Source: Akkermansiaceae bacterium (GTDB taxonomy: Bacteria; Verrucomicrobiota; Verrucomicrobiia; Verrucomicrobiales; Akkermansiaceae). From it: a stretch of 64,000 nucleotides of DNA. Each line of letters starts with the position of its first letter. The first letter of the stretch is position 1. The stretch spans positions 62,001-126,000 of the forward strand of contig JAPKDJ010000001.1 of NCBI GenBank assembly GCA_026421245.1, read 5' to 3'. Positions 1-64,000 of the stretch are shown here, in pieces. The notes under the pieces were generated by a model. The model worked only from the letters and a program-made list of their open reading frames with translations. It was not told the origin of the DNA and did no database searches. Both the position numbers and the translations under genes were made by a program.

Positions 1-582
1 GCAGAGGTGGATTTTCATGTTAGGGCTGCTTGCCCACGAGACGGTCGTGCTGAAAATGAAGTTTCCGGAAATCGGGAGCTTCTTGCCTATGAATCCGGCG
101 GCATGTGAGAGCATGACTCCGTTGGTGAATTTCCATCTGTTCTCATTTGACTGGGTCCAACTATCGATTCCCTTGGGCCCCCGGTAGAGGGTTCGCTGGG
201 GGGTGACACCAAAAAAGACCGACTCGATTTGTGTTCGAGGGATTTCTAGTGCTCCGGCAAACCAGGTTTGGAATGTGAGGTGGGTTTCGCTGAGTGCCAC
301 CACCTCTCCGGGGAAGCTATCTCCGTTTTTGAGCTTGAGTTTCTGCGAGTTTTTTTCGAGTTCGCTGGTGGCGGTGTCCGCGAAGTTCAGGCGGAGGAGG
401 TCCTTGTTCAAGACATTCAAAGGAGTGTCGCTGTGGGGAGTGGCGACTTCGATGAGCCCGTCTTTTAAAGCGATCACTTTGCCAAAAAAGAGGTCTTCGT
501 TCTTCAAGGTGATTTGGTCATTCACCACAGCGCCGAAGCTGGCAGCGAAAAGGAGGGAACTTGAGAGGAGAAAGCGACGCAT
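1..582 (-). CDS. Secreted hypothetical protein, paralogue of the next gene (3' end outside window)
   Basis: The gene reads leftwards from an ATG at 580-582 and stays open for 194 codons to the window edge, so its C-terminus is missing. Residues 1-17 (MRRFLLSSSLLFAASFG) look like a signal peptide, so it is probably exported. The body resembles the neighbour at 601-2373: 'LKNGDSFPGEVVAL' matches 'LVSGDRIPGEIISL', 'LEIPRTQIESV' matches 'LTIPRTHLKSI', and both continue into 'LYRGP'/'FYTGP' followed by a Trp-containing strand. The two are therefore tandem paralogues, only 18 bp apart and probably co-transcribed. A repeated G-D-x-(I/F)-P-G-E motif suggests short beta repeats. No enzymatic motif is visible. 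The family is unknown to me; export and paralogy are the supported statements. Confidence 0.85.
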   Translation of the reverse strand, partial: MRRFLLSSSLLFAASFGAVVNDQITLKNEDLFFGKVIALKDGLIEVATPHSDTPLNVLNKDLLRLNFADTATSELEKNSQKLKLKNGDSFPGEVVALSETHLTFQTWFAGALEIPRTQIESVFFGVTPQRTLYRGPKGIDSWTQSNENRWKFTNGVMLSHAAGFIGKKLPISGNFIFSTTVSWASSPNMKIHLC

Positions 583-600
583 TGTGAGAAGGAAGTGATT

Positions 601-2373
601 TTAAAAGTCGTCGAACCAACTCGATATGTCGGGTGAAGTTTCGACGAAGCGAAGGATGTTTGCCGACTTAAGATCGACTGAAATTTTCCCAAGAAAGGGG
701 GATGTTCCCTCCAGAGTTGTCTTGGTGGCTGACGTTGGCGCGATTTGGATTCTTCCGAAGGGCTTGTAGAGGATGGTAATGGGGTCCTTTTCCCACAAAT
801 ACTTTCCGTTGGTTTCGACATCTTCGAGATCAGTCTGTGAAGCCCCTTTCAGAATGATCTTGGATAGGTCGTCAGCCGGAATTTGGACATCCGTATAGCC
901 TGTCTTGAGACGAGCAATCCCGTTTGTGATGCTGGTAAGTTCTCCCGAGAATCGATCGATGCCGTTGGTGAGCAAGACAACATCACGATCAGGGTGATTC
1001 ATACTTTTGGCGCTGTCGGTCATGCCATTCCAGCTTGTGATCGCGATATCGGAGATCTTGATCTGCGAGCTTGAGGTGTTGTTTGCGATTCCAAACCCTT
1101 TCCCCTTTCCCACATATCCTGAAAGATCATTCCACTGGGCTGCATAGTCACCATTGACAAACAACATCACAAGGGCCTCTTCACGGTTGTATCGAATTTC
1201 GATTTCGGCGTCCCCAGATTCTGAAAGTGACATACTACTGCGAGTTGTGCTGAGGCGTTGTGAGCGGGCGATTCCGGTATCGCTGAAGTCATTCCGGGAG
1301 AGGCTTGGATAGCTCGAATAGATCGTCATGGTGTAACCTGTGCCGTAAATGTCGGCGTGGGTAAGGTTCGTGGGGTTAATCCAAGGAACATTCTGGAAAC
1401 CCTCACCTTTGCGGAGGTCGAGAAGTCGTTCTTCTTTGAGAGGAGCAGGTTCTTTTTCTTCCTCTTTTGGTGCTTCGGTTTTTTTCTCCTCTTCACTCGG
1501 GGCAGGGATTACTTCGTTAGCCTCAGCTTCTTCATCCTCTTTTTCCTCTTTTTCCTCTTTTTCTGCAGGGAGAACGCGGACGAAGTCAGAGTGGAGGACG
1601 AGAGTGATGTTCAGCCGACCTTTCCACGAGGCTTTGAAGCGAATACGTCCGGCCTCAGGGAGCTCGGCATCGGGCATGATCAGTGGACGGGTGCCTAAGC
1701 TGTAGAAGGCGGCTCCAGAGTGGATCCAAGGAGAGGAGACTTCCTTTTTTTTCTCCTGTTTTTTCTTGTCCCCAACCTCTTCTGATTTCTTTTTAGCTTC
1801 CTCCTCTTTTTCCAGTTGAGCTTCGGTCTTTTTGTAGTCGAGAGTCATCCATCCAGCGCTGGTGAATGGTCCGGTGTAGAAAAGTTCGCCATCGAAGGGG
1901 TTTGGCGAGATCGATTTGAGGTGAGTGCGGGGGATGGTGAGGTTTCCTGCAACAGGGCTTTTGAGTGAAAGCGTTTTGTCATCTAACGAAATGATTTCGC
2001 CGGGGATTCGATCTCCGCTGACAAGAGTGATAAACGATGTTTTATCATCCAGGCCAACTCCCAATCCCCCTTTAAGGACGAGCTGCCGGACGCCCGGAAT
2101 TCTAAATTTGATCGGGCGGCTAATGTCGGTTCTTTCCCACAGGAGCCCTTCATCGATTCCCGAGAAAGTGCCATGCATCAGGTCCCCGTTCTCGAAAAGA
2201 AGGATGTCGCTTCCAGCGGGGTCGGGTTGAGGGAGCCCTTGCCCGCCGACTTCGGTGCTCTGCCGGGACAGCTTGTGATCGATGATGATCCCGTCCTGAC
2301 GAAGGAGAATCTCTGAACAAGCGAGGGTCGGAATCGCGGCGATGATGAATGGACTAATCCAGCGAAACTTCAT
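601..2373 (-). CDS. Secreted hypothetical protein with Lys/Glu-rich linkers and a concanavalin-like C-terminal half
   Basis: 590 residues. An N-terminal signal peptide (about 1-19, ending 'IPTLAC') may be a weak lipobox. N-terminal short repeats carry 'NGDLMHGTF' and 'SGDRIPGEI'. Two highly charged Lys/Glu linkers (about 184-212 and 270-320) interrupt the chain. The C-terminal half contains 'VMLFVNGDYAAQW' followed by 'GYVGKGKGFGIANN', a pattern seen in concanavalin/LamG-like beta-sandwich domains such as DUF1080-type proteins; this is a fold guess only. The start overlaps the stop of the upstream toroid gene by ATGA, which implies translational coupling. It is a tandem paralogue of the gene at 1-582. 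Function unknown; likely a periplasmic or surface protein. Confidence 0.85.
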   Translation of the reverse strand: MKFRWISPFIIAAIPTLACSEILLRQDGIIIDHKLSRQSTEVGGQGLPQPDPAGSDILLFENGDLMHGTFSGIDEGLLWERTDISRPIKFRIPGVRQLVLKGGLGVGLDDKTSFITLVSGDRIPGEIISLDDKTLSLKSPVAGNLTIPRTHLKSISPNPFDGELFYTGPFTSAGWMTLDYKKTEAQLEKEEEAKKKSEEVGDKKKQEKKKEVSSPWIHSGAAFYSLGTRPLIMPDAELPEAGRIRFKASWKGRLNITLVLHSDFVRVLPAEKEEKEEKEDEEAEANEVIPAPSEEEKKTEAPKEEEKEPAPLKEERLLDLRKGEGFQNVPWINPTNLTHADIYGTGYTMTIYSSYPSLSRNDFSDTGIARSQRLSTTRSSMSLSESGDAEIEIRYNREEALVMLFVNGDYAAQWNDLSGYVGKGKGFGIANNTSSSQIKISDIAITSWNGMTDSAKSMNHPDRDVVLLTNGIDRFSGELTSITNGIARLKTGYTDVQIPADDLSKIILKGASQTDLEDVETNGKYLWEKDPITILYKPFGRIQIAPTSATKTTLEGTSPFLGKISVDLKSANILRFVETSPDISSWFDDF

Positions 2374-3353
2374 TTTTCGTAAATGGGGAGAAAGCGATAA
2401 TTAAGCGCGAGAGAAAGGAGTGCTCCCGCAGTGTTGAAAGATTTTCCCCGGCTGCCCGGAAAGGAACCATCGGCACCTTGAATGGTGGAGAGGTAACGGG
2501 TGTTTTTAACATTCCATTCGTTCCAGACTTCTTCGTCCGAATGGAAAAGCGCCTGGGCCATATAATACTCGAAGTAGTAGGCGTAGTGGCGCTCGCGGTA
2601 ATTCAGATTTTTGGCAAGGTATTTGGCGCTGGCTTGATAGGGTTTCGTCTTGTGTTGTTTGGCCAATGATTCAGTGAGAACACCAATCGCGGTGAGGGTG
2701 GGGCGGTCGCCCATGGCCGATTGATATCCATAGCCCCCGTCGCTTCCCCGGCATTTACGCATGTATTTCATGCCCTTTTCAAGGGCGGTGTCTGGAACCG
2801 GAATTCCGGCATTGCGGGCGGCGTAAAGGGCGACAATCTGGCATCCTGCGATGGAAGTATCGGAGGTGGAAGCATCGGGGCTATAGCGCCAGCCGCCTTT
2901 TGGGTTTCTTTTTTGAGCACTCAGAATGAGGTCGACGGCTTTTTTTAGGGCCGGTGCGATTCGTTGATCCCGATACATTCCGTAGCATTCTGAGAGAGCA
3001 AGGGTGGCAAAACCATGGCTGTACATTGAACTTCCGATGTAGCCATTGCCCTTTTGCTGCTGTTCTAGAATGAAGTTGATACCATTCTTGATGTTTTTTG
3101 CATAGGGGCCGTGATTCGGGTCTTCTCCGTGTGCGAGGAAGGCCATCACAGCTAGCCCGACCACACCGGGCTCCGTTCCCACTCCATCAGGCCACGAACC
3201 GTCTTCCTGCTGACTGCTTGCGAGGGAGCGCAGGCCACGGGTGTAAATATTTTCAACTGCGACAGGGATGGGATCTTCCTCGCGACGAAGCGGATTTTGC
3301 CCCAAGGCGGGAAGTGCCATGGTGAGGGCTAGAATGGGGATCAAAAAACGCAT
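2370..3353 (-). CDS. Secreted squalene-cyclase/prenyltransferase-fold repeat protein
   Basis: 327 residues with a clear signal peptide (cleavage likely after 'ALPALG', about residue 18). The mature part carries several alpha-alpha toroid repeats of the terpene cyclase/protein prenyltransferase type: 'LASSQQEDGSWPDG', 'ILEQQQKGNGYIG', 'ILSAQKRNPKGGWRYSP', 'CRGSDGGYGYQ' and 'TIQGADGSFPG'. The DxDD acid motif of true squalene-hopene cyclases is not seen, and the protein is about half their length, so terpene cyclisation is unlikely. Exported proteins of this fold are frequent in PVC genomes, often beside DUF4175 or VWA proteins; their role is undefined. Its stop overlaps the next start by 4 nt. 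It sits in the middle of a leftward cassette downstream of the DUF4175-like gene. Confidence 0.85.
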   Translation of the reverse strand: MRFLIPILALTMALPALGQNPLRREEDPIPVAVENIYTRGLRSLASSQQEDGSWPDGVGTEPGVVGLAVMAFLAHGEDPNHGPYAKNIKNGINFILEQQQKGNGYIGSSMYSHGFATLALSECYGMYRDQRIAPALKKAVDLILSAQKRNPKGGWRYSPDASTSDTSIAGCQIVALYAARNAGIPVPDTALEKGMKYMRKCRGSDGGYGYQSAMGDRPTLTAIGVLTESLAKQHKTKPYQASAKYLAKNLNYRERHYAYYFEYYMAQALFHSDEEVWNEWNVKNTRYLSTIQGADGSFPGSRGKSFNTAGALLSLALNYRFLPIYEK

Positions 3354-3430
3354 GATGTGGAAGGGTGGGGAAAAGAGAGCCTGCCGGTCAAGGTCGTGAG
3401 ACAGTGGACGACAGGCCCGGGGTTTAAGTG

Positions 3431-3694
3431 TTATTTCTTTTTGGCTGTCTTGTTGTAGCCATCGAGGGCTTTTTGGAACTCAGCAGGGAGTTTGGTTCCG
3501 GACTTGCCGGCGGAGCGGGGGACACGACGTTCACCGTTCGTCTTATCCTTCGAAGCACCATTATTCTTGGTGTTCGCCGAATCAGATTCGCCTGTGTTTC
3601 CTTCACCTCCTTCTTGGGATTCGCTATCGGAGTCTTTCCCTTCCTTTTTTCCTTTGCCCATCATTTGGCCCATCATATCGAGCATGGCACCCAT
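3431..3694 (-). CDS. Small hydrophilic protein, possibly the C-terminal half of a split gene
   Basis: 87 codons starting 'MGAMLDMMGQMMG', then a low-complexity Lys/Gly/Glu/Ser stretch, then 'RRVPRSAGKSGTKLPAEF' and a basic tail. There is no signal peptide. It lies in exactly the same reading frame as the 119-residue gene at 3731-4090, separated from it by 12 codons that include two TGA stops (3731-3733 and 3713-3715). The abrupt Met-rich start and the lack of its own signal peptide suggest that it was, or still is, the C-terminal part of one exported protein. I do not recognise a named family. The reading frame is confident; independent translation is not. Confidence 0.55.
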   Translation of the reverse strand: MGAMLDMMGQMMGKGKKEGKDSDSESQEGGEGNTGESDSANTKNNGASKDKTNGERRVPRSAGKSGTKLPAEFQKALDGYNKTAKKK

Positions 3695-3730
3695 GCTCTT
3701 TTGCCGGCTTGGTCATCCGCCGGCAGATGG

Positions 3731-4090
3731 TCATTGAGACTTGGCCTTGGCCGCCTCGTAGATTTTTTCGATAATTTCAGTTTGCATGGCGATGGTATCG
3801 CCATCCGTGTCGGCATCCTCAAGTCGATCCGTGGCTTGGGCCATGAGGGTCTCGACCTGGGTCAAGAGCTCGATGACTTTGGGATTGGTTTGTTCGTCGA
3901 GAAGTTCCTGCGCATTGGCAGTCTGCTTATCTTGGTCAATGGAGACCTTTTCAGATCCTTCTTGATGTTTGACCAGTGCCTTGGCCTTTTCGGCTTCGGT
4001 TGGTTTCTTCGCCTCCTCCTTTGCGGGATCGGCAAAGCCGGTCGCAAGGAGCCCCGCCGAAGCGAGTGCGGTGAGTAGGGTTGCTTTCAT
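3731..4090 (-). CDS. Small secreted helical protein, possibly the N-terminal half of a split gene
   Basis: 119 residues. Residues 1-20 form a signal peptide ending 'LLATGFA'. The rest is predicted mostly helical and acidic, with 'QELLDEQTNPKVIELLTQ' followed by 'LEDADTDGDTIAMQTEII'. It begins 30 bp after the DUF4175-like gene and ends at TGA 3731-3733. The following in-frame segment (3431-3694) would extend it by about 99 residues if the two TGA codons were read through. Between the stops, the +1 frame encodes a plausible hydrophilic linker ('DHLPADDQAGK'), so two compensating indels are another explanation. Function unknown; context suggests an envelope partner of the DUF4175-like protein. 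Confidence 0.65.
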   Translation of the reverse strand: MKATLLTALASAGLLATGFADPAKEEAKKPTEAEKAKALVKHQEGSEKVSIDQDKQTANAQELLDEQTNPKVIELLTQVETLMAQATDRLEDADTDGDTIAMQTEIIEKIYEAAKAKSQ

Positions 4091-4120
4091 AGATTTATTG
4101 GTTCTTTGGTTGGGAATGGA

Positions 4121-6892
4121 TTAGGGGGTTTGCTTGGTCAGCTTTAATGAACGGAGCATTTGTTCCAGTGAACGAGTGCGAGAACGGATATCTTGCTCGG
4201 CCTGAACCATGCGCATGACTTTAAGCATGAATTCAAAGTCCTGCTCTTCGGGGCTGCCACCACCACCACCACCTCCGCCGCCACCTCCGCCGTCAGGCTT
4301 GGGGCCTTCCAGTTTCTCTGCCCAGCCTTTAAGGGTTTTTGACCATTTTTTGGCGAGGCGGGTTGAGACAAAGGTTCGATTTCTAAGAATCTCTCTGCGA
4401 AGCTGCTCGAGCTTTTCGTCGATGAGAGACTTATACATCTCATCATAAACCTCCTTGTGAATGGGTTTTTGAGTGCGGGCGTAGAATCGCTCCAGATCCT
4501 CCTTAATCCACCGGACATCGATGGTGGTCTTACTCTGCTGCTTTCCGAGTTCTTTGAGAAGACGGGCGTGGATCGGATCGATGTCGTCGCTTCCCGGAGC
4601 TGCTCCAAGAATAGGGAGGACGGCCTCCTCGTCTTCTCCCCGGAAAGCAGAGGTAAGAGCGGTGACAATCCCACCTTCTTCCGTGGAGGCACGCTTGAGG
4701 CGATTGACAAAGGTGGAGGCTTCAAAATTTTCGTTCGCCTGGTTGGTCTTTTCGATGGTCTCCTGCATCTTTTTAAGAGCTTCTTTCTGCTTCTCGATGG
4801 CATCCTTGAGATCTTGTTCGGTTTTTTCCGGAGTGGATTTTTGATCTTGAGCTTCGCCTAGTTTTTTAGCGACTTCGGGCATGTCCTCCTCGCCAAGTTC
4901 CTTCATGTTTTTGAGAGCATCAGCCATGTCCTTCATGGTCTTGTCATCGAGTTCACCGTTTCGGGCCGCGTCCTTGAAGATTTCCTCCATCTTCTTGGCA
5001 ATTTCCTTCATCTTCTCGGCGTTCTTGGCTTCCTCTTCCTGGCTCTTGGCGAGTTTCTCCTTGCCGTCTTCTTCCTGAAGTTCTTCGGCGGTCTTTGTTT
5101 TGTCGAGACGCTCGTTCTCGTCGAGGTTGTTCATCTCATTGCGTGCGGCATCTTCCAGTTCGCTAATGACACGGTCGAAGCGACTCTTGATGATTTGGGC
5201 ATGCTCGTCGCGAGTGAGGATGTAGATCGTGATGGGCTCGGAGTAGACACGGCCGCGGCCCGGCTTGTAGTCCTCGGTGTAGGCAGAGAGGAGGAGCTGT
5301 TGAGGCTCGATTCCGTAGGTTTGAGGTGAAAAAATGACCTGGTCACCAAGGCGAACAGAAGACGGGGAGCCTTTTTTTAAAGTGATCGAACCTTCCGCAG
5401 GCTTTCCTTCGGACGGTTTGGTGAATTCGCCCTTCCAAGATAGTCCGATTTCCTTGAGTCCAAAGTCGTCCTCGTTCAGGATTTCAAATTCCAGAGTCTG
5501 CTCAGCGAGAATGACGATGTTTCGTTCGATCCCCTGAATGTAGGACGAGGGTACCATGTCTTCGTTGGTTTCGATTTTGACTTGGAAGGAGCCTGCTCCA
5601 TCAAGGCCTTTGATGTCCTTCCAGGTGAAGGGGATTTCTACGTGGAATTTACCGAGTGCGACGGGCTCGCTTGAGACGGTATTCCCCGAGATGGAAACGG
5701 TGAGGTCACGGGCGTCTGGAAGTTTGGAGGCTTCGGCAAGCTCTTTGGCCTTTTTCTCGGTCTCAGCTTCGGCGGCCTCAATGTCGTCCGGGGTATCGGC
5801 TTCGATGGGAGCATCCGGACCTTCCAGTGGGAGGTCGTCAAGTGGCTCCGGAGTAAAGTGAGCGGTGGCGGAAGCAATCTCGCGGGAAAAAGTGCCTTTT
5901 AGGATGACTTTGCTGCCCTCAAGTGCGGTGAGCGCGCCGGTTCGGATATCCATGTTCCGGGGTTCCAGCTGAAGGTAGTCAGGGAGAGTGACAAGGGCTT
6001 CGAAGCCTTCGACTTCAGGGCGGGTTTCAGGCTCAACGCGGATTTTGTGAGTGGCGTCTCCAGCTGCGATGGTGATGCGGTCCCGAGCTTCCTGTCCGGC
6101 AAAGTCAAAGCGGTAGGTGCCATCTTCTTCAAGTTTGGCGTCGATCCAGTCTTGCAGGCCATAGCGGGCACGGGCGGTTTCTGGTTTTTCATCGCTGCCT
6201 TCTTTTAGTGGAGCTTCAAAGGTAAAGGCCTCTCCGAGGGGCACGACCATTGGGTTGGGCATCCTATCGAGATCAAACTGGGTGAAGGTGTAGTGCTCTG
6301 TGTCCGAAAGTGGCATGAGCCAGCGCTTGAGGGCATTGCCTCCGGCCTTTGGGGCGAGGGAGAATCCAAGAACCACGGCCGCAATTCCGACAGCGACTCC
6401 AATCCCGAGTTTTTTGTGGCGTGAGTAAGGGAGCGCCTGGTTCATGTCACGCTTTGCGGCCTGATTGGCAACGTGGATCATGGCGGCTTCGCGAAGTTCG
6501 GGAGAGAGAGCTTCCTCTGCTTCGTGTTGATCCTGAAGTTCGACGATACCAAGAAGTCGGTCACCCAGCTTGGGGAACTTTTTGGAAATCAGTCTGGCGA
6601 GTTGCTCTTCACGGCGATGACCATAGACCCAGCGACGAACCCAGTAGGGGGCAAAGACTGCAGCAAGCGAGGTTCCCGCGAGAAGGATGCCCAAGCGGGC
6701 CAGAGGAGGAAGAGGGAAAAAGCGCTCAAGAATGAAGACGATCAGGAAAGAAATCAGAAGTCCAAAAATGCCTGCCAGAACAGCTTCGGTGATCTTGATC
6801 CTCCAAAGGGCCTTTTGAAAATCTGCCAACTGATTGCGCAGATCCTTCGGAATGGCGATTTGTTCTTGAAGGGAAGGGGGGGCGTCAGACAT
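4121..6892 (-). CDS. DUF4175-like large membrane protein with coiled coil and poly-Gly tract
   Basis: 923 residues. Two transmembrane helices lie near the N-terminus (about 36-56 and 64-84), a short cytoplasmic helical region follows, and a third helix (about 162-180) leads into a large presumably periplasmic domain. A long charged coiled coil spans about 565-720 ('KEKLAKSQEEEAKNAEKMKE' type sequence). Twelve consecutive Gly residues occur near the C-terminus (codons around 4256-4293). The layout fits the DUF4175/TIGR02302-type families found in PVC bacteria and Proteobacteria; this assignment is from overall pattern, not a search. It is the first gene of the leftward cassette, opposite ftsZ across a 340-bp gap. 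No enzymatic motif is visible. A structural or scaffolding envelope role is an inference. Confidence 0.75.
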   Translation of the reverse strand: MSDAPPSLQEQIAIPKDLRNQLADFQKALWRIKITEAVLAGIFGLLISFLIVFILERFFPLPPLARLGILLAGTSLAAVFAPYWVRRWVYGHRREEQLARLISKKFPKLGDRLLGIVELQDQHEAEEALSPELREAAMIHVANQAAKRDMNQALPYSRHKKLGIGVAVGIAAVVLGFSLAPKAGGNALKRWLMPLSDTEHYTFTQFDLDRMPNPMVVPLGEAFTFEAPLKEGSDEKPETARARYGLQDWIDAKLEEDGTYRFDFAGQEARDRITIAAGDATHKIRVEPETRPEVEGFEALVTLPDYLQLEPRNMDIRTGALTALEGSKVILKGTFSREIASATAHFTPEPLDDLPLEGPDAPIEADTPDDIEAAEAETEKKAKELAEASKLPDARDLTVSISGNTVSSEPVALGKFHVEIPFTWKDIKGLDGAGSFQVKIETNEDMVPSSYIQGIERNIVILAEQTLEFEILNEDDFGLKEIGLSWKGEFTKPSEGKPAEGSITLKKGSPSSVRLGDQVIFSPQTYGIEPQQLLLSAYTEDYKPGRGRVYSEPITIYILTRDEHAQIIKSRFDRVISELEDAARNEMNNLDENERLDKTKTAEELQEEDGKEKLAKSQEEEAKNAEKMKEIAKKMEEIFKDAARNGELDDKTMKDMADALKNMKELGEEDMPEVAKKLGEAQDQKSTPEKTEQDLKDAIEKQKEALKKMQETIEKTNQANENFEASTFVNRLKRASTEEGGIVTALTSAFRGEDEEAVLPILGAAPGSDDIDPIHARLLKELGKQQSKTTIDVRWIKEDLERFYARTQKPIHKEVYDEMYKSLIDEKLEQLRREILRNRTFVSTRLAKKWSKTLKGWAEKLEGPKPDGGGGGGGGGGGGSPEEQDFEFMLKVMRMVQAEQDIRSRTRSLEQMLRSLKLTKQTP

Positions 6893-7232
6893 CGGTCGAT
6901 GGGTGGCAAAAAGTGCTTATGAAGACTCGCAGACATATTAAGGTGGTGCCAGCGGGAATTTCCGGTTTTCTCCTTTAAATAAACGGCGTCAGAAGGGCAC
7001 TTCCGGTAACCTCATTTCAAAAAATGAAGCCAGATTTTCTTATCTCAGCGTTGTCCACGAACCTTATGAATTTCTTCAAAAGGATACTTGTCCGCCTTGA
7101 TCTGAGGAAATCTGATCCCATTTCACATCGAAAGCAGGTTGCCGGAGGCCCTCTGAAGCCTGTTTTTGTTGGGTTTTTTAGCTGGTGACAAATGAGGGTA
7201 ATTGCTAAACAAAGCTTAAATTTCACTTTGCC
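6893..7232. other. Divergent intergenic region between the DUF4175-like cassette and ftsZ
   Basis: 340 bp that must contain the promoters for the leftward cassette and for rightward ftsZ. It is clearly more A/T-rich than the flanking genes. I see no convincing -35/-10 pair, no Shine-Dalgarno in front of the ftsZ ATG, and no strong inverted repeat. The short frames that cross it have no family resemblance. No RNA gene is evident. Confidence 0.6.
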
Positions 7233-8672
7233 ATGATTGAATACCCCCGAAATCGACAACAAACCATTCCCGAAAGCTCCGTAAAAATCGTAGGTCTTGG
7301 AGGTGCCGGATCAAATATGCTGGACCGCGTTGCGCTTGATGGAATCGAGGGTGCAGAGCTTCTTTCCTTGAATACTGATGTCCGAACGCTGGCCAGCACG
7401 GTCGCAGCAGAAAAAATTCAGTTGGGGCGTAATTTAACCAAAGGTCTTGGTGCCGGTGGCGATCCCGAGCTTGGTGAAAAAGCCATTCTTGAAGCTGAGG
7501 ACGAGATTCGAGATTCCCTTCGCGATCGTCAGATTGTTTTTGTTTGTGTTGGTCTTGGTGGTGGAACGGGCTCGGGCGCGGCCCCCATCGTGGTCAGACT
7601 GGCTCGCGAGGCCGGAGCGTTTGTGGTCGTTTTTGCCACTATGCCCTTTGCTTTTGAGGGCCGCCGCAGGCGCATGCAGGCGGAAGAGTCACTCAATCAA
7701 CTCGCTGTTCTTGCGAATGCCCTTGTCACCTTCGACAACGGCCGCATGGGTGAGCTGGTCCTTCCGAAGCAAGGGGTGCACGAAGCGTTCTCCGCTGCCG
7801 ATCGGATGATTTCCGATAGTATCACCGCTGTCGCCCGACTCGTTCTTCGTCCTGGCTTGATCAATGTAGGGCTGGACGAATTGATGTCCGCCCTGAAAAC
7901 TAACCGTTCACGTTGTCTCTTCGGTTCCGGGTTGGGACGTGGCGAAAACCGCGCGCAATCTGCTCTTAAGGCCGCTCTTAATAGTCCGCTTCTGGATCGT
8001 GGATCCCTTTTGGGTGATGCCACTACTGTGCTTGTTCACATTTGTGGTGGGGATGACATGACACTTTATGAGGTCGAATTACTTATGCAGGGGTTGACCA
8101 AATTTATCCCGGATGACGCCCACCTTCTTTTCGGAGCTGCCACCGATTCTCAGATGAAGGATGCCCTAAGTGTGACCATCATCAGTGCACTTCCGGAGGA
8201 GCGGCTTCAAGCGCTTCCGGTTTTTGATGAGACCGATGAGCCCGAAGTGATCGAAATCGAAGGGCTCGAAGAAGAGCTAGCGGAAGAAGCTGCCGCTTCT
8301 GCGGTCGAAGAAGAGCGAGAGAAAGAAGAGCCAGAGGGGCTCGAAGATGAGGCCCCCGAGGACATCGTGGAATTTGAAGTTGATGAAGAGGTCGTCGAAG
8401 AAGAGGAAGACATTGAAATCGAAGATGAAGAAATCGATGACTTTGCAGCACCGGATTTGAAGATTGTCGCTGAAATCGAGGAGGACACTCCCGAGGCTAA
8501 AGATCTCGAGTCGGAAGCAGCTTCTCCTAAAAAGGCTCCCGGCAATCAAGGTGAGCTTCTTCTCGATGGGGCGCCAAAAGGGCGCTTCGATGGAGAAAAG
8601 CCAAATGCGGTGAAGGACGGAGAGGACCTGGACATCCCGCCTTACCTCCGTCGTCGCGGACGTCGTCGCTAG
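7233..8672 (+). CDS. ftsZ: Cell division GTPase FtsZ with altered T7 loop and long acidic linker
   Basis: 479 residues, tubulin-like. The nucleotide-binding half is canonical: 'GLGGAGSNMLDR' (21-32), 'NTD' (47-49) and the tubulin signature 'GGGTGSGAAP' (109-118), then 'PFAFEGRRR'. The T7 loop, which normally reads N-x-D-F-A-D and supplies the catalytic aspartates to the next subunit, here reads N-V-G-L-D-E (211-216), so the two usual Asp positions are Gly and Glu. A very acidic linker (about 330-430) leads to 'DLDIPPYLRRRGRRR', which matches the conserved FtsA/ZipA-binding tail (LDIPxFLR) with an added basic end. It stands outside a division cluster; ribF follows 19 bp downstream. It polymerises at midcell in other bacteria. 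Whether a second ftsZ exists elsewhere cannot be seen here. Confidence 0.95.
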   Translation: MIEYPRNRQQTIPESSVKIVGLGGAGSNMLDRVALDGIEGAELLSLNTDVRTLASTVAAEKIQLGRNLTKGLGAGGDPELGEKAILEAEDEIRDSLRDRQIVFVCVGLGGGTGSGAAPIVVRLAREAGAFVVVFATMPFAFEGRRRRMQAEESLNQLAVLANALVTFDNGRMGELVLPKQGVHEAFSAADRMISDSITAVARLVLRPGLINVGLDELMSALKTNRSRCLFGSGLGRGENRAQSALKAALNSPLLDRGSLLGDATTVLVHICGGDDMTLYEVELLMQGLTKFIPDDAHLLFGAATDSQMKDALSVTIISALPEERLQALPVFDETDEPEVIEIEGLEEELAEEAAASAVEEEREKEEPEGLEDEAPEDIVEFEVDEEVVEEEEDIEIEDEEIDDFAAPDLKIVAEIEEDTPEAKDLESEAASPKKAPGNQGELLLDGAPKGRFDGEKPNAVKDGEDLDIPPYLRRRGRRR

Positions 8673-8691
8673 TTCGATTGACAGTTATGCC

Positions 8692-9603
8692 GTGCGTCCC
8701 TTCATTGGCGTCGTGCAAGTTTTCCACAAACTCAAGGAGCTTTCAGATTCCGGGCTTTCGTTCGGTTTGGCCCTTGGGATTTTTGATGGGGTACATCTGG
8801 GACATCAGGCCGTGTTGGATGCCGCACGCGGATTCAAGAAACTTGGAGTGCTGACTTTTGAACCCCATCCGGTCCAGGTCCTGGCCCCTGATCGAGCTCC
8901 GCGCCGGATTCTTGCGAATCTCGAGCATAAGAAGCGAATTCTGGCATCCCTTGGCGTTGACTTTGTCGTGGTGGTGAACTTCACCCGCGAATTTGCAGGC
9001 AAAGATGCCCGGGAATTTGCGAGCGAACTATTCGCGACGAGCGTGAAGCGATTGTCAGCGGGAGAGGATTGGAGTTTTGGAAGATGTCGCGAAGGGAACA
9101 TGAACCGCTTGGCGGAGTGGGGGAGCGGAGTTGGGGTGGAAGTTTCGGCAGTGCGTGCGGTGAAGCTCGATGGTGAGAGGATTAGTAGCACGCGAATCCG
9201 GCAATGCTTGCGCGATGAGAATCTCGCCGGCGCGGTTGCCATGCTGGGGCGGCCATACTCAGTTTTTGGAGAAGTGATCAAAGGTCGCCAACTGGGGCGC
9301 ACGATTGGCTTCCCGACTGCCAATGTGGCGGTTTTGGAGGAACAGGTTCCACCAAATGGAGTCTACCTGATCGAGGGGAATGGCATTCGAGGTGTCGCTA
9401 ATATCGGAACCCGGCCAACCGTGGATGAATCGGCCAGACGCTCGCTTGAGGTGCACCTTTTTTCGGAAAATATTCCCATGGAATATGGCTGGGAGTTGGA
9501 GGTGAGCTTTCTTAAAAAAATCCGGGAGGAGGTGAAATTTGGTTCAGTGGATGAACTGAAAGCCCAGATTTCGCGGGACGTCGAAACCGCCAAAGCTCAC
9601 TAA
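8692..9603 (+). CDS. ribF: Bifunctional riboflavin kinase / FAD synthetase RibF
   Basis: 303 residues, the usual length for RibF. It converts riboflavin to FMN and then to FAD. The N-terminal adenylyltransferase domain has 'ALGIFDGVHLGHQAVL' (the nucleotidyl-transferase GxFDGVHxGH motif) and 'ISSTRIRQCL' (the SSTxIR motif). The C-terminal kinase domain has 'GRTIGFPTANV' (the GFPTAN motif) and 'GVANIGTRPTV'. The start is a GTG at 8692, 19 bp after ftsZ; no upstream ATG is in frame before the conserved region. A hairpin followed by T residues lies just downstream, so transcription with ftsZ probably ends there. Confidence 0.95.
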   Translation: MRPFIGVVQVFHKLKELSDSGLSFGLALGIFDGVHLGHQAVLDAARGFKKLGVLTFEPHPVQVLAPDRAPRRILANLEHKKRILASLGVDFVVVVNFTREFAGKDAREFASELFATSVKRLSAGEDWSFGRCREGNMNRLAEWGSGVGVEVSAVRAVKLDGERISSTRIRQCLRDENLAGAVAMLGRPYSVFGEVIKGRQLGRTIGFPTANVAVLEEQVPPNGVYLIEGNGIRGVANIGTRPTVDESARRSLEVHLFSENIPMEYGWELEVSFLKKIREEVKFGSVDELKAQISRDVETAKAH

Positions 9604-9625
9604 GGTTGTCGCACAGATTGCAATT

Positions 9626-9658
9626 GCCTTTTTCGCGACTCGTCGCTAAGGCCTTTTT
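9626..9658 (+). terminator. Rho-independent terminator after ribF
   Basis: Outer arms GCCTT (9626-9630) and AAGGC (9648-9652) enclose an inner GCGA/TCGC pair (9635-9638, 9643-9646), followed by five T residues (9654-9658). It is correctly placed 23 bp after the ribF stop. Confidence 0.6.
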
Positions 9659-9685
9659 GATACGCCGCCCGTGCGGATTATTGCC

Positions 9686-11119
9686 ATGGAAAAGAAAAGT
9701 GATTTTGGACTGATTGGTCTGGCCGTCATGGGTCAGAATCTCGTGCTCAACGTGGAAAGCCGCGGCTTCCAAGTTTCTGTTTATAACCGAACAACCTCCA
9801 AGATGGCCGACTTCATCGGAGAGAATCCCGGGAAACAGCTGGTAGGCTGCGAGACTCTCGAGGAATTCGTCGAGTCGCTCGCCACTCCCCGCAAAATTCA
9901 GATCATGGTGCAGGCCGGAGGTCCGGTCGACGCGGTCATCAAGTCACTCATGCCGCTTCTCGACCCCAATGACATCATCATCGACGGCGGAAACTCTCTC
10001 TACACTGATACCGAGCGTCGCGACAAATACGTGGGCGAGGCTGGTTTCCGTTTCATCGGAGCGGGTGTTTCCGGCGGTGAAGAAGGTGCTCTCAAAGGCC
10101 CCTCCATCATGCCCGGCGGACCTGAGTCCACTTGGGAAGTGATGAAGCCAATCTTCGAAAGCATTTCTGCTAAGGTCGATGGCGAGCCCTGCGTGGTTCA
10201 CATCGGTGAAGGTGGCGCCGGTCACTTTGTGAAGATGGTTCACAACGGTATCGAATACGGCGACATGCAGCTCATCTGTGAGGCCTACAATATTTTCAAA
10301 GCCGCCGGTTTCTCCAATGAGGAACTTGCTGAGATCTTCGCCGACTGGAATGAGGGAGACCTTGAGTCCTTCCTCATCGAAATCACCGCGAATATCTTCA
10401 AGCAAAAGGATCCCGAGACCGGCACGGACATCGTCGACCTCATTGTCGATAAGGCCGGCCAAAAAGGAACCGGCCGCTGGACCGTCATGGGTTCTGTCGA
10501 ACAAGCGGTTCCTTTCTCCACCATCGCAGGTTCGGTTGAAGCCCGCATTCTCTCCTCCATGCGTAATCAGCGCAAGGTGGCCAGCGGCGTCCTTCAAGGA
10601 CCAAGTAACTGGGATTTTAATCTCGAAATGAGTAAAGAGGACCTTGTGAAGAAAGTGCGCAACGCGCTCTATGCGTCCAAGATTGTCTCCTATGCACAGG
10701 GATTGGACCTCATCACTAAAGTTGGAGTCGATAAAGGCTGGGACCTCAAGCTCGGCGAGATCGCCAAGATCTGGCGCGGTGGCTGCATCATTCGCGCCCG
10801 CTTCCTCAACCGCATCACCGAGGCTTATCAGTCCGATACGCCTCCCACCAATCTCATGCTTGCGGATTTCTTTACCAAGGTCCTTAATGAAGGTCAGCAG
10901 GACTGGCGCGAGGTGGTGGCCCTCGCTGCCACCAATGGTGTCCCGGTTCCAAGTTTCGGTGGGTCACTCGCTTACTACGACGCTTACCGCGCCGAGCGAC
11001 TTCCTGCCAACCTCCTCCAGGCCCAGCGAGACTTCTTCGGTGCCCACACCTACGAGCGCACCGACAAGCCCGAAGGCGAGTTCTTCCACACTGAGGACTG
11101 GCCAGAGCTCATTAGCTAA
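9686..11119 (+). CDS. gnd: 6-phosphogluconate dehydrogenase, decarboxylating
   Basis: 477 residues from the ATG at 9686 (an in-frame GTG lies at 9671, but the family normally begins just before 'IGLAVMGQNL'). It oxidises 6-phosphogluconate to ribulose 5-phosphate with release of CO2, in the oxidative pentose phosphate pathway in the cytoplasm. Visible motifs are the N-terminal Rossmann 'GLIGLAVMGQNLVLNV', 'IIIDGGNSLYTDTERR', 'IGAGVSGGEEGALKGPSIMP', the catalytic 'HFVKMVHNGIEYGDMQLI' helix and the C-terminal 'QRDFFGAHTYER'. The length equals the long homodimeric family. It is flanked by terminator-like hairpins on both sides and is probably a single-gene transcript. Confidence 0.96.
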   Translation: MEKKSDFGLIGLAVMGQNLVLNVESRGFQVSVYNRTTSKMADFIGENPGKQLVGCETLEEFVESLATPRKIQIMVQAGGPVDAVIKSLMPLLDPNDIIIDGGNSLYTDTERRDKYVGEAGFRFIGAGVSGGEEGALKGPSIMPGGPESTWEVMKPIFESISAKVDGEPCVVHIGEGGAGHFVKMVHNGIEYGDMQLICEAYNIFKAAGFSNEELAEIFADWNEGDLESFLIEITANIFKQKDPETGTDIVDLIVDKAGQKGTGRWTVMGSVEQAVPFSTIAGSVEARILSSMRNQRKVASGVLQGPSNWDFNLEMSKEDLVKKVRNALYASKIVSYAQGLDLITKVGVDKGWDLKLGEIAKIWRGGCIIRARFLNRITEAYQSDTPPTNLMLADFFTKVLNEGQQDWREVVALAATNGVPVPSFGGSLAYYDAYRAERLPANLLQAQRDFFGAHTYERTDKPEGEFFHTEDWPELIS

Positions 11120-11140
11120 GGCTCTCAAAGAGTAATTTTC

Positions 11141-11177
11141 AAAACGGTGTTTCTCGAGAGAGGAGCGCCGTTTTTTT
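11141..11177 (+). terminator. Rho-independent terminator after gnd
   Basis: AAAACGGTG (11141-11149) pairs with CGCCGTTTT (11166-11174) with one G-T pair; the 16-nt loop contains CTCGAG. Seven T residues end at 11177. It starts 22 bp after the gnd stop. Confidence 0.75.
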
Positions 11178-11241
11178 GCAAATGGTCTCCAGCTTTTGGT
11201 TGCCTATAAAAAGGGATGCCTCGTTGGTTTTCCTCTCCGGT

Positions 11242-11894
11242 TCATAGCTGTCTCGTTGAGGCTTTGTGCTGAAGAGTGGCTTTTTTGAGGAAGTCGCCGG
11301 GATTGTAATCTTCTTCAACGAGAATCTCCTCTGGGTTGAGTTTCAGGGATTGGGCGATCTCCCGTCGGGCTGTTCCCACGAGCTGGGTGGCAGCCTTGAT
11401 GACGGCTCGTTTGATCAGTGAAGCTCCGTGTGCCTCTCCGCCCGGCCAGGTTTTCGAGATTGAGGCCCAATCCACTGATACGGTCCGACACGTCTTTGTC
11501 CGGGCTTTCTCTTGTGATTTTTCCGGCGTCTTTACTGAAATGGGCAAGTGTGTTGTCGATCCACATGGTGGCGCGGCGGCTGCCCCATCTTGAAAGACGA
11601 TGTTTCCGGCGAGACATTACCCAAAGGTATTGCGATAACGTTCGTCGTGGGATTTTTGGGTAAGGAAGATGGTTCAATTGGTGCCGTTTTGGTCCAGCCA
11701 TTCTTTGAGTTCGCTCAACGCCTGATTGGATAGTCCTAGATTACTTCGGACAAAAGATGTTGGGCCGCCTTTCACTCGTCGGTCAGGTCGGTCCCGCTGG
11801 CGAGCCTTTTGGCCTCGCCGTGAGGCAAGGGAAGGGGGCTGCCAGGAGGGGAGAAGCAGAGGAAGAGCATCAGTTGCTGGAGGAAGCCTGTCAT
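11242..11894 (-). pseudogene. Decayed gene for a small secreted protein (several frameshifts)
   Basis: Protein-like segments follow one another on the minus strand in changing frames. A hydrophobic start 'MTGFLQQLMLFLCF' begins at 11894. It is followed in another frame by 'SFVRSNLGLSNQALSELKEW', then 'NVSPETSSFKMG', then 'MWIDNTLAHFSKDAGKI' and 'DKDVSDRISGLGLNLENL', and finally 'ASLIKRAVIKAATQLVGTAR' through 'LKLNPEEILVEEDYNPGDF' to a stop at 11242. Each piece has ordinary amino-acid composition, and they are collinear, so at least three frame disruptions in one former gene of about 200 codons is the simplest reading. I do not recognise the family. The rest of the 11178-12028 gap holds nothing else I can support. 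Confidence 0.4.
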
Positions 11895-12028
11895 CCTCCG
11901 AAGGATAGGGAATGCCGGTATTCCGGCAAGTCCCCGATATTTTGGACGAACTAGATGGTGACATATTTTTCGGCAGCTTGTCTGTCTTTTCATGGACTTT
12001 CGTTGGCTCGTTCCTTTAGCTCTGGGCC

Positions 12029-12571
12029 ATGCACGAGGATATTGAAAAGGTGCTCATCGCCGAGGAGGTGATTGAGAAGCGACTGGATGTCATTGCCAAG
12101 AAGATCCATACTGATTTTGCGAGTGAGCCATCGTTGCAGGTGGTCGCCATTTTGAAAGGGGCCCTCGTGTTTATGGCGGATCTTTTGCGAAGAGTGCCTC
12201 TTCGTCTGGAAATCGAGTGTCTCAATGTTGCGAGTTATCACGGAGCTACGGAGAGTTCGGGGCAGGTGGATTTTCTTGATCAAAAGCTCCCTGATGTGAG
12301 TGGTCGCTGCGTTTTAATCATTGATGACATTCTGGACACCGGGCGTACCCTGGCTGCGGTTTCGGAGAAGCTTCGCCAGATGGGGGCTCGCGAGGTCAAA
12401 ACCTGTGTGCTTCTTACGAAGGACAAAGAGCGTGTTACCGAAGTGGAAGCTGATTATTCAGCCTTCGAAATCGCCGATGAATTTGTGGTCGGCTATGGAC
12501 TCGACTACGATGGGAAATATCGAAATCTCCCGTATGTTGGGGTCTTAAATTCTTCGGTCATCTCCTCATGA
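12029..12571 (+). CDS. hpt: Hypoxanthine phosphoribosyltransferase
   Basis: 180 residues, the typical bacterial length. It joins hypoxanthine (and often guanine) to PRPP in cytoplasmic purine salvage. The PRPP-binding loop is 'LIIDDILDTGRTLAAV' with the acidic pair and the Thr/Gly stretch. The N-terminal 'AILKGALVFMADLLRR' and the C-terminal 'EFVVGYGLDYDGKYRNLPYV' are family hallmarks. The stop overlaps the start of the following LOG-family gene by 4 nt (ATGA), so the two are translationally coupled. LOG proteins cleave nucleoside monophosphate ribosides, so nucleotide turnover may link the pair; that link is inference. Confidence 0.95.
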   Translation: MHEDIEKVLIAEEVIEKRLDVIAKKIHTDFASEPSLQVVAILKGALVFMADLLRRVPLRLEIECLNVASYHGATESSGQVDFLDQKLPDVSGRCVLIIDDILDTGRTLAAVSEKLRQMGAREVKTCVLLTKDKERVTEVEADYSAFEIADEFVVGYGLDYDGKYRNLPYVGVLNSSVISS

Positions 12572-13710
12572 AATGCGCCATTGTTCGCGAACTCGATTCG
12601 CTCGACCGTCTTGTCCGCTTGGGGGAAAATCTGAATTGTACCGTTGTTCAAGGTCTTGATCTCGGGGAAGCCGACCTTCCCTGGAAGAGCCTCGAATGCG
12701 ATGGGGCTGTTTTTCTGGGCTGTCGCTTTCCAGCTGAAGTTTCTGTGTGCGACCTCATGGACAAGGGCGCGCTCATCTTCCCGAAATTTGGGGACCTTCC
12801 ATACAACCCGTATCGTCCCGAACTTTATTCGCGCGAGGAGTTGATGGAGGGATGGGCCAAGGAGGAGGATCAGAGCGTGGACAAGCTGATTTATGACCAC
12901 TTTGTGAAACACGGGAAGAAGGATCCGGATATCGTTGAAACTCTTGCCGAGCGACTTCACGACCACGCTATCGACGACGGTTTGACCGATCTTCTCGAGG
13001 GCCGCGTTGAGAAAGATGGCGTCAAGAAAGTGGTCGCGATCATGGGGGGGCACAGCGCCGGTCGTGACGATTCATCTTTTCGGAAGGTGGCTCATTTGGC
13101 GCGGCGATTGACTGCCGAGGGATACTTTGTCGCGAGCGGGGGAGGTCCCGGTATTATGGAAGCGGCTAATCTTGGGGCTTATCTTGCTGACCTTGATGAA
13201 GGGGAATTAAACGTTGTCCTTGATGATCTCGCCGCTGCTCCGAAATATACCGACCAAGGCTACATCGAAGCTGCAAACAAAGTTATTGAGAAGTATCCCA
13301 CGGGGCACTCCAGTCTCGCGGTGCCGACGTGGTTTTATGGGCACGAGCCGACGAACATGTTTTCGGCGCACGTTGCGAAGTATTTTTCAAACAGCATCCG
13401 CGAAGACGGGTTGCTCGCGATTGCCCGTTACGGCATCATTTTTGCTCCCGGACGGGCTGGAACGACGCAGGAAATTTTTCAAGATGCCTGTCAAAACCAC
13501 TATGCGACCTTTGGCGAAATCAGCCCGATGGTCTTTCTTGGGTTAGATCGCTACACCAAGAAAACCCCGCTTTGGGAAACGATTAACAAGCTCGCGGACG
13601 GAAGGCATTTCAAAGACCTCCTGATGCTCAGTGATGAGGTCGGAGAAATCGTTGAATTTATTAAAAACCACCCGCCCTTACCGAGTGACGGTCTGAAGGA
13701 ATTGGTTTGA
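12568..13710 (+). CDS. LOG-family nucleotide-binding protein with extended N-terminus
   Basis: 380 residues. The C-terminal two thirds form a Rossmann-like LOG domain: 'VVAIMGGHSAGRD' (about 152-164), 'VASGGGPGIMEAANLGAY' (about 190-207) and 'FAPGRAGTTQEIFQDAC'. The last motif is normally PGGxGTxxE; here the second Gly is Arg, while the downstream Glu is kept. The first about 145 residues are an extra domain with no clear motif. Characterised LOG proteins are cytokinin riboside 5'-monophosphate phosphoribohydrolases, and related proteins cleave other nucleotides; the substrate here is unknown. It is coupled to hpt by an ATGA overlap. A second, different LOG-family gene lies at 44312. Confidence 0.85.
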   Translation: MKCAIVRELDSLDRLVRLGENLNCTVVQGLDLGEADLPWKSLECDGAVFLGCRFPAEVSVCDLMDKGALIFPKFGDLPYNPYRPELYSREELMEGWAKEEDQSVDKLIYDHFVKHGKKDPDIVETLAERLHDHAIDDGLTDLLEGRVEKDGVKKVVAIMGGHSAGRDDSSFRKVAHLARRLTAEGYFVASGGGPGIMEAANLGAYLADLDEGELNVVLDDLAAAPKYTDQGYIEAANKVIEKYPTGHSSLAVPTWFYGHEPTNMFSAHVAKYFSNSIREDGLLAIARYGIIFAPGRAGTTQEIFQDACQNHYATFGEISPMVFLGLDRYTKKTPLWETINKLADGRHFKDLLMLSDEVGEIVEFIKNHPPLPSDGLKELV

Positions 13711-13752
13711 TCGAACTGTCAATGACAGACGGTGGAGAGCCCGTCGCTGATT

Positions 13753-14730
13753 TTAGCGGGTGTGTTTTTCCGCTTTGGCGAGAACTTCTTTGATCGTCAC
13801 GGCTTTGCCGCCCTGTCGTTTGCTTTCATCGGCAGCTTCCATGAAGGCGAAGAGTTCGATGGTCTCGGCTGCCGAAACCGGCGGCTTCTTTGTCATGAAG
13901 AAGTTGACCACTTCTACCACCAGAGGCGCGTAGCCCTCGTAGGCTCCGACCGGGATTTCGTCATCCTTTGTGTTGCGGGCGATGCCGGAGTAGCCCTTGC
14001 CTTCCCTGAAGATACCGATTCTTCCATTTTCCCATGTGCCCTCGACTTCGATCAAGCCTTCGGGTGTGGTTCGGCGAACGACGGACTGGCACCCGGTGCC
14101 CATGACGGTGAAGAGAGACTCACATCCGTGGACGCCATACCAATAGAGATCGGGGTGGTGAGGTTCGAGTTTGGCCGGACTGGAACAGAGGGCGTAGCTT
14201 ACTTTCCCAATCGAACCTGCTCGAACGGCCTGGGTGCTTTTTCCGTAGCGAAGCGACGAAGAGGAGAAAACCGGAACACCGGCTTTTTTGGCAAGGCGGA
14301 AGATCTCCAGGGTGTCACGCAAACTACCGGCTACGGGTTTATCGATGAAGAGTGGCTTGCCTGCTGCAATGACGGGCCTGGCTTGTTCAAGGTGGGGGCG
14401 GCCATCGACGCTTTCAATCATGACGGCATCAACTTTGGTGCAGAGGTCTTCGATGGTCTCACAGATTTCAACACCAAAATCTTCCCTCAGGGTCTTGGTG
14501 TAGCCTTCGACTCTTGAGATGCTGGATTCGATGTCGGGGCTGCCTCCCTTGAAGGCCGCGACAACCTTTGCGCCCGGGACATGATCTTTGGTTGTCGGGT
14601 CATTGATGATTTTGGTGAACGCGGTGACATGTGAGGTGTCCAGACCAATCAATCCGATCCGGATGGGGGCTTTGGCGACGAGAGGCAGGAGTCCGAAAAG
14701 AGTGCAAAAGAGGATGATGATTTTTGTCAT
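13753..14730 (-). CDS. Secreted Gfo/Idh/MocA-family oxidoreductase
   Basis: 325 residues. A signal peptide (about 1-19, 'FCTLFGLLPLVAKA') precedes a Rossmann N-terminus 'IRIGLIGLDTSHVTAF'. The 'DAVMIESVDGRPHLEQARP' and 'KPLFIDKPVAGSLRD' segments fit the cofactor-binding domain, including the conserved Glu/Asp-Lys-Pro motif. The C-terminal half is the alpha/beta Gfo substrate domain. Such proteins oxidise or reduce sugars and inositols with NAD(P); exported versions are common in PVC bacteria. Its start overlaps the stop of the large dehydrogenase/cytochrome gene by 4 nt, so they are one operon. Substrate unknown. Confidence 0.85.
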   Translation of the reverse strand: MTKIIILFCTLFGLLPLVAKAPIRIGLIGLDTSHVTAFTKIINDPTTKDHVPGAKVVAAFKGGSPDIESSISRVEGYTKTLREDFGVEICETIEDLCTKVDAVMIESVDGRPHLEQARPVIAAGKPLFIDKPVAGSLRDTLEIFRLAKKAGVPVFSSSSLRYGKSTQAVRAGSIGKVSYALCSSPAKLEPHHPDLYWYGVHGCESLFTVMGTGCQSVVRRTTPEGLIEVEGTWENGRIGIFREGKGYSGIARNTKDDEIPVGAYEGYAPLVVEVVNFFMTKKPPVSAAETIELFAFMEAADESKRQGGKAVTIKEVLAKAEKHTR

Positions 14731-17700
14731 TTTGTAATGGGTTGGGAGAGGCGGAGGTAGGCGAAGAGATTTCGAAGGGCGGTGTCATCGAGGCCGTTTA
14801 GGAGACCGTCGGGCATTAAGCTGCGGCCGGCAGGCGTCAGGGTTTTGATATCCTTGCGTGGGATCGTGATGTCGGCTCCGTCAAAGCCTCGCAAGACGAT
14901 ACTATTGCGATCTTCGTCGGAAAGGAAGCCACTTAGGATTCGCTTGTCGGAGGTGGTCACGACGACATTTTCATAGCCTTCGCGAATCTCCGCGTTTGGT
15001 TCAAGAATGCTCACGAGCATCGTACTGAGATCGTCGCGTTGGTAGCGGGTTAGATCCGGCCCGACCTGACCTCCCTTGAAGAAAAGCTTGTGGCAGCTGG
15101 CGCAACGCTCGGTAAAAATGGATTCTCCGGTGTAGGGATCTCCAGGTCGGGCGGCGAGAATTTTTTGCAAGGCGTCCGCGCGGAGGGAAGGGGTTGGTTT
15201 TTTTGTCCCAGGGAAGTGCTTGAGAAGCAAAGATGAAATCTTGTCGTCATTGTGGAGAGCGAGACGGGCGAGGAGATCTTGGTCAAGGTGATTGGCGGGA
15301 ATTTTTTTAGGGCCGATGGACTGGAGGAGAGCTGCCGCCCAGGCCGGACGAGAGGCGAGGAGATTCAGGGTGGCGGCTTGTAGACTCCGAGACAGCTTGG
15401 GATAAGACTTCACAAGGGCGTCACCGATTGCGTTATCCTGGTAGATCTGTAAGGCGATGATTGTAGCGCGACGGATTTCGGGTTCGCCCGCTGAAGTTGC
15501 GAGAATGAGGAGCCTTTTCCAAATCTCGGGTTTCGCTTGATAGCTTCCGAAAGCGCGGATAGCTACGAGTCGGTCGGCGGGAGCGGCTTGTAGATTGGAG
15601 AGAAGTTCGGCGCCTTCTGTTAGAGCTTGTGGGTCGCCTCTCCGGATACGCATCGAGAGAGAGGATTTATCCAGCTTGGTGGTCAATTCGTCCGGAAGAA
15701 GCGGGACCGTTCTGCCTTCAAATGCTTTTTCAAAGCCTTTTGTCAGGGCTGCGCGGCCCGCTCCATCTGGAGCGAGTTCGAGGAGGCGGGCACATTGAAG
15801 AAAATCGCGACGGGATCCGGCTTCCGCAAAGCGCCGCATCAATCGCGGGGCAATTTCATTCAAAAAGAATGAAGAAGACCAAAGTTCGTTGTCATTGAAA
15901 GTGGACATGATGTCCTTGGGATATTCCTCGCATTGAGCCTCCACAACATGCCAGACCATAAGTGGAATGAAGGGATCATTGATATCCCCGGATCGTGAGA
16001 GGATTGCCTTGGCAAGGGCGAGGGCTTGCCGAGACTTAAGACGACTCGCAGTGGAGAGGACCTGACATCGGACCTCTGCGTTGGCGTCATGACTAGCAAG
16101 GTATTTGATTTTATTAAAAATTTTTGGCTCAAGCTTACCGTCATCGCCGGCAAGCCTGATGATCCACGCGCGCACCATCGGAGCCGGGTGCTCAAGATGT
16201 CGAAGGGAAATATCGTGACGAAGCTGGCCCATCTGATGGAGCACCCAAAGCGCTTCAAGGGCAGGGTGGGTTTCGCTTTGCGCCAGAAGCGCTTCCAATC
16301 GGGGGATGATCTTTAAATCGCCTCTCTGACCCAGCAAACGAACTGCTGTTTGCCGGTGCCAAAGGTTGTCGTGCGCAAGGAGAGTCAGTAATTCCAAGGA
16401 GGTCTTGGCCCCGAGGTTTCGGTCCTTGATGAGCGGTGAATCTTTTCCCCTGATTCGATAGATACGCCCGCTGTCAGGATCGATCTGGCCCTGATAGTTT
16501 TGTCCGTGAGCGATGTATTGTTCCCGGAAATCTGAGATGATGACGCCTCCGCAGGGGGCGTTTGCCAGGTAGACCGGACGAAAGGTGAGGTCCTTGCTGC
16601 GAAGTGGGAAGCCGGTGTCAGAGGTTTTAAAGGTGCTGCCAGACGGGGTCCGATTTGACGCGATGAGAGAGTGATGCAGGGGATCGAGGCTGAGAAACTT
16701 TCCCTGCATGCGGGAGGGAAGGGCGGTGGCATCAACGCATATCCCTAGGTGGGAAAAGCGAGGGACAGGGTTGGTGCTCGCCATCATCGGAAGTTCACCG
16801 AATGCGAAGGGATTGGGTGGCGGGCCAAACTTTCCAGGGTTTTTCCCCTGCTTCAGATATTGTCCGTTTTGGATGAAGTGAAACCCCCGGGTGTTGCCTC
16901 CATTGTGACCGCTGAAGAGCCGACCTTCCGCATCAAAGCTCAGGCCAAAGGTGTTGCCGCCACCATCGGCGAAAACCTCGAATTCCTCCGTCCGCGGATG
17001 GTAGCGCCAGACGATGGGGCCTTCGTTGTAGATTGGGGGATTATCGTGCCCCGGTCGCGTGACGCGGCTGGTTGTGGTGCTGCCCTGACCTCCGTAAAGC
17101 CAGCCATCAGGCCCCCAGGTGAGGCCGTTGGCAACGCTATGGGTATCTTCGAGGCCGAAACCGGCAAGTCGCACTTCGGGATCTCCCTCGGGAATGTCGT
17201 CGCCATTGGCATCACGATAAAAGAGGAGGTATGGGGTGTGCATTACCCAGAGGCCGCCCCAACCACGCACGACCGAGTTCGCCATGTTCAGTCCTGTGAG
17301 GACATTCTTGCTCGTTTCATAATTGCCATCGCCATCGAGATCTTCGTGCACACTAATTATGTCGGCCCCGCGGTCATGATGAGGTGGTGCGGGCGGAACA
17401 CGGTCATACTTCGACCGATAGTATTGGTCGCGGCCAATCATTGCCAGGCCGGCGGGGTAGGGATACTGACGATATTGGGCCACCCACATACGGCCCCGGG
17501 TATCGAAACTGAAATGAGTGGGCTGTGCGATTATCGGTTCGCTGAGCAAGGCGTCGACGGTAAGATCATCCTCAGTGATCAACAAGGTGAGGTCTTCACC
17601 CGGAGAAACCTGTCGTCCCCGAATCGGATCAATCGTGCGAGTGAGAGGTCGGCTTGAAAGCTTAAATTGATTAGCCAGATAAGCGGCGTGTGTGGGTCTC

Positions 17701-18194
17701 TTTTGTCTGGCGTCGAGCTCGGTTTCGGCCGGTTTACTAGTCGTGACTTGCCACTCGTCCCCTAGCACAAGTTCGTTGAAGTAATCGATGAGCACGGGTG
17801 CTGAAGTTAATCCAAGTTCGGCTGCTTTATCCTCAATACGAATGAGGAGAGAGTTGAATTGATTTTTCGTGAGAACGTTTTTTGGAACTTTGAAGCGTTG
17901 TTCCTTACCGATGGGAACTCCTTGGGATTGGACGATGCTCTGACCGTTTAAAAAGATTTCAAACCGCCCCGGAAGGTCGGCGATGGCGAAGACCGTTGAG
18001 CTTCGCCAAAGATCACGTTCGCTGGCTTCCGGAGTGACAAGGCGATCTGGAACCTGCAGAAAACAGCGCAGCCAGATCTTTTGGGCACCGGAGGGTGCTT
18101 GAGTGGGAATGGTGGTCGTGGTCCACTCGGCACCTGCGATTTGGCCAACGAAAAGCAGGATGCAAAACGTGGATAGGAAAAAAGCGCGAGCCAT
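14727..18194 (-). CDS. PVC-type membrane-bound dehydrogenase with HEAT repeats and c-type heme domain
   Basis: 1155 residues with an N-terminal signal peptide ('FFLSTFCILLFVGQIAGA'). After a galactose-binding-like N-terminal region comes a beta-propeller dehydrogenase-like domain (about 210-570, beginning 'FDTRGRMWVAQY') as in the TIGR02604 family. HEAT-like helical repeats follow (about 610-960). The C-terminal cytochrome domain has the heme motif C-A-S-C-H (1031-1035) and a distal Met in 'SLMPDG' (about 1127), as in TIGR02603. It probably acts in the periplasm, passing electrons from an unknown sugar or alcohol to the respiratory chain. The coupled Gfo/Idh gene downstream suggests carbohydrate oxidation. 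These architectures are characteristic of Planctomycetota and Verrucomicrobiota. Confidence 0.88.
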   Translation of the reverse strand: MARAFFLSTFCILLFVGQIAGAEWTTTTIPTQAPSGAQKIWLRCFLQVPDRLVTPEASERDLWRSSTVFAIADLPGRFEIFLNGQSIVQSQGVPIGKEQRFKVPKNVLTKNQFNSLLIRIEDKAAELGLTSAPVLIDYFNELVLGDEWQVTTSKPAETELDARQKRPTHAAYLANQFKLSSRPLTRTIDPIRGRQVSPGEDLTLLITEDDLTVDALLSEPIIAQPTHFSFDTRGRMWVAQYRQYPYPAGLAMIGRDQYYRSKYDRVPPAPPHHDRGADIISVHEDLDGDGNYETSKNVLTGLNMANSVVRGWGGLWVMHTPYLLFYRDANGDDIPEGDPEVRLAGFGLEDTHSVANGLTWGPDGWLYGGQGSTTTSRVTRPGHDNPPIYNEGPIVWRYHPRTEEFEVFADGGGNTFGLSFDAEGRLFSGHNGGNTRGFHFIQNGQYLKQGKNPGKFGPPPNPFAFGELPMMASTNPVPRFSHLGICVDATALPSRMQGKFLSLDPLHHSLIASNRTPSGSTFKTSDTGFPLRSKDLTFRPVYLANAPCGGVIISDFREQYIAHGQNYQGQIDPDSGRIYRIRGKDSPLIKDRNLGAKTSLELLTLLAHDNLWHRQTAVRLLGQRGDLKIIPRLEALLAQSETHPALEALWVLHQMGQLRHDISLRHLEHPAPMVRAWIIRLAGDDGKLEPKIFNKIKYLASHDANAEVRCQVLSTASRLKSRQALALAKAILSRSGDINDPFIPLMVWHVVEAQCEEYPKDIMSTFNDNELWSSSFFLNEIAPRLMRRFAEAGSRRDFLQCARLLELAPDGAGRAALTKGFEKAFEGRTVPLLPDELTTKLDKSSLSMRIRRGDPQALTEGAELLSNLQAAPADRLVAIRAFGSYQAKPEIWKRLLILATSAGEPEIRRATIIALQIYQDNAIGDALVKSYPKLSRSLQAATLNLLASRPAWAAALLQSIGPKKIPANHLDQDLLARLALHNDDKISSLLLKHFPGTKKPTPSLRADALQKILAARPGDPYTGESIFTERCASCHKLFFKGGQVGPDLTRYQRDDLSTMLVSILEPNAEIREGYENVVVTTSDKRILSGFLSDEDRNSIVLRGFDGADITIPRKDIKTLTPAGRSLMPDGLLNGLDDTALRNLFAYLRLSQPITK

Positions 18195-18319
18195 TACCCA
18201 ATCATCGACATGCCTCCCAAGGAGTGAAGGAAATTCCCAACTGATTTATTTGCTCGATTTAATAAAATCGCAGCCCCTGATGCGATCCGGAAGCGGCGAA
18301 GGGTGGGTGGGTCTGATGC

Positions 18320-18394
18320 CCGGGGCACGAAGGGCTTACTTTACAGCGGTAATCTTATTGTCGGTCACCTGCCGCACTCGTTCTCGTGCCCCGG
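18320..18394. repeat. Perfect 11-bp inverted repeat with 53-nt spacer
   Basis: CCGGGGCACGA (18320-18330) is exactly complementary to TCGTGCCCCGG (18384-18394). On the plus strand six T residues follow the second arm at once. It lies between the RND operon's 3' end (18401) and the start of the dehydrogenase gene (18194). It may be a structured leader of that gene or a terminator; the large spacer makes a simple terminator doubtful. Confidence 0.5.
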
Positions 18395-18400
18395 AATTTT

Positions 18401-21400
18401 TTAATTCGCCCGTTCCCGATCCGTTTTCTCCGGACCGTCCCGCCAATACCATCGCCAGGCCCGTTTCAGATCCTCCAGCATTAGGAAATTGACCGGCACC
18501 AAGAAGAGGGTGATGAGCGTTGAAAAGAGAATGCCGTATCCGAGAGAGATTGCCATTGGAATGAGAAACTGCGCCTGCATGCTTGTCTCAAACATCATCG
18601 GCATCAATCCGGCAAAGGTCGTGACTGAGGTCAGCATGATGGCCCTGAAACGGGCTCCGCCTGCCGAGATCACGGCGTCGTGAAGATCCATTCCTTTAGA
18701 GCGTTTTCCGTTGATATAGTCCACCATGACGAGGCTGTCATTGACCACCACTCCGGCTAGGGCGAGAAGTCCGAAGAGGCTGATAATGCTGAGCGGATGC
18801 CCCATGATCATGTGGCCCGCGATTGCTCCGGCGAGGCCGAAGGGAATGGCCGCCATCACGATGAAGGGCTGCATGTATGATTTCAGTGGGATCGCCAAAA
18901 GGGTATAGATGAGGAAAGCCACGAAAGCTGCGCCGATGGAAAGACTGCGGAAGGCATCGGCTTGCTCGCGCGCTTCGCCCTCGAAGGAATGATGCATCCC
19001 AGGATACTCCGCGACAATTGCGGGGAGCTCTTTTTCCAAGGCTCTCGTTACCGCTCCCATGTTCACTTTTTCCTTATTGGCATCCGCCGTGATATCGATG
19101 GTGCGATTGCGATCGATGCGCCGGATCGAGGTGAAGCCCGATCCAATTTCGGCATTGGCGACCGCCGAAAAAGGAACCTCGGCACCATCGGGCGTGCGAA
19201 TGCGCATGCGTTCGAGTTGGCTGATTGAGGAGCGATTTTCCTTCGGATAACGCACCATGACGCGGACATCTTCGCGACCGCGCTGGATACGCTGGGCCTC
19301 GGCTCCGAAGAAGGCCTCTCGCGTCTGCCGGGCGAGATCATTGGTGGTCAGCCCGAGTGCTTCCGCCTCGGGTTTGATCGTCAATTTGACCTCTTCCTTG
19401 CCCGCATCGTAACTATCACTGATATCGGAAAGATGGGGGATTGTTGCCAAGAGTTTCTTCACCGCATCGGCGGCTTCCGCCAGTTCATCGAAGTCTGGTC
19501 CGGTTAGGCGAACCTGCACCGGGGAGCCTCCGCTATTGCCCTTGGCTTCGCCAGAGTAGCGAATCTCCTCGACGCCCGGCAGGTTACCAACCTTCTCCCG
19601 CCATTGCCTTTCCAAATCCTTGACCGTGACGATCCCGTCCCGCTGCTGGCCTGGTAAAAGCTCCACCATGACCTTTCCGCGGGACTCGCCTTCGGTGTAG
19701 GCGATGATCCCTGTGATGACGCTGTTGCCTCGTTTGGCATCGAAGTATTCCTCCTGCAAGGCCTCGGCGCCGGAACTAATTTGTTCCAAATAGCCGATCG
19801 TCGTTTCGGCGGAGGTGCCGTCCGGCATGATAAGGGAGACCTGCACCATGTCGCCCTCTACCGTGGGCATGAAAACAAAGCGCACCCGGTTGCTCGCGAC
19901 CATTGCGCTCAGAATCACCAGCGTGGCGAAAAAAAGAGCTACGGTGAGATAGCGATGACGGGCGGCGGTTGCCAAAGCGGGTTGGTAGACTTTGACCGCG
20001 AACTTGACCAAGCCATCGGAAAAGATCCGGCGGAAGCGTTCGAAGCGGTTCACCTTATCGGTTGGGCGGTCGAGTCGACGGAGGTGTTTGAGATGGGAGG
20101 GCAGGATGAGCTTCGACTCGATCAACGAGAAAATCAGGACTGGAATCACGACCAGGGGGATGGGCTCGAACATCTTCCCGGCCACTCCTTCAACCATGAG
20201 CATGGGAGCGAAGGCGGCGATGGTGGTGAGCACGCCGAAGATCACTGGCATTGCCACTTCACGCGCCCCGACAATCGCCGCCGTCTCGGTGTCGGGCTGG
20301 ATCGAGAAATTGTGATAGATATTTTCCCCGGTCACGATGGCGTCATCTACCACGATCCCGAGCACGAGGATAAAGCCGAAAAGACTGATTAAATTAATGG
20401 TCACTCCGAGGTAGGGCATCAGCCCGATCGCCCCCATTAATGAGACCGGAATCCCCATCGCAATCCAGAACGCCAGTGAGGGACGAAGGAAAAGGGTTAG
20501 CACGAAGAGGACCAGAACGAAACCGAAGACCGCGCTACTTTTCAGGGTGTCGAGACGGTCAGCGACAATCACGGAGGTGTCTCCCCAATAGTGGATTTCT
20601 GCGCCCTCCGGAATCAGTCTGCCGCCGTCACCCTTGAAAAAATCCTTGATCGTTTCGGCAATCCTTACTGAGTCCTGTTCGCCGACCCGGGAGACTTGCA
20701 CCATGACGCAGGGCTTGCCATCGAAGCGCACCATCGCCGGGATTTCGTCGAAACCATCGGTGATTTTGGCGATCTCGCTCAGCTTGACGCGCGAGCCGTC
20801 GGAATTGGTCAGGACCACGATGTCGCGAAAATCTTGACCTACGTAGGCCTGCCCTTCGGTGCGCAGTAGGATATTTCCGTGGCGGGCCTTAATCGCTCCA
20901 GCGGGTAAATCGATCGACGAACGCGAGATCGCCTGACTGATTTCACTTATCGTCAGACCGTAACGCTCGAGCGTTTCTTCGGTTACCTCGATCGCGATTT
21001 CATACGGTCGCACGCCGAGAAGTTGGGTTTGCGAAATGCCGGGAAGATTGGTCACTTCATCGCGTACGATCTCGCCCAGTCGACGCAATCCTCGCTCCGG
21101 CATCTCGGCTGAAATCACCACCATCAGGACCGGAATTTTGATTTGCGGAATGCTGATGATGGGTTTTTCCGTCTCCGCCGGAAAGGTGCTGATTGCATCG
21201 ACTCGGGCTTTGACCTCATCCAACAGGATCCGTTTGTCATAGCCGGTATCGACTTCGATGGTCACCGATCCCGCGCCGGGCGCGGCCATCGAATTGATAT
21301 GCTTGATCCCTTCCAAATCATGGATCGCTTCCTCCACCCGAAGGATCACTCCTTTTTCGGATTCCACCGGGGTCGACCCACGGTAGGGAACGGTGATTGT

Positions 21401-21541
21401 GATGAGGTCGAGTTGGGCGTCGGGAAGAATATCAGTCGCGAGCGGCTTGAGCAGGGCCTTCACCCCCAGCGCCACGATCGTGATCATGAGCAGGTTGGCC
21501 GCGACGCTATTGCGGGCGAACCATGCGATGGGACCTTTCAT
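18401..21541 (-). CDS. RND efflux transporter, inner-membrane permease (AcrB-like)
   Basis: 1046 residues, the usual AcrB/D/F length. It is the proton-driven pump of a tripartite exporter spanning the envelope. The N-terminus 'MKGPIAWFARNSVAANLLM' gives TM1, and two large periplasmic loops alternate with two sets of six helices. The proton-relay acidic pair of TM4 is present in 'GIVVDDAIVTGENIYH'. The C-terminal half repeats the fold with 'LLALAGVVVNDSLVMVDYI'. It overlaps the adaptor gene by an ATGA. Overall it resembles drug-efflux (HAE) rather than metal-efflux pumps, but the substrate cannot be read from the sequence. The 206-bp gap after it holds only the inverted repeat listed above and a CGATTT/AAATCG mini-hairpin (18255-18270). 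Confidence 0.95.
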   Translation of the reverse strand: MKGPIAWFARNSVAANLLMITIVALGVKALLKPLATDILPDAQLDLITITVPYRGSTPVESEKGVILRVEEAIHDLEGIKHINSMAAPGAGSVTIEVDTGYDKRILLDEVKARVDAISTFPAETEKPIISIPQIKIPVLMVVISAEMPERGLRRLGEIVRDEVTNLPGISQTQLLGVRPYEIAIEVTEETLERYGLTISEISQAISRSSIDLPAGAIKARHGNILLRTEGQAYVGQDFRDIVVLTNSDGSRVKLSEIAKITDGFDEIPAMVRFDGKPCVMVQVSRVGEQDSVRIAETIKDFFKGDGGRLIPEGAEIHYWGDTSVIVADRLDTLKSSAVFGFVLVLFVLTLFLRPSLAFWIAMGIPVSLMGAIGLMPYLGVTINLISLFGFILVLGIVVDDAIVTGENIYHNFSIQPDTETAAIVGAREVAMPVIFGVLTTIAAFAPMLMVEGVAGKMFEPIPLVVIPVLIFSLIESKLILPSHLKHLRRLDRPTDKVNRFERFRRIFSDGLVKFAVKVYQPALATAARHRYLTVALFFATLVILSAMVASNRVRFVFMPTVEGDMVQVSLIMPDGTSAETTIGYLEQISSGAEALQEEYFDAKRGNSVITGIIAYTEGESRGKVMVELLPGQQRDGIVTVKDLERQWREKVGNLPGVEEIRYSGEAKGNSGGSPVQVRLTGPDFDELAEAADAVKKLLATIPHLSDISDSYDAGKEEVKLTIKPEAEALGLTTNDLARQTREAFFGAEAQRIQRGREDVRVMVRYPKENRSSISQLERMRIRTPDGAEVPFSAVANAEIGSGFTSIRRIDRNRTIDITADANKEKVNMGAVTRALEKELPAIVAEYPGMHHSFEGEAREQADAFRSLSIGAAFVAFLIYTLLAIPLKSYMQPFIVMAAIPFGLAGAIAGHMIMGHPLSIISLFGLLALAGVVVNDSLVMVDYINGKRSKGMDLHDAVISAGGARFRAIMLTSVTTFAGLMPMMFETSMQAQFLIPMAISLGYGILFSTLITLFLVPVNFLMLEDLKRAWRWYWRDGPEKTDRERAN

Positions 21542-22731
21542 TCGCTTTCCTCCGGCGTGATCCGTTCCCTTGGCTCGACCAAGCTGCCGTCAATTGCGAA
21601 GGGCAGGGCGGTCAGGCAGATCCGCTCGCCTTCTTCCAATCCCTCGCTGACGATTAAATTGGGGAGGGAATCGAAAATCACCGTCACTTCGCGAAGACGG
21701 ATACGGTTTTCTTGGTCAATGATTTTCACCTGATTCCCGAAACGCACTGCTTGTTCCGGAATGACAAAAACTCCTTCTAGCGTTTTGCCTTCGATCTCCG
21801 CGCTTACAAATTGTCCGACTTTCAATGGCGGACGTTTCTTATCATTCAAGGCGTAGGGATCATCGACCTGTGCGATCACAAAAAGCTTCCGGGAGCGCGC
21901 GTCAAATTCTCCCTCGGCCCGCACCAAGCGCCCTACCCAAGGCGAGCTTGGGATATTAGAATCCCGCAGTAAAACCTTCGGCTGCTTCTCGCCCACCGTC
22001 ACCCCGAGACGGTAGCGCTGTGGAAGATCGAGGAATTTAAGATCACCGGGATCGATTGGCAAGCGAACCTCGACATAGTCGATTGCGAAAATTTCTGCGA
22101 TGGGCGTTCCCGGACTGACGACCTGTCCGAGATCCACACTCTTATCGCGGACATAGCCGGGGTATGGAGCTGCGATTTTGGTCCGTTCGAGATCGCGCTG
22201 GGCCCGCGCGAGCCGGGCTGCCGCTGCTTCCGAAGCCGCTCGTGCTTCGGCCAATTGTGGCTTGCGCATCGTAAGATCGCTCGGCTCGCCGCCTCTTCCT
22301 AAGTCACGCCACGCCGCGACCGCCTGCTTCGCTCGGGCCACTTCTAACGCGAGCGCAGCCGTCGATTGAGCCAAGGTCGCTTCCGCTTCCGTTTCCGCCG
22401 CGCGATAGTCCGCTTCATCGAGCTCGATCAAAACTTCCCCCGCTTCGAAAAATCCCCCGTTGCGAAAGGCGGGCGAAACGCGGATCACCTCGCCCGAGAC
22501 CTGCGGAATCAGGGTGCTTTTGGTATGCGGTAAAACTTCCCCGCTGGAAACGAGGGTGACTTGATGGCTCCCTTTCCGGGCGACGACGAATTCGGCCCGT
22601 CTCACATCCTCGGGAGCTTCCACCGTTTTTACCTCGATCCGGTTCTTCATCATCCATGACGCCGCTGCTCCTGCTACTCCCAGCACCACCACGGCGGGAA
22701 CGAATGCCTTCAGGATTTTTTTAGATGTCAT
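21538..22731 (-). CDS. RND efflux periplasmic adaptor (membrane fusion protein)
   Basis: 397 residues from the ATG at 22731, which overlaps the stop of the outer-membrane gene as ATGA. An open frame extends upstream to 22932, but that part lies inside the neighbour and has no signal-like sequence. The N-terminus 'ILKAFVPAVVVLGVAGAA' is a single anchor or signal. A lipoyl/barrel region ('VTLVSSGEVLPHTKSTLIPQ'), an alpha-helical hairpin (about 95-165) and the return 'IAAPYPGYVRDKSVDLGQVV' follow, which is the HlyD/AcrA layout. It joins the pump to the outer-membrane channel. The operon order is outer membrane, adaptor, pump, with a 4-nt overlap at each junction. Confidence 0.93.
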   Translation of the reverse strand: MTSKKILKAFVPAVVVLGVAGAAASWMMKNRIEVKTVEAPEDVRRAEFVVARKGSHQVTLVSSGEVLPHTKSTLIPQVSGEVIRVSPAFRNGGFFEAGEVLIELDEADYRAAETEAEATLAQSTAALALEVARAKQAVAAWRDLGRGGEPSDLTMRKPQLAEARAASEAAAARLARAQRDLERTKIAAPYPGYVRDKSVDLGQVVSPGTPIAEIFAIDYVEVRLPIDPGDLKFLDLPQRYRLGVTVGEKQPKVLLRDSNIPSSPWVGRLVRAEGEFDARSRKLFVIAQVDDPYALNDKKRPPLKVGQFVSAEIEGKTLEGVFVIPEQAVRFGNQVKIIDQENRIRLREVTVIFDSLPNLIVSEGLEEGERICLTALPFAIDGSLVEPRERITPEESE

Positions 22732-24164
22732 GGTCGTGATTGGAAATCCCCGCCGAGTGCGAGGTGAAGATCGATGCGGTTTTGAAGGCGGAGGTTCTTG
22801 AGTTGCAGGAGTCCGCTGCTGGCGTTGAAGGAGCGTCGCTGGGCTTCCAACCAGGTCAATCCGTCTACTAATCCACCGGAATATTGGGCCCAAGCTAATT
22901 CCTCTGCCTTCGTCGATTCTTCCGCCGCCCATTTCTGGGATCGGAGCTGGCTCTCGAGAAAAACCTCGGCCGCCAAGGCAGTCTCGATCTCACCAAAGGC
23001 CTGCAGGGCATTTTGCCGGAAGCTTGCGAGGGCTTCGTCATAGCGGCCTTTTGCGGCTTCGATTCCTCCTTGGATCCGCCCCCCGTCGAAGAGTGTCTGG
23101 CCGATATTGGCCCCGATGGAACTCGCGAGGTAATCCGGATTGAGAAGCTTTCGGAGCTCACTGCTGGTGGTTCCACCTCCCACCGTGAGAGTGAAACTCG
23201 GGAGGAATTGTTTCTTGGACTCTGCGCCCCGCTCGGAAGCTGCCGCGAGCCGGAATTTCGATGCCCGAAGATCGGGGCGACGCTCAAGAAGAGCTGACGG
23301 AAGGCCGCTCGGAACCTCGACTACGAGATCAGGGAGACTTTGTGAGACCCGCAACTGCCGCGCTGGGTAGCGTCCGACGAGGATCTCGAGCGCGCGCGTC
23401 GCCTGATCGAGTTGCCGACTTTGCGCGTCGAGATTACTGCGGGCATTGGCGACATTTGCGCGGGTCAGGCGGAGATCGAGAGCTTCCGAAGTTCCCAGAT
23501 CAATGCCGCGCTCTACGAATTTCAGGTTCTTCTCCAGGCTCGTCACCGTCTCGCGAGCCAATCGCACCTGCTGCTCAAGTTCGGCGGCATTGAACCAGGA
23601 GCGGGCGATATTGGCCGCCAACGAAAGCCGGAAGGCATGAAAATCCGCTGCGCTGGCATTGGCATCTGCAAGGGCCGCTTGCGTGCGATTTCGTAAGCGC
23701 CCCCAGAGATCGATTTCCCAATTCAAACTTGCTCCGATGTCATGCGTCGTCGTGTAATTTGTAACCGTTGAACCGCCAGGAATCTCCGCCACCCCGCGCC
23801 TTCGCGTCGTGCCCCCGCTTGCCGAAATTTGAGGTAGCTCGGTAGCCCGGGTGACCCCCGCATTCGCCCGCGCCGCCCGAAGCCTTCCCGCTGAAGCGGC
23901 AAGATCCTGATTCGATCTCATCGCCTCGCTTACCACCGCACTGAGTCTGGGTTCTGAAAAATCGCGTAACCACCCGCTCGCCGCCCGCCCTGGAATCGTC
24001 CGCCCCGACATGAAACTCTCCGGAACCATCACCTCGTCGCCAGTCCGTGGCACCGCAAGATCGGAGCACCCACAAGCCCCCAGTCCAAAAGCCAGAAGAA
24101 CAATGCGTGAAATCGGAGAAGTCAAAAGAGGGAAATAAGGTGGGACTTCAAATGGTTCGCACAC
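22728..24164 (-). CDS. Outer-membrane efflux lipoprotein (NodT/TolC family)
   Basis: 478 residues. The N-terminus carries a lipoprotein-type signal ending 'LLAFGLGACGCSD'; acylation at one of the two Cys is likely. The chosen start may be a little too far upstream, because the signal begins only around residue 17. Two long helical repeats of the OEP family follow, seen in 'DLAASAGRLRAARANAGVTR' and 'ERRPDLRASKFRLAAA'; the second contains the NodT-type 'RRPD(I/L)RA' motif. The trimer would form the outer-membrane channel of the tripartite exporter. It is the first gene of the operon. The 158 bp upstream contain no gene and no clear regulator-binding site. Confidence 0.92.
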   Translation of the reverse strand: MCEPFEVPPYFPLLTSPISRIVLLAFGLGACGCSDLAVPRTGDEVMVPESFMSGRTIPGRAASGWLRDFSEPRLSAVVSEAMRSNQDLAASAGRLRAARANAGVTRATELPQISASGGTTRRRGVAEIPGGSTVTNYTTTHDIGASLNWEIDLWGRLRNRTQAALADANASAADFHAFRLSLAANIARSWFNAAELEQQVRLARETVTSLEKNLKFVERGIDLGTSEALDLRLTRANVANARSNLDAQSRQLDQATRALEILVGRYPARQLRVSQSLPDLVVEVPSGLPSALLERRPDLRASKFRLAAASERGAESKKQFLPSFTLTVGGGTTSSELRKLLNPDYLASSIGANIGQTLFDGGRIQGGIEAAKGRYDEALASFRQNALQAFGEIETALAAEVFLESQLRSQKWAAEESTKAEELAWAQYSGGLVDGLTWLEAQRRSFNASSGLLQLKNLRLQNRIDLHLALGGDFQSRP

Positions 24165-24322
24165 TCTGCCCTATCCGAGCTAAGAATCAAGGCCACCATC
24201 CGCAGTTACACTCGCTTCGCTAAAAAAGGTAACAGTCTGAAATCCGGTGGGCATGAAATCGGGTGGGTTAGCCCCCCCTTAGAAGATTGTTGGCGCAGAT
24301 TCCACACTGCATTGAGAAACAG

Positions 24323-25366
24323 TTAGAGGAAAACTTTCTTTCCGTCATTCTTCGCGCTTTCGTAGATGGCAGTGATGACTTCCACGGACTTGCGAGCCTC
24401 GGCGGCACAAGTCGAAGGTTCGCGGCCTTCGGCGATGGCAGCGACGACTTCTTCAAAGTTTCGCTGGTGTTGGTGAAAGTTGATGGCGGTCGGATCATTT
24501 GCTCCCAGTCCCGCTTCCTGGCCCTTCATGAGGGTATTTTTGATTTCGGAATCCTCAGGCTTCTCTTCACGGAAGTCCCACATTTCGAAGGCTTCATCGG
24601 CAAGGAATACGGAGCCGTCGGTGCCAGAAAGTTGGACGCGGGCAGGGTGGCCGTCTTTCGACCAAGTACAGGTGGAGGCTTCAATGACGCCCCGGGCTCC
24701 GCTTTCAAATTCCACGATGGCGACGCAGTGGTCCTCCACTTCGATGCGCTCGTGAGCGAGGAGTGCGGTGTTGGCTTGCACGCTCTTGATTGGACCCGCG
24801 AGGTAGATGAGGGCATCGACCGTATGGATGGATTGGTTCATCAGGGCCCCCCCACCATCGAGTGCCCAGGTGCCACGCCAGCCGGCGGAATCGTAGTAGG
24901 CCTGGTCGCGATACCACTTGATGTACGCGGAGGCGGAGCAAAGTGTTCCAAAGCGGCCTTCGTCGGCGGCTTTTTTAAAGGCGTCCATCCCAGGATGGAA
25001 GCGGCGGTTGAGGACCGCTGCGAGTGTTTTACCATTCTCCTTGGCGGCGGCCGTGAGTTGATCGATCCGCTCGGTCGTGATTTCGAGAGGCTTTTCAACG
25101 ATAGCGTGCTTGCCGGCATTGAGCGCGGCGAGAGTGGGGTCCAGATGGGCTCCACTTGGGGTTCCAACAGTCACGATTTCGAGTTCGTCGTCGGCCATGA
25201 ATTCGGCCATGTCCGAGTAGGCCTTGCCTCCGTATTCCCCAGCGAGCTTGTCAGCGGCCTCCTGACGAAGGTCGAAAACCGAGTGCAAGGTTCCGCCGGC
25301 CATGGCGGTGATGGCTTTAGCGTGGAAATGACCGATCATTCCGGCTCCGATAATTCCGAATTTCAT
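24323..25366 (-). CDS. Gfo/Idh/MocA-family oxidoreductase (cytoplasmic)
   Basis: 347 residues from the ATG at 25366; an in-frame TTG five codons upstream is less likely because the Rossmann strand 'MKFGIIGAGMIGHFHAKAI' starts directly at the ATG. Further motifs are 'IVTVGTPSGAHLDPTLAAL', 'GKHAIVEKPLEITTE' (the catalytic EKP motif) and 'ALDGGGALMNQSIHTVDAL' (the GGG...HxxD motif of the substrate domain). There is no signal peptide, unlike the paralogue at 13753. It is an NAD(P)-dependent sugar or inositol dehydrogenase of unknown substrate. It is divergent from the VIT/VWA locus across about 100 bp. Confidence 0.92.
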   Translation of the reverse strand: MKFGIIGAGMIGHFHAKAITAMAGGTLHSVFDLRQEAADKLAGEYGGKAYSDMAEFMADDELEIVTVGTPSGAHLDPTLAALNAGKHAIVEKPLEITTERIDQLTAAAKENGKTLAAVLNRRFHPGMDAFKKAADEGRFGTLCSASAYIKWYRDQAYYDSAGWRGTWALDGGGALMNQSIHTVDALIYLAGPIKSVQANTALLAHERIEVEDHCVAIVEFESGARGVIEASTCTWSKDGHPARVQLSGTDGSVFLADEAFEMWDFREEKPEDSEIKNTLMKGQEAGLGANDPTAINFHQHQRNFEEVVAAIAEGREPSTCAAEARKSVEVITAIYESAKNDGKKVFL

Positions 25367-25467
25367 AATGGGGTGCAACAAGTTGAAACGATCGCCGTAG
25401 GTCTGGCAAGGAAGCCTTTACATTCTATTTACACACAGGGCGGGAAAGTTGCGCTTAATCTGTCTCC

Positions 25468-27684
25468 ATGACACGAGGAGGATTTACAAAGCGCGCCATG
25501 TTTGCGGGAGGGGGAGCTTTCATTTGGTTGCCGGCCAAGGCGCAGCATCATGCTCATCCACATCATTGGTCGATGCCGCATGTGCGTCCACGTCCCAATC
25601 ATCCAGCCACGCTCAAGGTGACCCAGATCGAGGCTAATGTTACCATCAAGGGGCAGGTTGCGACGACGGAGTTACTTCTCTCGTTTCAAAATCCAGGCGG
25701 GGCCGCCAAGGAAGGGCGTGCCCTTTTGCCGGTTCCGAGTAAGGCAACCTTGAAGTCCTTCGCGATGGAGGGACCGAGCGGGAAGATCGAAGCAGAACTT
25801 CTGCCCAGAAAAGAGGCCCGCCAAATTTATGATGAGATTGTCAGCCGATTAAAAGATCCTGCCATTCTTGAGTTCGCCGGATTGGGCGCCGTGAAGACGG
25901 GGGTCTTTCCGGTGCCTCCCAGAAAAACAGTGCGACTGCGGATGGTTTATGAGGAGCTGTTGTCAGCCGAGGGTGATCGGGTTGACTACACGCTGCCCCG
26001 CACGCAAGCGATGGTTTCCGATGCTCCTCCGTGGAAGATTTCGGTGGATTGGAAGGAGGCGGGTGGAATTCGCACCCTCTATTCTCCTTCGCACGAAATT
26101 AAACTGGAGCGCGATTCCGGGAAGAAGGTTTCGTTTCAGCTCGCTGGGAAAATTAACCCGGGGCCGCTGCAGGTCTCCATTCTGAAGCGTCGCTCGAAGC
26201 AAGCGGTCGCGAGCTTTCTCTCCCACTCTGAAAAAGATGATCAGGGATATTTCCTCATGCTGCTGTCCCCCCCGGAGCGCGATGAAAATGCTCCCCGCTT
26301 TAAGCGGGACGTCACGCTGGTGATGGATCGTTCGGGGAGCATGGCGGGCGCGAAGTTGAAGCAAGCCCGTGCCGCCGCCCGACAGGTTTTGGGAGGCTTG
26401 GAAGATGGCGAGCGTTTCAACCTCATTACTTACAATGAATCGGTCGAAAGCTTCGCCGAACAACCGGTCGAACTGAACGAAGAGGTTCGCAAAAATGCCC
26501 ACCAATATCTCGACCACCTCCGCGTGAGTGGTGGCACCAATATCCACGACGCTCTCACCACTGCGCTCGGGCAAGTCACGAAAGAGGGCTTCCTTCCGAT
26601 GGTTCTTTTTCTGACTGATGGCCTCCCAACGATTGGTGAGACCTCCGAGGTCAAGATCCGCGAGTCTGTTGCCAAAGCGAACGGCGGAAAGCGTCCCATC
26701 TTCACCTTCGGCGTGGGGGTTGATGTGAATACGCCGCTCCTCTCGCGCCTTGCTGATGACAGCCGTGCCGTTCCGACTTTTGTCCTGCCGAGTGAAGATG
26801 TGGAGCTGAAGGTGGCCCGTGTTTTTCGTCGGCTCTCCGGTCCCGTTCTTCGCTCGCCCAAGCTCTCAGTGGGTGGCGACCCCGGCCGCATCACGGATCT
26901 CCTCCCCTCAGCTCTCCCTGACTTTTTTGAGCAGGATCAGATCGTTTTAGTGGGACGTTATTTCGGCCAAGAAAAATTGGAATTCACTTTGAAAGGTCAC
27001 GATGGACGAGATGAGAAGACCTTCACCTTTGACTTTAAGCCAAGCGCTAAAAGGAACTCTGACTTCGTCCCACGCCTCTGGGCCACGCGCAAGATTGCGG
27101 TGCTCACCGAGGCTCTCCGCGATCTCGGGGCTGACTCCTCGATGATGGGGCTCACCGGAAATGCGACTTCCGCCAATGATCCTCGTATGAAGGAATTGGT
27201 CGATGAGATTGTCCGACTTTCCACCGAGTATGGCATCCTGACTGAATACACCGCATTTCTTGCGAGGGAGGGGGAGGTCTTCAACTCCCGCGATGCTCAA
27301 AACAGGATCGCGACCGGAAACTTTGTCGGTCGTGCTCTCAAGAAGCGCAGCGGCAATGCCGGGGTGAATCAAGAAATGAATCTCCAGAAATCGAAGACCG
27401 GAACCGTTGATAAATTCAACCGCTACGTGAACGAGGACCTCAAAGAGGAGGCCGTGATGAAAGTGCAGCAAGTCGGTCACAAGACTTTCTGGGGCCGGGG
27501 CGACCAATGGGTTGATGCTGAGGCCACCAATCTCCCCGCTGCCAAGTCCACCACGGTTGAAATCGGGAGCCCTGAGTTCTTCAAGTTGGTCGACCGCCTC
27601 GTCGCTCTGAATGAACAGAGTTCCCTTGCTCTCGGCAGCAAAACCCAGCTCATGATCGATGGGAAACTTTACCAACTTCGCTAA
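25468..27684 (+). CDS. VIT and von Willebrand A domain protein
   Basis: 738 residues. The N-terminus ('TKRAMFAGGGAFIWLPAKA') resembles an export signal, possibly a Lys-Arg variant of a Tat signal, and is followed by a His-rich stretch (about 27-49). A VIT domain spans about 45-170, with 'RKEARQIYDEIVS' and the 'FPVPPRKTVRLRMVYEELL' strands. The VWA domain carries a complete MIDAS 'DRSGSM' (Asp287 to Met292) and 'FLTDGLPTIGE'. The C-terminal part resembles inter-alpha-trypsin-inhibitor heavy-chain-like bacterial proteins, with 'ILTEYTAFLAREGE'. It is the first of four co-oriented genes (a second VWA protein, a response regulator and a histidine kinase). The function is unknown; metal-dependent protein binding in the envelope is the family expectation. 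Confidence 0.9.
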   Translation: MTRGGFTKRAMFAGGGAFIWLPAKAQHHAHPHHWSMPHVRPRPNHPATLKVTQIEANVTIKGQVATTELLLSFQNPGGAAKEGRALLPVPSKATLKSFAMEGPSGKIEAELLPRKEARQIYDEIVSRLKDPAILEFAGLGAVKTGVFPVPPRKTVRLRMVYEELLSAEGDRVDYTLPRTQAMVSDAPPWKISVDWKEAGGIRTLYSPSHEIKLERDSGKKVSFQLAGKINPGPLQVSILKRRSKQAVASFLSHSEKDDQGYFLMLLSPPERDENAPRFKRDVTLVMDRSGSMAGAKLKQARAAARQVLGGLEDGERFNLITYNESVESFAEQPVELNEEVRKNAHQYLDHLRVSGGTNIHDALTTALGQVTKEGFLPMVLFLTDGLPTIGETSEVKIRESVAKANGGKRPIFTFGVGVDVNTPLLSRLADDSRAVPTFVLPSEDVELKVARVFRRLSGPVLRSPKLSVGGDPGRITDLLPSALPDFFEQDQIVLVGRYFGQEKLEFTLKGHDGRDEKTFTFDFKPSAKRNSDFVPRLWATRKIAVLTEALRDLGADSSMMGLTGNATSANDPRMKELVDEIVRLSTEYGILTEYTAFLAREGEVFNSRDAQNRIATGNFVGRALKKRSGNAGVNQEMNLQKSKTGTVDKFNRYVNEDLKEEAVMKVQQVGHKTFWGRGDQWVDAEATNLPAAKSTTVEIGSPEFFKLVDRLVALNEQSSLALGSKTQLMIDGKLYQLR

Positions 27685-27704
27685 TCTCAAATCTAAATAA
27701 TATT

Positions 27705-28838
27705 ATGAAAAAACATCCGAAAACTCTTGTCGCCCTCTGTGGCGCACTTCTCTTCAATTCAGCTCCGGCTCAGGAGGAGATCAAACCCAAGGACGGTCAG
27801 TCCAAAGTCCAGATCGCGATCCTTCTTGATACGAGCGGTAGCATGAGCGGCCTCATTGAGCAGACCAAAACGCAGCTTTGGAAAGTCGTAAATACCTTCA
27901 TCGGCGCGAAGCAGAATGGGCAGGTTCCTTTTGTGGAAGTCGCTCTGTATGAATATGGCTCAGGCTCTGGAGAGAATTTTATTCGCCCGATTCAGACGCT
28001 GACGCGGGATCTTGATCAAATCAGTGCGGATCTCTTTTCGCTTAAGACGAGTGGCAGCCAGGAATTTTGTGGTGCGGTCATTTCTGAAGCGACCACGAAG
28101 CTCAAGTGGGACGCCTCGCCTGATGTTTACAAGGCGATCTTCATTGCTGGCAACGAGCCCTTTACCCAGGGGCCGGTTGACCCGAGCGAGGCTTGTAAGA
28201 AGGCCATCGCGAAAGGAATCATCGTGAACACCATTCACTGTGGGACCGAAGCGGAAGGGATCAATGGAGGTTGGAAATCTGGAGCCTTGCTTGCGGATGG
28301 AAACTTTCTCGTCATCAATCATAACGCCGCTGTGGTCCATATCGAAGCACCACAGGATGCCGAGATTGTCGCGCTGAATGAGAAGCTTAATAAAACCTAC
28401 ATCGCTTATGGCAAAGAAGGGGCGGTCAAAGCCGAATCACAAGTCGCGCAGGATGGCAATGCGCTCAAAAAGAAAAAATCAGGGGCTGCGGTGCAACGTG
28501 CCGTGACCAAGTCGAGTGGCAACTACTTTAACGCCAGTTGGGATCTCGGTGATGCTTCCAAGGACAAGAATTTTGACTGGACCAAGGTAAAGGACAAAGA
28601 CCTTCCCGAGGAGATGAAGAAGCTTGACCTTGAGGGGCGCAAAAAATTCGTCGCCGACAAGCTCGCTGCGCGCACGAAAGTTCAGAAGGAGATTCAAACT
28701 CTCAATGAAGCTCGCAAAAAATTCGTCGCAGGGAAGCGGAAGGCAGATGCGGAGGGCGGTGAGGAAACCCTCGATGTTGCAGTCACAAAAACAGTGCGCG
28801 ACCAAGCTGCTAAAAAAGGGTATCAGTTTAAAAAGTAA
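27705..28838 (+). CDS. Secreted von Willebrand A domain protein
   Basis: 377 residues with a signal peptide (about 1-22, ending 'NSAPAQ'). The VWA domain starts near residue 35 and has an intact MIDAS 'LLDTSGSMSGL' (Asp42). The later 'GSQEFCGAVISEA' and 'IFIAGNEPFTQGP' are consistent with the VWA fold. The C-terminal third is Lys-rich and helical (about 245-377). It starts 20 bp after the VIT-VWA gene and ends 6 bp before the response regulator, so all four genes are probably one operon. It may work as a partner of the VIT-VWA protein; no direct evidence. Confidence 0.9.
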   Translation: MKKHPKTLVALCGALLFNSAPAQEEIKPKDGQSKVQIAILLDTSGSMSGLIEQTKTQLWKVVNTFIGAKQNGQVPFVEVALYEYGSGSGENFIRPIQTLTRDLDQISADLFSLKTSGSQEFCGAVISEATTKLKWDASPDVYKAIFIAGNEPFTQGPVDPSEACKKAIAKGIIVNTIHCGTEAEGINGGWKSGALLADGNFLVINHNAAVVHIEAPQDAEIVALNEKLNKTYIAYGKEGAVKAESQVAQDGNALKKKKSGAAVQRAVTKSSGNYFNASWDLGDASKDKNFDWTKVKDKDLPEEMKKLDLEGRKKFVADKLAARTKVQKEIQTLNEARKKFVAGKRKADAEGGEETLDVAVTKTVRDQAAKKGYQFKK

Positions 28839-28844
28839 GCGCTC

Positions 28845-29534
28845 ATGCCAGTCCCCACCATACTCGTTGTTGAAGACGACGCCGCCGTGCGTCGCGGGGT
28901 CGTCGATGCCCTGACCTATGCCGGATATGAGGTTTTAGCGGCGTCCGATGGTCGGGAAGGGAGAGAGGCGGCCTTGACGGCTCGCTACGATCTCCTCCTC
29001 CTCGATCTTATTCTGCCGCACTATACCGGCTTCGAAATCCTCGAAGCTCTTCAAGGAAATCGGGCGGGCCAAGCGGTCATTATTCTCTCTGCGAAAGGGG
29101 AGGAAAATGACCGCATCAAGGGGCTTAAGATGGGGGCCGATGATTACGTCATGAAACCCTTCAGCGCGCGCGAACTTTTGGCGCGGGTTGATGCCGTTCT
29201 TCGTCGCACGACGGAGCGGCAGGCCTTGGGGCAAAAGCATGAAGTGGCCGGACGGGTGATTGATCTGACTTGCGCCGAGATCGTTTATGATGGAGCTCGT
29301 CAGGAACTTTCCGAACGAGAGGTGGGTGTGTTGAGATACCTTATCGCTAACCCTGCGCGCCCCGTTCCGCGCGATGAACTTTTACGCCATGTCTGGGGGA
29401 TCGACCCCAATCGAATTGAAACCCGTACGGTGGACATGCACATTGCCCATATTCGCAAAAAGCTGGGTGATCATTCCCAGAAAATCCTCGAGACGGTTCG
29501 TGGTCGCGGCTACCGTCTTGCTCCGAAATCATGA
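28845..29534 (+). CDS. OmpR/PhoB-family response regulator
   Basis: 229 residues. The receiver domain (1-120) has the acidic pair 'VVEDDAAV' (Glu10-Asp12), the phosphorylated Asp54 in 'LLLLDLILP', and the conserved Lys104 in 'YVMKPFSARELL'. The C-terminal winged helix (about 130-229) has 'LSEREVGVLRYLIANPARPV' and 'VDMHIAHIRKKLGD', typical of the OmpR/PhoB DNA-binding fold. It overlaps the histidine kinase by 4 nt and is its obvious partner. The genes controlled are unknown; autoregulation of the VIT/VWA locus is an inference from the operon. Confidence 0.96.
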   Translation: MPVPTILVVEDDAAVRRGVVDALTYAGYEVLAASDGREGREAALTARYDLLLLDLILPHYTGFEILEALQGNRAGQAVIILSAKGEENDRIKGLKMGADDYVMKPFSARELLARVDAVLRRTTERQALGQKHEVAGRVIDLTCAEIVYDGARQELSEREVGVLRYLIANPARPVPRDELLRHVWGIDPNRIETRTVDMHIAHIRKKLGDHSQKILETVRGRGYRLAPKS

Positions 29535-31339
29535 ATCGTTCCTGGCTCATTTGGGTGGTTTTGGTGGGGTGTGCGGCACTCATTCTGGGAATGTTTGCTT
29601 GGATCACGGAGCGTGCCCTGACTTCAGAAAAAGAACGGGCCGAGGCTGAGGCACAATCTCTTCTGGGTGAGCGGGTTCGGCTTTCGCTTTCCCGGATGGA
29701 TGGGATTGGCTCTGATCTTCTTGTTGCCGAGAACCTTCGGGCACCGATGTTTTTTCGGGCGTATTTTTCGCCGGCCAACATTGTCACAAATCAGTTTCAG
29801 AATGTGGAACAAGGGATCGTGCTTCAGCCGTCTCCTTTGCTCGTCGAAGAGGTGGACTTCATAAATCTTCACTTCGAAGTGAGTCCTCGGGGCGAGGTCA
29901 GCTCGCCCCAGGTTCCGAGAGGAAATCAACGGGAACGCGCCCTTGGCTCGGGTTTGGACCAAAGGAGGTTGGAGATGATGGATACTCGTTTTGAAGCTCT
30001 TCAGAAAGTGCTTCCCAAACGATCGGCGATGGCTGCCGTCTTTGGGCACGAGGTGAAAATTAACGAACCCGAGACACAGGCCGCGAATAAATGGTTGAGT
30101 GAGAATGCTGCCCAAATTGCTCCGCAGAAACCAAAGGTCAAAGAGGAGTATCAGGAGAAACTTGTCCAACGGGAACAGGCTTCTCGCTCGAAAGCCTACG
30201 TTCAGAAAATCGAGAAAGCTGCTAAGAAGTCCGCCGACTGGGGAAATACAAAGTCCCTCAATATGCCATCGGGGCCTGATCCCGACGGAATCCTAAGCGT
30301 CTCACCATTCATGCCTCTCTGGCATAATGCCGAACTGTTTTTTGTCAGGGAAGTCCGGAGGATGAGAAGCTGGACCTACCAGGGATTTTGGATCGCCAAG
30401 GAGGAATTAAAAAGCGCCCTCATGGCGGAGGCACCTTTGGATCTTGGGCAGGCTTACCTAGTCCGAGGTGACCAGTCTCCAGAGAATCCCGATCGCCTTG
30501 TTTCCCTTCCATGGGCTTTATTGACCAGCCCTGCTCCTGATATTGAGATTCCGGCACTGACGCCTCTTCGTAAAACGCTCATCGCGGGATGGATTGCGGC
30601 CGTGGCTGCATTGCTTGCGCTCTGCCTACTTCTGGCCGGAGTGATGAAACTCAGTGCGCGACGTGCGGCCTTCGTTTCTTCCGTGACCCACGAATTGCGG
30701 ACTCCTCTCACGACTTTTCGGCTCTATTCGGAAATGTTAGCCGATGGAATGGTCACCGATGAAGAGAAGAAGCAGGATTATCTCCGGACCATGCAAAGTG
30801 AATCCGAAAGACTCAATCACCTTGTTGAAAACGTTCTTTCCTATGCCCGCATCGAGCGGGGGAATGCTCGTTCGAAGTTCGAGAAACTCGGTGTCGCCGA
30901 TCTCATCGAGCGAATGCGCCCAGTCCTTCAGCGTCGGGTTGACCAGGCGGCGGCGGCGCTTTCAATCGAGATCGCCGCCGATCTCGGAAAAGTCGAAACC
31001 GATGTCAGAGCGGTGGAGCAGATCCTTTTTAATTTGATCGATAATGCCTGTAAGTATGGCCTCCTCGAGGGGCAGCAAGGTCATGTTACCTTGGATGTCC
31101 GAAAGGGGCGACGAGGGATTATTTTTGAAGTCAGAGATGAGGGGAGGGGAATCGATCGGGCGGAAAAGAAGCGGCTCTTCAGAGCATTTCACAAGAGTGC
31201 CCACGATGCCGCCCACGACAAACCCGGAGTGGGGCTTGGGCTTGCCTTGTGCCGGCGTTTGGCCCGGGCCCTTGGTGGCGATCTGGAGCTCGGAAGCTCT
31301 CGGGAGGGAGGCGCGAGCTTTGTGTTGAATCTTCCCTAA
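29531..31339 (+). CDS. Sensor histidine kinase with a large extracytoplasmic domain
   Basis: 602 residues. TM1 (about 5-25) and TM2 (about 352-372) enclose a roughly 325-residue sensor region of no recognised family. It contains a basic coiled-coil-like part (about 175-245, 'KPKVKEEYQEKLVQREQ'). The catalytic core is complete: the H-box 'SSVTHELRTPLTTF' with His387, the N-box 'NLIDNACKYG', the G1 box 'DEGRGID' and the G2 box 'GVGLGLALCRR'. The sensor probably detects something in the periplasm; the two VWA proteins encoded upstream are possible partners. The start ATGA overlaps the response-regulator stop. Confidence 0.95.
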   Translation: MNRSWLIWVVLVGCAALILGMFAWITERALTSEKERAEAEAQSLLGERVRLSLSRMDGIGSDLLVAENLRAPMFFRAYFSPANIVTNQFQNVEQGIVLQPSPLLVEEVDFINLHFEVSPRGEVSSPQVPRGNQRERALGSGLDQRRLEMMDTRFEALQKVLPKRSAMAAVFGHEVKINEPETQAANKWLSENAAQIAPQKPKVKEEYQEKLVQREQASRSKAYVQKIEKAAKKSADWGNTKSLNMPSGPDPDGILSVSPFMPLWHNAELFFVREVRRMRSWTYQGFWIAKEELKSALMAEAPLDLGQAYLVRGDQSPENPDRLVSLPWALLTSPAPDIEIPALTPLRKTLIAGWIAAVAALLALCLLLAGVMKLSARRAAFVSSVTHELRTPLTTFRLYSEMLADGMVTDEEKKQDYLRTMQSESERLNHLVENVLSYARIERGNARSKFEKLGVADLIERMRPVLQRRVDQAAAALSIEIAADLGKVETDVRAVEQILFNLIDNACKYGLLEGQQGHVTLDVRKGRRGIIFEVRDEGRGIDRAEKKRLFRAFHKSAHDAAHDKPGVGLGLALCRRLARALGGDLELGSSREGGASFVLNLP

Positions 31340-31351
31340 TCCGAACTGGGA

Positions 31352-34300
31352 CTATGGTGCGGAAACGATCCGCACGCGATAGAATCTGCGGACTTCGTCG
31401 GGTGTGATGGAGAGGGACTCCTGAAGTTCGTTCCCTGCCACAGTGACGGAGCTTCCAGTGAGATTGGTGTTACTCCAGGTGGCCAAATCATCTGAACTTT
31501 GAATCTGCCAAGTGACTTCATTAGCGAAAGGGTTGCGGGTAAAGTTCAGCGAGAGACTATTTCCAGATGTGCTGATCGAAACCGGGTTTTCACTAGCAAG
31601 TGCCGGATTGGTGCCGAAGAAATATTCGGCAAGATTTGTGAGTCCATCTTCATCGTCATCACCATTGGGCTCGCCAGGGTAGAGGACATCAGGAAGTCCG
31701 GGATTTCCTCCTGAGATATCCGAGGCTTTCCAGCTGGTGGGGAGCCCGTGATTTGGATTCGAGAGGGGATCGACGAGCACCAGTGATGTTCCAAGGCCAT
31801 CGGCACTGGGGGGCCAACCTAGACTTGCGTCGTCATCGTAGTCGAAGCTTTGGATTAAGCTGTTATCGTTGGCAGCGAGGATGATGGTCTCGCCACCGTT
31901 TGAGAAGCTGCTCTCAAAGTTTCCGGGAGCTAGCAAGAAACCGCTTTCCCCATAGGATGCGATAAAGGTATCGCGATCCCTGGTGATGACGGTCCGTTGG
32001 AGGGGTTGCAGAACAAAGCCCGCGGGGAAGGTGTAAAGGATTCCATCGGTAAAGCTGACGTTGGTGAGGTCAAGAGTCAGTTCGGGGTTGATGTTGAGAA
32101 TCTCGATGAACTCAAGATTTTCATCAGGTCCCTGGGGATTATACATGATCTCGGAGACAACAATGCCTCCGGAGGAGGCGGGAGTCCCTACGATAAAATC
32201 TGCTTCGCGGAGGGCCGACCATTCGCCATTTGACAGGGTTCGTGATTTAACGATTCCGGTCTGCGTGAGATTGACAACATTTCCTCCCAGGGCATTTTTT
32301 CGTTCGATGACTGACATCTGGATTCCGAGATCCGAATTACCTGGGGAGAAGTTGTGCAATTCCACGGCAATGGTGTTTGTTCCCTCTTGAAGCTCGCCGG
32401 GAGCCAGAGAGTAATTAAAAATGACGGGCTCGGATTCAGAGTCGGCAGGGCCAAAATCGGAGTAGTTGACCACGGGGTTTGTAAAGTTATCGCGGTGGAT
32501 TTCACGGCCATTCAAGTAAACGATCATGGCGTCATCACGGATGATGTTAAAAATCAATTCGGGGATATCGATGGCGTCGGCGACCTGAAAATCCTTCCGG
32601 AAGTAGACAGTGGGATAGGCTCTGCCAAAGGGTCCAATGTTTAGAATGGTGTTGGGCGTGGGAATGCCGGTGACCGCGTTGGCCAACCGCCCAGCAAGTG
32701 GTCCTTGTGCTCCATTTGGGTTGATTGCGGGATCCGGTGCCCAAGTGTTGTCATGAAAGGCAGGGTGTTTCCAGTCATCTGTGCCATACGAGGGGTTTTC
32801 AACCACAACATTGCTCGGGGATAGTGCGGTGGTGCCGGTGAGGTAAGTCCAGCCGAAGTCATTGATTCCGACGATCTCTGTTTCGATAAATCCACCAAAG
32901 GTGCCGGCCGTCGGGTTAACGCTACCTCCGGAAAGGCGGGGGTCCGAACCATCCGAGGTGAAGTAGACAGCCCCATCAGGAGTGGTCAGTTGAAGCGGGA
33001 AGTTCATGGGAACGACCCCCCCAAATTGTGAATACTGGGGAGGGTCAATGGAGGGATAAAGCTTCTGTCCTCGGAGTTCCCGAATGAATGCCCGAGAGTT
33101 GTCGAGATCGTGAAGAGTGGGGAGGTAATTGTCGGTGATATTTTCAATTTCCTTCACCCAGTGTTGCTCTCGGGTGAAGTAGATGGGGGAGTTGATGGTG
33201 GGTGGGTAGTGGTCGCTGTTGATGTTTGCGCTACTCGACGGGGTGTTCCCATACGGGGTGGAAGCTTGGACATCACCCCAGCGGGCTGACTCGGCAACGA
33301 TGGCCTTGTCGATTTGGTTGTTGATTTCAAGAAAGCTTAGAATGGTGTTTTCCACCGTGAGAGCGCCATCATCATGAAGATGTTTGTAGACGCGGTCTGC
33401 GAAGAGCATTTTAAAATCGTCATTCCGACGAAGACGCTGGAAAGGCAGCATGCCGGTTCGTGAATCGTTGTAGCGATTCCAGGAATACTTATCGAAAGCG
33501 ATTTCCTGGTCCCAGACGTTAAAACGATAACGGCCATCTCCGCTGAGAGCGTTGGCCGCAGCATAAGAGTTTTTGGTAGGCCAATCTTCGGAGTCGCCAA
33601 AGAGGTGAAGGATGACCCAATCGGCATAGTTTTCGACATCGATTTTGGTCTTGGCGGTTTCGTAGACGGCGGGGCTTGAAACGCCGCTACCCAGAGTGGA
33701 AAGCATGGAGTTCCAAAGTGGCCCGGGAGAGCCAAGGTCGGCGTTGACCTCCCAGTCTTCTTTGTTTCCACCGAGGTGATCGGCGTAAAAGTCATCTTCA
33801 ACTCGTTCACTCAGATTATGAAGCCCAAAGTAGGCTCCGTTGACGTAAAGGTGGATGAAGTTACCATAAGATGAGGGTTGTCCCATATCACGGAAGAGTT
33901 CCTTCATCCAAACATCACGGGTGTAGAGCGAGTCGTTTGGGCGGTAACGGGCGGAACTCCACGAGGCAAGAGCCCAAGAGTCGGTAAAGCATGCCCTAAG
34001 AACGAGCTTGTTAAATTCATCGACCGGAGATTCCGGGAAAAGGTTGTATTTTAGTTTCCCAATTCCAACGGATGAAGAAAAGGTGAGGCGGAGGGAATGC
34101 TTTTGCATCCGGTTTGGAGTCCGGGAGGAGTTACCGTGTGTTTCGATTTTGCAGTCTTCCTGGAACCCCCGGCTCCCATCCGGGAGGATGTATTCCACCG
34201 AGCAGATCCGTTCAAAGCGGTCGCGAGGAGTGCCATAAAGGCTCTTGGGTGATGTGGAGGTTCCGGTGCGGGTTGTGACAAAATCCTCCTGCTTCATGGT

Positions 34301-35665
34301 GAGGGATACGCTGGGAATATCGAGAAGGGCATCTCGAATCGTGTATCCCGGGGAGCGCAGATTCAAGGTGTCATTGACGACCCGTGGATCCATGTCGTAG
34401 TCGGCCGGAATGACCCGTCGGACCTGGCCGTCATAGCCCCAATTTTCGGCCCAGCCGTTGGCGATGAGGTCTGCTGAGTTCTGGGTCGCGACGTCGTCGA
34501 CAAAGATGTAACTGTGGGTGTCGACGTTTGTGGGGATGAGATCTCGTGAATCGAAGACGGCGATGGCGCGAACATTTGTGGTGGTATCGATGGTAATGGG
34601 ACCAGAGTAGGTTGTTCCGTTTGTGAGTGTTGGGAGCGATCCATCGAGGGTGTATCGAATGGTGGCTTCTCTGGTTTGACAGGTAATTTTGAGTTCGAAG
34701 GGGGCATCGTAAAAGCCCCGGTCGAAGCTGAAGTTGGTGTCTTTCACAACTCCGGGAGCGCCTGTTCCAATATTTGCAGCACCGGGGGTGGGTGATGAAA
34801 AAAAGCGCCGGCCTCCACCCCTCGACGGCCGGCCGTAGGAAATGTCGGTGAATTGTTCGGGGTAGGCGGGGCGAATAATGTCTTCGATGAATTCTCCGTC
34901 GGGATTGACCAGGGCAAGGTATTCGCCCGAGTTCGAGAGCCGGAAGTTGGTATGGGGATTTCCGGCCGGGTCGGTGAGGTTATCGCCCGAGGCAAAAATG
35001 ATCCGATACCCCCGTATCCCAATACTGACTGCGGGGAAGGCCCACTTTGTTGGGGTCTCCACGTCATCTGTCAGATAATACCCGGAAAGAGCGATAGAGG
35101 TGGAATTTGGGTTGTAGATCTCGATCCAATCGGACCGGCTTCCATTACCATCTTCAAATCCGGTTTCGTTGCTGACGGAAATCTCATTGATTTCCAGGGG
35201 CAGGAGACCGTCAGGTTTCTCGGCCGCGCTGTTGGGATTGGTTTTTTTTACCAATTCCACCCGGTCATTGAAGCTGTCGTTGTCGCTGTCTTCATCGTTG
35301 GGGTTTGTGATGGCTCCCATCGCTCCGGTGACCTCTGCTCCATCGAGTCGTCCGTCGGCATCGCTGTCAGGGTTGAGAGGGTCGGTTCCGGTATCAGTCG
35401 CGGAGGTGAAAGTGCCATTCCCGGTTTCGAGATGGTCTTGAAGTCCGTCGTCGTCCGTGTCGGCTTTTGTTGGATTTGTTCCCACAGTTTGTTCGGCAAG
35501 GTTGTCCAGGCCGTCGGCATCGGGATTTGCGGATCCGGTGGTGGTTTCGAGAGTGAGGAAGTAGGTGAGTTCCCACGAATCATCAAGACTATCGCTGTCA
35601 GAATCGATAAACACTTGGCCGTTTAGGACGGCAATGAGCGGGAAAAAAAAGAGGAGAAATTTCAT
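31352..35665 (-). CDS. Giant secreted protein with Ca-binding repeats, lamin-tail and CotH domains
   Basis: 1437 residues. A signal peptide (about 1-16) is followed by thrombospondin-type-3-like Asp-rich repeats ('DSDSDSLDDSW', 'DTDDDGLQDHLETG', 'PDSDADGRLDGAE'), then a lamin-tail domain ('EINEISVSNETGFEDGNG', 'WIEIYNPNSTSIALSGYYLT'), a chitobiase-type C-terminal strand ('TIRYTLDGSLPT'), and a CotH-like domain (about 430-830, 'HLYVNGAYFGLHNLSERV', 'FNVWDQEIAFDK'). A second lamin-tail domain and a C-terminal 'WQIQSSDDLATW...RRFYRVRI' segment follow. CotH proteins are atypical kinases; activity here is unproven. It is 18 bp downstream of a longer paralogue. Likely on the cell surface or released. 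Confidence 0.88.
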   Translation of the reverse strand: MKFLLFFFPLIAVLNGQVFIDSDSDSLDDSWELTYFLTLETTTGSANPDADGLDNLAEQTVGTNPTKADTDDDGLQDHLETGNGTFTSATDTGTDPLNPDSDADGRLDGAEVTGAMGAITNPNDEDSDNDSFNDRVELVKKTNPNSAAEKPDGLLPLEINEISVSNETGFEDGNGSRSDWIEIYNPNSTSIALSGYYLTDDVETPTKWAFPAVSIGIRGYRIIFASGDNLTDPAGNPHTNFRLSNSGEYLALVNPDGEFIEDIIRPAYPEQFTDISYGRPSRGGGRRFFSSPTPGAANIGTGAPGVVKDTNFSFDRGFYDAPFELKITCQTREATIRYTLDGSLPTLTNGTTYSGPITIDTTTNVRAIAVFDSRDLIPTNVDTHSYIFVDDVATQNSADLIANGWAENWGYDGQVRRVIPADYDMDPRVVNDTLNLRSPGYTIRDALLDIPSVSLTMKQEDFVTTRTGTSTSPKSLYGTPRDRFERICSVEYILPDGSRGFQEDCKIETHGNSSRTPNRMQKHSLRLTFSSSVGIGKLKYNLFPESPVDEFNKLVLRACFTDSWALASWSSARYRPNDSLYTRDVWMKELFRDMGQPSSYGNFIHLYVNGAYFGLHNLSERVEDDFYADHLGGNKEDWEVNADLGSPGPLWNSMLSTLGSGVSSPAVYETAKTKIDVENYADWVILHLFGDSEDWPTKNSYAAANALSGDGRYRFNVWDQEIAFDKYSWNRYNDSRTGMLPFQRLRRNDDFKMLFADRVYKHLHDDGALTVENTILSFLEINNQIDKAIVAESARWGDVQASTPYGNTPSSSANINSDHYPPTINSPIYFTREQHWVKEIENITDNYLPTLHDLDNSRAFIRELRGQKLYPSIDPPQYSQFGGVVPMNFPLQLTTPDGAVYFTSDGSDPRLSGGSVNPTAGTFGGFIETEIVGINDFGWTYLTGTTALSPSNVVVENPSYGTDDWKHPAFHDNTWAPDPAINPNGAQGPLAGRLANAVTGIPTPNTILNIGPFGRAYPTVYFRKDFQVADAIDIPELIFNIIRDDAMIVYLNGREIHRDNFTNPVVNYSDFGPADSESEPVIFNYSLAPGELQEGTNTIAVELHNFSPGNSDLGIQMSVIERKNALGGNVVNLTQTGIVKSRTLSNGEWSALREADFIVGTPASSGGIVVSEIMYNPQGPDENLEFIEILNINPELTLDLTNVSFTDGILYTFPAGFVLQPLQRTVITRDRDTFIASYGESGFLLAPGNFESSFSNGGETIILAANDNSLIQSFDYDDDASLGWPPSADGLGTSLVLVDPLSNPNHGLPTSWKASDISGGNPGLPDVLYPGEPNGDDDEDGLTNLAEYFFGTNPALASENPVSISTSGNSLSLNFTRNPFANEVTWQIQSSDDLATWSNTNLTGSSVTVAGNELQESLSITPDEVRRFYRVRIVSAP

Positions 35666-35683
35666 AGGTGCTGGTGCCGAAAA

Positions 35684-38600
35684 TTAAAGGGCGCGGGCGC
35701 GAAGTCTCCAAAAGACTTTTGAGTTAGTCGTGAGGTCGATCATGAACTCGTTGGTCTGAATGGAGCCTGAGACCCCGTTGGGAGTTGTTTGTTCTGTGGT
35801 CCAGTTTTCGAGGTCATCCGAGGTTTGGAACTCAAGAACGAAGCCAGAACGTCCGAGGTGGGAAGAGAAGGTGATTGCGCCTGTGCTTCCGGTAATCTGA
35901 AGAGGTGGAAGTTCATCCCGCGAGTTTGGATCGGTTCCCATTGCAAATTCGAGGAGGTTGGAGAGATCATCCCCATCGGGGTCCATTTCCCCACTTCCGA
36001 CACTGTTGATGGAAGCCCACCCAGCGTAGTCTTCAGATTCAGGAATACTTCCGGGTGTGGGGGAGGCGGCATTCCAGGAGTTGGCAAAGTTTCCGAAGGC
36101 AAGAGAGGCATTGCGATTCAGGGACGACTTTCCGTTCGCTGCCGGCCATGGGGATTCAGATATGTATCGTACTTCATCGACCGTAATCTGGCCAAATTCT
36201 GGAGTGGCTCCAGCCATTTGAAGCCGGACAGTACCACGGTCGTCATCTAAAGGGCCATCAGTGGCCGGTCCGATCAGAAACACCGATCCGTCGATGCCAA
36301 AATTGGTCCGGAAGTCAGCTGATAGAGCTGTTTCGATCGCTGGATCAAAGCTCACGATGACGATCGATTGTCCGGCGGGAATGGAGTGATTAGTAGTGAA
36401 GTCAAAATCAAAACCGCCACGGAGTTTCCATTGATCAAGAGCGATGGTGGCACTCCCATTGTTGGTGAGTTCGACGAACTCATAATGGGTCGAGGTCGTG
36501 GGAGCATAATGAACTTCAGAGATCAAGACCGGGCCTAAAACGGGGCCGCTATTCGGTCCCCCTTTGGTTTCATTTGTCATGGTGACGAGTGTGTTGTAGC
36601 CCATTCCATCGAACCATCGACCGAGGGTCGTGTTTTGCGCTGCTGCTGCAAATTCGACGTGGTCGACAAAGGCAACGGGGTTTCCTGCCGCGTCTGTTTG
36701 AAGGAGCCAAAGATCATCGCCATTATTGCCGCTGATTCCAAAAGATCGTCCTTTCTGCCAATTCCCCTTGGTCGGGTGGTTGTCGAGGAAGAGCACATCA
36801 ATCGTAAATTTGTTCTCATTGATGACAGTGACTTCAAAACTCGAATTAAAATCCGAGAAGCCACCGTAACCTTCGATGCTCATCAGATCGCCGGTGGTCA
36901 GGCCGTGATTGTTACTGGAGATCAGGGTGGGAGCTGCACCCGAGGCACCCGAGTAGTTGGAGATGGTATTGGTCAAAGGGGCATCGTATTCGGCGCCGTG
37001 GAAGACCAGATATTCCATTCCCGGAAGGGTTGCCGCGGGAATCGTGTAAGAGCGATAAACGTCCTTCGAATCGGTTAGGAGCCAACCTCCAATGTCGATA
37101 GGGGAAGCCGTCGTATTGTAGACTTCGATGGAGTCGCTGACTGAATTGCTGGAGACTTCATTGATGACAATGCGTTGGTCGTTGATCAAGCCCGCTGAAC
37201 CAGGAGACCCATGGAAGGAAACGCTGGGGGCCCAGTTGCGAGGATCGCCGGAGTTTCCGGATGGATCGATGATCTCGAGGGAAGATCCCGCACCATCAGG
37301 TCTGGAAGGCCACGCTCCGGTGTCGCTAAAAGCCAGAGATTTCATGAGCCTGCCCTCGCTATCAATTAAGGAGAGGGGCTCGCCATCGTTGTCGAGGCCA
37401 CCGGAGAATGTTCCGGCGATGGAATCTGCCAAGCCGCTTCCATATCGACTCACGAAGGCTGTTTCATCTCGGACAAGAAGAGCTCTTTCTCCAGCCTCGA
37501 GAACAAAAAGTCCAAATTTGAAAGTGATGCCATTTGAGAAGGATGCATTTGCGAGATTGATGGGATCGCTTCCGATGTTAAGAAGTTCGATGAATTCAAA
37601 CTGATCGCGGTTTTCAATCTCAAGTGGCGAAGCATTGTTCTTTTCAATCAAAGTGGCTTCGCGCGGGTGGTAATTAATTTCCGCAATCGCAAGGTTTTCG
37701 GCATTGGCGGCTTCTTCGATCAGAAACGTTCCATTAACGGGAGCCGACCAGTCATCACCTGTTTGTAAACGAGCGATGATATTTGCAGATTCTCCTAGGT
37801 CGATGCTGGTCAATCCGGCGGGACGGGTGAGGTCCAGAGCAACATCAAGTCCGAGGTCGCTACTACCGGCGGATCTGTTGTGAACTTCCACCGACAATAC
37901 GTTGGCTCCCTCAAGAAGTTGCCCTTGAGCGAGATTATGAGTGTGCAAGAGAGTTATAGTTTCATTGGCGTTGCTTTCCGCAAAGTCGCCAAAGAGAACC
38001 GTCCCTGATTTCATGTTCTCTCGGTAAATCTCATGCCCATTGAGATAAACGATGACGCCATCATCTCGAATGATGGAGAGGTCCAACGATGTCACTTCGG
38101 AGGCATTAGAAATATTAAACTCTTTTCTGAAATACACGGTAGGGTAACCATTTCCCAGCGGTCCGATGTTAATCGTGGTGTTTGCTGTGACAGAGCCAAC
38201 GGAGGTAGGAGTGCGACCACCAATGAGCCCCTGTCCGGGTGACCAGGTTAGGTCGGCGAAATCGGGGTGTTTCCAGTCGCTTGAGTTGTAGAAAGCATTT
38301 CCAACGACGGCATCACTGGGCGACTGGGCGACTACTCCTGAGAGGTAACGCCATCCGGCTGACTCGAAGGGGAAGACGGGTTCAGTGCTGAAACCGGATG
38401 AGATGCTCAGGGCGGCAGGATTGACCGAACCGTCGGGGAGAAGGGGATCACTTCCATCAAGGGTGTAGGAGATGACTCCGTCGTTACCATTGACGGTAAG
38501 GGTTGCGCCATCTCCGACAAAGCCACCTTCGGCAGGCTGACCGTTGATCGCGAACGAAGGCGTGTTGACTGTTGGGTAGAGGCCAGCGGTTTTAAGCTTG

Positions 38601-40711
38601 TTGATGACGTTGTTCGTGCGGACGGGGAAGTAGGAATTGTAGAGACGGGTTTGCTCTACAAGCCAGTCGTCCCGGTCATAGGGAGTGGATCGGCGATGAT
38701 CTCCCCAGCGGGCTGATTCGGCAATGATGGCCTTGTCGATCGCTGAGGCGTATTTTTCCCAACGTGCGTGGCATTGCCCGGGGGTCAGAGCGCCGCTTCC
38801 ATTCAGGTGCATGTAGGCGCGGTCGGCGAATCTTTGGCGATATTCAGGGATCGCTTCAATACTTCCACGGATTCCCATGGGATCGAGTGGGGTATTGTTT
38901 GCGGACGGAGATTCGAGAACCCGCTCGCCGTCCCACGAATAGAGTTTCCACGGGCGCATGTCGGTAGCCTTTGCGAAAGGACCACCTCCGGCAGCCCTCC
39001 AGTTTCCTGAAGTTTTGAGATCCTGGTTTGCTCCAAAACGTTGGAGAAGCTGAAAGTCGATGTAGGCATCGACATCGAGAACCTGTTGGATGTTCTCCCA
39101 GTTTCGGGTGGCTACGGTCGAGCGCATGGCATTCCAGGCGGTCGAGTTTCCTTCCACAAAAGTGCTACCGTTTCGGGCGTCAATGAAATCACTATCGCCG
39201 TCATTGTAGTTGGCATAGTGGGCATTGTCCTGGCGTTCAGCGACATTGTGGAGTCCCCAATAGAGGCCGTTGATGAAAACGTGGGCGAGGAATCCGGCTC
39301 CGGCATCCTCGTTCCCCATGTCACGCATGCTTTCGCGCATCCATTGGTCGCGAATCATTGAGGCGTACTTGCGCTGGCCCGAACTAGAGTGAATCCAGGA
39401 ATTGTTATACCCGGCCCGCAGCGCGATGGAGTTGAAGTTTCCGACGTCGACGTTCGGGAAGATTTTTTCTTTTAAGCGTCCGGCTCCGTATTCCTCCCGA
39501 AAACGGAACGACAGCGAGTGCTTGGGGGACTTGCTGGGCACACGACTTGCTCCGCCCTGAACACGAAGGCCGCAATGCTCTTGAAAATCGGAACGGGTAT
39601 CGTTTTCGCCTGGGATGAACTCGGCGGAACACGCTCGTTCGAAGGCGATTCCTTCCGATCGCGGGTTGGCGTAGATGCCGGTGAAATCACTCCTTGGAAG
39701 CGAGATCGAGATTGTCGGGATTTCTTTCATTCCCTGGAGCATGGCTTGGGCCGTGGTCAATCCACCATGTCCCGCAGACTGCGCCGTTGAGCGGCTGATA
39801 TCGGGATCCATGTTGTAGTCACCCGATGCTAGGTTGCCGTAGCCGGCTGGTTGGGTTTGCTGGAGGAAAGGAGTGTTGAGTCCGGCGGCATCGGTTCCAT
39901 TGGCATTGGCATTATCAATATCGAGAAGAATGTAGGTGTGGGCCTCCATCTCGCTGGAGCTCAACCCTGTGGCTGTGGCTGCCGAACGAATCACGGTGGT
40001 TTGACTCAGCGCAATCGGCGAGGTGTAGGTCGAAGCGGTGCCGGTGGGTGTGCCGGAGGCATTGAGCGGTGGCGTGCCGTCGGTGGTGTAGTAAATGGTT
40101 GCTCCCGGGGTTGTCGTGGTGAGGGATACGTGTTGAGCGGATTGGTAGAGACCGCGTTTTGGCGCCACATCCAGATGGGCGACCCTGGCGAGGCCATTGG
40201 CGTCATTGACTGCTCCGGGGGTCGGGGTGCTGAAGTAAACCGAGGCATTGGTCGAGGGATGAAGACCAAATGAGATATCGTCCGACTGATCGGGGTAGGG
40301 AGTGCCACTGGGCCCAAATTCTGAGGCAATTGTTCCGTCCGGACGAACCAAGGCAAGGGATTCGCTGCTTTTTGAGAGCTTGAAGTCAGTATGGAGATTT
40401 CCATTTGAGTCGGGAATGCCATCACCCGACGCAAATACGATCAGGAAGCCGTTGTCATTGATGAGCGTTCCTGCAGGAAAAGTCCACGCTGTGAGATTAT
40501 CCGGATCATCCGTCAAATGCCATCCTCCGAGATCCACGGCTGTTCCGGTGGGATTGCGGAGTTCGATCCAGTCATCGAATCGACCGGGGACAGCATTTGA
40601 TACCGTGATGGTGTCGTTTCCGGTCAGGAATTCGTTGATGATGATGGATGCTCGCGACTGGGTAAACGTGGCGAGGGCGAAGATGGTGCTGAGTAGGCGT
40701 TGGAATGACAT
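35684..40711 (-). CDS. Giant secreted lamin-tail/CotH protein, paralogue of the next gene
   Basis: 1675 residues from the ATG at 40711, which starts the signal peptide 'MSFQRLLSTIFALATFTQS'. An open frame continues upstream to 40885, but that part is not signal-like. The order is lamin-tail domain ('IIINEFLTGNDTITVSN', 'WIELRNPTGTAVDLGGW'), chitobiase-type strand ('TIYYTTDGTPPLN'), CotH-like region ('HVFINGLYWGLHNVAERQD'), a second 'ISYTLDGSDPLL' strand, a beta domain, then three more lamin-tail units ('AIAEINYHPREA', 'VINEVSSNSVSD', 'LISEVHYAPTTS') and the C-terminal 'LEFQTSDDLENWT...FWRLRARAL'. Most segments align with the shorter neighbour, which lacks two of the lamin-tail units. It sits downstream of a cell-wall amidase gene. 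Confidence 0.88.
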   Translation of the reverse strand: MSFQRLLSTIFALATFTQSRASIIINEFLTGNDTITVSNAVPGRFDDWIELRNPTGTAVDLGGWHLTDDPDNLTAWTFPAGTLINDNGFLIVFASGDGIPDSNGNLHTDFKLSKSSESLALVRPDGTIASEFGPSGTPYPDQSDDISFGLHPSTNASVYFSTPTPGAVNDANGLARVAHLDVAPKRGLYQSAQHVSLTTTTPGATIYYTTDGTPPLNASGTPTGTASTYTSPIALSQTTVIRSAATATGLSSSEMEAHTYILLDIDNANANGTDAAGLNTPFLQQTQPAGYGNLASGDYNMDPDISRSTAQSAGHGGLTTAQAMLQGMKEIPTISISLPRSDFTGIYANPRSEGIAFERACSAEFIPGENDTRSDFQEHCGLRVQGGASRVPSKSPKHSLSFRFREEYGAGRLKEKIFPNVDVGNFNSIALRAGYNNSWIHSSSGQRKYASMIRDQWMRESMRDMGNEDAGAGFLAHVFINGLYWGLHNVAERQDNAHYANYNDGDSDFIDARNGSTFVEGNSTAWNAMRSTVATRNWENIQQVLDVDAYIDFQLLQRFGANQDLKTSGNWRAAGGGPFAKATDMRPWKLYSWDGERVLESPSANNTPLDPMGIRGSIEAIPEYRQRFADRAYMHLNGSGALTPGQCHARWEKYASAIDKAIIAESARWGDHRRSTPYDRDDWLVEQTRLYNSYFPVRTNNVINKLKTAGLYPTVNTPSFAINGQPAEGGFVGDGATLTVNGNDGVISYTLDGSDPLLPDGSVNPAALSISSGFSTEPVFPFESAGWRYLSGVVAQSPSDAVVGNAFYNSSDWKHPDFADLTWSPGQGLIGGRTPTSVGSVTANTTINIGPLGNGYPTVYFRKEFNISNASEVTSLDLSIIRDDGVIVYLNGHEIYRENMKSGTVLFGDFAESNANETITLLHTHNLAQGQLLEGANVLSVEVHNRSAGSSDLGLDVALDLTRPAGLTSIDLGESANIIARLQTGDDWSAPVNGTFLIEEAANAENLAIAEINYHPREATLIEKNNASPLEIENRDQFEFIELLNIGSDPINLANASFSNGITFKFGLFVLEAGERALLVRDETAFVSRYGSGLADSIAGTFSGGLDNDGEPLSLIDSEGRLMKSLAFSDTGAWPSRPDGAGSSLEIIDPSGNSGDPRNWAPSVSFHGSPGSAGLINDQRIVINEVSSNSVSDSIEVYNTTASPIDIGGWLLTDSKDVYRSYTIPAATLPGMEYLVFHGAEYDAPLTNTISNYSGASGAAPTLISSNNHGLTTGDLMSIEGYGGFSDFNSSFEVTVINENKFTIDVLFLDNHPTKGNWQKGRSFGISGNNGDDLWLLQTDAAGNPVAFVDHVEFAAAAQNTTLGRWFDGMGYNTLVTMTNETKGGPNSGPVLGPVLISEVHYAPTTSTHYEFVELTNNGSATIALDQWKLRGGFDFDFTTNHSIPAGQSIVIVSFDPAIETALSADFRTNFGIDGSVFLIGPATDGPLDDDRGTVRLQMAGATPEFGQITVDEVRYISESPWPAANGKSSLNRNASLAFGNFANSWNAASPTPGSIPESEDYAGWASINSVGSGEMDPDGDDLSNLLEFAMGTDPNSRDELPPLQITGSTGAITFSSHLGRSGFVLEFQTSDDLENWTTEQTTPNGVSGSIQTNEFMIDLTTNSKVFWRLRARAL

Positions 40712-40804
40712 GAAGAGGAATGACAGTTCCAAATCTACCTCGCCGTCAGCCTCGATAAACAAAAAAGAAGCACAAGGCTCCTTTCTTTCAGTTGGAAATG
40801 GTTC

Positions 40805-40822
40805 AGTGATCCCCTGATCACT
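40805..40822. other. Perfect hairpin over the amidase stop codon
   Basis: AGTGATC (40805-40811) and GATCACT (40816-40822) pair perfectly around a CCCT loop; the amidase TGA lies inside the stem. A T-rich run follows only on the plus strand, where there is no gene to end. It may slow transcription between the amidase and the giant genes or protect the mRNA 3' end. Confidence 0.4.
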
Positions 40823-41843
40823 TCTTTTTGGCCGTTTTATTTTGGCGCAAAGTCGCTTGGCGATAGAAGAATATGGCTTCTCCAATAGCGTTGGCGAGAG
40901 TGGTTTGATACGTTTGGGTGTTAATGAGATGCTTCTCTTTTGGGTGACTCAGGAAGCCTCCTTCGAAAAGAATGGCAGGATGCTTCACCCCGGTGAGGAC
41001 ACTGTAGCGGGCCCGGCGAACACCTCGATCGGGGACATTCATCTTGGCCTTGTTGAGGCGTTGTAAGCTGTTCCAGTGAACGGCTGTTGCAAGAGCGATA
41101 TTCGCGGAATCCTGGGCGTTCCCCTCTCGGCTGATAAGGTCGGAGCTCTTAAGCGAGCGGCCATAGTGAGCCACGCCAACAGGGGAGAGGGTGAAAGTTT
41201 CGATGCCTCTTGCTTGGGTTCTTCCAGTGGAACCAGCGGAATTGAAATGAATGCTTACGAAGATGGCGTTCTTATATTTGTTGGCGAGAGCCACCCGTTG
41301 TTGGAGTGTGAGGAAGATGTCGGAATTCCTTGTCATGACGACCTTGAATCCTCGCTTTTGAAGGCGATCACGAAGAAGACGGGCTACATTCAGATTATAT
41401 CCAGCTTCCGTTCCGAGTGAGTTCACGGCTCCCGGGTCACGTCCCCCGTGTCCTGGATCGATGATGACAGTCTCGAAAGCCTTGGCTCCTTCGATCTTGT
41501 AGGGACGGAGAACGGGATCGACGATTTTGAGTAAATCGGTGACGGACATATGGTAGCCTCCAAGTGCGACGATGCCGTGGCTGAAAATAAATTTCACGTC
41601 ATTCATCAGCACTTCCTGGCCGCCCGCGCGGAATTTTAGCGTCAAATCGGAGTTTTTAAGAATGATCTTGTTCCCAGATAGGGTCATGCTTGTCAGATTG
41701 TAAAAATCCTTCACCTGGCTGAGTGGGACATATTTGTTTCCCCGGTGTTCCTTAATTTTCCATTCAATCTGTTTTGCTCCAGCCGGAAGGAGGGCCAGAA
41801 CAAGGAAGAGGAGGATATTGCGTAGGATTGCGGGGGACCTCAT
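40818..41843 (-). CDS. N-acetylmuramoyl-L-alanine amidase (Amidase_3)
   Basis: 341 residues with a signal peptide (about 1-23, 'LLFLVLALLPAGA'). A short N-terminal domain like the copper-amine-oxidase N-terminal/AMIN type ('NKYVPLSQVKDFYNLTSM') precedes the zinc amidase fold: 'VIIDPGHGGRDPGAVN' (first His ligand), the Glu ligand in 'GTEAGYNLNVARLL', 'FVSIHFNSAGST' (second His) and 'ILFEGGFLSHPKE' (catalytic Glu). It cleaves the bond between MurNAc and the peptide stem in the periplasm, as in daughter-cell separation or wall turnover. It is the first gene before the two giant surface proteins; 106 bp separate them, so co-transcription is possible but unproven. Confidence 0.93.
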   Translation of the reverse strand: MRSPAILRNILLFLVLALLPAGAKQIEWKIKEHRGNKYVPLSQVKDFYNLTSMTLSGNKIILKNSDLTLKFRAGGQEVLMNDVKFIFSHGIVALGGYHMSVTDLLKIVDPVLRPYKIEGAKAFETVIIDPGHGGRDPGAVNSLGTEAGYNLNVARLLRDRLQKRGFKVVMTRNSDIFLTLQQRVALANKYKNAIFVSIHFNSAGSTGRTQARGIETFTLSPVGVAHYGRSLKSSDLISREGNAQDSANIALATAVHWNSLQRLNKAKMNVPDRGVRRARYSVLTGVKHPAILFEGGFLSHPKEKHLINTQTYQTTLANAIGEAIFFYRQATLRQNKTAKKK

Positions 41844-41900
41844 AAAGCGATGCGATTAGCGGGGATTACAGGTGAGACTTCACGCTATGGTTGGAGTCCT

Positions 41901-41980
41901 GCCTTGCCAAGGTGAAAAACGAATCGGCCCGCTCTGTTTGTTTGAATTTTTGAAGGATGACACTCAAGGGTTGGCAAGGC
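41901..41980. repeat. Perfect 10-bp inverted repeat in the amidase/purC divergent region
   Basis: GCCTTGCCAA (41901-41910) and TTGGCAAGGC (41971-41980) are exact complements, 60 bp apart, 28 bp upstream of the purC ATG. It may be two operator half-sites or a leader structure. No known riboswitch pattern is seen. Confidence 0.4.
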
Positions 41981-42007
41981 CGGGGTGTGGCCCTATGAAT
42001 TCCGCCC

Positions 42008-42715
42008 ATGGACCCCATCTACGAAGGCAAGGCCAAGAAACTCTACACCACCGATGATCCCGAGGTCCTCCGTATGGAGTACAAGGATGATGCCACTGCC
42101 TTCAATGCGCAGAAAAAAGCCCAGTTTGAAAACAAGGGAAAATTAAACAAGGCGATCACACTCCTGATGTACCAGATGCTTGAGGAAAAAGGGGTTCCGA
42201 CACACTTGGTTGCCGATCTTGATGAGGTGAACCTTTTGGTGAAGAAAGTTGAGATCCTTCAGGTCGAAGTCATCGTGCGGAATCTGGCGGCAGGAAGTTT
42301 TTCCAAGCGCATGGGCGTGGAGGTGGGAGCTGAATTTGAGATCCCCATCGTGGAGTTTTCCTACAAGTCTGATGCGCTGGGTGACCCTTTGATCAACGAC
42401 GACTACGCTCGCGAAATGAAGTTGGCCACTCCGGAAGAGTGCGCGTTTCTCAAGAAGCAGGCTCTCGTGATCAACGAGGTGATGATCAATTTTTTCCTCG
42501 AATGCGGAATGAAGCTCGTCGATTTCAAGATTGAGTTCGGCAAAGGGAGTGATGGCAAGATTGTCCTCGCTGATGAAGTGAGCCCCGATACCTGCCGACT
42601 TTGGGACGCCACGACGGGTGAAAAGATGGACAAGGATCGCTTCCGCGAAGATCTTGGCGGCGTCATGGCCGGATATGAGGAAGTGCTGGCACGAGTGAGC
42701 AAGGCTCTCGGTTAG
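42008..42715 (+). CDS. purC: Phosphoribosylaminoimidazole-succinocarboxamide synthase
   Basis: 235 residues, the length of the short bacterial SAICAR synthase family. It joins CAIR and aspartate with ATP in purine synthesis. Motifs are the N-terminal 'IYEGKAKKLYTT' ATP-binding strand, 'DDATAFNAQKKAQFENKG', 'VRNLAAGSFSKRMGVE', the Asp-rich 'DFKIEFGK' and 'LADEVSPDTCRLWD'. It stands alone, convergent with the Gre-like gene with one base between the two. Other pur genes are not in this window. Confidence 0.96.
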   Translation: MDPIYEGKAKKLYTTDDPEVLRMEYKDDATAFNAQKKAQFENKGKLNKAITLLMYQMLEEKGVPTHLVADLDEVNLLVKKVEILQVEVIVRNLAAGSFSKRMGVEVGAEFEIPIVEFSYKSDALGDPLINDDYAREMKLATPEECAFLKKQALVINEVMINFFLECGMKLVDFKIEFGKGSDGKIVLADEVSPDTCRLWDATTGEKMDKDRFREDLGGVMAGYEEVLARVSKALG

Positions 42716-42716
42716 T

Positions 42717-43178
42717 TTATTCCAGCCCCGTCACCATGAGGGCAGGGCTCTCCAATTCGTCGCCCATTTTTTTCTCGGCGAGTTCCTGGTAAAGCCGCGA
42801 GTCCGGCGTGATGACGGTAACTTCGCAGCCGAGGTATTCCGACATTAGTCCTCCGGCCGTGGGGGCGAGGAGGTAAAAGCAGATCTCGCCTTCCTGATCG
42901 ACCTCGACCAAGGCCCCGGGGCCGATTTCGTCGTTTATTTCGTAGGGGCGGGGATCAAAGCGTTTGAAAGTGGCGAGCGATTCCTCTGCAATTACGAGTT
43001 GTTCGGCCTGCGCTTCGGCAAGATAGGCCGCTTCGATCGCACGAGTGTCGTATTTGCCCTCGGATTTTGTCTCGCCGCCGCTGGCACTCTCGCTCGAGTC
43101 AGCGAGGGCTGATTTCATGATCGCGATCTTTTTCTCCAACTGCTGACCTAGGTCGCAAATGACGTCGTCCTTAGTCAT
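42717..43178 (-). CDS. GreA/GreB-family transcription elongation factor-like protein
   Basis: 153 residues from the ATG at 43178, which overlaps the end of the DAHP synthase gene by 8 bp (ATGACTAA). An open frame runs further upstream but is inside that gene. The N-terminal part is helical ('DLGQQLEKKIAIMKSAL' and 'AAYLAEAQAEQLVIAEESLA'), as in the Gre coiled coil, but shorter. The C-terminal half fits the FKBP-like Gre domain: 'IGPGALVEVDQEGEICFYLL', 'VTVITPDSRLYQELAEKKMG'. Classical Gre factors rescue stalled RNA polymerase; this divergent member may instead bind polymerase without cleavage activity. The acidic tip residues cannot be placed with confidence. Confidence 0.75.
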   Translation of the reverse strand: MTKDDVICDLGQQLEKKIAIMKSALADSSESASGGETKSEGKYDTRAIEAAYLAEAQAEQLVIAEESLATFKRFDPRPYEINDEIGPGALVEVDQEGEICFYLLAPTAGGLMSEYLGCEVTVITPDSRLYQELAEKKMGDELESPALMVTGLE

Positions 43179-44232
43179 TTTTGGCGCGGCGGGCTTGCAC
43201 TGCTTTTGCAAAAGCTTCGAGGACTTCCTCGGTGGTTTGCCAGTTGATACAGGCATCGGTGACGGACTGTCCGTAAACCATTTCGTCAGAGATCTTCTGA
43301 TTTCCTTCCACGATGTTTGACTCAACCATGACGGCGGCAATGTCCTTGGCTCCGTTTGCCATCTGTTCGCAAAGATCGGCGGCGACCTTGGACTGGTTTC
43401 GGTAATCTTTGTTGGAGTTGCCGTGTGAGCAGTCGATCATGAGTTGTTCGGGCAGGCTGATCTCACGTAGCTTGGTAGTGACTGGTTCGATTTCCTCACG
43501 GGTGTAGTTGGGACCGCTCTTGCCGCCGCGAAGGATCAGGTGGCAAGCTTCGTTTCCGGTGGTCGTTACGATGGCGGAAACACCTTGTTTTGTGACAGAG
43601 AGAAAGTGGTGGGGCTTGGAGGAAGCGCCAATGGCATCGAGGGCAATCTGGATCGATCCTCCGGTGCCATTCTTGAAGCCAACCGGCATCGAGAGTCCTG
43701 ACGCCAGTTCGCGGTGGACTTGAGATTCGGTGGTTCGCGCTCCAATGGCCCCCCAAGCGATGAGGTCTGCCACGTATTGAGGTGAGATGGCATCGAGGAA
43801 TTCTGTTCCCGAAGGGATGCCCATTTCGGCGAGTTGGAGAAGGAGTTCCCGGGCAGTGCGAAGACCGCGGTTGATGTCGAAAGAGTCGTTGAGGTCGGGA
43901 TCATTGATGAGCCCCTTCCAGCCCACAGTGGTGCGGGGTTTTTCAAAGTAAACCCGCATGATGACGAGGAGATCGTCAGCGTAGCGGTCGGCGGCTTCCT
44001 TGAGGCGGGCGGCGTATTCGAGGGCTGCCGAGGGATCGTGGATGGAGCAGGGACCTACGACGACAAGAAGCCGGTCATCTTTACCACTCAGGATAGCTTC
44101 GGATCCCTGACGTGCTGATGAGACAAGTTGAGCTGCCGATTCAGTCATCGGAAGTTGATATGAAAGGACTGCCGGTGAGATAAGCGGGTCGATGCTGGCA
44201 ATGCGAAGGTCGTCTGTATTGGTCGTGGCCAC
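43171..44232 (-). CDS. aroG: 3-deoxy-7-phosphoheptulonate (DAHP) synthase, class I
   Basis: 353 residues from the GTG at 44232, giving 'ATTNTDDLRI', which matches the E. coli-type N-terminus just before 'NDDLRI'. An ATG at 44313 is also in frame but would overlap the start of the divergent LOG gene by two bases. The enzyme condenses PEP and erythrose 4-phosphate, the first step of aromatic amino-acid synthesis. Motifs are 'LLVVVGPCSIHDP', 'MRVYFEKPRTTVGWKGLIND', 'GARTTESQVHRELASGLSMP', 'GFKNGTGG' and 'MIDCSHGNSNKD'. Length and motifs fit the feedback-regulated AroFGH type. The next gene downstream is the Gre-like protein, coupled by overlap. Confidence 0.94.
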   Translation of the reverse strand: MATTNTDDLRIASIDPLISPAVLSYQLPMTESAAQLVSSARQGSEAILSGKDDRLLVVVGPCSIHDPSAALEYAARLKEAADRYADDLLVIMRVYFEKPRTTVGWKGLINDPDLNDSFDINRGLRTARELLLQLAEMGIPSGTEFLDAISPQYVADLIAWGAIGARTTESQVHRELASGLSMPVGFKNGTGGSIQIALDAIGASSKPHHFLSVTKQGVSAIVTTTGNEACHLILRGGKSGPNYTREEIEPVTTKLREISLPEQLMIDCSHGNSNKDYRNQSKVAADLCEQMANGAKDIAAVMVESNIVEGNQKISDEMVYGQSVTDACINWQTTEEVLEAFAKAVQARRAKND

Positions 44233-44311
44233 GCGGGAGTCTTTAAGGTTTTTTGAGAAATTCAAGAGTGGAGGTTTGTCAGATTGAGAGAATCGGGGCA
44301 GATTTACAATC

Positions 44312-45424
44312 ATGTCCGATAAGAGAAGAAAGCAGCCCCCTCTGCATCGGGATCTGACTGCCGGGATGGTTTCGGATCTGGTCTGCAATTTTATCGAGTC
44401 GACCGGGGACAAGGAGTTGGACGATCGTATCCTTGATCTCGCCAAATCCGTGGGGGGAGTGGAGGATTATTGCCTTCTCGCCGAAATGATTTCCACCGCC
44501 GTGGGGATGGCCCGCGGAACATCCGACCATGCCGACTTCAAGCTGGCCAACCGGGCGCTGAAAGAGCTGAAAAAATCAAGCGAGGTTTTCTATCCCTTTC
44601 GAGGGAATCGCAAGGTGGCGCTTTTTGGCTCGGCTCGCACCAAGCCGGAAGAAAAGGAATACCAGACGGCGGCCGAGTTTTCCCGGAGGATGGTGGAAGA
44701 AGGTTTCATGACCATCACGGGAGCGGGGCCGGGAATCATGGCAGCCGGAAACGAAGGGGCGACCGCCGAACATAGTTTTGGCCTTAATATCACCCTGCCA
44801 CTCGAGGCTTCGGCCAATGAATTCATTGCCGGTGATCCGAAGCTCATTGATTACAATTATTTCTTCACCCGCAAGTTGGCTTTTGTGAAAGAAGCCGACG
44901 CCGGCGTGGGGATGCCCGGCGGAGTCGGAACACAGGACGAAGTCTTCGAGGCTTTGACTTTGATGCAAACCGGCAAGGCCAAGCTTTACCCCATCGTGTG
45001 TCTTGATGCGCCAGGTGGGACCTACTGGAAAGCATGGAAGCAGTTTGTCGAAGAGCATCTTTTTAGGCTCGGGATGATTTCCGAGTCCGACTTTTCCCTC
45101 TTTAAAGTGACCGACGATGTGGATGAAGCGATTGCGGAAATTACCGGTTTTTACCGGAATTTCCATTCGTATCGATATGTGGGAGATCGTCTCGTGATTC
45201 GATTGCAAACCGCACTTTCCACAGAGGCGGTGAAGGGCTTGAATCAGAAGTTCGCCGCGATGGTGAAGTCGGGAGACCTTAAGCAAGGAGCTGCTCTCAA
45301 AGAAGAAAGGAATGAACCCGAGCTGGACGCGCTTCCCCGGATCGTTCTGCGCCACCGGCGTCGTGATTTTGGCATGCTCCGTGAGTTCATCAACGCAATC
45401 AACGAAGCCGAAGTCGAGAGCTGA
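44312..45424 (+). CDS. LOG-family protein with flanking domains
   Basis: 370 residues. The central LOG domain has 'KVALFGSARTKPEEKEY', 'TITGAGPGIMAAGNEGA' and the complete 'GMPGGVGTQDEVFEALTLMQ' motif (PGGxGTxxE). About 100 N-terminal residues are helical and acidic; the C-terminal about 100 residues after 'HSYRYVGDRLVIRLQ' are also extra. This looks like the TIGR00730-related long bacterial branch, with nucleoside-monophosphate hydrolase activity expected but not proven. It is divergent from the DAHP synthase. Its TGA overlaps the tlyA ATG by one base (TGATG). It differs from the LOG gene at 12568 in domain layout and motif, so they are not recent copies. Confidence 0.87.
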   Translation: MSDKRRKQPPLHRDLTAGMVSDLVCNFIESTGDKELDDRILDLAKSVGGVEDYCLLAEMISTAVGMARGTSDHADFKLANRALKELKKSSEVFYPFRGNRKVALFGSARTKPEEKEYQTAAEFSRRMVEEGFMTITGAGPGIMAAGNEGATAEHSFGLNITLPLEASANEFIAGDPKLIDYNYFFTRKLAFVKEADAGVGMPGGVGTQDEVFEALTLMQTGKAKLYPIVCLDAPGGTYWKAWKQFVEEHLFRLGMISESDFSLFKVTDDVDEAIAEITGFYRNFHSYRYVGDRLVIRLQTALSTEAVKGLNQKFAAMVKSGDLKQGAALKEERNEPELDALPRIVLRHRRRDFGMLREFINAINEAEVES

Positions 45425-46152
45425 TGGCCAAGCAACGAGTTGATTCTCTTTTAGTTACGCGGGGGCTGTGTGATTCCCGCGAGCAGGCCAAACGGCTGAT
45501 CATGGCCGGTGAGGTGATGACGGGGACGGAACGTATTTCCAAGCCAAGCCAGAAGGTCATGGAAGACGCCGAGCTATCAGTGAAGGAACGGCCAAAGTAT
45601 GTCGGGCGGGGAGGTTTTAAAATTGAAGGAGCTCTCCGCGAATTTGGGATTGATCCGACCGGGTGGGTTTGTGCGGATCTCGGAGCTTCCACCGGTGGGT
45701 TTACTGATTGTCTTTTACAACAAGGAGCAAGGAAAGTTCATGCGATTGATGTGGGGACGAATCAACTGGTGTGGAAGCTTCGCAGCGACGATCGGGTCGT
45801 TTCTAAAGAGCGTTTTAATGCGCGTAACCTCACCGTCGATGACATTGGTGAAAAGGTGAAGCTCGTGGTGATGGACCTTTCCTTCATTTCGCTGACCAAG
45901 GTATTGCCGGCGGCGTTTTCCATCCTCGAAGAAGGCGGCTCGATCATCCCGTTGATCAAGCCGCAGTTTGAGCTTTCACGTGAGGAAGTGGGGAAGGGGG
46001 GCATCGTTCGTGATGCTGGACTTCATCAAAAGGCAGTGGATAAAATTCGGACCTTTATTACTGAAGATTTGGGGCGTGAATGGGTGGGGTTAATCACTTC
46101 GCCGATAACGGGGATTAACGGGAACGTCGAGTTCTTAGCCTGGATGAAGTGA
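45424..46152 (+). CDS. tlyA: TlyA-family rRNA 2'-O-methyltransferase (haemolysin A-like)
   Basis: 242 residues. The N-terminal S4 RNA-binding domain (1-60) contains 'QRVDSLLVTRGLCDSREQAK' and 'RPKYVGRGGFKIEGAL'. The Rossmann methyltransferase domain has the SAM loop 'CADLGASTGGFTDCLLQQGA' and 'HAIDVGTNQLVWKLRSD', then 'VVMDLSFISLTKVLP' and 'LIKPQFELSRE', which are standard TlyA motifs. In mycobacteria TlyA methylates 16S and 23S rRNA and sets capreomycin sensitivity. Here it is one base into the LOG gene's stop codon. The 233 bp after it hold only short frames on both strands, none convincing. Confidence 0.93.
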   Translation: MAKQRVDSLLVTRGLCDSREQAKRLIMAGEVMTGTERISKPSQKVMEDAELSVKERPKYVGRGGFKIEGALREFGIDPTGWVCADLGASTGGFTDCLLQQGARKVHAIDVGTNQLVWKLRSDDRVVSKERFNARNLTVDDIGEKVKLVVMDLSFISLTKVLPAAFSILEEGGSIIPLIKPQFELSREEVGKGGIVRDAGLHQKAVDKIRTFITEDLGREWVGLITSPITGINGNVEFLAWMK

Positions 46153-46385
46153 AACTTTAAAGTGACAACAAGAGGGTTTAAAGCTCCTCAGAGACTTCTT
46201 CGAGAGAAGGGGGCTGTCCCGCTGTCGTTGTTTCGAGCGATTCGGCACGAAGGCATCGGGGCACAAGCCGGAGGTCGGGCTATCGACCATTTGATCGAGG
46301 AGAGTTCCGCAGGAAGGGCAGGAGTCTTCATCCATACGGCGGTCCTGACAAAATTTTCGGAAAGCGTTTCAAAAAACGAAAAACT

Positions 46386-47159
46386 TTAGAGGTCAATCTC
46401 GAGAGTGACAGGGCAGTGATCGGATCCGAGGACATCATCGTTGATGGTTGCGGAGGTCAGTTTTGGTGTCAGGTCTTCCGAAACACACCAGTAGTCGATG
46501 CGCCAGCCGACGTTCTTGGCCCGCGCTCCACCACGATAGCTCCACCATGAGTAGGCATCAGTCGCTTTGGGGTAAAAGTGGCGGAAGGTATCGACGAAGC
46601 CGACGTTTAAAAGTTCGTTGAAACCAGCCCGTTCCTCGGGGGAGAAACCAGCGCTTTTGTGGTTAGTCTTGGGGCGGGCAAGGTCGATTTCTTGGTGGGC
46701 GACATTGAGATCACCGGAGGCTAGGACGGGTTTCCCTTCAGCTTCGAGGGCTTTGAGATACTCCCGGAAGGCGATGTCCCATTCCATGCGGTAGGGGAGT
46801 CGAAGGAGTTCGTTTTTGGCGTTGGGGGTGTAAACAGTGACGAGGAAGAAGTCGGGGTATTCCAGGGTGATGACGCGGCCTTCCTTGTCGCCTTCGGCAC
46901 TGCGTTCACAGCCGATGCCGAGGCGCACTCCGAGAGGTTCGTTTTTGGTGAAAACGGCGGTGCCGGAGTAGCCGGCTTTCTCGGCCGAGTTCCAGTAAGT
47001 TCGGTAGCCGGCCAATTCAAGAGGAAGGTCGACTTGTTCAGGCCGGGCTTTCGTTTCCTGGAGGCAGAGGATGTCGGGTTCGTGCTCGAGAACGAAATCG
47101 GTGAAATTCTTTTTAAGAACAGCGCGGATGCCGTTAACGTTCCAGGAGATGAGCTTCAT
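46386..47159 (-). CDS. xth: Exodeoxyribonuclease III
   Basis: 257 residues of the Xth/AP endonuclease family. It acts in base-excision repair at abasic sites and as a 3'-5' exonuclease. Metal and catalytic motifs are visible: 'SWNVNGIRA', 'DILCLQETKARPEQ' (Glu), 'VTVYTPNAKNE', 'LASGDLNVAHQEIDLARPK' (Asp and Asn), 'SWWSYRGGARAKNVGWRIDY' and the terminal 'LGSDHCPVTLE' (Asp-His). Length is typical. It is monocistronic, oriented towards tlyA. Confidence 0.96.
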   Translation of the reverse strand: MKLISWNVNGIRAVLKKNFTDFVLEHEPDILCLQETKARPEQVDLPLELAGYRTYWNSAEKAGYSGTAVFTKNEPLGVRLGIGCERSAEGDKEGRVITLEYPDFFLVTVYTPNAKNELLRLPYRMEWDIAFREYLKALEAEGKPVLASGDLNVAHQEIDLARPKTNHKSAGFSPEERAGFNELLNVGFVDTFRHFYPKATDAYSWWSYRGGARAKNVGWRIDYWCVSEDLTPKLTSATINDDVLGSDHCPVTLEIDL

Positions 47160-47361
47160 GCGCGGAAGGGTGAAGAGGAGAGGGGGAAAGGGAAAGGGAT
47201 TTGAGTTTTGGTTAACGTCTTCCCTCTATGGCAGGACGTGGACCAAATGCTTCAAAATCGGATGAATCGTTAAATCTAAAGGGGGAATGCGGTAGATCCC
47301 TTGTGGGTTCTAGTAATAATTCAGCACAAAATGACGCGGTTTGGGGCATTCTGACACGTCG

Positions 47362-48288
47362 TTATGACGCGGTCAGTTTTTGCGCGAGGCGGGTGGCTTC
47401 GATGAGGGAGGTTACGCTGGCAACTCCTTTTCCCGCAATGTCGAATGCTGTGCCGTGATCGACAGAAGTTCGTACGATGGGAAGGCCGAGGGTGACATTG
47501 ACGCCGAGGTCGAAGGCGAGGGTTTTGAGGGGGATGAGGCCTTGGTCGTGGTAGAGGCAGACGTAGGCGTCGACGTCTTTTCGAATCGCCGGGAGGAAGG
47601 CGGTATCAGGTGAAAGGGGACCGATGATGTCGATGCCTTGGGCGCGGGATTTTTCGAGAACAGGTATGATGAGCTCGATTTCTTCGCGACCCAAAAGTCC
47701 GCCTTCACCGGCGTGGGGATTGAGGCCTGGCATGGCGAGACGGACTGGCCGACCGCGGATGGCAGTCATGGCCTGATGGGTCAGGGTGATGACCTCGAGC
47801 ATGCGCTTTTCGTTGAGAAGGGCGGGGACACTAGTGAGGGAGACGTGAGTGGTGACGAGGGAGCAGGTGATTTCGTCCGAGGTGAGCATCATGGCGTGAT
47901 TCGGCGAGGATGTTTTCTCGACGAGATACTCAGTGTGACCGGGGTAAGGCTTGCCGGCAAGGTGCCAGGCTTCCTTGTGAATCGGGTTGGTGACCACTCC
48001 GGAGTAGGTTCCATTCATGGCTCCTTCGACCGCTGCTTGGAGGCAATCGAAGGAATGGGAGCCGGCAGTTGCGGAGATCTGGCCGGTTTTGATTTCTTGA
48101 GTGAGGGGAAGATCGATCACTTGATCGGGGCAAAAGGGGAGCCCGAGTTCTTCTGCGACCTGGGCGAGATGGCGGCGGCAAGCGATGACCTTGAGATGCG
48201 AGCATGGAGGGGCGGCGAGGATTTTGAGGGCGAGCTCAGGTCCCACTCCGGCGGGATCTCCTTGGGTAATGACCAGCGGGGTTGGCAT
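47362..48288 (-). CDS. pdxA: 4-hydroxythreonine-4-phosphate dehydrogenase PdxA
   Basis: 308 residues, slightly shorter than the usual 330. It oxidises 4-phosphohydroxy-L-threonine in pyridoxal-phosphate synthesis. Motifs are the N-terminal 'VITQGDPAGVGPELALKI', 'VVTNPIHKEAWHLAG', 'YPGHTEYLVEK' (metal His), 'GLNPHAGEGGLLGREE' and 'DAYVCLYHDQGLIPLKTLAF' (second His motif), then 'GLPIVRTSVDHGTAFDIAGK'. All are the usual PdxA hallmarks, so the activity is secure. It follows the RodZ-like gene by 12 bp on the same strand. Two copies of ATGACGCGGT (47331-47340 and 47364-47373) flank its 3' end. Confidence 0.95.
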   Translation of the reverse strand: MPTPLVITQGDPAGVGPELALKILAAPPCSHLKVIACRRHLAQVAEELGLPFCPDQVIDLPLTQEIKTGQISATAGSHSFDCLQAAVEGAMNGTYSGVVTNPIHKEAWHLAGKPYPGHTEYLVEKTSSPNHAMMLTSDEITCSLVTTHVSLTSVPALLNEKRMLEVITLTHQAMTAIRGRPVRLAMPGLNPHAGEGGLLGREEIELIIPVLEKSRAQGIDIIGPLSPDTAFLPAIRKDVDAYVCLYHDQGLIPLKTLAFDLGVNVTLGLPIVRTSVDHGTAFDIAGKGVASVTSLIEATRLAQKLTAS

Positions 48289-48300
48289 GGAGGGAGGTCG

Positions 48301-49011
48301 TTATTCCTCGTCTTCTTCAACGATGACAGCGCGAGGAGGAGGCTTGTCCTCCGGGAAAACGAAAATAGTCGGAGCGGGTTCGTTTTGGCCGTTGTTGGTG
48401 TCAGTCGAAGCAATTGTTCTGGTATTCCCGCCTGAAATCTCCTTGGGAGGACGGGCGTCATCCACGGGGAGAGGTCTAGCTTCTAGGGGATTTTTAACTG
48501 TGGGACTAGGCTCGGTTGGCTTTTCTTTTTCCTCTTCCGGGGGCTTTCGGGTGACAGGCTCAGGGTTCGAATCGAGGCGTTTTTCGACTGCAAAAAATCC
48601 CCAGATACCGCCGGCAATGAGGCCGCCGGTAATCAAGAGAATGAGGAGGGGCTGGGCGAGACTGACTGAAGTTTCGACCGGCTGTGAAGTATTTCGTCGG
48701 ACAGGGGCACTCCGATGGGATGATGATGACTTTTTCTGATCAAGATACTCGATGCGGTCAGATTGAACGAGGACGTTTCCAGTCTGAAAATTATCGAGCA
48801 GGTCGTGAGCGTCGATTTGGAGGTAGTCCGAGTATTGTTGAAGGAAGCTCTTTGTGTAGGCAGGGCTTGAGAAAGTTGAGTAATCGTTTTCCTCAAGGGC
48901 CCGAAGAGTGCCGGTGGGAATGCGGATCTCGTGGGCCACGTCCTGGAGAGAAAGATCACGCTTTTCACGTTCTTTCTGAAGCTGTTCTCCTATGTCGGAC
49001 CAATCGTTCAT
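48301..49011 (-). CDS. RodZ-like helix-turn-helix membrane protein
   Basis: 236 residues. An N-terminal Xre-type helix-turn-helix (about 8-75, 'LQKEREKRDLSLQDVAHEIR', 'LRALEENDYSTFSSPAYTKS') is the form found in RodZ. A single transmembrane helix (about 118-138, 'PLLILLITGGLIAGGIWGFF') follows, then a Pro/Glu-rich periplasmic tail. RodZ links MreB filaments to the wall-synthesis machinery in rod-shaped cells. The tail here is short and unstructured and lacks the C-terminal beta domain of E. coli RodZ, so a RodZ role is likely but not certain. It overlaps no neighbour; pdxA follows 12 bp downstream. Confidence 0.8.
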   Translation of the reverse strand: MNDWSDIGEQLQKEREKRDLSLQDVAHEIRIPTGTLRALEENDYSTFSSPAYTKSFLQQYSDYLQIDAHDLLDNFQTGNVLVQSDRIEYLDQKKSSSSHRSAPVRRNTSQPVETSVSLAQPLLILLITGGLIAGGIWGFFAVEKRLDSNPEPVTRKPPEEEKEKPTEPSPTVKNPLEARPLPVDDARPPKEISGGNTRTIASTDTNNGQNEPAPTIFVFPEDKPPPRAVIVEEDEE

Positions 49012-49097
49012 CTGGGGGATTTACCTTGGAGCTACGTAAGGACAAGTGCAAGTCTCGCAACGAAGCAGCCGATTCTTTTGGGGGTTTAGGCGGGAAG

Positions 49098-49997
49098 TCA
49101 CTTTACTTGTTTCGTCAAGGTCATCATCGCGCGCGCGGGTGTGGCGGTGTGAAGGGTGATCAGGGTTTCCTGATCTTTGTCCTTCTTCGACTTTTTATTA
49201 CCCATGTTGCCAATTAGGGCGACGTGACCGATGACATTTCCGCAGCTGTCGAGGACGGCGGACCCGCTGGATCCGGGAGCCCAGCGACTGCTGACATTGA
49301 GTTTTAGCGCTCCCATGGCCTTGAGAGAGGAGTCGTTGTTTCCGCGTTTGGTGTCGTTCCAAAAAAAGCGATTCACGATCCCTTGCGAGAAATATTGTCC
49401 TTGGTTGAGAGGTCGACTCAGGCAGAAAGCGGCATTGCCGGGGTGGACCTGGTCATTGAGAGCAAGGGGTTTGGTTTTTGCGTCAATCTTGATGAGGGCA
49501 CCATCGATTTTTTCATCGTTGGCAATAATCGTAGTGACAGGGAAGACTTTGCCGCTGTGATCGACTGCGATAAGGCCACCTTTGCGAATTTTTTCTCCAT
49601 CCATCTTGATGACGTGGGCACAGGTTCCTAGGACGCCGTCGGATGTCAGAGCGTAGCCACCAGCGAGGTTGACGTGCCAGTTGTCACAATTTTGGCAGAG
49701 GTAGGCCCAGCCGATTCGGTAGCCGCTTTCCTTGGCAAGCTTGGCGATCTTGGTCGGTGTGAGATTTTGAGATTTTGTAGGGGGGAGGTTGAGCGGAACC
49801 GGAGTGGGGAACTTTAGGGAGTTTTCGATTTTTTCGAGACTCATGAGTTTGCCTTCGCCAAGGAGCTTCTCCACTTGTTTGGAAATGGTGAGATCTTCGG
49901 TGCGAAGGCCGGTGCGTGACTGCTCAAAAATGGGCACTCCGGGAGCTTGGGCATGGATCGGGAGAGTCAGGGCGAAGGCAAGGAAAAGGAATTTCAT
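49098..49997 (-). CDS. Secreted trypsin-like serine protease
   Basis: 299 residues with a signal peptide (about 1-17, ending 'LPIHAQA'). The catalytic triad can be placed: His128 in 'GVLGTCAHVI', Asp165 in 'DEKIDGALIKID', and Ser244 in 'APGSSGSAVLD' (the GxSGS motif). About 90 residues precede the protease domain. There is a C-x-x-C pair at 101-104. No PDZ domain is present, unlike DegP-type proteases. It probably acts in the periplasm or outside; the substrate is unknown. It is separated from the RodZ-like gene by 86 bp. Confidence 0.85.
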   Translation of the reverse strand: MKFLFLAFALTLPIHAQAPGVPIFEQSRTGLRTEDLTISKQVEKLLGEGKLMSLEKIENSLKFPTPVPLNLPPTKSQNLTPTKIAKLAKESGYRIGWAYLCQNCDNWHVNLAGGYALTSDGVLGTCAHVIKMDGEKIRKGGLIAVDHSGKVFPVTTIIANDEKIDGALIKIDAKTKPLALNDQVHPGNAAFCLSRPLNQGQYFSQGIVNRFFWNDTKRGNNDSSLKAMGALKLNVSSRWAPGSSGSAVLDSCGNVIGHVALIGNMGNKKSKKDKDQETLITLHTATPARAMMTLTKQVK

Positions 49998-50394
49998 GTG
50001 ATAGAGAAGCGAAGGAAGAAGGGAGATTTGTCACTGAGAATGAGATTCATGAACCTCAGAGAGTCGAGGATGGCACGAGAGAGGCATTGTTTCAATCCGA
50101 CTTTGGTGGGTTTAGTTTGTTGCCCCATAGTCATTGTCAATTGTGTGTGAAGGAGGGCGGATCTTCGGATCCTCCCTTTTGCAGCCTAGTCTTACCATTC
50201 GTAGAGATTAAGTCCAACGCAGGCAAAGGATCTACTATCAAGTTCATCTTTGAAAAGCCGCTCATTTCTTTGTTCGGCCTGAAGCCGGGCGAAAGTTCCC
50301 TGGAAAGCTGAGTAAAGAACGTCCGGGGAGAGTTCTTCCGATGGTGAATTGTCGAGATTGGAAGAGAAATGTGGTGAAGATCATCTAGTTCCTT
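49998..50394. other. Gene-poor region between the protease and a small secreted ORF
   Basis: 397 bp with no convincing gene. Several frames are open on the plus strand; one ends at 50311 and contains 'VEIKSNAGKGSTIKFIFEKP' (50201-50260), which resembles the end of a histidine-kinase ATPase domain. It has no start of its own and no other kinase motif, so it may be a relic. A terminator-like hairpin lies at 50154-50180. Confidence 0.5.
50154..50180 (+). terminator. Terminator-like hairpin in the gene-poor region
   Basis: GGATC (50159-50163), a TTCG tetraloop and GATCC (50168-50172) form the core; AGGG (50154-50157) and CCCT (50174-50177) extend the stem past one C-T mismatch, and T residues continue to 50180. 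No intact plus-strand gene precedes it, so it may belong to a lost gene. Confidence 0.5.
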
Positions 50395-50637
50395 TCACCG
50401 GGGGAAGTCACCTTGATCGATCTGGGTGAGGCGATACCCCGATCTGTCGGAAAGGGTCATTTGTCCCCATGAAAAGTCGAGGCCTGTTTTGTCGCTAGTG
50501 GCTCCGCCTCCGTAGAGAAATCCGAATCGGGCGGGATTGAAAGTGAGGGGTGAACGGGTTTCGCCCGGGGAGGGAGCTGGGAGCGCGGCGAAAGCTGTCT
50601 GCGCGCAGCAGGCAATAAGGAGAAAAAAGCGGGACAT
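50395..50637 (-). CDS. Small secreted hypothetical protein
   Basis: 80 residues. The start 'MSRFFLLIACCAQTAFA' is a good signal peptide with an A-x-A cleavage site. The mature part, about 63 residues, has 'FGFLYGGGATSDKTG' and no family motif. The length is short for a folded exported protein, and it lies in a gene-poor stretch with relics of other genes, so it may be the 5' fragment of a longer gene. It is kept because of the clean signal peptide. Confidence 0.4.
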   Translation of the reverse strand: MSRFFLLIACCAQTAFAALPAPSPGETRSPLTFNPARFGFLYGGGATSDKTGLDFSWGQMTLSDRSGYRLTQIDQGDFPR

Positions 50638-50702
50638 TTCTTAGTGTGGATGCATTTTTGAGATGAGGTTTTTTTGGAACGATCGCTCCGATCATCACCT
50701 AG

Positions 50703-50867
50703 AATGGCGCGGGTGACGTGACCTATTCGCTGCAATCTTCGGCTGATCTGCTGATCTGGAACAGATTGATGGTCAACAAACTGACCATCGAGAACAACCG
50801 CATCTACAGTTTTCTGATTCCTGCGGGACACCCTGAAAAAAGTTTTTTCAGGCTGGTTCCAAACTAG
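50703..50867 (+). pseudogene. Relic of the C-terminus of a CotH/LTD-type surface protein
   Basis: 54 codons in one frame begin right after an in-frame TAG (50700-50702) and end at TAG 50865-50867. They read 'GDVTYSLQSSADLLIW' near the start and 'HPEKSFFRLVPN' at the end. The same C-terminal pattern closes both giant proteins in this window ('WQIQSSDDLATW...RRFYRVRI' and 'LEFQTSDDLENW...FWRLRARAL'). There is no start codon or signal peptide, so this is a leftover 3' end of such a gene. It supports loss or recombination of a third copy here. Confidence 0.6.
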
Positions 50868-50883
50868 GAACGAATTTAACCCG

Positions 50884-51690
50884 CTAGCGATTGTTTTTGA
50901 AGTTTTGGTCTCTCAACTTCCTTAGGTGGTCCATATAGCGGGATCGTTCGGCGAGATCGACATCGACTTTGGGATTAACAAAGGGATTGTTGGTTCCAAG
51001 TTTTGACCAAGCACCACCTTTCGGAACTCTGGAGAATTCGATAAAGCGCCAGTGGACCGTGGCTTTATTTCCGATGCCAAGGTAGTCGCGGATGGCGGGA
51101 GAGATATCGATGCCCGCGCCCTGGTTATTGGTGTTTTTAGGGCGTTTTTGTCCGAAGACATATTGCCAATCGTTGGTGACGAAGGGGCCGCAATCCTCCC
51201 ATTGTCCATAACAAACCTTGCGGGTGTAAGGGCAGTAAATCTGGATCCATCGTCCCTTGCAAACTGATGTGCCGGGGGAGCTTACCACCCGGTTCCACCA
51301 GGGGATGACGCGGGCCGCCTCCGGTTTGTGCATTTTGTGATTCAGGCAATCGTTGTAAGGAAGGGCAACGTAGAAGGGGTTTTGACCTGGGATCAATCCG
51401 GTCGGGAGATATCCGGTGCGAGCCTTGGGGTCGGGATTGTCGTAGCCCCCAAAGTTTTTTTGCCAGTTTTGGTCCCAGGAAGATTTGTTATTGGGAGTGG
51501 GATTGTTGGAGGTCGGCTTCTCGCCGATCCAGAAAACAGTTGCGGTGATGTTCTTTTTCCAAGGGTAAACGGCGGTCTTCTGAACCTTGAAGGGATCCTT
51601 GGGAGCAGGCACCACGGTAATCTTTGAGCCGTTCTGGGCTGAAGTAAGGGAGGGGAAGCAAATCAGGAGCAAGGAAAGACGTTTGATCAA
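50884..51690 (-). CDS. Secreted hypothetical protein, possible RlpA/expansin-like barrel
   Basis: 268 residues with a signal peptide (about 1-18, 'LLLICFPSLTSA'). The mature protein is rich in Trp, Asn and Pro. The segment 'KVCYGQWEDCGPFVTNDW' followed by 'QGAGIDISPAIRDYLGI' resembles the double-psi beta-barrel of RlpA/expansin-like proteins, in which an Asp in a 'D(L/I)S' strand is conserved. Five Cys residues are present in the middle part. RlpA proteins cleave denuded glycan strands, but activity cannot be claimed here. It is flanked by the relic region and by a divergent histone-deacetylase-family gene. Confidence 0.75.
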   Translation of the reverse strand: MIKRLSLLLICFPSLTSAQNGSKITVVPAPKDPFKVQKTAVYPWKKNITATVFWIGEKPTSNNPTPNNKSSWDQNWQKNFGGYDNPDPKARTGYLPTGLIPGQNPFYVALPYNDCLNHKMHKPEAARVIPWWNRVVSSPGTSVCKGRWIQIYCPYTRKVCYGQWEDCGPFVTNDWQYVFGQKRPKNTNNQGAGIDISPAIRDYLGIGNKATVHWRFIEFSRVPKGGAWSKLGTNNPFVNPKVDVDLAERSRYMDHLRKLRDQNFKNNR

Positions 51691-51795
51691 GATGACTGGA
51701 GACTAGTGGAATTTTACGAGATTTCCAGCGTGGACTGTGACGAGGTCTGTGCTTGCAGGCATGGCGGCGGGACGTGAGACTGAGGGCAGATCAAA

Positions 51796-52707
51796 ATGCG
51801 CTGCTTTTACTCGTCAGAATTCTACCTCGAACTGCCAGACGGACATCCTTTCCCGATGGACAAGTTTGAGATCTCCAAGGATATGTTGGTGGGCAGCGGG
51901 ATCGTGAAAGGGGAAGACATTATTGAGGTGCAGGCGGCAGAAAACCACGTACTGAAACGGGTTCACGATCAAGACTACCTTTCTAAGATTTACTACGGCC
52001 AGCTCGACCGTAAAGAGCAGATCCAGCTTGGGTTGCCATTGACTCCGAAGTTATACCAGCGGAGTGCCACGGAGGTCGAAGCGACGAGGCAGGCGTGTCA
52101 TGCGGCCTTGCAAGATGGCGTGGCCGCAGTGTTGGCGGGGGGCACCCATCACTCGTTTCAAAACCGGGGAGAGGGATATTGTGTTTTCAATGACATCGCA
52201 ATTGCGATCCGCGATCTGCAGGTTCATCGGCCGGGCATCAAGATCATGGTGGTGGATACGGATGCGCATCAGGGGAACGGGACGAACAGTATTCTAGGAG
52301 ATGATCCGAATGTCTTTACTTACTCGATTCATGTCGGGCGGAATTTTCCGACCCGAAAGGTGAACGGTTCTATGGATGTTGAGACGGTGCGCTACGTAGA
52401 GGGAGAGATGTATCTCAAACAGCTTTTCACGACCTTGGCGGCGGCGTTGGATGTCTTTTCACCGGACCTGGTGATTTGGATTGCGGGTGCGGACAATCAT
52501 CGCAACGACCGCATGGGGCAGATGTTGCTTGATTTGAAGGATTTCATGAGACGCGATGAGGTGATCTTGAGGGCGTTTTTAGGCAACCGTATCCCGGTGG
52601 CCATTCTTTATGGAGGTGGCTACAATCGGCAGGCGGAATACACTGCGAAGATTCACCGCAACACGATAGCGACAGCCGCAAAGGTGGTGAGGCAGTTGGG
52701 GCAATGA
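51796..52707 (+). CDS. Histone-deacetylase-family hydrolase
   Basis: 303 residues of the arginase/deacetylase superfamily. Zinc and catalytic motifs are intact: 'GGTHHSFQNRGEGYCVFND' with the His pair, 'VVDTDAHQGNGTNSI' with the Asp-x-His ligands, 'IAGADNHRNDRMGQM' with the last Asp ligand, and 'ILYGGGYN'. The length matches the short bacterial acetylpolyamine/acetoin-type class. Bacterial members remove acetyl groups from small amines or proteins; the substrate is unknown. It overlaps the following panE-like gene by 4 nt, so they form an operon. Confidence 0.93.
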   Translation: MRCFYSSEFYLELPDGHPFPMDKFEISKDMLVGSGIVKGEDIIEVQAAENHVLKRVHDQDYLSKIYYGQLDRKEQIQLGLPLTPKLYQRSATEVEATRQACHAALQDGVAAVLAGGTHHSFQNRGEGYCVFNDIAIAIRDLQVHRPGIKIMVVDTDAHQGNGTNSILGDDPNVFTYSIHVGRNFPTRKVNGSMDVETVRYVEGEMYLKQLFTTLAAALDVFSPDLVIWIAGADNHRNDRMGQMLLDLKDFMRRDEVILRAFLGNRIPVAILYGGGYNRQAEYTAKIHRNTIATAAKVVRQLGQ

Positions 52708-53627
52708 AGAGTTTTGCGATTGTTGGGGCTGGTGCTGTTGGGAGCTACTACGGTGGACGTCTGTCAGAGGCCAGACACGATGTGAGGTTCCTGATGCGGA
52801 TGGACTGCGAGGTGGTGCGGAAAGTTGGTCTGACTGTTGAGAGCACCGATGGAGATTTTTTTCTTCCGGAGGTGAACTGCGCGAAAACGAGTGAAGAAAT
52901 AGGAAAGGTTGATGTTGTGATCGTGGCTTGGAAGGCGACTTCCAATGAGCACTTTGAAAAGGTGATCACGCCCCTGCTTCGTGATGATACGATCATTCTC
53001 ACTCTACAGAACGGACTTGGAAATATTGAGACACTGGGAGAGCTTTTTGGGATTCGCCGGGTGTTGGGAGCAATGTGTTTTGTGTGTATCAACCGGCTTG
53101 AACCGGGGCGTATTCGTCACACCGCATGCGGAAACATCGTGATGGGGGAGGCCAATCCGGGAATGACTCCGAGATTGGAGGAGCTGGTGAAGATTTTTGA
53201 GAACGCCAAAGTAAAGAGCAGTGCGGTGGAGGATTTCGGCGAAGCCCAGTGGCGCAAGTTGGTTTGGAACATTCCCTTCAACGGGTTGTGTATCACTGAA
53301 GGGGGAATAGACACGGGCACTCTTCTGGCAATGCCGGATGGAGGGAAACGGGTGCGGGAACTGATGCATGAGGTGACCCGGATCGCGGGAGCTTTGGGCT
53401 ACGAAATTGAAGACGAGTATATCGACTTTCAAATCGAACGCACCTATCCCATGGAGGCCTACAAGCCTTCCAGCATGTTGGATTATGTGAACGGTAATCC
53501 GGTTGAGATCGAGGCGATCTGGGGTGAGCCGTGGCGCAGGGCTCAGGAAGCGGGGGTGGATTCGCCCAACCTGACGATTCTATACGGCCTGATCAAATCA
53601 ATGGTTGCGAGTCGAGTCAGCCACTAG
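52704..53627 (+). CDS. panE: 2-dehydropantoate 2-reductase family protein
   Basis: 307 residues. The N-terminal Rossmann motif is 'FAIVGAGAVGSYYGGRLSE', followed by 'DVVIVAWKATSNEHFE' and 'ILTLQNGLGNIETLGE', and the ketopantoate-reductase C-terminal domain 'KLVWNIPFNGLCI' with 'EIEAIWGEPWRRAQEAGV'. PanE reduces ketopantoate to pantoate for coenzyme A, but many relatives act on other substrates, so the exact role is open. The start overlaps the deacetylase gene by 4 nt. The 3' end overlaps the converging phosphatase gene by 11 bp. Confidence 0.85.
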   Translation: MKSFAIVGAGAVGSYYGGRLSEARHDVRFLMRMDCEVVRKVGLTVESTDGDFFLPEVNCAKTSEEIGKVDVVIVAWKATSNEHFEKVITPLLRDDTIILTLQNGLGNIETLGELFGIRRVLGAMCFVCINRLEPGRIRHTACGNIVMGEANPGMTPRLEELVKIFENAKVKSSAVEDFGEAQWRKLVWNIPFNGLCITEGGIDTGTLLAMPDGGKRVRELMHEVTRIAGALGYEIEDEYIDFQIERTYPMEAYKPSSMLDYVNGNPVEIEAIWGEPWRRAQEAGVDSPNLTILYGLIKSMVASRVSH

Positions 53628-54120
53628 TGATGCCAAGCTCACCTTTGACGTAATCGAGGAGACCAGCGGAGCCGTCCTCGATGAGATCGGCGACAAGTTG
53701 GAAGCCTTCTTCTCCACCGTAGTAGGGGTCGGGAACTTCGGTGTGGTTGTGGTTGTGACAGAAGTCGGTGAACTTGCTGACTTTGGCACGGTCTTCCTCT
53801 GTTTTTGCGAGTTTGAGGATGTTGGCGTAGTTTTCGTCGTCCATAGTGAGGATGAGATTGAAGGTCTCGAAGTCGCGGACGCCGAACTGCCGGGCGGATC
53901 CGGAGGTCTCGTATCCGCGCTGACGGATGGTCTTGGACATGCGGGAATCGGGTTTCTTACCCGAGTGAAAGCCGATGGTTCCGGCGGAGTCGCAATCGAT
54001 TCGGTCTGAAAGCCCACTCTCTTTGACGACGCAGCGGAAGACGTTTTCGCCCGCCGGCGAGCGGCAAATATTACCCATACAAACGAAAATAAGATTATAG
54101 CGGTCTTTCACGAGACACAT
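53617..54120 (-). CDS. Low-molecular-weight protein tyrosine phosphatase
   Basis: 167 residues, close to the family's usual 150-160. The P-loop is 'VCMGNICRSPAGENVF' (Cys14 nucleophile, Arg20, Ser21), and the general acid is in 'VPDPYYGGEEGF' (Asp-Pro-Tyr). It removes phosphate from tyrosine or arginine, often in exopolysaccharide control. There is no kinase or capsule gene nearby. The start faces the ABC transporter gene across 38 bp that hold a perfect 7-bp palindrome. Confidence 0.93.
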   Translation of the reverse strand: MCLVKDRYNLIFVCMGNICRSPAGENVFRCVVKESGLSDRIDCDSAGTIGFHSGKKPDSRMSKTIRQRGYETSGSARQFGVRDFETFNLILTMDDENYANILKLAKTEEDRAKVSKFTDFCHNHNHTEVPDPYYGGEEGFQLVADLIEDGSAGLLDYVKGELGITSG

Positions 54121-54131
54121 GCTAAAACTCC

Positions 54132-54150
54132 GCCTGTTCCAATAACAGGC
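54132..54150. promoter_or_regulatory. Palindrome between phosphatase and ABC transporter genes
   Basis: GCCTGTT (54132-54138) and AACAGGC (54144-54150) are exact complements around CCAAT. It lies in the 38-bp gap between the two divergent start codons, 8 bp before the ABC gene's ATG and 11 bp before the phosphatase's. It may be an operator for both genes or a 5' leader hairpin. Confidence 0.5.
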
Positions 54151-54158
54151 AAAGAATT

Positions 54159-55130
54159 ATGAGTGACTATGTATTGGATCTATCAGGGATCCGCAAAACT
54201 TATCGGGGAGGTGTTGAGGCACTGAAGGGGATTGATCTTCAGGTTCCAAGAGGGTGTATCTACGGGCTTTTGGGGCCGAACGGGGCCGGAAAAAGCACGA
54301 TGATCAAAATCCTCACCACCTTGATCCGGAAATCGGGAGGTGATGGCACGATGCTAGGAAAGCCAATTGGTGACCGGAGGACTTTACAGAAAGTGGGATT
54401 ACTGCCGGAGCATGCCCAGTTTCCGGATTATTTGACAGGCAGGCAGGTGATCGAGTTTACCGCGGGTCTCCAGGATGTCGCCGCATCCGAGGTCCAAAAA
54501 AGGACGGACACCTTGTTGGAGCTTGTCGATATGACGGAAGCGGAGGGGAGGAAGATGAAAGGGTATTCCAAGGGGATGAAACAGAGAATCGGGATTGCCC
54601 AGGCTTTGGTAAATGATCCTGAGATTGTCTTCCTGGACGAGCCGACCGATGGGGTTGACCCGGCGGGACGGCGCGATTTTCGATTGCTGATGAAACGTCT
54701 CCGCGAGGAAGGAAGAACAATCTTTATCAATACCCATATTCTTTCCGAACTCGAGCCCATCGTGGACCGGGTTGCCATTGTTTCTCATGGAGAACTACTG
54801 GGTGAGGGGGTGCTCGATGACCTGAGGTCCCGGAAACCGGATTATCATGTTGAATATGAAGGGGCGCTTTCACCGACTACCCAGGCTTCGATGGAGAGTG
54901 GGGGACTGATCGTGAGTTCAGGTCTTATTACGATGTCGACCAGCAAGGCGGAAGATGTCCAGCCGGTCATTGATCAACTTCGAAGCGAGGGACTTGTAGT
55001 TTCGAGGGTGGAACGCAAGACACAGTCGCTCGAAGAGCTCTTTATGGGCTTTGTCGACCAATCAAACGTAGCAGTTCCTCCTCCAATTCCGGGTGCTCCT
55101 ATTCAACCCTCTTTCCTTCCGCCGTCATGA
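54159..55130 (+). CDS. ABC transporter ATP-binding protein
   Basis: 323 residues. The nucleotide-binding domain has a Walker A '[14 protein letters not shown]', the signature '[15 protein letters not shown]', a Walker B '[16 protein letters not shown]' and the switch His in '[11 protein letters not shown]'. The C-terminal extension (about 225-323) ends in a Pro-rich tail. The layout fits ABC-2 exporters of the CcmA/NatA type. It overlaps the permease gene by 4 nt. The substrate cannot be read; such pairs export lipids, drugs or polysaccharides. Confidence 0.93.
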
Positions 55131-56248
55131 AACCTTATTTGACCATTCTACTCGATTCCTTCCGCATGTTGAAGGCTCGGGCCATCTTTTGGGTGACGCT
55201 CGGGATCTCCTTATTTGTGGCCTTAATCTATCTCTCGATCGGGTTCGACGAAAAGGGCATGAGTTTTTTCTTTGGGCTCTCCCATTTTGAAAGCGACAAC
55301 TTTAGGGCAGGAACCTCCGCATCAGAAACGCTCTACGTTGCGATATTCACGAAGTTGATCGCCGAGTATTGGCTCTCATGGATCGCGGTTCTTCTTGGTT
55401 TGATCTCTTGTGCTGCGATCTTTCCGGATGCCTTGAAAGAGGGTGCAGCAGGGATGATCCTGACAAAGAAGCTTTCGCGTATCCAGGTTTTCCTGGCGAA
55501 GTTCGTCGGAAGTCTTCTGTTCGTGACGATTCAGGTTGTGATATTTGTTGCGATTGTCTTTGTGGCAATGCGCTGGCGTCTCGGCTCATGGAACCCTTCG
55601 GTTTTTTGGTGCGTCCCGCTTATTCTTTTGGTTTTCACCTACCTCTACTCGTTCATGATGTTGATTGCGGTCAAAACCAAATCAGTCATGACCGCATTGA
55701 TTCTGACTCTCGTTCTTTGGTTTGTCTCCAGCATCGTCGGGGTAATTGAAGGGCAGCTGTATGAGGGGATTCAAATGACCGAGATGATGGACGAGTCCCG
55801 CAGGGTGGTCGACCAGCAAGCTCAGGCCGCCCAAGTTCAAGTCATCCCCAATGGCGAAGAAGTCCCGATGGAGGAGGATCGAGATCCGGAAGTGGTCGAG
55901 GAATTTCCGGCCACTGAATCCGAGCGGTCGACGAGTTCCTCGACTTTAAAGTTGTGGCACAAGCGAATGGTGGCGGTTTATGCCGTCTTTCCCAAGACTG
56001 GGAGAACCATGGAGGTGGCGGACCGCCTCCTTGTCATCAACGGCAAGAAGGGGATCGCGAAAGGAAGCTTTTCCGTGATTATGATGAGACTGGCGTTTGA
56101 AGGTGACGAAGGGGATGACGAATACCTAGAGGTAAGCGAGAAGAGTGCCGACCGGCATTCAACGGGCTATGCCATCGGGACGTCCTTGATCTTCGCGCTT
56201 GTGATGCTTGTCTTGGCGGCCTGGATCTTCTGTCGAAAGGAGATCTAA
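55127..56248 (+). CDS. ABC-2 type transporter permease
   Basis: 373 residues. Hydrophobic segments are near residues 18-40, 85-105, 125-155, 170-220 and 350-370, the usual six-helix pattern of ABC-2 permeases. A hydrophilic insertion (about 220-330, including an acidic 'VPMEEDRDPEVVEEFPATES') separates the last helix from the others and probably lies outside the membrane. It overlaps its ATPase gene by 4 nt and ends 7 bp before the converging SUMF1-like gene. Confidence 0.9.
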   Translation: MKPYLTILLDSFRMLKARAIFWVTLGISLFVALIYLSIGFDEKGMSFFFGLSHFESDNFRAGTSASETLYVAIFTKLIAEYWLSWIAVLLGLISCAAIFPDALKEGAAGMILTKKLSRIQVFLAKFVGSLLFVTIQVVIFVAIVFVAMRWRLGSWNPSVFWCVPLILLVFTYLYSFMMLIAVKTKSVMTALILTLVLWFVSSIVGVIEGQLYEGIQMTEMMDESRRVVDQQAQAAQVQVIPNGEEVPMEEDRDPEVVEEFPATESERSTSSSTLKLWHKRMVAVYAVFPKTGRTMEVADRLLVINGKKGIAKGSFSVIMMRLAFEGDEGDDEYLEVSEKSADRHSTGYAIGTSLIFALVMLVLAAWIFCRKEI

Positions 56249-56255
56249 GCGGAGC

Positions 56256-57311
56256 CTATTCCTTTGACTTTGCACACCGGAAGCCGGTGTGGTTTGCGGG
56301 GGCGAGGGACTCGGAGTAGTGGCGGGCACCGGGGCGGTAGCGGAGGCAGTATGAGGTGTGGCAGAGGAATGAGCCGCCTTTGGTGACATGGAGGAGGCTC
56401 AGCGGATGCTGTTTGCCAAAGACAATGGGAGAGGGCCAAGAGCCTCGTTGCAAGAACCAGTTAACTTCAGGTTGGCTGACTCCGTTTTGAGGGCCTGTGG
56501 GGTTTTTCTTGGGGTCTTTTTTGAAGATAGTGTAAGAATCCGGACGATAGAGGTCGGAGCAATGTTCCCAGGCATTTCCGGCCATGTCATAGAGGCCATA
56601 GGGGTTTGCGGGGAAGGATTTGATGGGGGCGGAGCCTTGGAAGCCATCTTTACCAGTGTCTTTGTGGGGGAATTCTCCGGTGAAGACGTTTGCGAGCCAC
56701 TTTTCCCCGGGTTTGGATTCGTTCCCCCAGATGTAATCGAGGCCTTCTTTTCCACCCCGGGCAGCGAGTTCCCATTCGGCTTCGGTGGGGAGGCGCTTGT
56801 CGGCCCATTTGCAGTAGGCGTTGGCATCTTCCCAAGTGACGCAAACCACCGGGTGGTCGTCTTTCCCTTTGATGTCGGATCCTTTTCCGGTGGGATTCTG
56901 CCAGGAAGCACCCACTTCGAAGCGCCACCACTGCCACTCCGCGCCTTCGCCTTGCAGCTTTACTGCAGCGGGTGGACCCGAAAAGACGAGGGCGCCGGGC
57001 TTGAGGGCTTCGGGTGGAGCTTTGGGGAAGTCCTTGTCCGACCATCCACGTTCAGCCTGGGTTTTGTATCCGGTGGCTTCGACGAATTTGCGGAACTGGG
57101 CATTGGTGATCTCGTGTGTGTCAAGATAGAATCCATCGACGGTGACCTTGTGCAGCGGGCGTTCTTCGGGGTTGAAAGGAAGTTTGGGGTTCTCTTTGGT
57201 GCCACGGGTGTAGGTGGCCCCCTTAATCCAAGCCATGCCTTCGGGCGGAGCGTCTTTGGTGTCTGCATGAAGCAGCGAAATAAGAGGGAGGAAGAGAAAG
57301 AGTCGTTTCAT
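56256..57311 (-). CDS. Secreted SUMF1/formylglycine-generating-enzyme-like protein lacking one active-site Cys
   Basis: 351 residues with a signal peptide (about 1-16, 'LFLFLPLISLLHA'). The FGE-sulfatase fold is clear: 'PEGMAWIKGATYTRG', 'HEITNAQFRKFVEATGY', 'VCVTWEDANAYCKWADKRLP', 'NPYGLYDMAGNAWEHCSDLY' and 'GGSFLCHTSYCLRYRPGARH', ending 'NHTGFRCAK'. In true formylglycine-generating enzymes two Cys five residues apart bind copper and the substrate. Here the first (Cys322) is present but the second is Pro327. No sulfatase gene is in the window. A changed substrate, or a binding role as in other SUMF1-domain proteins, is more likely than sulfatase activation. Confidence 0.88.
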   Translation of the reverse strand: MKRLFLFLPLISLLHADTKDAPPEGMAWIKGATYTRGTKENPKLPFNPEERPLHKVTVDGFYLDTHEITNAQFRKFVEATGYKTQAERGWSDKDFPKAPPEALKPGALVFSGPPAAVKLQGEGAEWQWWRFEVGASWQNPTGKGSDIKGKDDHPVVCVTWEDANAYCKWADKRLPTEAEWELAARGGKEGLDYIWGNESKPGEKWLANVFTGEFPHKDTGKDGFQGSAPIKSFPANPYGLYDMAGNAWEHCSDLYRPDSYTIFKKDPKKNPTGPQNGVSQPEVNWFLQRGSWPSPIVFGKQHPLSLLHVTKGGSFLCHTSYCLRYRPGARHYSESLAPANHTGFRCAKSKE

Positions 57312-57350
57312 GAGGCTTGGTTTCTGAGAAGGGACACCTAAATTACGGCC

Positions 57351-58130
57351 ATGGCCACCACGAAGTTTCGCCCATGTATTGATCTACACGAAGGAAAGGT
57401 GAAGCAAATCGTGGGCGGGACGCTGAATGACGACGGCGCGGTTGAGAATTTCGTCTCGGAAAAATCGCCTGCCTGGTATGCCGAAAAGTTTTTCGGTGAT
57501 AATTTGAGAGGCGGGCACGTCATTCAATTGGGGGCGGGAAACGATGCTGCGGCTCGTGAGGCGCTGGGAGCGTGGCGGGGTGGCTTGCAAATTGGAGGAG
57601 GAATTACCCTTGAGAATGCTGCGAGTTGGTTGGATGCGGGAGCGAGCGAGGTGATTGTGACGTCTTGGTTTTTTGATCGGGACGGGAGATTCCTTGAGGA
57701 TCGTGCGGAGGCGCTTGCCGGAGAAATCGGAGCGGAAAAGGTGGTGATTGATTTGAGTTGTCGACAGGTCGGTGAGGGGTGGAAAGTGGCGATGAACCGT
57801 TGGCAGACGATTACCGAATTGGAGTTGGACTTAGAGACGATTGACCAACTCTCGAAGTACTGCGGAGAGTTTTTGATTCATGCGGCGGATGTGGAGGGCA
57901 AGTGCGGCGGGGTGGATGTGCCCTTGGTCAATCTTCTCGGACAGTGGCAGGGCAGGGCGATCACCTATGCCGGGGGGGTGAGAGGATTGAATGATTTGGA
58001 ATTGATCAAGGAGACCAGCGGAGGCCGTCTTGATGCGACAGTCGGAAGTGCCCTCGATTTATTTGGCGGGACTGGGGTTTCCTACGAAGAGTTGTTGAAG
58101 TGGAACCAGGGGGAGTTGGATTGTGTATAG
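57351..58130 (+). CDS. hisA: Phosphoribosylformimino-AICAR ribotide isomerase, eukaryotic HIS6 type
   Basis: 259 residues, the length of fungal HIS6. It opens the ring of ProFAR to PRFAR in histidine synthesis, in a (beta/alpha)8 barrel. The sequence follows the eukaryotic form closely: 'CIDLHEGKVKQIVGGTL', 'HVIQLGAGNDAAAREAL', 'LQIGGGITLENA', 'VIVTSWFFDRDGRF', 'VVIDLSCRQ', 'VAMNRWQTITELELDLETI', 'FLIHAADVEGKCGGVD' and 'TVGSALDLFGG'. Bacterial HisA normally has 'AIDLKDGKCVRL' and 'GGGIR'-type strands instead. It stands alone, with no other his gene in the window. The assignment is secure; the origin by transfer is inference. Confidence 0.93.
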   Translation: MATTKFRPCIDLHEGKVKQIVGGTLNDDGAVENFVSEKSPAWYAEKFFGDNLRGGHVIQLGAGNDAAAREALGAWRGGLQIGGGITLENAASWLDAGASEVIVTSWFFDRDGRFLEDRAEALAGEIGAEKVVIDLSCRQVGEGWKVAMNRWQTITELELDLETIDQLSKYCGEFLIHAADVEGKCGGVDVPLVNLLGQWQGRAITYAGGVRGLNDLELIKETSGGRLDATVGSALDLFGGTGVSYEELLKWNQGELDCV

Positions 58131-58211
58131 CCGCTAAGCGAGAAGGGCCGGTTACCGGGGTTTTCGGTGGTAAGGTGGCATGTCGGGGCTGAAGGGTCCT
58201 GGCTGCGCGTG

Positions 58212-59276
58212 TCAGTATTCCTCAACCGGGCTCTGAGCCGGCCGGTCTAATTCGAAGCGTTCCCTGCCAATGACTTCACGGGTGAGGTCAGTGAGTTGGT
58301 CGTTGATTTGATCCCACCGCGATTGAGTGAATTCAGGAGCACGCTTAAGTTCGTGACGCTGTTTTTTGATCCGCTCCAAAGATTCGGGGTCATGAACCTC
58401 GATCTTATCAAGGGTGGAGGGAAGGGAAGCCATTTCATGGCAGACGAGAGCGATATCGGCTCCGGCTTCGAGAGCGAGTTTGATGTCGTTCCCCCTGCCG
58501 TAGTTTTGGACGATGGCCCCCATGTCGAGGTCATCGGTGAGAATGAGTCCTTTGTAATCGAACTGGTCCCTGAGAAGGCCGGTGAGAATCCGGCGGCTCA
58601 GGGAGGCTGGCATTTTAGAATCGAGCTGCGGGAAATTCAGGTGACATGCCATGATGGCATCGAGCTCGGGCATGAGAGCGGTGTAGGGGATGAGGTCCTC
58701 CTTGAGAAGTTGCTTCAGGGAAACATCGGCGATGGGGAGATCATGATGCGGATCGCTAAGAGCGAGGCCATTTGTGGGAAAGTGTTTGCCGCAGGAGAGG
58801 ACGTTTTGTTTTCGCATCCAACGATTAAAAACGCCGGCATTGTTAATGACGGATTGGGAATCGTTTCCCCAGCAGCGGCCACGGAGACCGTTGTTTTGGC
58901 CGGGGAAGTGGTCTAGGTCCAGGACGGGGGCGAAATTAAGATTGATGCCGAGAAGCTGGAGGAGCTGGCCGGTGAACGCTCCGAATTGTGCGATTTTCTT
59001 TGAATCTGCTTTTGCGGTGAAAGTCGCGGCATCGGGTGGAGCGCAGCTAAATTCCCGGGTGCGCCAGACACGGCCTCCTTCTTGATCGATGGAGATAAAG
59101 GGTCGATCAATGGAGAGACCGGTGAGGGCGTCGGTCAGATCCCGAATCTGAGTGGCCGAGACGAGGTTACGAGAGAAAAGGATGTAGCCGGCAGGCTGGA
59201 TGTCACGAAAGAGCGCGGTTTCGTCTGCCGTGAGTTCGGCGCCTCCGAGGCCGACGATGAGACGTGCGGCATTCAT
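58212..59276 (-). CDS. nagZ: Glycoside hydrolase family 3, NagZ-type beta-N-acetylhexosaminidase
   Basis: 354 residues, the length of single-domain NagZ. It releases GlcNAc from cell-wall fragments. Seen are '[12 protein letters not shown]', '[16 protein letters not shown]', '[12 protein letters not shown]', 'SDPHHDLP' and the nucleophile motif '[12 protein letters not shown]'. The usual 'KHFPGHG' reads KHFPTNG here, but the Asp-x-His of the catalytic loop ('DPHHD') remains. It overlaps the pyrG stop by ATGA and ends the kdsB-pyrG-nagZ operon. The changed loop could shift specificity within the GH3 family. Confidence 0.87.
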
Positions 59277-60877
59277 GAGTGCTCAAGCGAGGCTTTGATG
59301 AAGCCTGAGAAAATAGGGTGGGGTGAGTTTGGTTTTGATTTGAACTCGGGGTGGAATTGCGCTGCGATAAAAAAGGGATGATCGGCAAGTTCGATGATTT
59401 CGACGAGACCTTCCTTTTTGGAGATCGAGGCGATGATGAGGCCGGCGGCTTCGAGTTGTTCGCGGTAGGCGGGATTGAATTCGTAGCGGTGGCGGTGACG
59501 TTCGTGGATCGAATCGGCACGGTCGTAGAGTTCGTGTGATCTGGAGCTGGGGTAGAGGAGGGATTCACAAGAGCCAAGTCGCATGGAGGCTCCCTTGGTG
59601 GTGATGCCTTGCTGTTCCTCCTGAAGGCTGATGACGGGGTGCGGGGTCTCTTTGTCGAACTCTGTGGAGTTGGCTCCTGTGAGGCTGCAGACGTTGCGGG
59701 CGAATTCGATGGTGGCGATTTGCATGCCGAGGCAGATGCCGAAGTAAGGGATTTTGTTTTCGCGGGCGTATTGGGCAGCGAGAATTTTCCCTTCGGTGCC
59801 ACGTTCTCCAAAACCGCCAGGGATGAGGATGCCTGAGACCTTTCCAATGACGGCTTCCGCTCCGAGAGTTTCGATTTCCTCGGCATCGATCTTGATGAGG
59901 TTAATGGCAGTGTCGTGTTCGGCTCCGGCGATGGTGAGGGATTCGTAGATGGATTTGTAAGCGTCGTTGAGTTCGATATATTTACCAACGACAGCGATGG
60001 TGGTTTTTTGGGAGGGCTTGACGAGGCGGTCGACGAAGCTCTGCCATTTTGAGAGGTCCGGAGTGTCGGACTCCAGACCCAGGACGTCGCAAACGAGGCG
60101 ATCGACCTTATCGCGGCGAAGATCGATGGGACATTCGTAGATGGTGTCCTTCACATCACGAAACGCGACAACGTTCTGTTTCTTGACGTTGCAGAACATC
60201 GCGATCTTGCTCCGGTTGTCGTCGTCGAGATCATGTTCAGTGCGGCAGATGATGATGTCGGGTTGGATTCCGATCTCACGAAGTTTCGCTACCGACTGCT
60301 GGGTGGGTTTGGTTTTGATTTCCCCGGCGGCTTTTAACATGGGGAGGAGGGTGACATGGATGAAGCAGACGTTTTCATTGCCGACATCGAGGGCGAACTG
60401 GCGGAGGGCTTCCAGAAAAAGGTGTCCTTCGATGTCGCCGACAGTCCCGCCGATTTCGGTGATGATGACGTCGGTATCCGGGTTTCGTTCGGTTGAAAGG
60501 TGGAGCCGGCTTTTGATTTCGTCGGTGACGTGCGGGATGAATTGGACGGTGGCCCCGAGGTATTTGCCGTCGCGCTCGTTCTGGATGACGGTTTCGAATA
60601 TCTGGCCGGAACTGAGGCTGTTGAGCTGGGAGAGGTTGCTGTGGGTGAAGCGTTCGTAGTGGCCGAGGTCCAGATCGGTTTCCGCTCCGTCATCGAGGAC
60701 ATAGACTTCCCCATGCTGGTAGGGTGACATGGTGCCGGGGTCGACGTTGAGGTAGGGGTCGAACTTTTGCAGCTGAACCTTGAGCCCGCGGTGCTCCAAA
60801 AGAGTCCCGATGGAGGCTGCGGCAAGCCCTTTTCCGAGGGAGGAGACGACTCCTCCAGTGACGAAGATGTATTTCAT
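59273..60877 (-). CDS. pyrG: CTP synthase
   Basis: 534 residues, standard length. It makes CTP from UTP with ATP and glutamine. The synthetase half has '[20 protein letters not shown]', '[20 protein letters not shown]', '[20 protein letters not shown]' and '[13 protein letters not shown]'. The glutaminase half has '[14 protein letters not shown]', the nucleophile Cys in '[18 protein letters not shown]' and the terminal '[12 protein letters not shown]' triad motif. It starts inside the kdsB stop (ATGA) and overlaps nagZ in the same way. CTP is the co-substrate of KdsB, so the coupling makes biochemical sense. Confidence 0.97.
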
Positions 60878-61623
60878 GGCGAAGAGGCGAGGAGGGATTC
60901 GATGAGAGGAACTTGATCGGGTGAGTCGAGGCCGATGGCTTCGTGTTCAGTGAGATGGACCCGGATGGTCGCGCCATCTTCGAGGGCGCGGAGCTGTTCC
61001 AAACCTTCTGCTTCTTCGAGTAGCGAAGGAGGGAGCGAGATGAAGCGTCGGAGGAAATCGACGCGGTAACCGTAGATGCCGAGGTGGCGGTAGGTTGGGA
61101 GAGAGGGGACTTCATTGCGCCTGAAGGGAATGGGGGAGCGCGAGAAATAGAGGGCGTTGCCGAGGCGGTTGAGGGTCAATTTGACAATGTTGGGGTCGGC
61201 GATGAGTTCGGGATCATCGAGAGGACTACCGGCGGTGATCATGGGGAGGGATTGATCATCGCGGAGAGTGCGGGCCAGGGTATCGACTAGATCGGGCTCA
61301 AGGAGGGGTTCGTCGCCCTGGATATTGATGACGTGGGTGGCCGCTTCGCATTGCTCGGCGGCCTCCGCAATGCGGTCGGTGCCGGTGGGATGGTCGTCGC
61401 GGGTGCGAATGGTACGGGCCCCAATGGATTTGCAAAGGTCGGCGATGCGGTCGTCATCGGTGGCGATGACCAGTTCATCGAGTTCCTGACAAAGGGCAGC
61501 GCGTTCGAAAACATGCTGGAGAAGAGGTTTTCCCAGCAGCGGATGGAGGGGCTTTCCGGGGAAGCGGGAAGAGGCCCAACGGGCCGGGATGATACCAACG
61601 ATTCGTGTTTTTTCGTCGTGAAT
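60874..61623 (-). CDS. kdsB: 3-deoxy-manno-octulosonate cytidylyltransferase, initiated at ATT
   Basis: 249 residues if translation starts at the ATT of 61621-61623, the family's usual length. KdsB activates Kdo with CTP for lipopolysaccharide. The N-terminal '[20 protein letters not shown]' is the substrate-binding loop, followed by '[14 protein letters not shown]', '[16 protein letters not shown]', '[13 protein letters not shown]' and the later '[11 protein letters not shown]'. No ATG, GTG or TTG lies in frame between the stop TGA at 61636-61638 and the essential loop; the first in-frame ATG (61242) would remove half the enzyme. A perfect AGGAGG (61630-61635) sits 6 nt before the ATT. It overlaps pyrG by 4 nt. 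Confidence 0.88.
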
Positions 61624-61629
61624 TACAAT

Positions 61630-61635
61630 CCTCCT
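61630..61635 (-). promoter_or_regulatory. Strong Shine-Dalgarno that sets the ATT start of kdsB
   Basis: AGGAGG on the minus strand, 6 nt before the ATT at 61621-61623. The window is generally poor in such strong ribosome sites, which makes this one informative. The other in-frame ATT (61627-61629) touches the site and is too close. Confidence 0.75.
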
Positions 61636-61752
61636 TCAGCGGTTTCTGGAAGTTAGGCAGAGAGCGACGGGGTCACAAGGCTAATAGCAAAGGATGAGAA
61701 GAAATTTGTCGGAGATAGACAGGTGAGATCGGAGCGGGCAGAGTCACTGTCA

Positions 61753-63360
61753 ATGAATGGATGGTTTACCACTGCGGATTGGATCGTGCTTTTCGGGTAT
61801 TTGATTCTGACCACGGTGATGGGACACTTCATGGCGGGGAAGCAGGCAACGATTAAGGACTTTTTTGCAGGTGGGAAATCGCTGCCGTGGTGGGCGGTGT
61901 GTGGATCGATTATCGCCACGGAAATCAGTGGAGTGACGTTTATTGGTGTTCCGGGCGGCGTCTTGGCAGCGGGAGGGGACTTCACTTACATGTTGTGGGG
62001 AATCGGATCGATTATGGGACGGGTGATTGTGGGAATGGTGTTTGTGAAGGTCTTCTATGAGGATGAGATTTATAGTCCTTATGACTACATGGGGCGTCGG
62101 ATCAAACCGGAGCTCAAGACGCTTGCGACGGCTTTCTTTACGGTGGGCTCGATCTTGGGACAGAGTGTGCGAATTTTGGTCGCGGCACTGCCATTACGAG
62201 TGGTGACAGGGCTTCCATTTGAATTTTGTATCCTGATTATCGGAGTGTTCGCGATTGGGTGGACTTTGATGGGCGGGATGCGGACGGTGATTTGGACGGA
62301 TGTGATGCAGTTTGTCCTCTTTACCTTTGGAGGACTGTTCACCTTGTTTTGGATTTCCAATGCGATTGATGGTGGGTGGGGAACGATCTGGAATACGGCT
62401 ACAGATGCCGGGAAAACGAAGACGTGGGACTTGAGGTGGGGGATTGGGCCGGATTTGCAGTTCACCTTTTGGGTCGCGGTGATTGCGGTGCCGTTTCAGA
62501 ATTTGACGGCCTTCGGAGTGGACCAATTGAACGCGCAGAGGATGTTCTGTTGTCAGAATGCCGGTGACGCGCGGAAGGCGATTATCTGGAGTTCAGTAGG
62601 TCAGGCGTTGACCTACCTGATGTTGTTGGTGGGGGCGGCTTTGTTTACTTTCTATTACCTGAATCCTCCCGAGGGAAAGGTTGCAGCAGAGCTTGCGATC
62701 CAGAAAGCTGGGGAGGCTGCGACTCTGGCAAATGGAGGGCAGCCTTCGGATGGGGATATGGTCTTTCCGATCTGGATTGTGACGGAGTTGCCGGCAGGCT
62801 TGGCAGGTTTGGTTTTGGCGGGGGTTTTTGCGGCAGCAATTTCGAGTTTGGATTCCATATTGGCGGCCTTGAGCCAGACGACGATCTCGCTGATTCACAA
62901 CCCCGAGAACAATAAGGATCTGGACCAGCAGATGTTGGTGAAGCAGTCGCGGAAGTGGGTGGTGATTTGGGGGGTGTCCCTCACGCTGTTCACGATCTTG
63001 ATGAATAGCGTGAAGGATAGTTTGGGGGTCCCTATTCTGCCGCTGGCATTTGGTATGACGAGTTACACGATGGGGCCGCTTTTGGGGATGTTTCTCTGTG
63101 CCCTGCTTGGTAAGGGAAGTTTCAAAGGGATTCTTTGGGGAGCTTGTGCTTCCTTTGTTCTGACGACGTTTGTGAGAATGGACGTCTGGGTTTTAGTGAG
63201 GAAGATGACCGGTGGTGTTGATTGGCTGACGATGCTTCCCACATATGGTTTCAACGATGCGGGGAATGTGACCGCTTTGTTGGGATCTCACTGGATGTGG
63301 CCCATAGGCACCCTTTTGACTTTTGGAGGAGGGCTCCTCGGAGTCAAAATGAAGTGGTGA
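61753..63360 (+). CDS. Sodium/solute symporter
   Basis: 535 residues from the ATG at 61753; a GTG ten codons upstream (61723) is also in frame, but the protein naturally begins 'MNGWFTTADWIVLFGYLIL'. About 13 hydrophobic helices fit the SSS family. Typical segments are 'FFAGGKSLPWWAVCGSIIAT', 'EISGVTFIGVPGGV', 'GWTLMGGMRTVIWTDVMQF' (the GGMxAVxWTD motif) and 'GVFAAAISSLDSILAALSQT' (the sodium-site Ser/Asp motif). It takes up a solute with sodium; members carry sugars, sialic acid, amino acids or carboxylates, and the solute is not evident. It is divergent from kdsB and followed by a terminator. Confidence 0.92.
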   Translation: MNGWFTTADWIVLFGYLILTTVMGHFMAGKQATIKDFFAGGKSLPWWAVCGSIIATEISGVTFIGVPGGVLAAGGDFTYMLWGIGSIMGRVIVGMVFVKVFYEDEIYSPYDYMGRRIKPELKTLATAFFTVGSILGQSVRILVAALPLRVVTGLPFEFCILIIGVFAIGWTLMGGMRTVIWTDVMQFVLFTFGGLFTLFWISNAIDGGWGTIWNTATDAGKTKTWDLRWGIGPDLQFTFWVAVIAVPFQNLTAFGVDQLNAQRMFCCQNAGDARKAIIWSSVGQALTYLMLLVGAALFTFYYLNPPEGKVAAELAIQKAGEAATLANGGQPSDGDMVFPIWIVTELPAGLAGLVLAGVFAAAISSLDSILAALSQTTISLIHNPENNKDLDQQMLVKQSRKWVVIWGVSLTLFTILMNSVKDSLGVPILPLAFGMTSYTMGPLLGMFLCALLGKGSFKGILWGACASFVLTTFVRMDVWVLVRKMTGGVDWLTMLPTYGFNDAGNVTALLGSHWMWPIGTLLTFGGGLLGVKMKW

Positions 63361-63372
63361 TTAAGGAGAGTT

Positions 63373-63400
63373 AAAAAACCTCCGAAGTGAGTTTTTTTTT
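63373..63400 (+). terminator. Terminator after the symporter
   Basis: AAAAAA-C-CTC (63373-63382) pairs with GAGTTTTTT (63389-63397) around a CGAAGT loop, with one bulged C, and the T run ends at 63400. It starts 13 bp after the stop codon and separates the symporter from dnaA. Confidence 0.55.
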
Positions 63401-63421
63401 AAAAAACCGTGGATCGTTTGT

Positions 63422-63435
63422 GGAACAATAGTTCC
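63422..63435. promoter_or_regulatory. 14-bp palindrome upstream of dnaA
   Basis: GGAAC-AATA-GTTCC, 150 bp before the dnaA ATG. It resembles the core of Gram-positive LexA boxes (GAAC-N4-GTTC) but has the opposite half-site order to the TGTTC-N4-GAACA reported for Verrucomicrobia LexA. Overlapping it is TGTGGAACA (63420-63428), one mismatch from the loose DnaA-box consensus. Confidence 0.3.
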
Positions 63436-63545
63436 GTTTGGCGATTTTATTTCTGTTTAAAATTGGTTTCCGAGCCGTGACTTTTGAGGGTAGATTCTTT
63501 GTGACGTCCGGTTCTGATCTTTAAGTAGCTCGCGGGCGTGTTTTT

Positions 63546-63551
63546 TATAAA
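63546..63551 (+). promoter_or_regulatory. Candidate -10 element of dnaA
   Basis: TATAAA lies 35 bp before the dnaA ATG in an A/T-rich stretch. No good -35 is found at 16-18 bp upstream, so this is only a possible promoter. Confidence 0.25.
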
Positions 63552-63585
63552 ATTCACACTGGGATACCCTAAAATAAGCACACAG

Positions 63586-64000
63586 ATGGAAGGATATTAT
63601 AACGCAAGAGAGGAAGAACACGAAGCGAACAAGAGCGCAGGAGAGACCTGGGGAAAAATTCGTAGCAAACTCAGTGAGTATATTAGCGCCGACGCATTTT
63701 CAAGATGGTTTAAGAATGCAGACCTGATCAACGCTGATGAACAAGACGGGATTGTTGGAGTCCAGTCAGATATGCATCAGATCTGGATTGAGACGAATTA
63801 CATGGATGAGCTCCGTGCGGCCTTTGCGGAGGGCGCTGGTATCCACTGTAGCCCCCGGATTGTGGTGAAGGGAGAAGAGATTGAGCTTCCCGAGGAAGAA
63901 GTGAAACAGGCGGCCAGAAAGGCGCGTGCCGGCGGTCAGGTGAAAGTGGTGACACCCGACACCTCTGCGAAAGAAGTCGCTTTTGAACGTCGGTTGAAGC
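63586..64000 (+). CDS. dnaA: Chromosomal replication initiator DnaA (3' end outside window)
   Basis: 138 complete codons from the ATG at 63586, open to the right edge. The N-terminal domain I is recognisable: 'WGKIRSKLSEYISADAFSRW' and 'VGVQSDMHQIWIETNYMDEL' fit the DnaA region that binds DnaB and partners ('W...L...l....F..W' and 'l..p..f...wi...Y...i'). A charged linker (domain II) follows, and the visible end 'AFERRLK' would lead into the AAA+ domain. DnaA opens the origin and often sits close to it. The family call rests on domain I only, since the ATPase domain lies outside. Confidence 0.85.
   Translation, partial: MEGYYNAREEEHEANKSAGETWGKIRSKLSEYISADAFSRWFKNADLINADEQDGIVGVQSDMHQIWIETNYMDELRAAFAEGAGIHCSPRIVVKGEEIELPEEEVKQAARKARAGGQVKVVTPDTSAKEVAFERRLK

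Follow-up and report, generated by a model that had tools for sequence, protein, structure and literature searches.

The window analysed here, a stretch of 64,000 nucleotides (G000:C68:62001-126000) from a member of the Akkermansiaceae, holds at its left end a cassette of leftward genes for exported and membrane proteins (Table 1). These comprise a D4175-like membrane protein, taken here as the anchor, a small exported protein whose reading frame is crossed by two TGA codons, an α/α-toroid protein, and a series of exported paralogues. The leftward genes recognized by the first-pass annotation are all present where it placed them, as is the ATGA overlap between the toroid gene and that of the 590-residue protein, which recurs in 49 of 80 named relatives. 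Its count of two secreted paralogues has to be raised to three: the 432-residue gene reaches its full length beyond the window edge, and a third paralogue, of 461 residues, comes next. The three paralogues are mutually related by sequence comparison (weakest pair, E about 1e-11). The in-frame UGA codons, the most unusual feature of the cassette, had been overlooked.

Table 1. Features of the cassette and their positions in the window, or in locus L002 where indicated
Feature	Position	Strand	Remarks
D4175-like membrane protein, 923 aa	4121..6892	(-)	three predicted TM helices, two Ig-like beta domains, long coiled coil
Predicted selenoprotein, 219 residues, Sec 120 and Sec 126	3431..4090	(-)	N-terminal signal peptide; one frame with two TGA
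119-aa exported ORF, front part of the predicted selenoprotein	3731..4090	(-)	
87-aa ORF, same frame as the 119-aa ORF	3431..3694	(-)	
First in-frame TGA (Sec 120, predicted)	3731..3733	(-)	hairpin loop 40 nt further on
Second in-frame TGA (Sec 126, predicted)	3713..3715	(-)	hairpin loop 22 nt further on
Predicted SECIS hairpin GAGCAUGG-GUG-CCAUGCUC	3680..3698	(-)	GU of the loop invariant
Candidate second hairpin GCCGGC-N10-GCCGGC around the second TGA	3703..3724	(-)	from sequence only; seen in close relatives of the window alone
Exported alpha/alpha-toroid protein, 327 aa	2370..3353	(-)	C-terminus NYRFLPIYE conserved
Exported paralogue 1, 590 aa	601..2373	(-)	start in ATGA overlap with the toroid gene (2370-2373)
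Exported paralogue 2, 432 aa	1..582, cut by the window edge; complete at L002:11284-12582	(-)	
Exported paralogue 3, 461 aa	L002:9870-11255, just outside the window		next after paralogue 2

A conserved module related to MoxR operons

A genome search returned a match to the membrane protein in 40 of 141 genomes of the class, and the order of membrane protein, toroid and exported paralogues recurs in loci from those 40 genomes, across the class. Eighty named loci were collected with a profile of the toroid, and their flanks were counted only where enough sequence was available: at least two exported paralogues accompany the toroid in 61 of 61 loci with enough downstream sequence (three in 52), and the membrane protein is present in 58 of 66 with enough upstream sequence. 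The neighbourhood is thus conserved well beyond this strain, on which the first-pass annotation had staked its proposal. Outside the Akkermansiaceae, genes for MoxR, DUF58, BatA and a vWA/GATase1-like protein precede the cassette in most loci that reach that far, and the MoxR-side genes lie directly upstream of the D4175 gene at about a dozen loci of these families (e.g. L048, L051, L054, L055 and L060). The cassette thus stands as a genuine envelope module, related to MoxR operons and widely conserved in Verrucomicrobiota, and its earlier description as a new envelope complex with no assigned function was half right, as elsewhere it forms the distal half of a MoxR-DUF58-BatA-vWA operon. Operons of this Bat/MRP type are a known kind of ATPase-driven envelope or assembly module, and the D4175-toroid-paralogue block follows them directly in other families of the class; to our knowledge, the toroid, the exported paralogues and the predicted selenoprotein are additions with no counterpart in the operons described. 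The window genome differs in that the two halves lie on different contigs. Its MoxR, DUF58, BatA and vWA genes are not adjacent to the cassette at the window locus, but stand together on contig C103 (L088), where no membrane protein gene follows them. In RL3499-RL3502 of Rhizobium leguminosarum, an operon of the Bat/MRP type, the MoxR member RL3499 is important for the integrity of the membrane and for morphology (PMC3893208). That the products of the cassette assemble into a MoxR-linked envelope complex appears rather likely from this context.

The structure model of the anchor (pLDDT 83.8, pTM 0.55) displays TM helices and a pair of Ig-like domains, together with a long coiled coil of helices. 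It shares with DUF4175 (PF13779) the character of a large protein with N-terminal TM helices, and the DUF4175-like label it had been given stands only as a remote likeness: the window protein has no Pfam hit and does not reach the gathering score of PF13779, and its homologue in L048 falls below the Pfam cut-off (E 0.009; 14.5 bits against 27.3), so that conventional membership of DUF4175 was rejected. Homology to complement or alpha-2-macroglobulin was likewise rejected, as those hits reflect the Ig-like domains only (TM about 0.1). The squalene-cyclase fold proposed earlier for the toroid rests on a real match, although a weak one, with sequence matches to squalene-cyclase and prenyltransferase entries of Pfam, NCBIfam and PDB at E 1e-6 to 1e-9 (2.5e-6 in Pfam) that cover only part of the cyclase profiles. 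Compared with squalene-hopene cyclase and prenyltransferase toroids, the protein is half the length and bears a strongly conserved signature of its own (MYxHGF, WRYSP and NYRFLPIYE); with no DxDD motif in its sequence and no full-length two-domain fold in its 327 residues, it was not accepted as a squalene-hopene cyclase. In the model of the 590-residue protein (pLDDT 77.8), small β-barrels that are SH3/Sm-like in appearance flank a concanavalin/CBM66-like jelly roll, and the most interpretable PDB match is the carbohydrate-binding module CBM66 (TM 0.68 on target). An identity as a toxin binding domain was discarded, the Foldseek hits in question (TM 0.17-0.28, 6-10% identity) reflecting only a common lectin-type jelly roll.

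A small gene interrupted by UGA

The 119-residue ORF had been described as a gene in its own right for a small secreted helix protein. It shares one frame with the 87-residue ORF across the two TGA codons that separate them, and this arrangement is kept in relatives: in some the ORF runs through about 200-250 codons without a break, and in others one or two TGA fall within that frame. The interruption is found in 64 of 128 loci, a set in which some genomes are counted twice, with 83 in-frame TGA, no TAA or TAG, and a frame offset of 0 in all 128; it spans 44 distinct sequences from at least four genera, and the terminators of the same genes are TAA (18), TAG (12) and TGA (12). The UGA lies inside a conserved coding frame, and the read-through protein aligns along its length with uninterrupted homologues. 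Codons of the linker after the TGA favour silent over replacement changes (pN/pS 0.47), as expected if the linker is translated. Profile comparison matches the small protein to the C-terminal part of the membrane protein as encoded in other families (hhalign 99.7%, E 2e-26, 171 columns), and the small gene therefore represents a detached tail of the anchor. Two other origins of the interruption were considered and rejected, namely a mobile repeat inserted in the small gene, whose 91-nt junction occurs once in the genome, and ribosomal bypassing with matched take-off and landing codons, for which CAA flanks the gap in the window but no matched codons occur in relatives such as L102 and L108.

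The proximal UGA is followed by a 14-nt spacer and an 8-bp stem closed by a loop of GU and then G, U or C, the loop starting 22 nt after the UGA in 40 of the 44 distinct sequences. The first UGA of the window gene lies 40 nt from the loop, which is farther than usual. Three codons whose third bases fall in the stem or loop are locked in all 44 sequences: one is AGC or GGC (RGC), a Gly codon is invariably GGT, which accounts for only 115 of 688 Gly codons (17%) elsewhere in these genes, and a third is NCC whether it encodes Ala, Ser or Pro. Pairing holds in 97.3% of the stem cells, with the outermost pair changed from GC to AU in six sequences. Covariation is small (control (a) of the pair count, 11-18 of 500 shuffles), since the protein sequence dictates most bases of the stem; this sequence itself favours the hairpin, and for that reason the fold energy relative to synonymous recoding is only modestly low (mean z -1.4, against -0.24 for TGA-free homologues). 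Run over 1.36 Mb of related loci, a covariance model of the element returns it as the sole site with E below 1e-3, and the TGA-free L107 retains a weaker form of it, with GGA in place of GGT. No RNA element known to Rfam matches. The minimum for a bacterial SECIS has been given as a hairpin of 5-6 bp with an invariant loop guanosine, a few nt after the UGA (PMC4607533), and the element found here, a SECIS-like hairpin just 3' of the UGA whose apical loop holds a guanosine, shows these features.

Both parts of the Sec machinery are present in the window genome, as a tRNA-Sec with anticodon UCA and as SelB at 299.5 bits (curated cut-off 242). Across the family, SelB was detected in 61 of 260 genomes at the strict threshold and in seven more among 20 that were rechecked. 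SelB or tRNA-Sec, the latter counted at 50 bits or more, occurs in 43 of the 44 genomes with a TGA-interrupted small gene; the SelB hit is absent from G343 and G298, both incomplete and with tRNA-Sec, and from G349, an 88% complete TGA-bearing MAG with neither component, and in G322 SelB is present with a tRNA hit at background level. Rfam tRNA-Sec hits of about 45-48 bits in SelB-free genera were dismissed as background and are probably tRNA-Ser, because most lower-scoring hits checked in the window genome were tRNA-Ser. Judged by open-frame length, the listed genomes of SelB-free genera show no interruption save in G234, where the contig ends inside the small gene. Of the 61 small proteins placed in a tree, 38 rows bear TGA and every one of them has the machinery; a further 11 have the machinery and no TGA, and the 12 that lack the machinery group in one supported sister clade, which is free of TGA. 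Both characters are clustered on this tree, with at least 3 well-supported changes, and the association therefore rests on few independent events; a sign test on independent pairs lacked power. All TGA-bearing genomes known by name are metagenome-assembled.

Comparison with known selenoproteins

The predicted Sec residues lie in a Ser/Gly-rich linker of an exported, non-thioredoxin protein, and their spacing varies: U-x5-U in the window group, U-x2-U in L226, U-x3-U in L228 and U-x2-C in L189 and L190, with others having a single U, often in GGTUPxSGM. Cys occurs in the linker of the SelB-free relative L246 (one residue) and of L179, besides the UxxC of L189 and L190. Most TGA-free homologues have Gln, Gly or Ser at the Sec position rather than Cys, and replacement of Sec by residues other than Cys is unusual among selenoproteins. 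These substitutions argue that the predicted Sec is dispensable or non-catalytic. It seems helpful to this family yet dispensable, and it would therefore be expected to serve, within a flexible linker, in redox chemistry, cross-linking or metal contact rather than in catalysis.

Taken together, the exclusive use of UGA, the single frame, the hairpin with its locked sites and the Sec machinery strongly support Sec decoding by comparison, and we infer that the small gene is in all likelihood decoded with Sec. It very probably represents a new selenoprotein family, annotated so far as a truncated small protein and an orphan ORF. None of the 119 prokaryotic selenoprotein families and subfamilies tabulated in PMC13188914, which takes in the families of Haft and Tolstoy 2025 from selenoprotein neighbourhoods, corresponds to it; the read-through protein has no match in NCBIfam or Pfam, and no report on selenoproteins in this group was found in the open-access papers searched. 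The family shares with bacterial selenoproteins the in-frame UGA, the downstream hairpin with an invariant loop G, and SelB and tRNA-Sec in the genome, and differs from them in its predicted Sec within a Ser/Gly-rich linker, its non-thioredoxin character, and the rarity with which Cys replaces Sec.

Alternative readings and a proposed role

Termination at the UGA with a restart at the ATG of MGAML would produce two proteins, a secreted one of 119 residues and a cytoplasmic one of 85, and an ATG does lie 6 codons past the proximal TGA in most TGA-bearing sequences. Yet all 83 interruptions are TGA although the same genes terminate with all three stops, the frame never drifts, and linker codons evolve in frame; the second part has no export signal, whereas its homologue is the C-terminus of a membrane protein, which topology places outside; and the restart ATG sits inside the conserved hairpin. 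The tight link of TGA to SelB and tRNA-Sec also speaks against a restart, and this reading is very improbable. Programmed read-through by a near-cognate ordinary tRNA might be aided by the downstream hairpin and by the base following the UGA, which is C in 43 of 54 distinct cases, UGA-C being a leaky context. It would be expected neither to be restricted to genera with SelB and tRNA-Sec nor to come with an invariant GU loop at SECIS-like spacing, and is highly improbable. The metagenomic origin of the named TGA-bearing genomes might suggest recent nonsense mutations in a decaying gene, or errors of sequencing and assembly, an account whose probability is close to nil given at least four genera, 44 distinct sequences, conserved downstream coding and locked synonymous sites.

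A broader alternative concerns the cassette as a whole: its exported toroid and jelly-roll proteins might make up a surface system that binds substrates or handles glycans and has nothing to do with MoxR function, and the UGA would then serve chiefly to switch the length of the product with selenium supply. The CBM66-like jelly roll in the centre of the 590-residue model would fit such a system, as would the frequent replacement of Sec by residues other than Cys and the detachment of the MoxR half in this family. It is nonetheless unlikely, since the D4175 gene stands immediately behind MoxR-side genes at about a dozen loci of other families and any residual function of the short form is only putative. 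The best explanation of the whole is probably a MoxR-linked envelope assembly with a detached, Sec-bearing anchor tail.

According to this MoxR-linked model, the cassette would encode an inner-membrane/periplasmic assembly that is anchored by the D4175-like protein and probably remodelled or matured by a MoxR AAA+ ATPase; action by MoxR is suggested because the D4175-like gene lies directly behind MoxR, DUF58, BatA and vWA genes in other families. The C-terminal tail of the anchor has become, in Akkermansiaceae, a separate exported protein of about 220 residues, and in Sec-using genera its gene has one or two UGA codons where a flexible linker is encoded. These would be read as Sec by SelB and tRNA-Sec, guided by the 8-bp GU-loop hairpin 22 nt past the proximal UGA, to give a full-length selenoprotein, and the linker connects the conserved helical part with a Met-rich helix and the PxEF..ALDxYN tail. 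As a best guess, the selenol may form reversible diselenide, selenenyl-sulphide or metal contacts, with the link between tail and complex responding to oxidation, whereas selenium shortage would leave only the 119-residue part to be made. That the Sec-bearing linker has a redox or metal role within a MoxR-driven envelope complex is put forward tentatively, and it is more doubtful that paired Sec in the detached tail constitutes a selenium-dependent redox switch, with oxidation or selenium supply altering the integrity of the tail or its attachment to the complex.

Should such a switch operate, it would represent a type of selenoprotein without a thioredoxin-like fold. If the MoxR-linked model is right, the family would tie the use of selenium to a MoxR-type envelope system in Verrucomicrobiota, with Sec placed in a linker and not in an active site of thioredoxin type. 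It would also provide a way into what MoxR/Bat-type operons act on, and into the reasons for retaining Sec in proteins where Cys is not its substitute.

Surroundings of the cassette

Features of the window outside the cassette
Feature	Window position (nt)	Remark
FtsZ and RibF	7233-8672	divergent to the cassette and adjoining it
Two neighbouring very large exported proteins	31352-40885	1437 and 1733 aa

The FtsZ/RibF neighbour of the cassette is retained in the close relatives of the window (loci L101-L109, L111 and L112) and, among the loci compared, is not kept in other genera. Similar domains are repeated within the two very large exported proteins.

Variation upstream and in the small gene

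In Akkermansia (L038-L043, L063-L065, L175 and L176), two unassigned paralogues arranged in tandem (cluster c6), each about 700 codons long, lie upstream of the membrane protein gene, taking the position held in other families by the BatA and vWA genes. Eight named loci (L122, L129, L134, L142, L143, L147, L149 and L150) contain the toroid protein and the exported paralogues with no recognisable D4175-like gene upstream, a position occupied in most of them by other genes of 300-450 codons. Locus L107, a close relative of the window from the same species group as L200 and genome G348, has lost the UGA from its small gene although the Sec machinery is present; its linker, now UGA-free, is rich in Ser, and GGT has changed to GGA in the loop of the hairpin.

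Modules of this kind within the window genome

Across the whole window genome (G000), 10 DUF58 genes are present, along with 13 MoxR genes that score above the cut-off. Besides the one in the cassette, D4175-like proteins are adjoined by MoxR on contigs C142 and C54, and by a toroid protein on C24 (locus L066); this kind of module is therefore repeated within the genome.

Follow-up and report, generated by a model that had tools for sequence, protein, structure and literature searches.

A direct-repeat box and a two-component system linked to VIT-VWA/VWA genes in Verrucomicrobiota and Planctomycetota

Four open reading frames on one strand (+) at 25468–31339 of the 64-kb stretch of DNA analysed here (the window) encode, in order, a VIT-VWA protein, a second VWA protein, a response regulator (RR) and a histidine kinase (HK), and they raise the question of whether the VWA proteins present a signal to the kinase or are targets of the regulatory pair. 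The VIT-VWA gene (25468–27684, 738 aa) was identified from the ORF list, Pfam and a homologue alignment. The second VWA gene (27705–28838, 377 aa) starts 20 bp past it, the gene for an OmpR/PhoB-type RR (28845–29534, 229 aa) follows after 6 bp, and the gene for a membrane HK (29531–31339, 602 aa) overlaps the RR gene by 4 bp. The gene positions and order given in an earlier note on this DNA were reproduced by ORFs and Pfam, as were its gaps of 6 and −4 bp before the RR and HK genes. In the excerpts of the literature that were searched, we found no paper on an operon of this composition and no role for bacterial VIT-VWA proteins, widespread as they are.

Both VWA proteins are predicted to be exported, judging by eye from their N-termini. 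Pfam assigns VIT (61 bits) and VWA (58 bits) domains to the first and a VWA domain (27 bits) to the second. The earlier description of both as MIDAS proteins stands for the VIT-VWA protein, whose motif is complete (D287, S289, S291, T357 and D384 in 57 of 57 aligned homologues), but only in part for its neighbour, in which D42, S44 and S46 are invariant and T115 nearly so, while the usual final Asp is replaced by an invariant Asn, N150 (20/20 for each invariant position). The second protein also has a predicted long C-terminal helix (309–348), and the bacterial proteins whose folds best match the VWA model include BatB and a membrane protein related to aerotolerance.

The RR and HK have the domains of an OmpR/PhoB-family two-component system, all above Pfam cut-offs: a receiver (Response_reg, 95 bits) and winged helix (Trans_reg_C, 81 bits) in the RR, and HisKA (69 bits) and HATPase_c (82 bits) in the HK. 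No Pfam family is listed for HK residues 1–377. The sensor is predicted to be periplasmic, between two predicted membrane helices, the first of which carries an invariant Cys14, and fold comparisons suggest that it may be weakly dCache-like. In VIA-align its rows are mostly dCache sensors at Z 6–7.8, a range in which common arrangements also score. Foldseek returned nothing convincing (best E 0.29), and the beta-lactam sensors among its matches (TM < 0.15) were dismissed as noise. To speak of a new sensing system, raised as a possibility for this locus, overstates the case: the conserved domains of the HK and RR are of an ordinary kind, and the novelty lies in the small regulon that centres on the VIT-VWA/VWA pair.

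The four-gene order is conserved. We searched 141 genomes of the order, counting one best match per genome: 54 contain the second VWA gene at a score of ≥200 bits, and every one of these 54 also carries the HK. In 45 of these 54 genomes the VWA gene lies directly upstream of the HK gene on the same strand, with the VIT-VWA gene there too in 25, and tblastn places an RR match between VWA and HK in 29 of the 30 sequences that have both on one strand. Among 80 named loci, the recurrent neighbours of the VWA gene are VIT-VWA (40), HK (26) and RR (25), with all others at ≤5. Because the arrangement recurs across the order, it is not a matter of chance. The earlier note had named two-component genes mostly without VWA neighbours as the outcome that would speak against it; instead, the VWA gene lies directly upstream in 45 of 65 HK-bearing genomes.

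Ahead of the operon we identified the new element of this analysis, a direct-repeat box at VIT-VWA/VWA genes. In the window, this proposed operator consists of two 11-bp direct repeats, TTTACATTCTA and TTTACACACAG (25417–25438, + strand), a unique pattern whose position is kept in relatives. The repeat, TTTAC-N6-TTTAC, begins 51 bp upstream of the VIT-VWA start codon and is present in a single copy in the window (none in any of 100 shuffles); a slightly extended version, TTTAC-N6-TTTACA, has one match in the 4.32-Mb genome to which the window belongs (reversed-pattern control, 0). Tolerating one mismatch in that genome gained no site over the control (5 matches vs. 7 in the control), and the four one-mismatch sites inspected showed no clear target gene. 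A proposed −10 element, TAATCT (25456–25461, + strand), is based on offsets conserved among the boxes (29 of 35 have A at offset 39, and 26 of 35 have T at offset 43), relative to which the window hexamer is displaced by one base. Given this −10, the bases directly 3′ of the second repeat would fall at about −35; moreover, since the start codon lies ~6 bases past TAATCT, the mRNA may be leaderless. Scans of the operon region for sigma-70 promoters and terminators gave no more matches than shuffles, and a promoter at TAATCT was absent from the list returned by a consensus promoter scan of the region.

We surveyed the box in the window and 60 stretches fetched for protein matches (61 sequences, 915 kb), with genes located by tblastn. 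All 35 exact copies (35/35) lie at the starts of system genes. This gene set counts two families, rhodanese and HEWGTF, that were brought in once boxes had been observed in front of them; without both, the count is 31/35. The exact box is missing from 27 of the 61 sequences. Where the VWA gene and the RR–HK pair lie apart and both were fetched, it stands at both units in four of seven genomes (G132, G056, G066 and G105). There is no exact box in G091 (8 of 10 bases match), at either unit in G129 or at the VWA gene in G003, and G024 lacks both the exact box and an RR gene between VWA and HK. G041 carries a second VWA paralogue, with a separate box 53 bp ahead of it as placed by a simple longest-ORF script that mis-sets some starts and hides some genes. 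The window RR and the RRs of boxed relatives have the helix TRTVDMHIAHIRKKL in common, of the form TRT(V/I/L)DMH among boxed loci. Akkermansia-like RRs have TRSIDTT at this helix, and their operon repeat is altered to TGTAAC-N5-TGTAAC in the same place, which fits an RR specific for its repeat; these loci are near-identical to one another and therefore amount to about one observation. Over 23 genomes the box pattern gave 60 matches vs. 24 for the reversed control, so that many lone matches elsewhere are due to chance.

The box is found in Planctomycetota as well as Verrucomicrobiota. In three planctomycetotal genomes (G142, G143 and G145) it precedes the VIT-VWA gene and a separate RR–HK pair, and at least three have a boxed RR–HK whose HK resembles the window HK in the kinase half only. 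Another locus (L211), whose GTTAC-type box lies 51 bp upstream of the ORF start set by the script, was dropped from the tally by a 260-bp limit. Finding the box ahead of such genes in both phyla points to the switch as a regulator of the VWA proteins and of itself. The VIT-VWA/VWA pair, to judge from gene neighbourhoods, is more widespread than this regulator and occurs in many phyla without an adjoining two-component system; the ORFs for this spread and for the planctomycetotal HKs come partly from the longest-ORF script, with starts sometimes wrong, and tblastn was used for the box tallies. Other phyla may place the same pair under other control, since in three loci from Bacteroidia and Spirochaetes the second ORF upstream of the VWA gene encodes a sigma factor. 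In the Phycisphaerales locus L173, a MoxR-type ATPase gene lies downstream of the pair.

We consider it likely that the four genes form one operon encoding an autoregulated two-component system and two exported VWA proteins under its control. The HK would sense something beyond the inner membrane through its weakly dCache-like domain and, as expected of its family, phosphorylate the RR. We infer that the RR would then bind the two 11-bp repeats at 25417–25438, overlapping the −35 region, and, from the conserved positions, that it would activate a transcript whose 5′ end falls on or close to the VIT-VWA start codon, so that all four products would be raised together. Of the two roles originally offered for the VWA proteins, that of targets is favoured by the box before the operon and before both split units (4/7), while signal presentation does not hold as a general rule. 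The purpose of the system is, at a guess, envelope homeostasis, because the other boxed genes appear to encode mostly exported proteins.

The VWA proteins could nevertheless, whether or not they are also outputs, be accessory periplasmic partners that present or modulate a signal at the HK sensor. Periplasmic feedback partners are known from other systems, the VWA gene (≥200 bits) occurs without the HK in 0 of 141 genomes, and the weak fold matches of the sensor include LuxQ, whose solved structures include a complex with the binding protein LuxP. However, 11 of 65 HK-bearing genomes have an HK match (some of these weak, at 18–22 bits) without any VWA match, and the boxed planctomycetotal HKs have a different N-terminal half, both of which argue against presentation as a general rule. 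With the pair also found apart from any adjoining two-component system in many phyla, we regard this reading as unlikely.

Less probable still is that the RR and HK are the organism's PhoB–PhoR and the VWA pair a member of the Pho regulon. In favour of this, PhoB (TIGR02154) is the best NCBIfam match of the RR, and the PHO box, described as two 11-nucleotide direct repeats (PMC4415409), is laid out like the repeat found here and serves an OmpR/PhoB-type RR and an HK with HisKA and HATPase_c. However, at 181.0–181.6 bits the RR falls far under the cut-off of 296.2, another RR of its own genome scores 195.7, and another RR outscores it as PhoB in 8 of 8 Verrucomicrobiota relatives (e.g., 217.6 vs. 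180.5 in G134). None of the RRs scored exceeds the PhoB cut-off, and the assembly yields no PstB above cut-off. We dropped this reading; in contrast to PhoB/PhoR, the operon has a single box in its own genome and VWA proteins as targets.

That the operon is a relative of the proteobacterial dedicated sortase system (TIGR03784/TIGR03785/TIGR03788), in which a VIT-VWA target, sortase, HK and RR occur together, scarcely merits credence: the marine sortase target (TIGR03788) is the best NCBIfam match of the VIT-VWA protein and both systems tie such a protein to its own two-component system, but the scores are far under the cut-offs (VIT-VWA, 225.6 vs. 551.65 bits; HK, 55.4 vs. 612.2 bits for TIGR03785), no marine sortase was found in the six genomes searched (0/6), and a second VWA protein is present here instead. 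Common ancestry of the two kinds of VIT-VWA protein is possible.

Returning to the autoregulated operon, we propose tentatively, and with less confidence than in the operon itself, that it could belong to an envelope response of Verrucomicrobiota and Planctomycetota, not previously described, in which an autoregulated two-component system acts through a shared operator, (T/G)TTACA-N5-(T/G)TTACA, with the ancient VIT-VWA/VWA pair as core output and an exchangeable set of additional exported proteins, periplasmic rhodanese and SIMPL among them. If the operator is truly common to two phyla, it offers a rare readable regulon in poorly studied bacteria. A regulator, a DNA site and a partner gene are now defined for VIT-VWA proteins, giving a direct entry to their role; furthermore, the boxed promoter can be used as a reporter for the signal, and the box to list targets where genes are scattered.

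Among known systems, Bat (aerotolerance) and RavA-ViaA likewise involve bacterial VWA proteins tied to stress, with ViaA described as linked to Cpx and Zra2 (PMC10848872), but here, unlike in those systems, no MoxR-type ATPase was noticed adjoining the window operon. Membership in CreBC of E. coli and relatives was rejected on scores (RR, 151.9 bits vs. a CreB cut-off of 273; HK, 113.2 vs. a CreC cut-off of 356). Even so, the operon resembles CreBC in its small regulon and in a repeat spaced like the cre tag, TTCAC-N6-TTCAC. The marker target of the CreBC regulon is described as the membrane/envelope gene creD (PMC4689548, PMC5402928, PMC3962086).

Four open reading frames on the forward strand, each with its domains confirmed by Pfam, bear out the gene arrangement described in the earlier note: VIT-VWA (25468-27684), a second VWA protein (VWA, 27705-28838, 20 bp further on), an OmpR/PhoB-type response regulator (RR, 28845-29534, 6 bp after VWA) and a histidine kinase with an N-terminal sensor (HK, 29531-31339, overlapping RR by 4 bp). 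The operon stands alone, since it is flanked 5′ by a divergent GFO/IDH/MocA gene (ORF call and Pfam) and 3′ by a convergent CotH/LTD protein gene that ends 12 bp past HK. This neighbour (31352-35665, reverse strand) encodes an exported protein of 1437 aa that carries two lamin-tail domains, a CotH kinase and chitobiase-like domains. An RND efflux operon also lies on the reverse strand at 18401-24164 (AcrB-type permease, 18401-21541; 464-aa ORF, 21538-22932; outer-membrane efflux protein, 22728-24164).

Using the N-terminal 379 residues of HK, the VWA protein and the VIT-VWA protein as queries against 141 genomes of this order, we found matches to HK in 65, to VWA in 63 and to both in 54 (Fisher p 2e-28, kinship ignored); all nine genomes with VWA only have matches below 200 bits. 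Conservation of gene order, proposed earlier as a check, was observed: VWA lies on the same strand no more than 4 kb upstream of HK in 45 of the 54 genomes, and an RR match falls between them in 29 of the 30 sequences with both on one strand, within a comparison set of the window and 60 fetched stretches picked by protein hits. In the 15 or so of the 45 genomes that lie outside this set, the VWA-HK spacing fits an RR. VIT-VWA is upstream of VWA in 25 of the 45 genomes, among them G024, with no RR between VWA and HK, G098, where a contig end cuts VIT-VWA, and G097. In the latter, Akkermansia-like genome (locus L119, 8839-11147), a stop codon interrupts VIT-VWA, which is whole in relatives of the genus.

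Upstream of VIT-VWA, at 25417, TTTACATTCTATTTACACACAG comprises two 11-bp direct repeats. The box TTTAC-N6-TTTAC, a putative RR operator, has a single copy in the window and none in 100 shuffles, and TTTAC-N6-TTTACA occurs once in the entire assembly (reversed control, 0). Across 915 kb of the comparison set, 34 of 61 sequences carry exact boxes and 27 do not; all 35 boxes fall in the interval from 260 bp upstream to 60 bp downstream of an extrapolated gene start (VIT-VWA, VWA, RR, rhodanese or HEWGTF), and these intervals cover ~2% of both strands (estimated as 114 genes x 320 bp). Rhodanese and HEWGTF joined the queries only once boxes had been noticed before genes of these kinds; leaving them out gives 31/35.

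Alignment of the 35 boxes gives TTTACA-NN(C/G)NN-TTTACAGACG, followed by A at offset 39 (29/35) and T at offset 43 (26/35). Offsets 39-43 resemble a -10-like TAnnnT, and the conserved AGACG 3′ of the second repeat would fall at about -35. Because the start codon is a few bases past the -10-like element, this conserved spacing points to a possibly almost leaderless mRNA. The RRs encoded at boxed loci have a common helix, TRT(V/I/L)DMH (EMH in locus L182), which by analogy with PhoB would read DNA. Akkermansia-like RRs carry TRSIDTT, and their operons have TGTAAC-N5-TGTAAC at the same place; these loci are close relatives and amount to approximately one independent case. The two other OmpR-type RRs fetched from the genome that the window comes from have a differing helix, and their stretches contain no box.

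The strongest evidence for VWA as a target of this regulator comes from seven genomes in which VWA and RR-HK lie apart and the two loci were both fetched. Exact boxes stand at both loci in four (G132, G056, G066 and G105); G012 has an exact box at RR and a 9-of-10 match at VWA, G003 has a box at RR only, and G129 has none at either locus. Because both separated units carry boxes in these four genomes, the suggestion that the VWA proteins are targets of the two-component system is well supported at the level of sequence, with VWA probably under the same regulator.

The VWA family was also sought in named genomes, with 80 loci kept of at least 568 relatives. VIT-VWA is beside or near VWA in 40 of the clustered loci, in either order and across many phyla, and outside Verrucomicrobiota the pair is mostly without a two-component system. 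A (T/G)TTAC-type box is found at the starts of these VWA and VIT-VWA genes in Verrucomicrobiota (20/24 loci with an adjacent two-component system, 5/9 without), in Planctomycetota (3/3 and 13/21), in one Acidobacteria-labelled MAG and one unlabelled MAG, and in 0/21 loci of other groups. In 898 kb, 49 boxes were counted on the plus strand, only 2 of them away from the starts of these genes; the minus-strand count is 3. In six Planctomycetota genomes, KTTACA-N5-KTTACA has 34 matches vs 8 in the control (13 in G144, 7 in G146), and the sole match in the single chromosome of G141 is the VIT-VWA operon. G142, G143 and G145 each have one box ahead of VIT-VWA and a second one 61 to 66 bp upstream of an RR-HK pair that stands apart from it; the RRs of these pairs are 68-70% alike and the HKs 54%. 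One Bacteroidia and two Spirochaetes loci (L209, L210, L231) have a sigma-70-type (ECF-like) factor gene two ORFs upstream of VWA, and a Verrucomicrobia MAG and a Flavobacteriaceae MAG (L232, L234) have a SIMPL (DUF541) gene directly 3′ of VWA.

The other role proposed earlier, in which the VWA proteins present the signal to the HK sensor, is not well supported and is the less likely of the two. Every genome with VWA at 200 bits or more also has HK (54/54), as such a role would predict, but 11 of the 141 genomes have an HK match (some weak, 18-22 bits) and no VWA match, and in the boxed HKs of G142, G143 and G145 the match to the window HK begins only at residue 350 (147 in one gapped alignment). 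The sensor model (mean pLDDT 86.8) had no Foldseek match below E 0.29; most rows of a second fold comparison were dCache sensors at Z 6-7.8, a range where common arrangements also score, so this likeness is no more than a lead. HK has an invariant Cys14 (28/28) in its first membrane helix. In HK alignment A2, residues 145-255 are hypervariable in length and sequence among relatives, with both flanks conserved. The VWA model (85.8) matches VWA folds (best E 8.8e-07), the top matches including inter-alpha-inhibitor heavy chain 1 and Bacteroides BatB.

Beyond the VWA proteins, some other boxed genes are recurrent or plausible candidate targets: a second VWA paralogue (G041), SIMPL (G087) and ARPP-1 (G033) protein genes, and a gene whose large exported product has a RERERTIYVPY motif, in G056, G066 and G084 (L137, L140, L154), with no Pfam match in the one copy scanned. 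Single matches may be due to chance, since 60 box matches across 23 genomes compare with 24 for the reversed pattern. In G029, G079 and G064, a gene for a periplasmic rhodanese separates VWA from RR; in three genomes without VWA (G109, G123 and G126) such a gene directly precedes RR; the Pfam scan of this rhodanese set covered one protein.

Against known systems, the operon falls below the model cut-offs for PhoB, CreB and CreC, and likewise below those for the dedicated sortase system. Another RR outscores the operon RR as PhoB in 8/8 Verrucomicrobiota relatives. By domain content this is an ordinary OmpR/PhoB-type two-component system; what is new is a small regulon around a widespread VIT-VWA/VWA pair, readable through a conserved DNA site that RR presumably binds.
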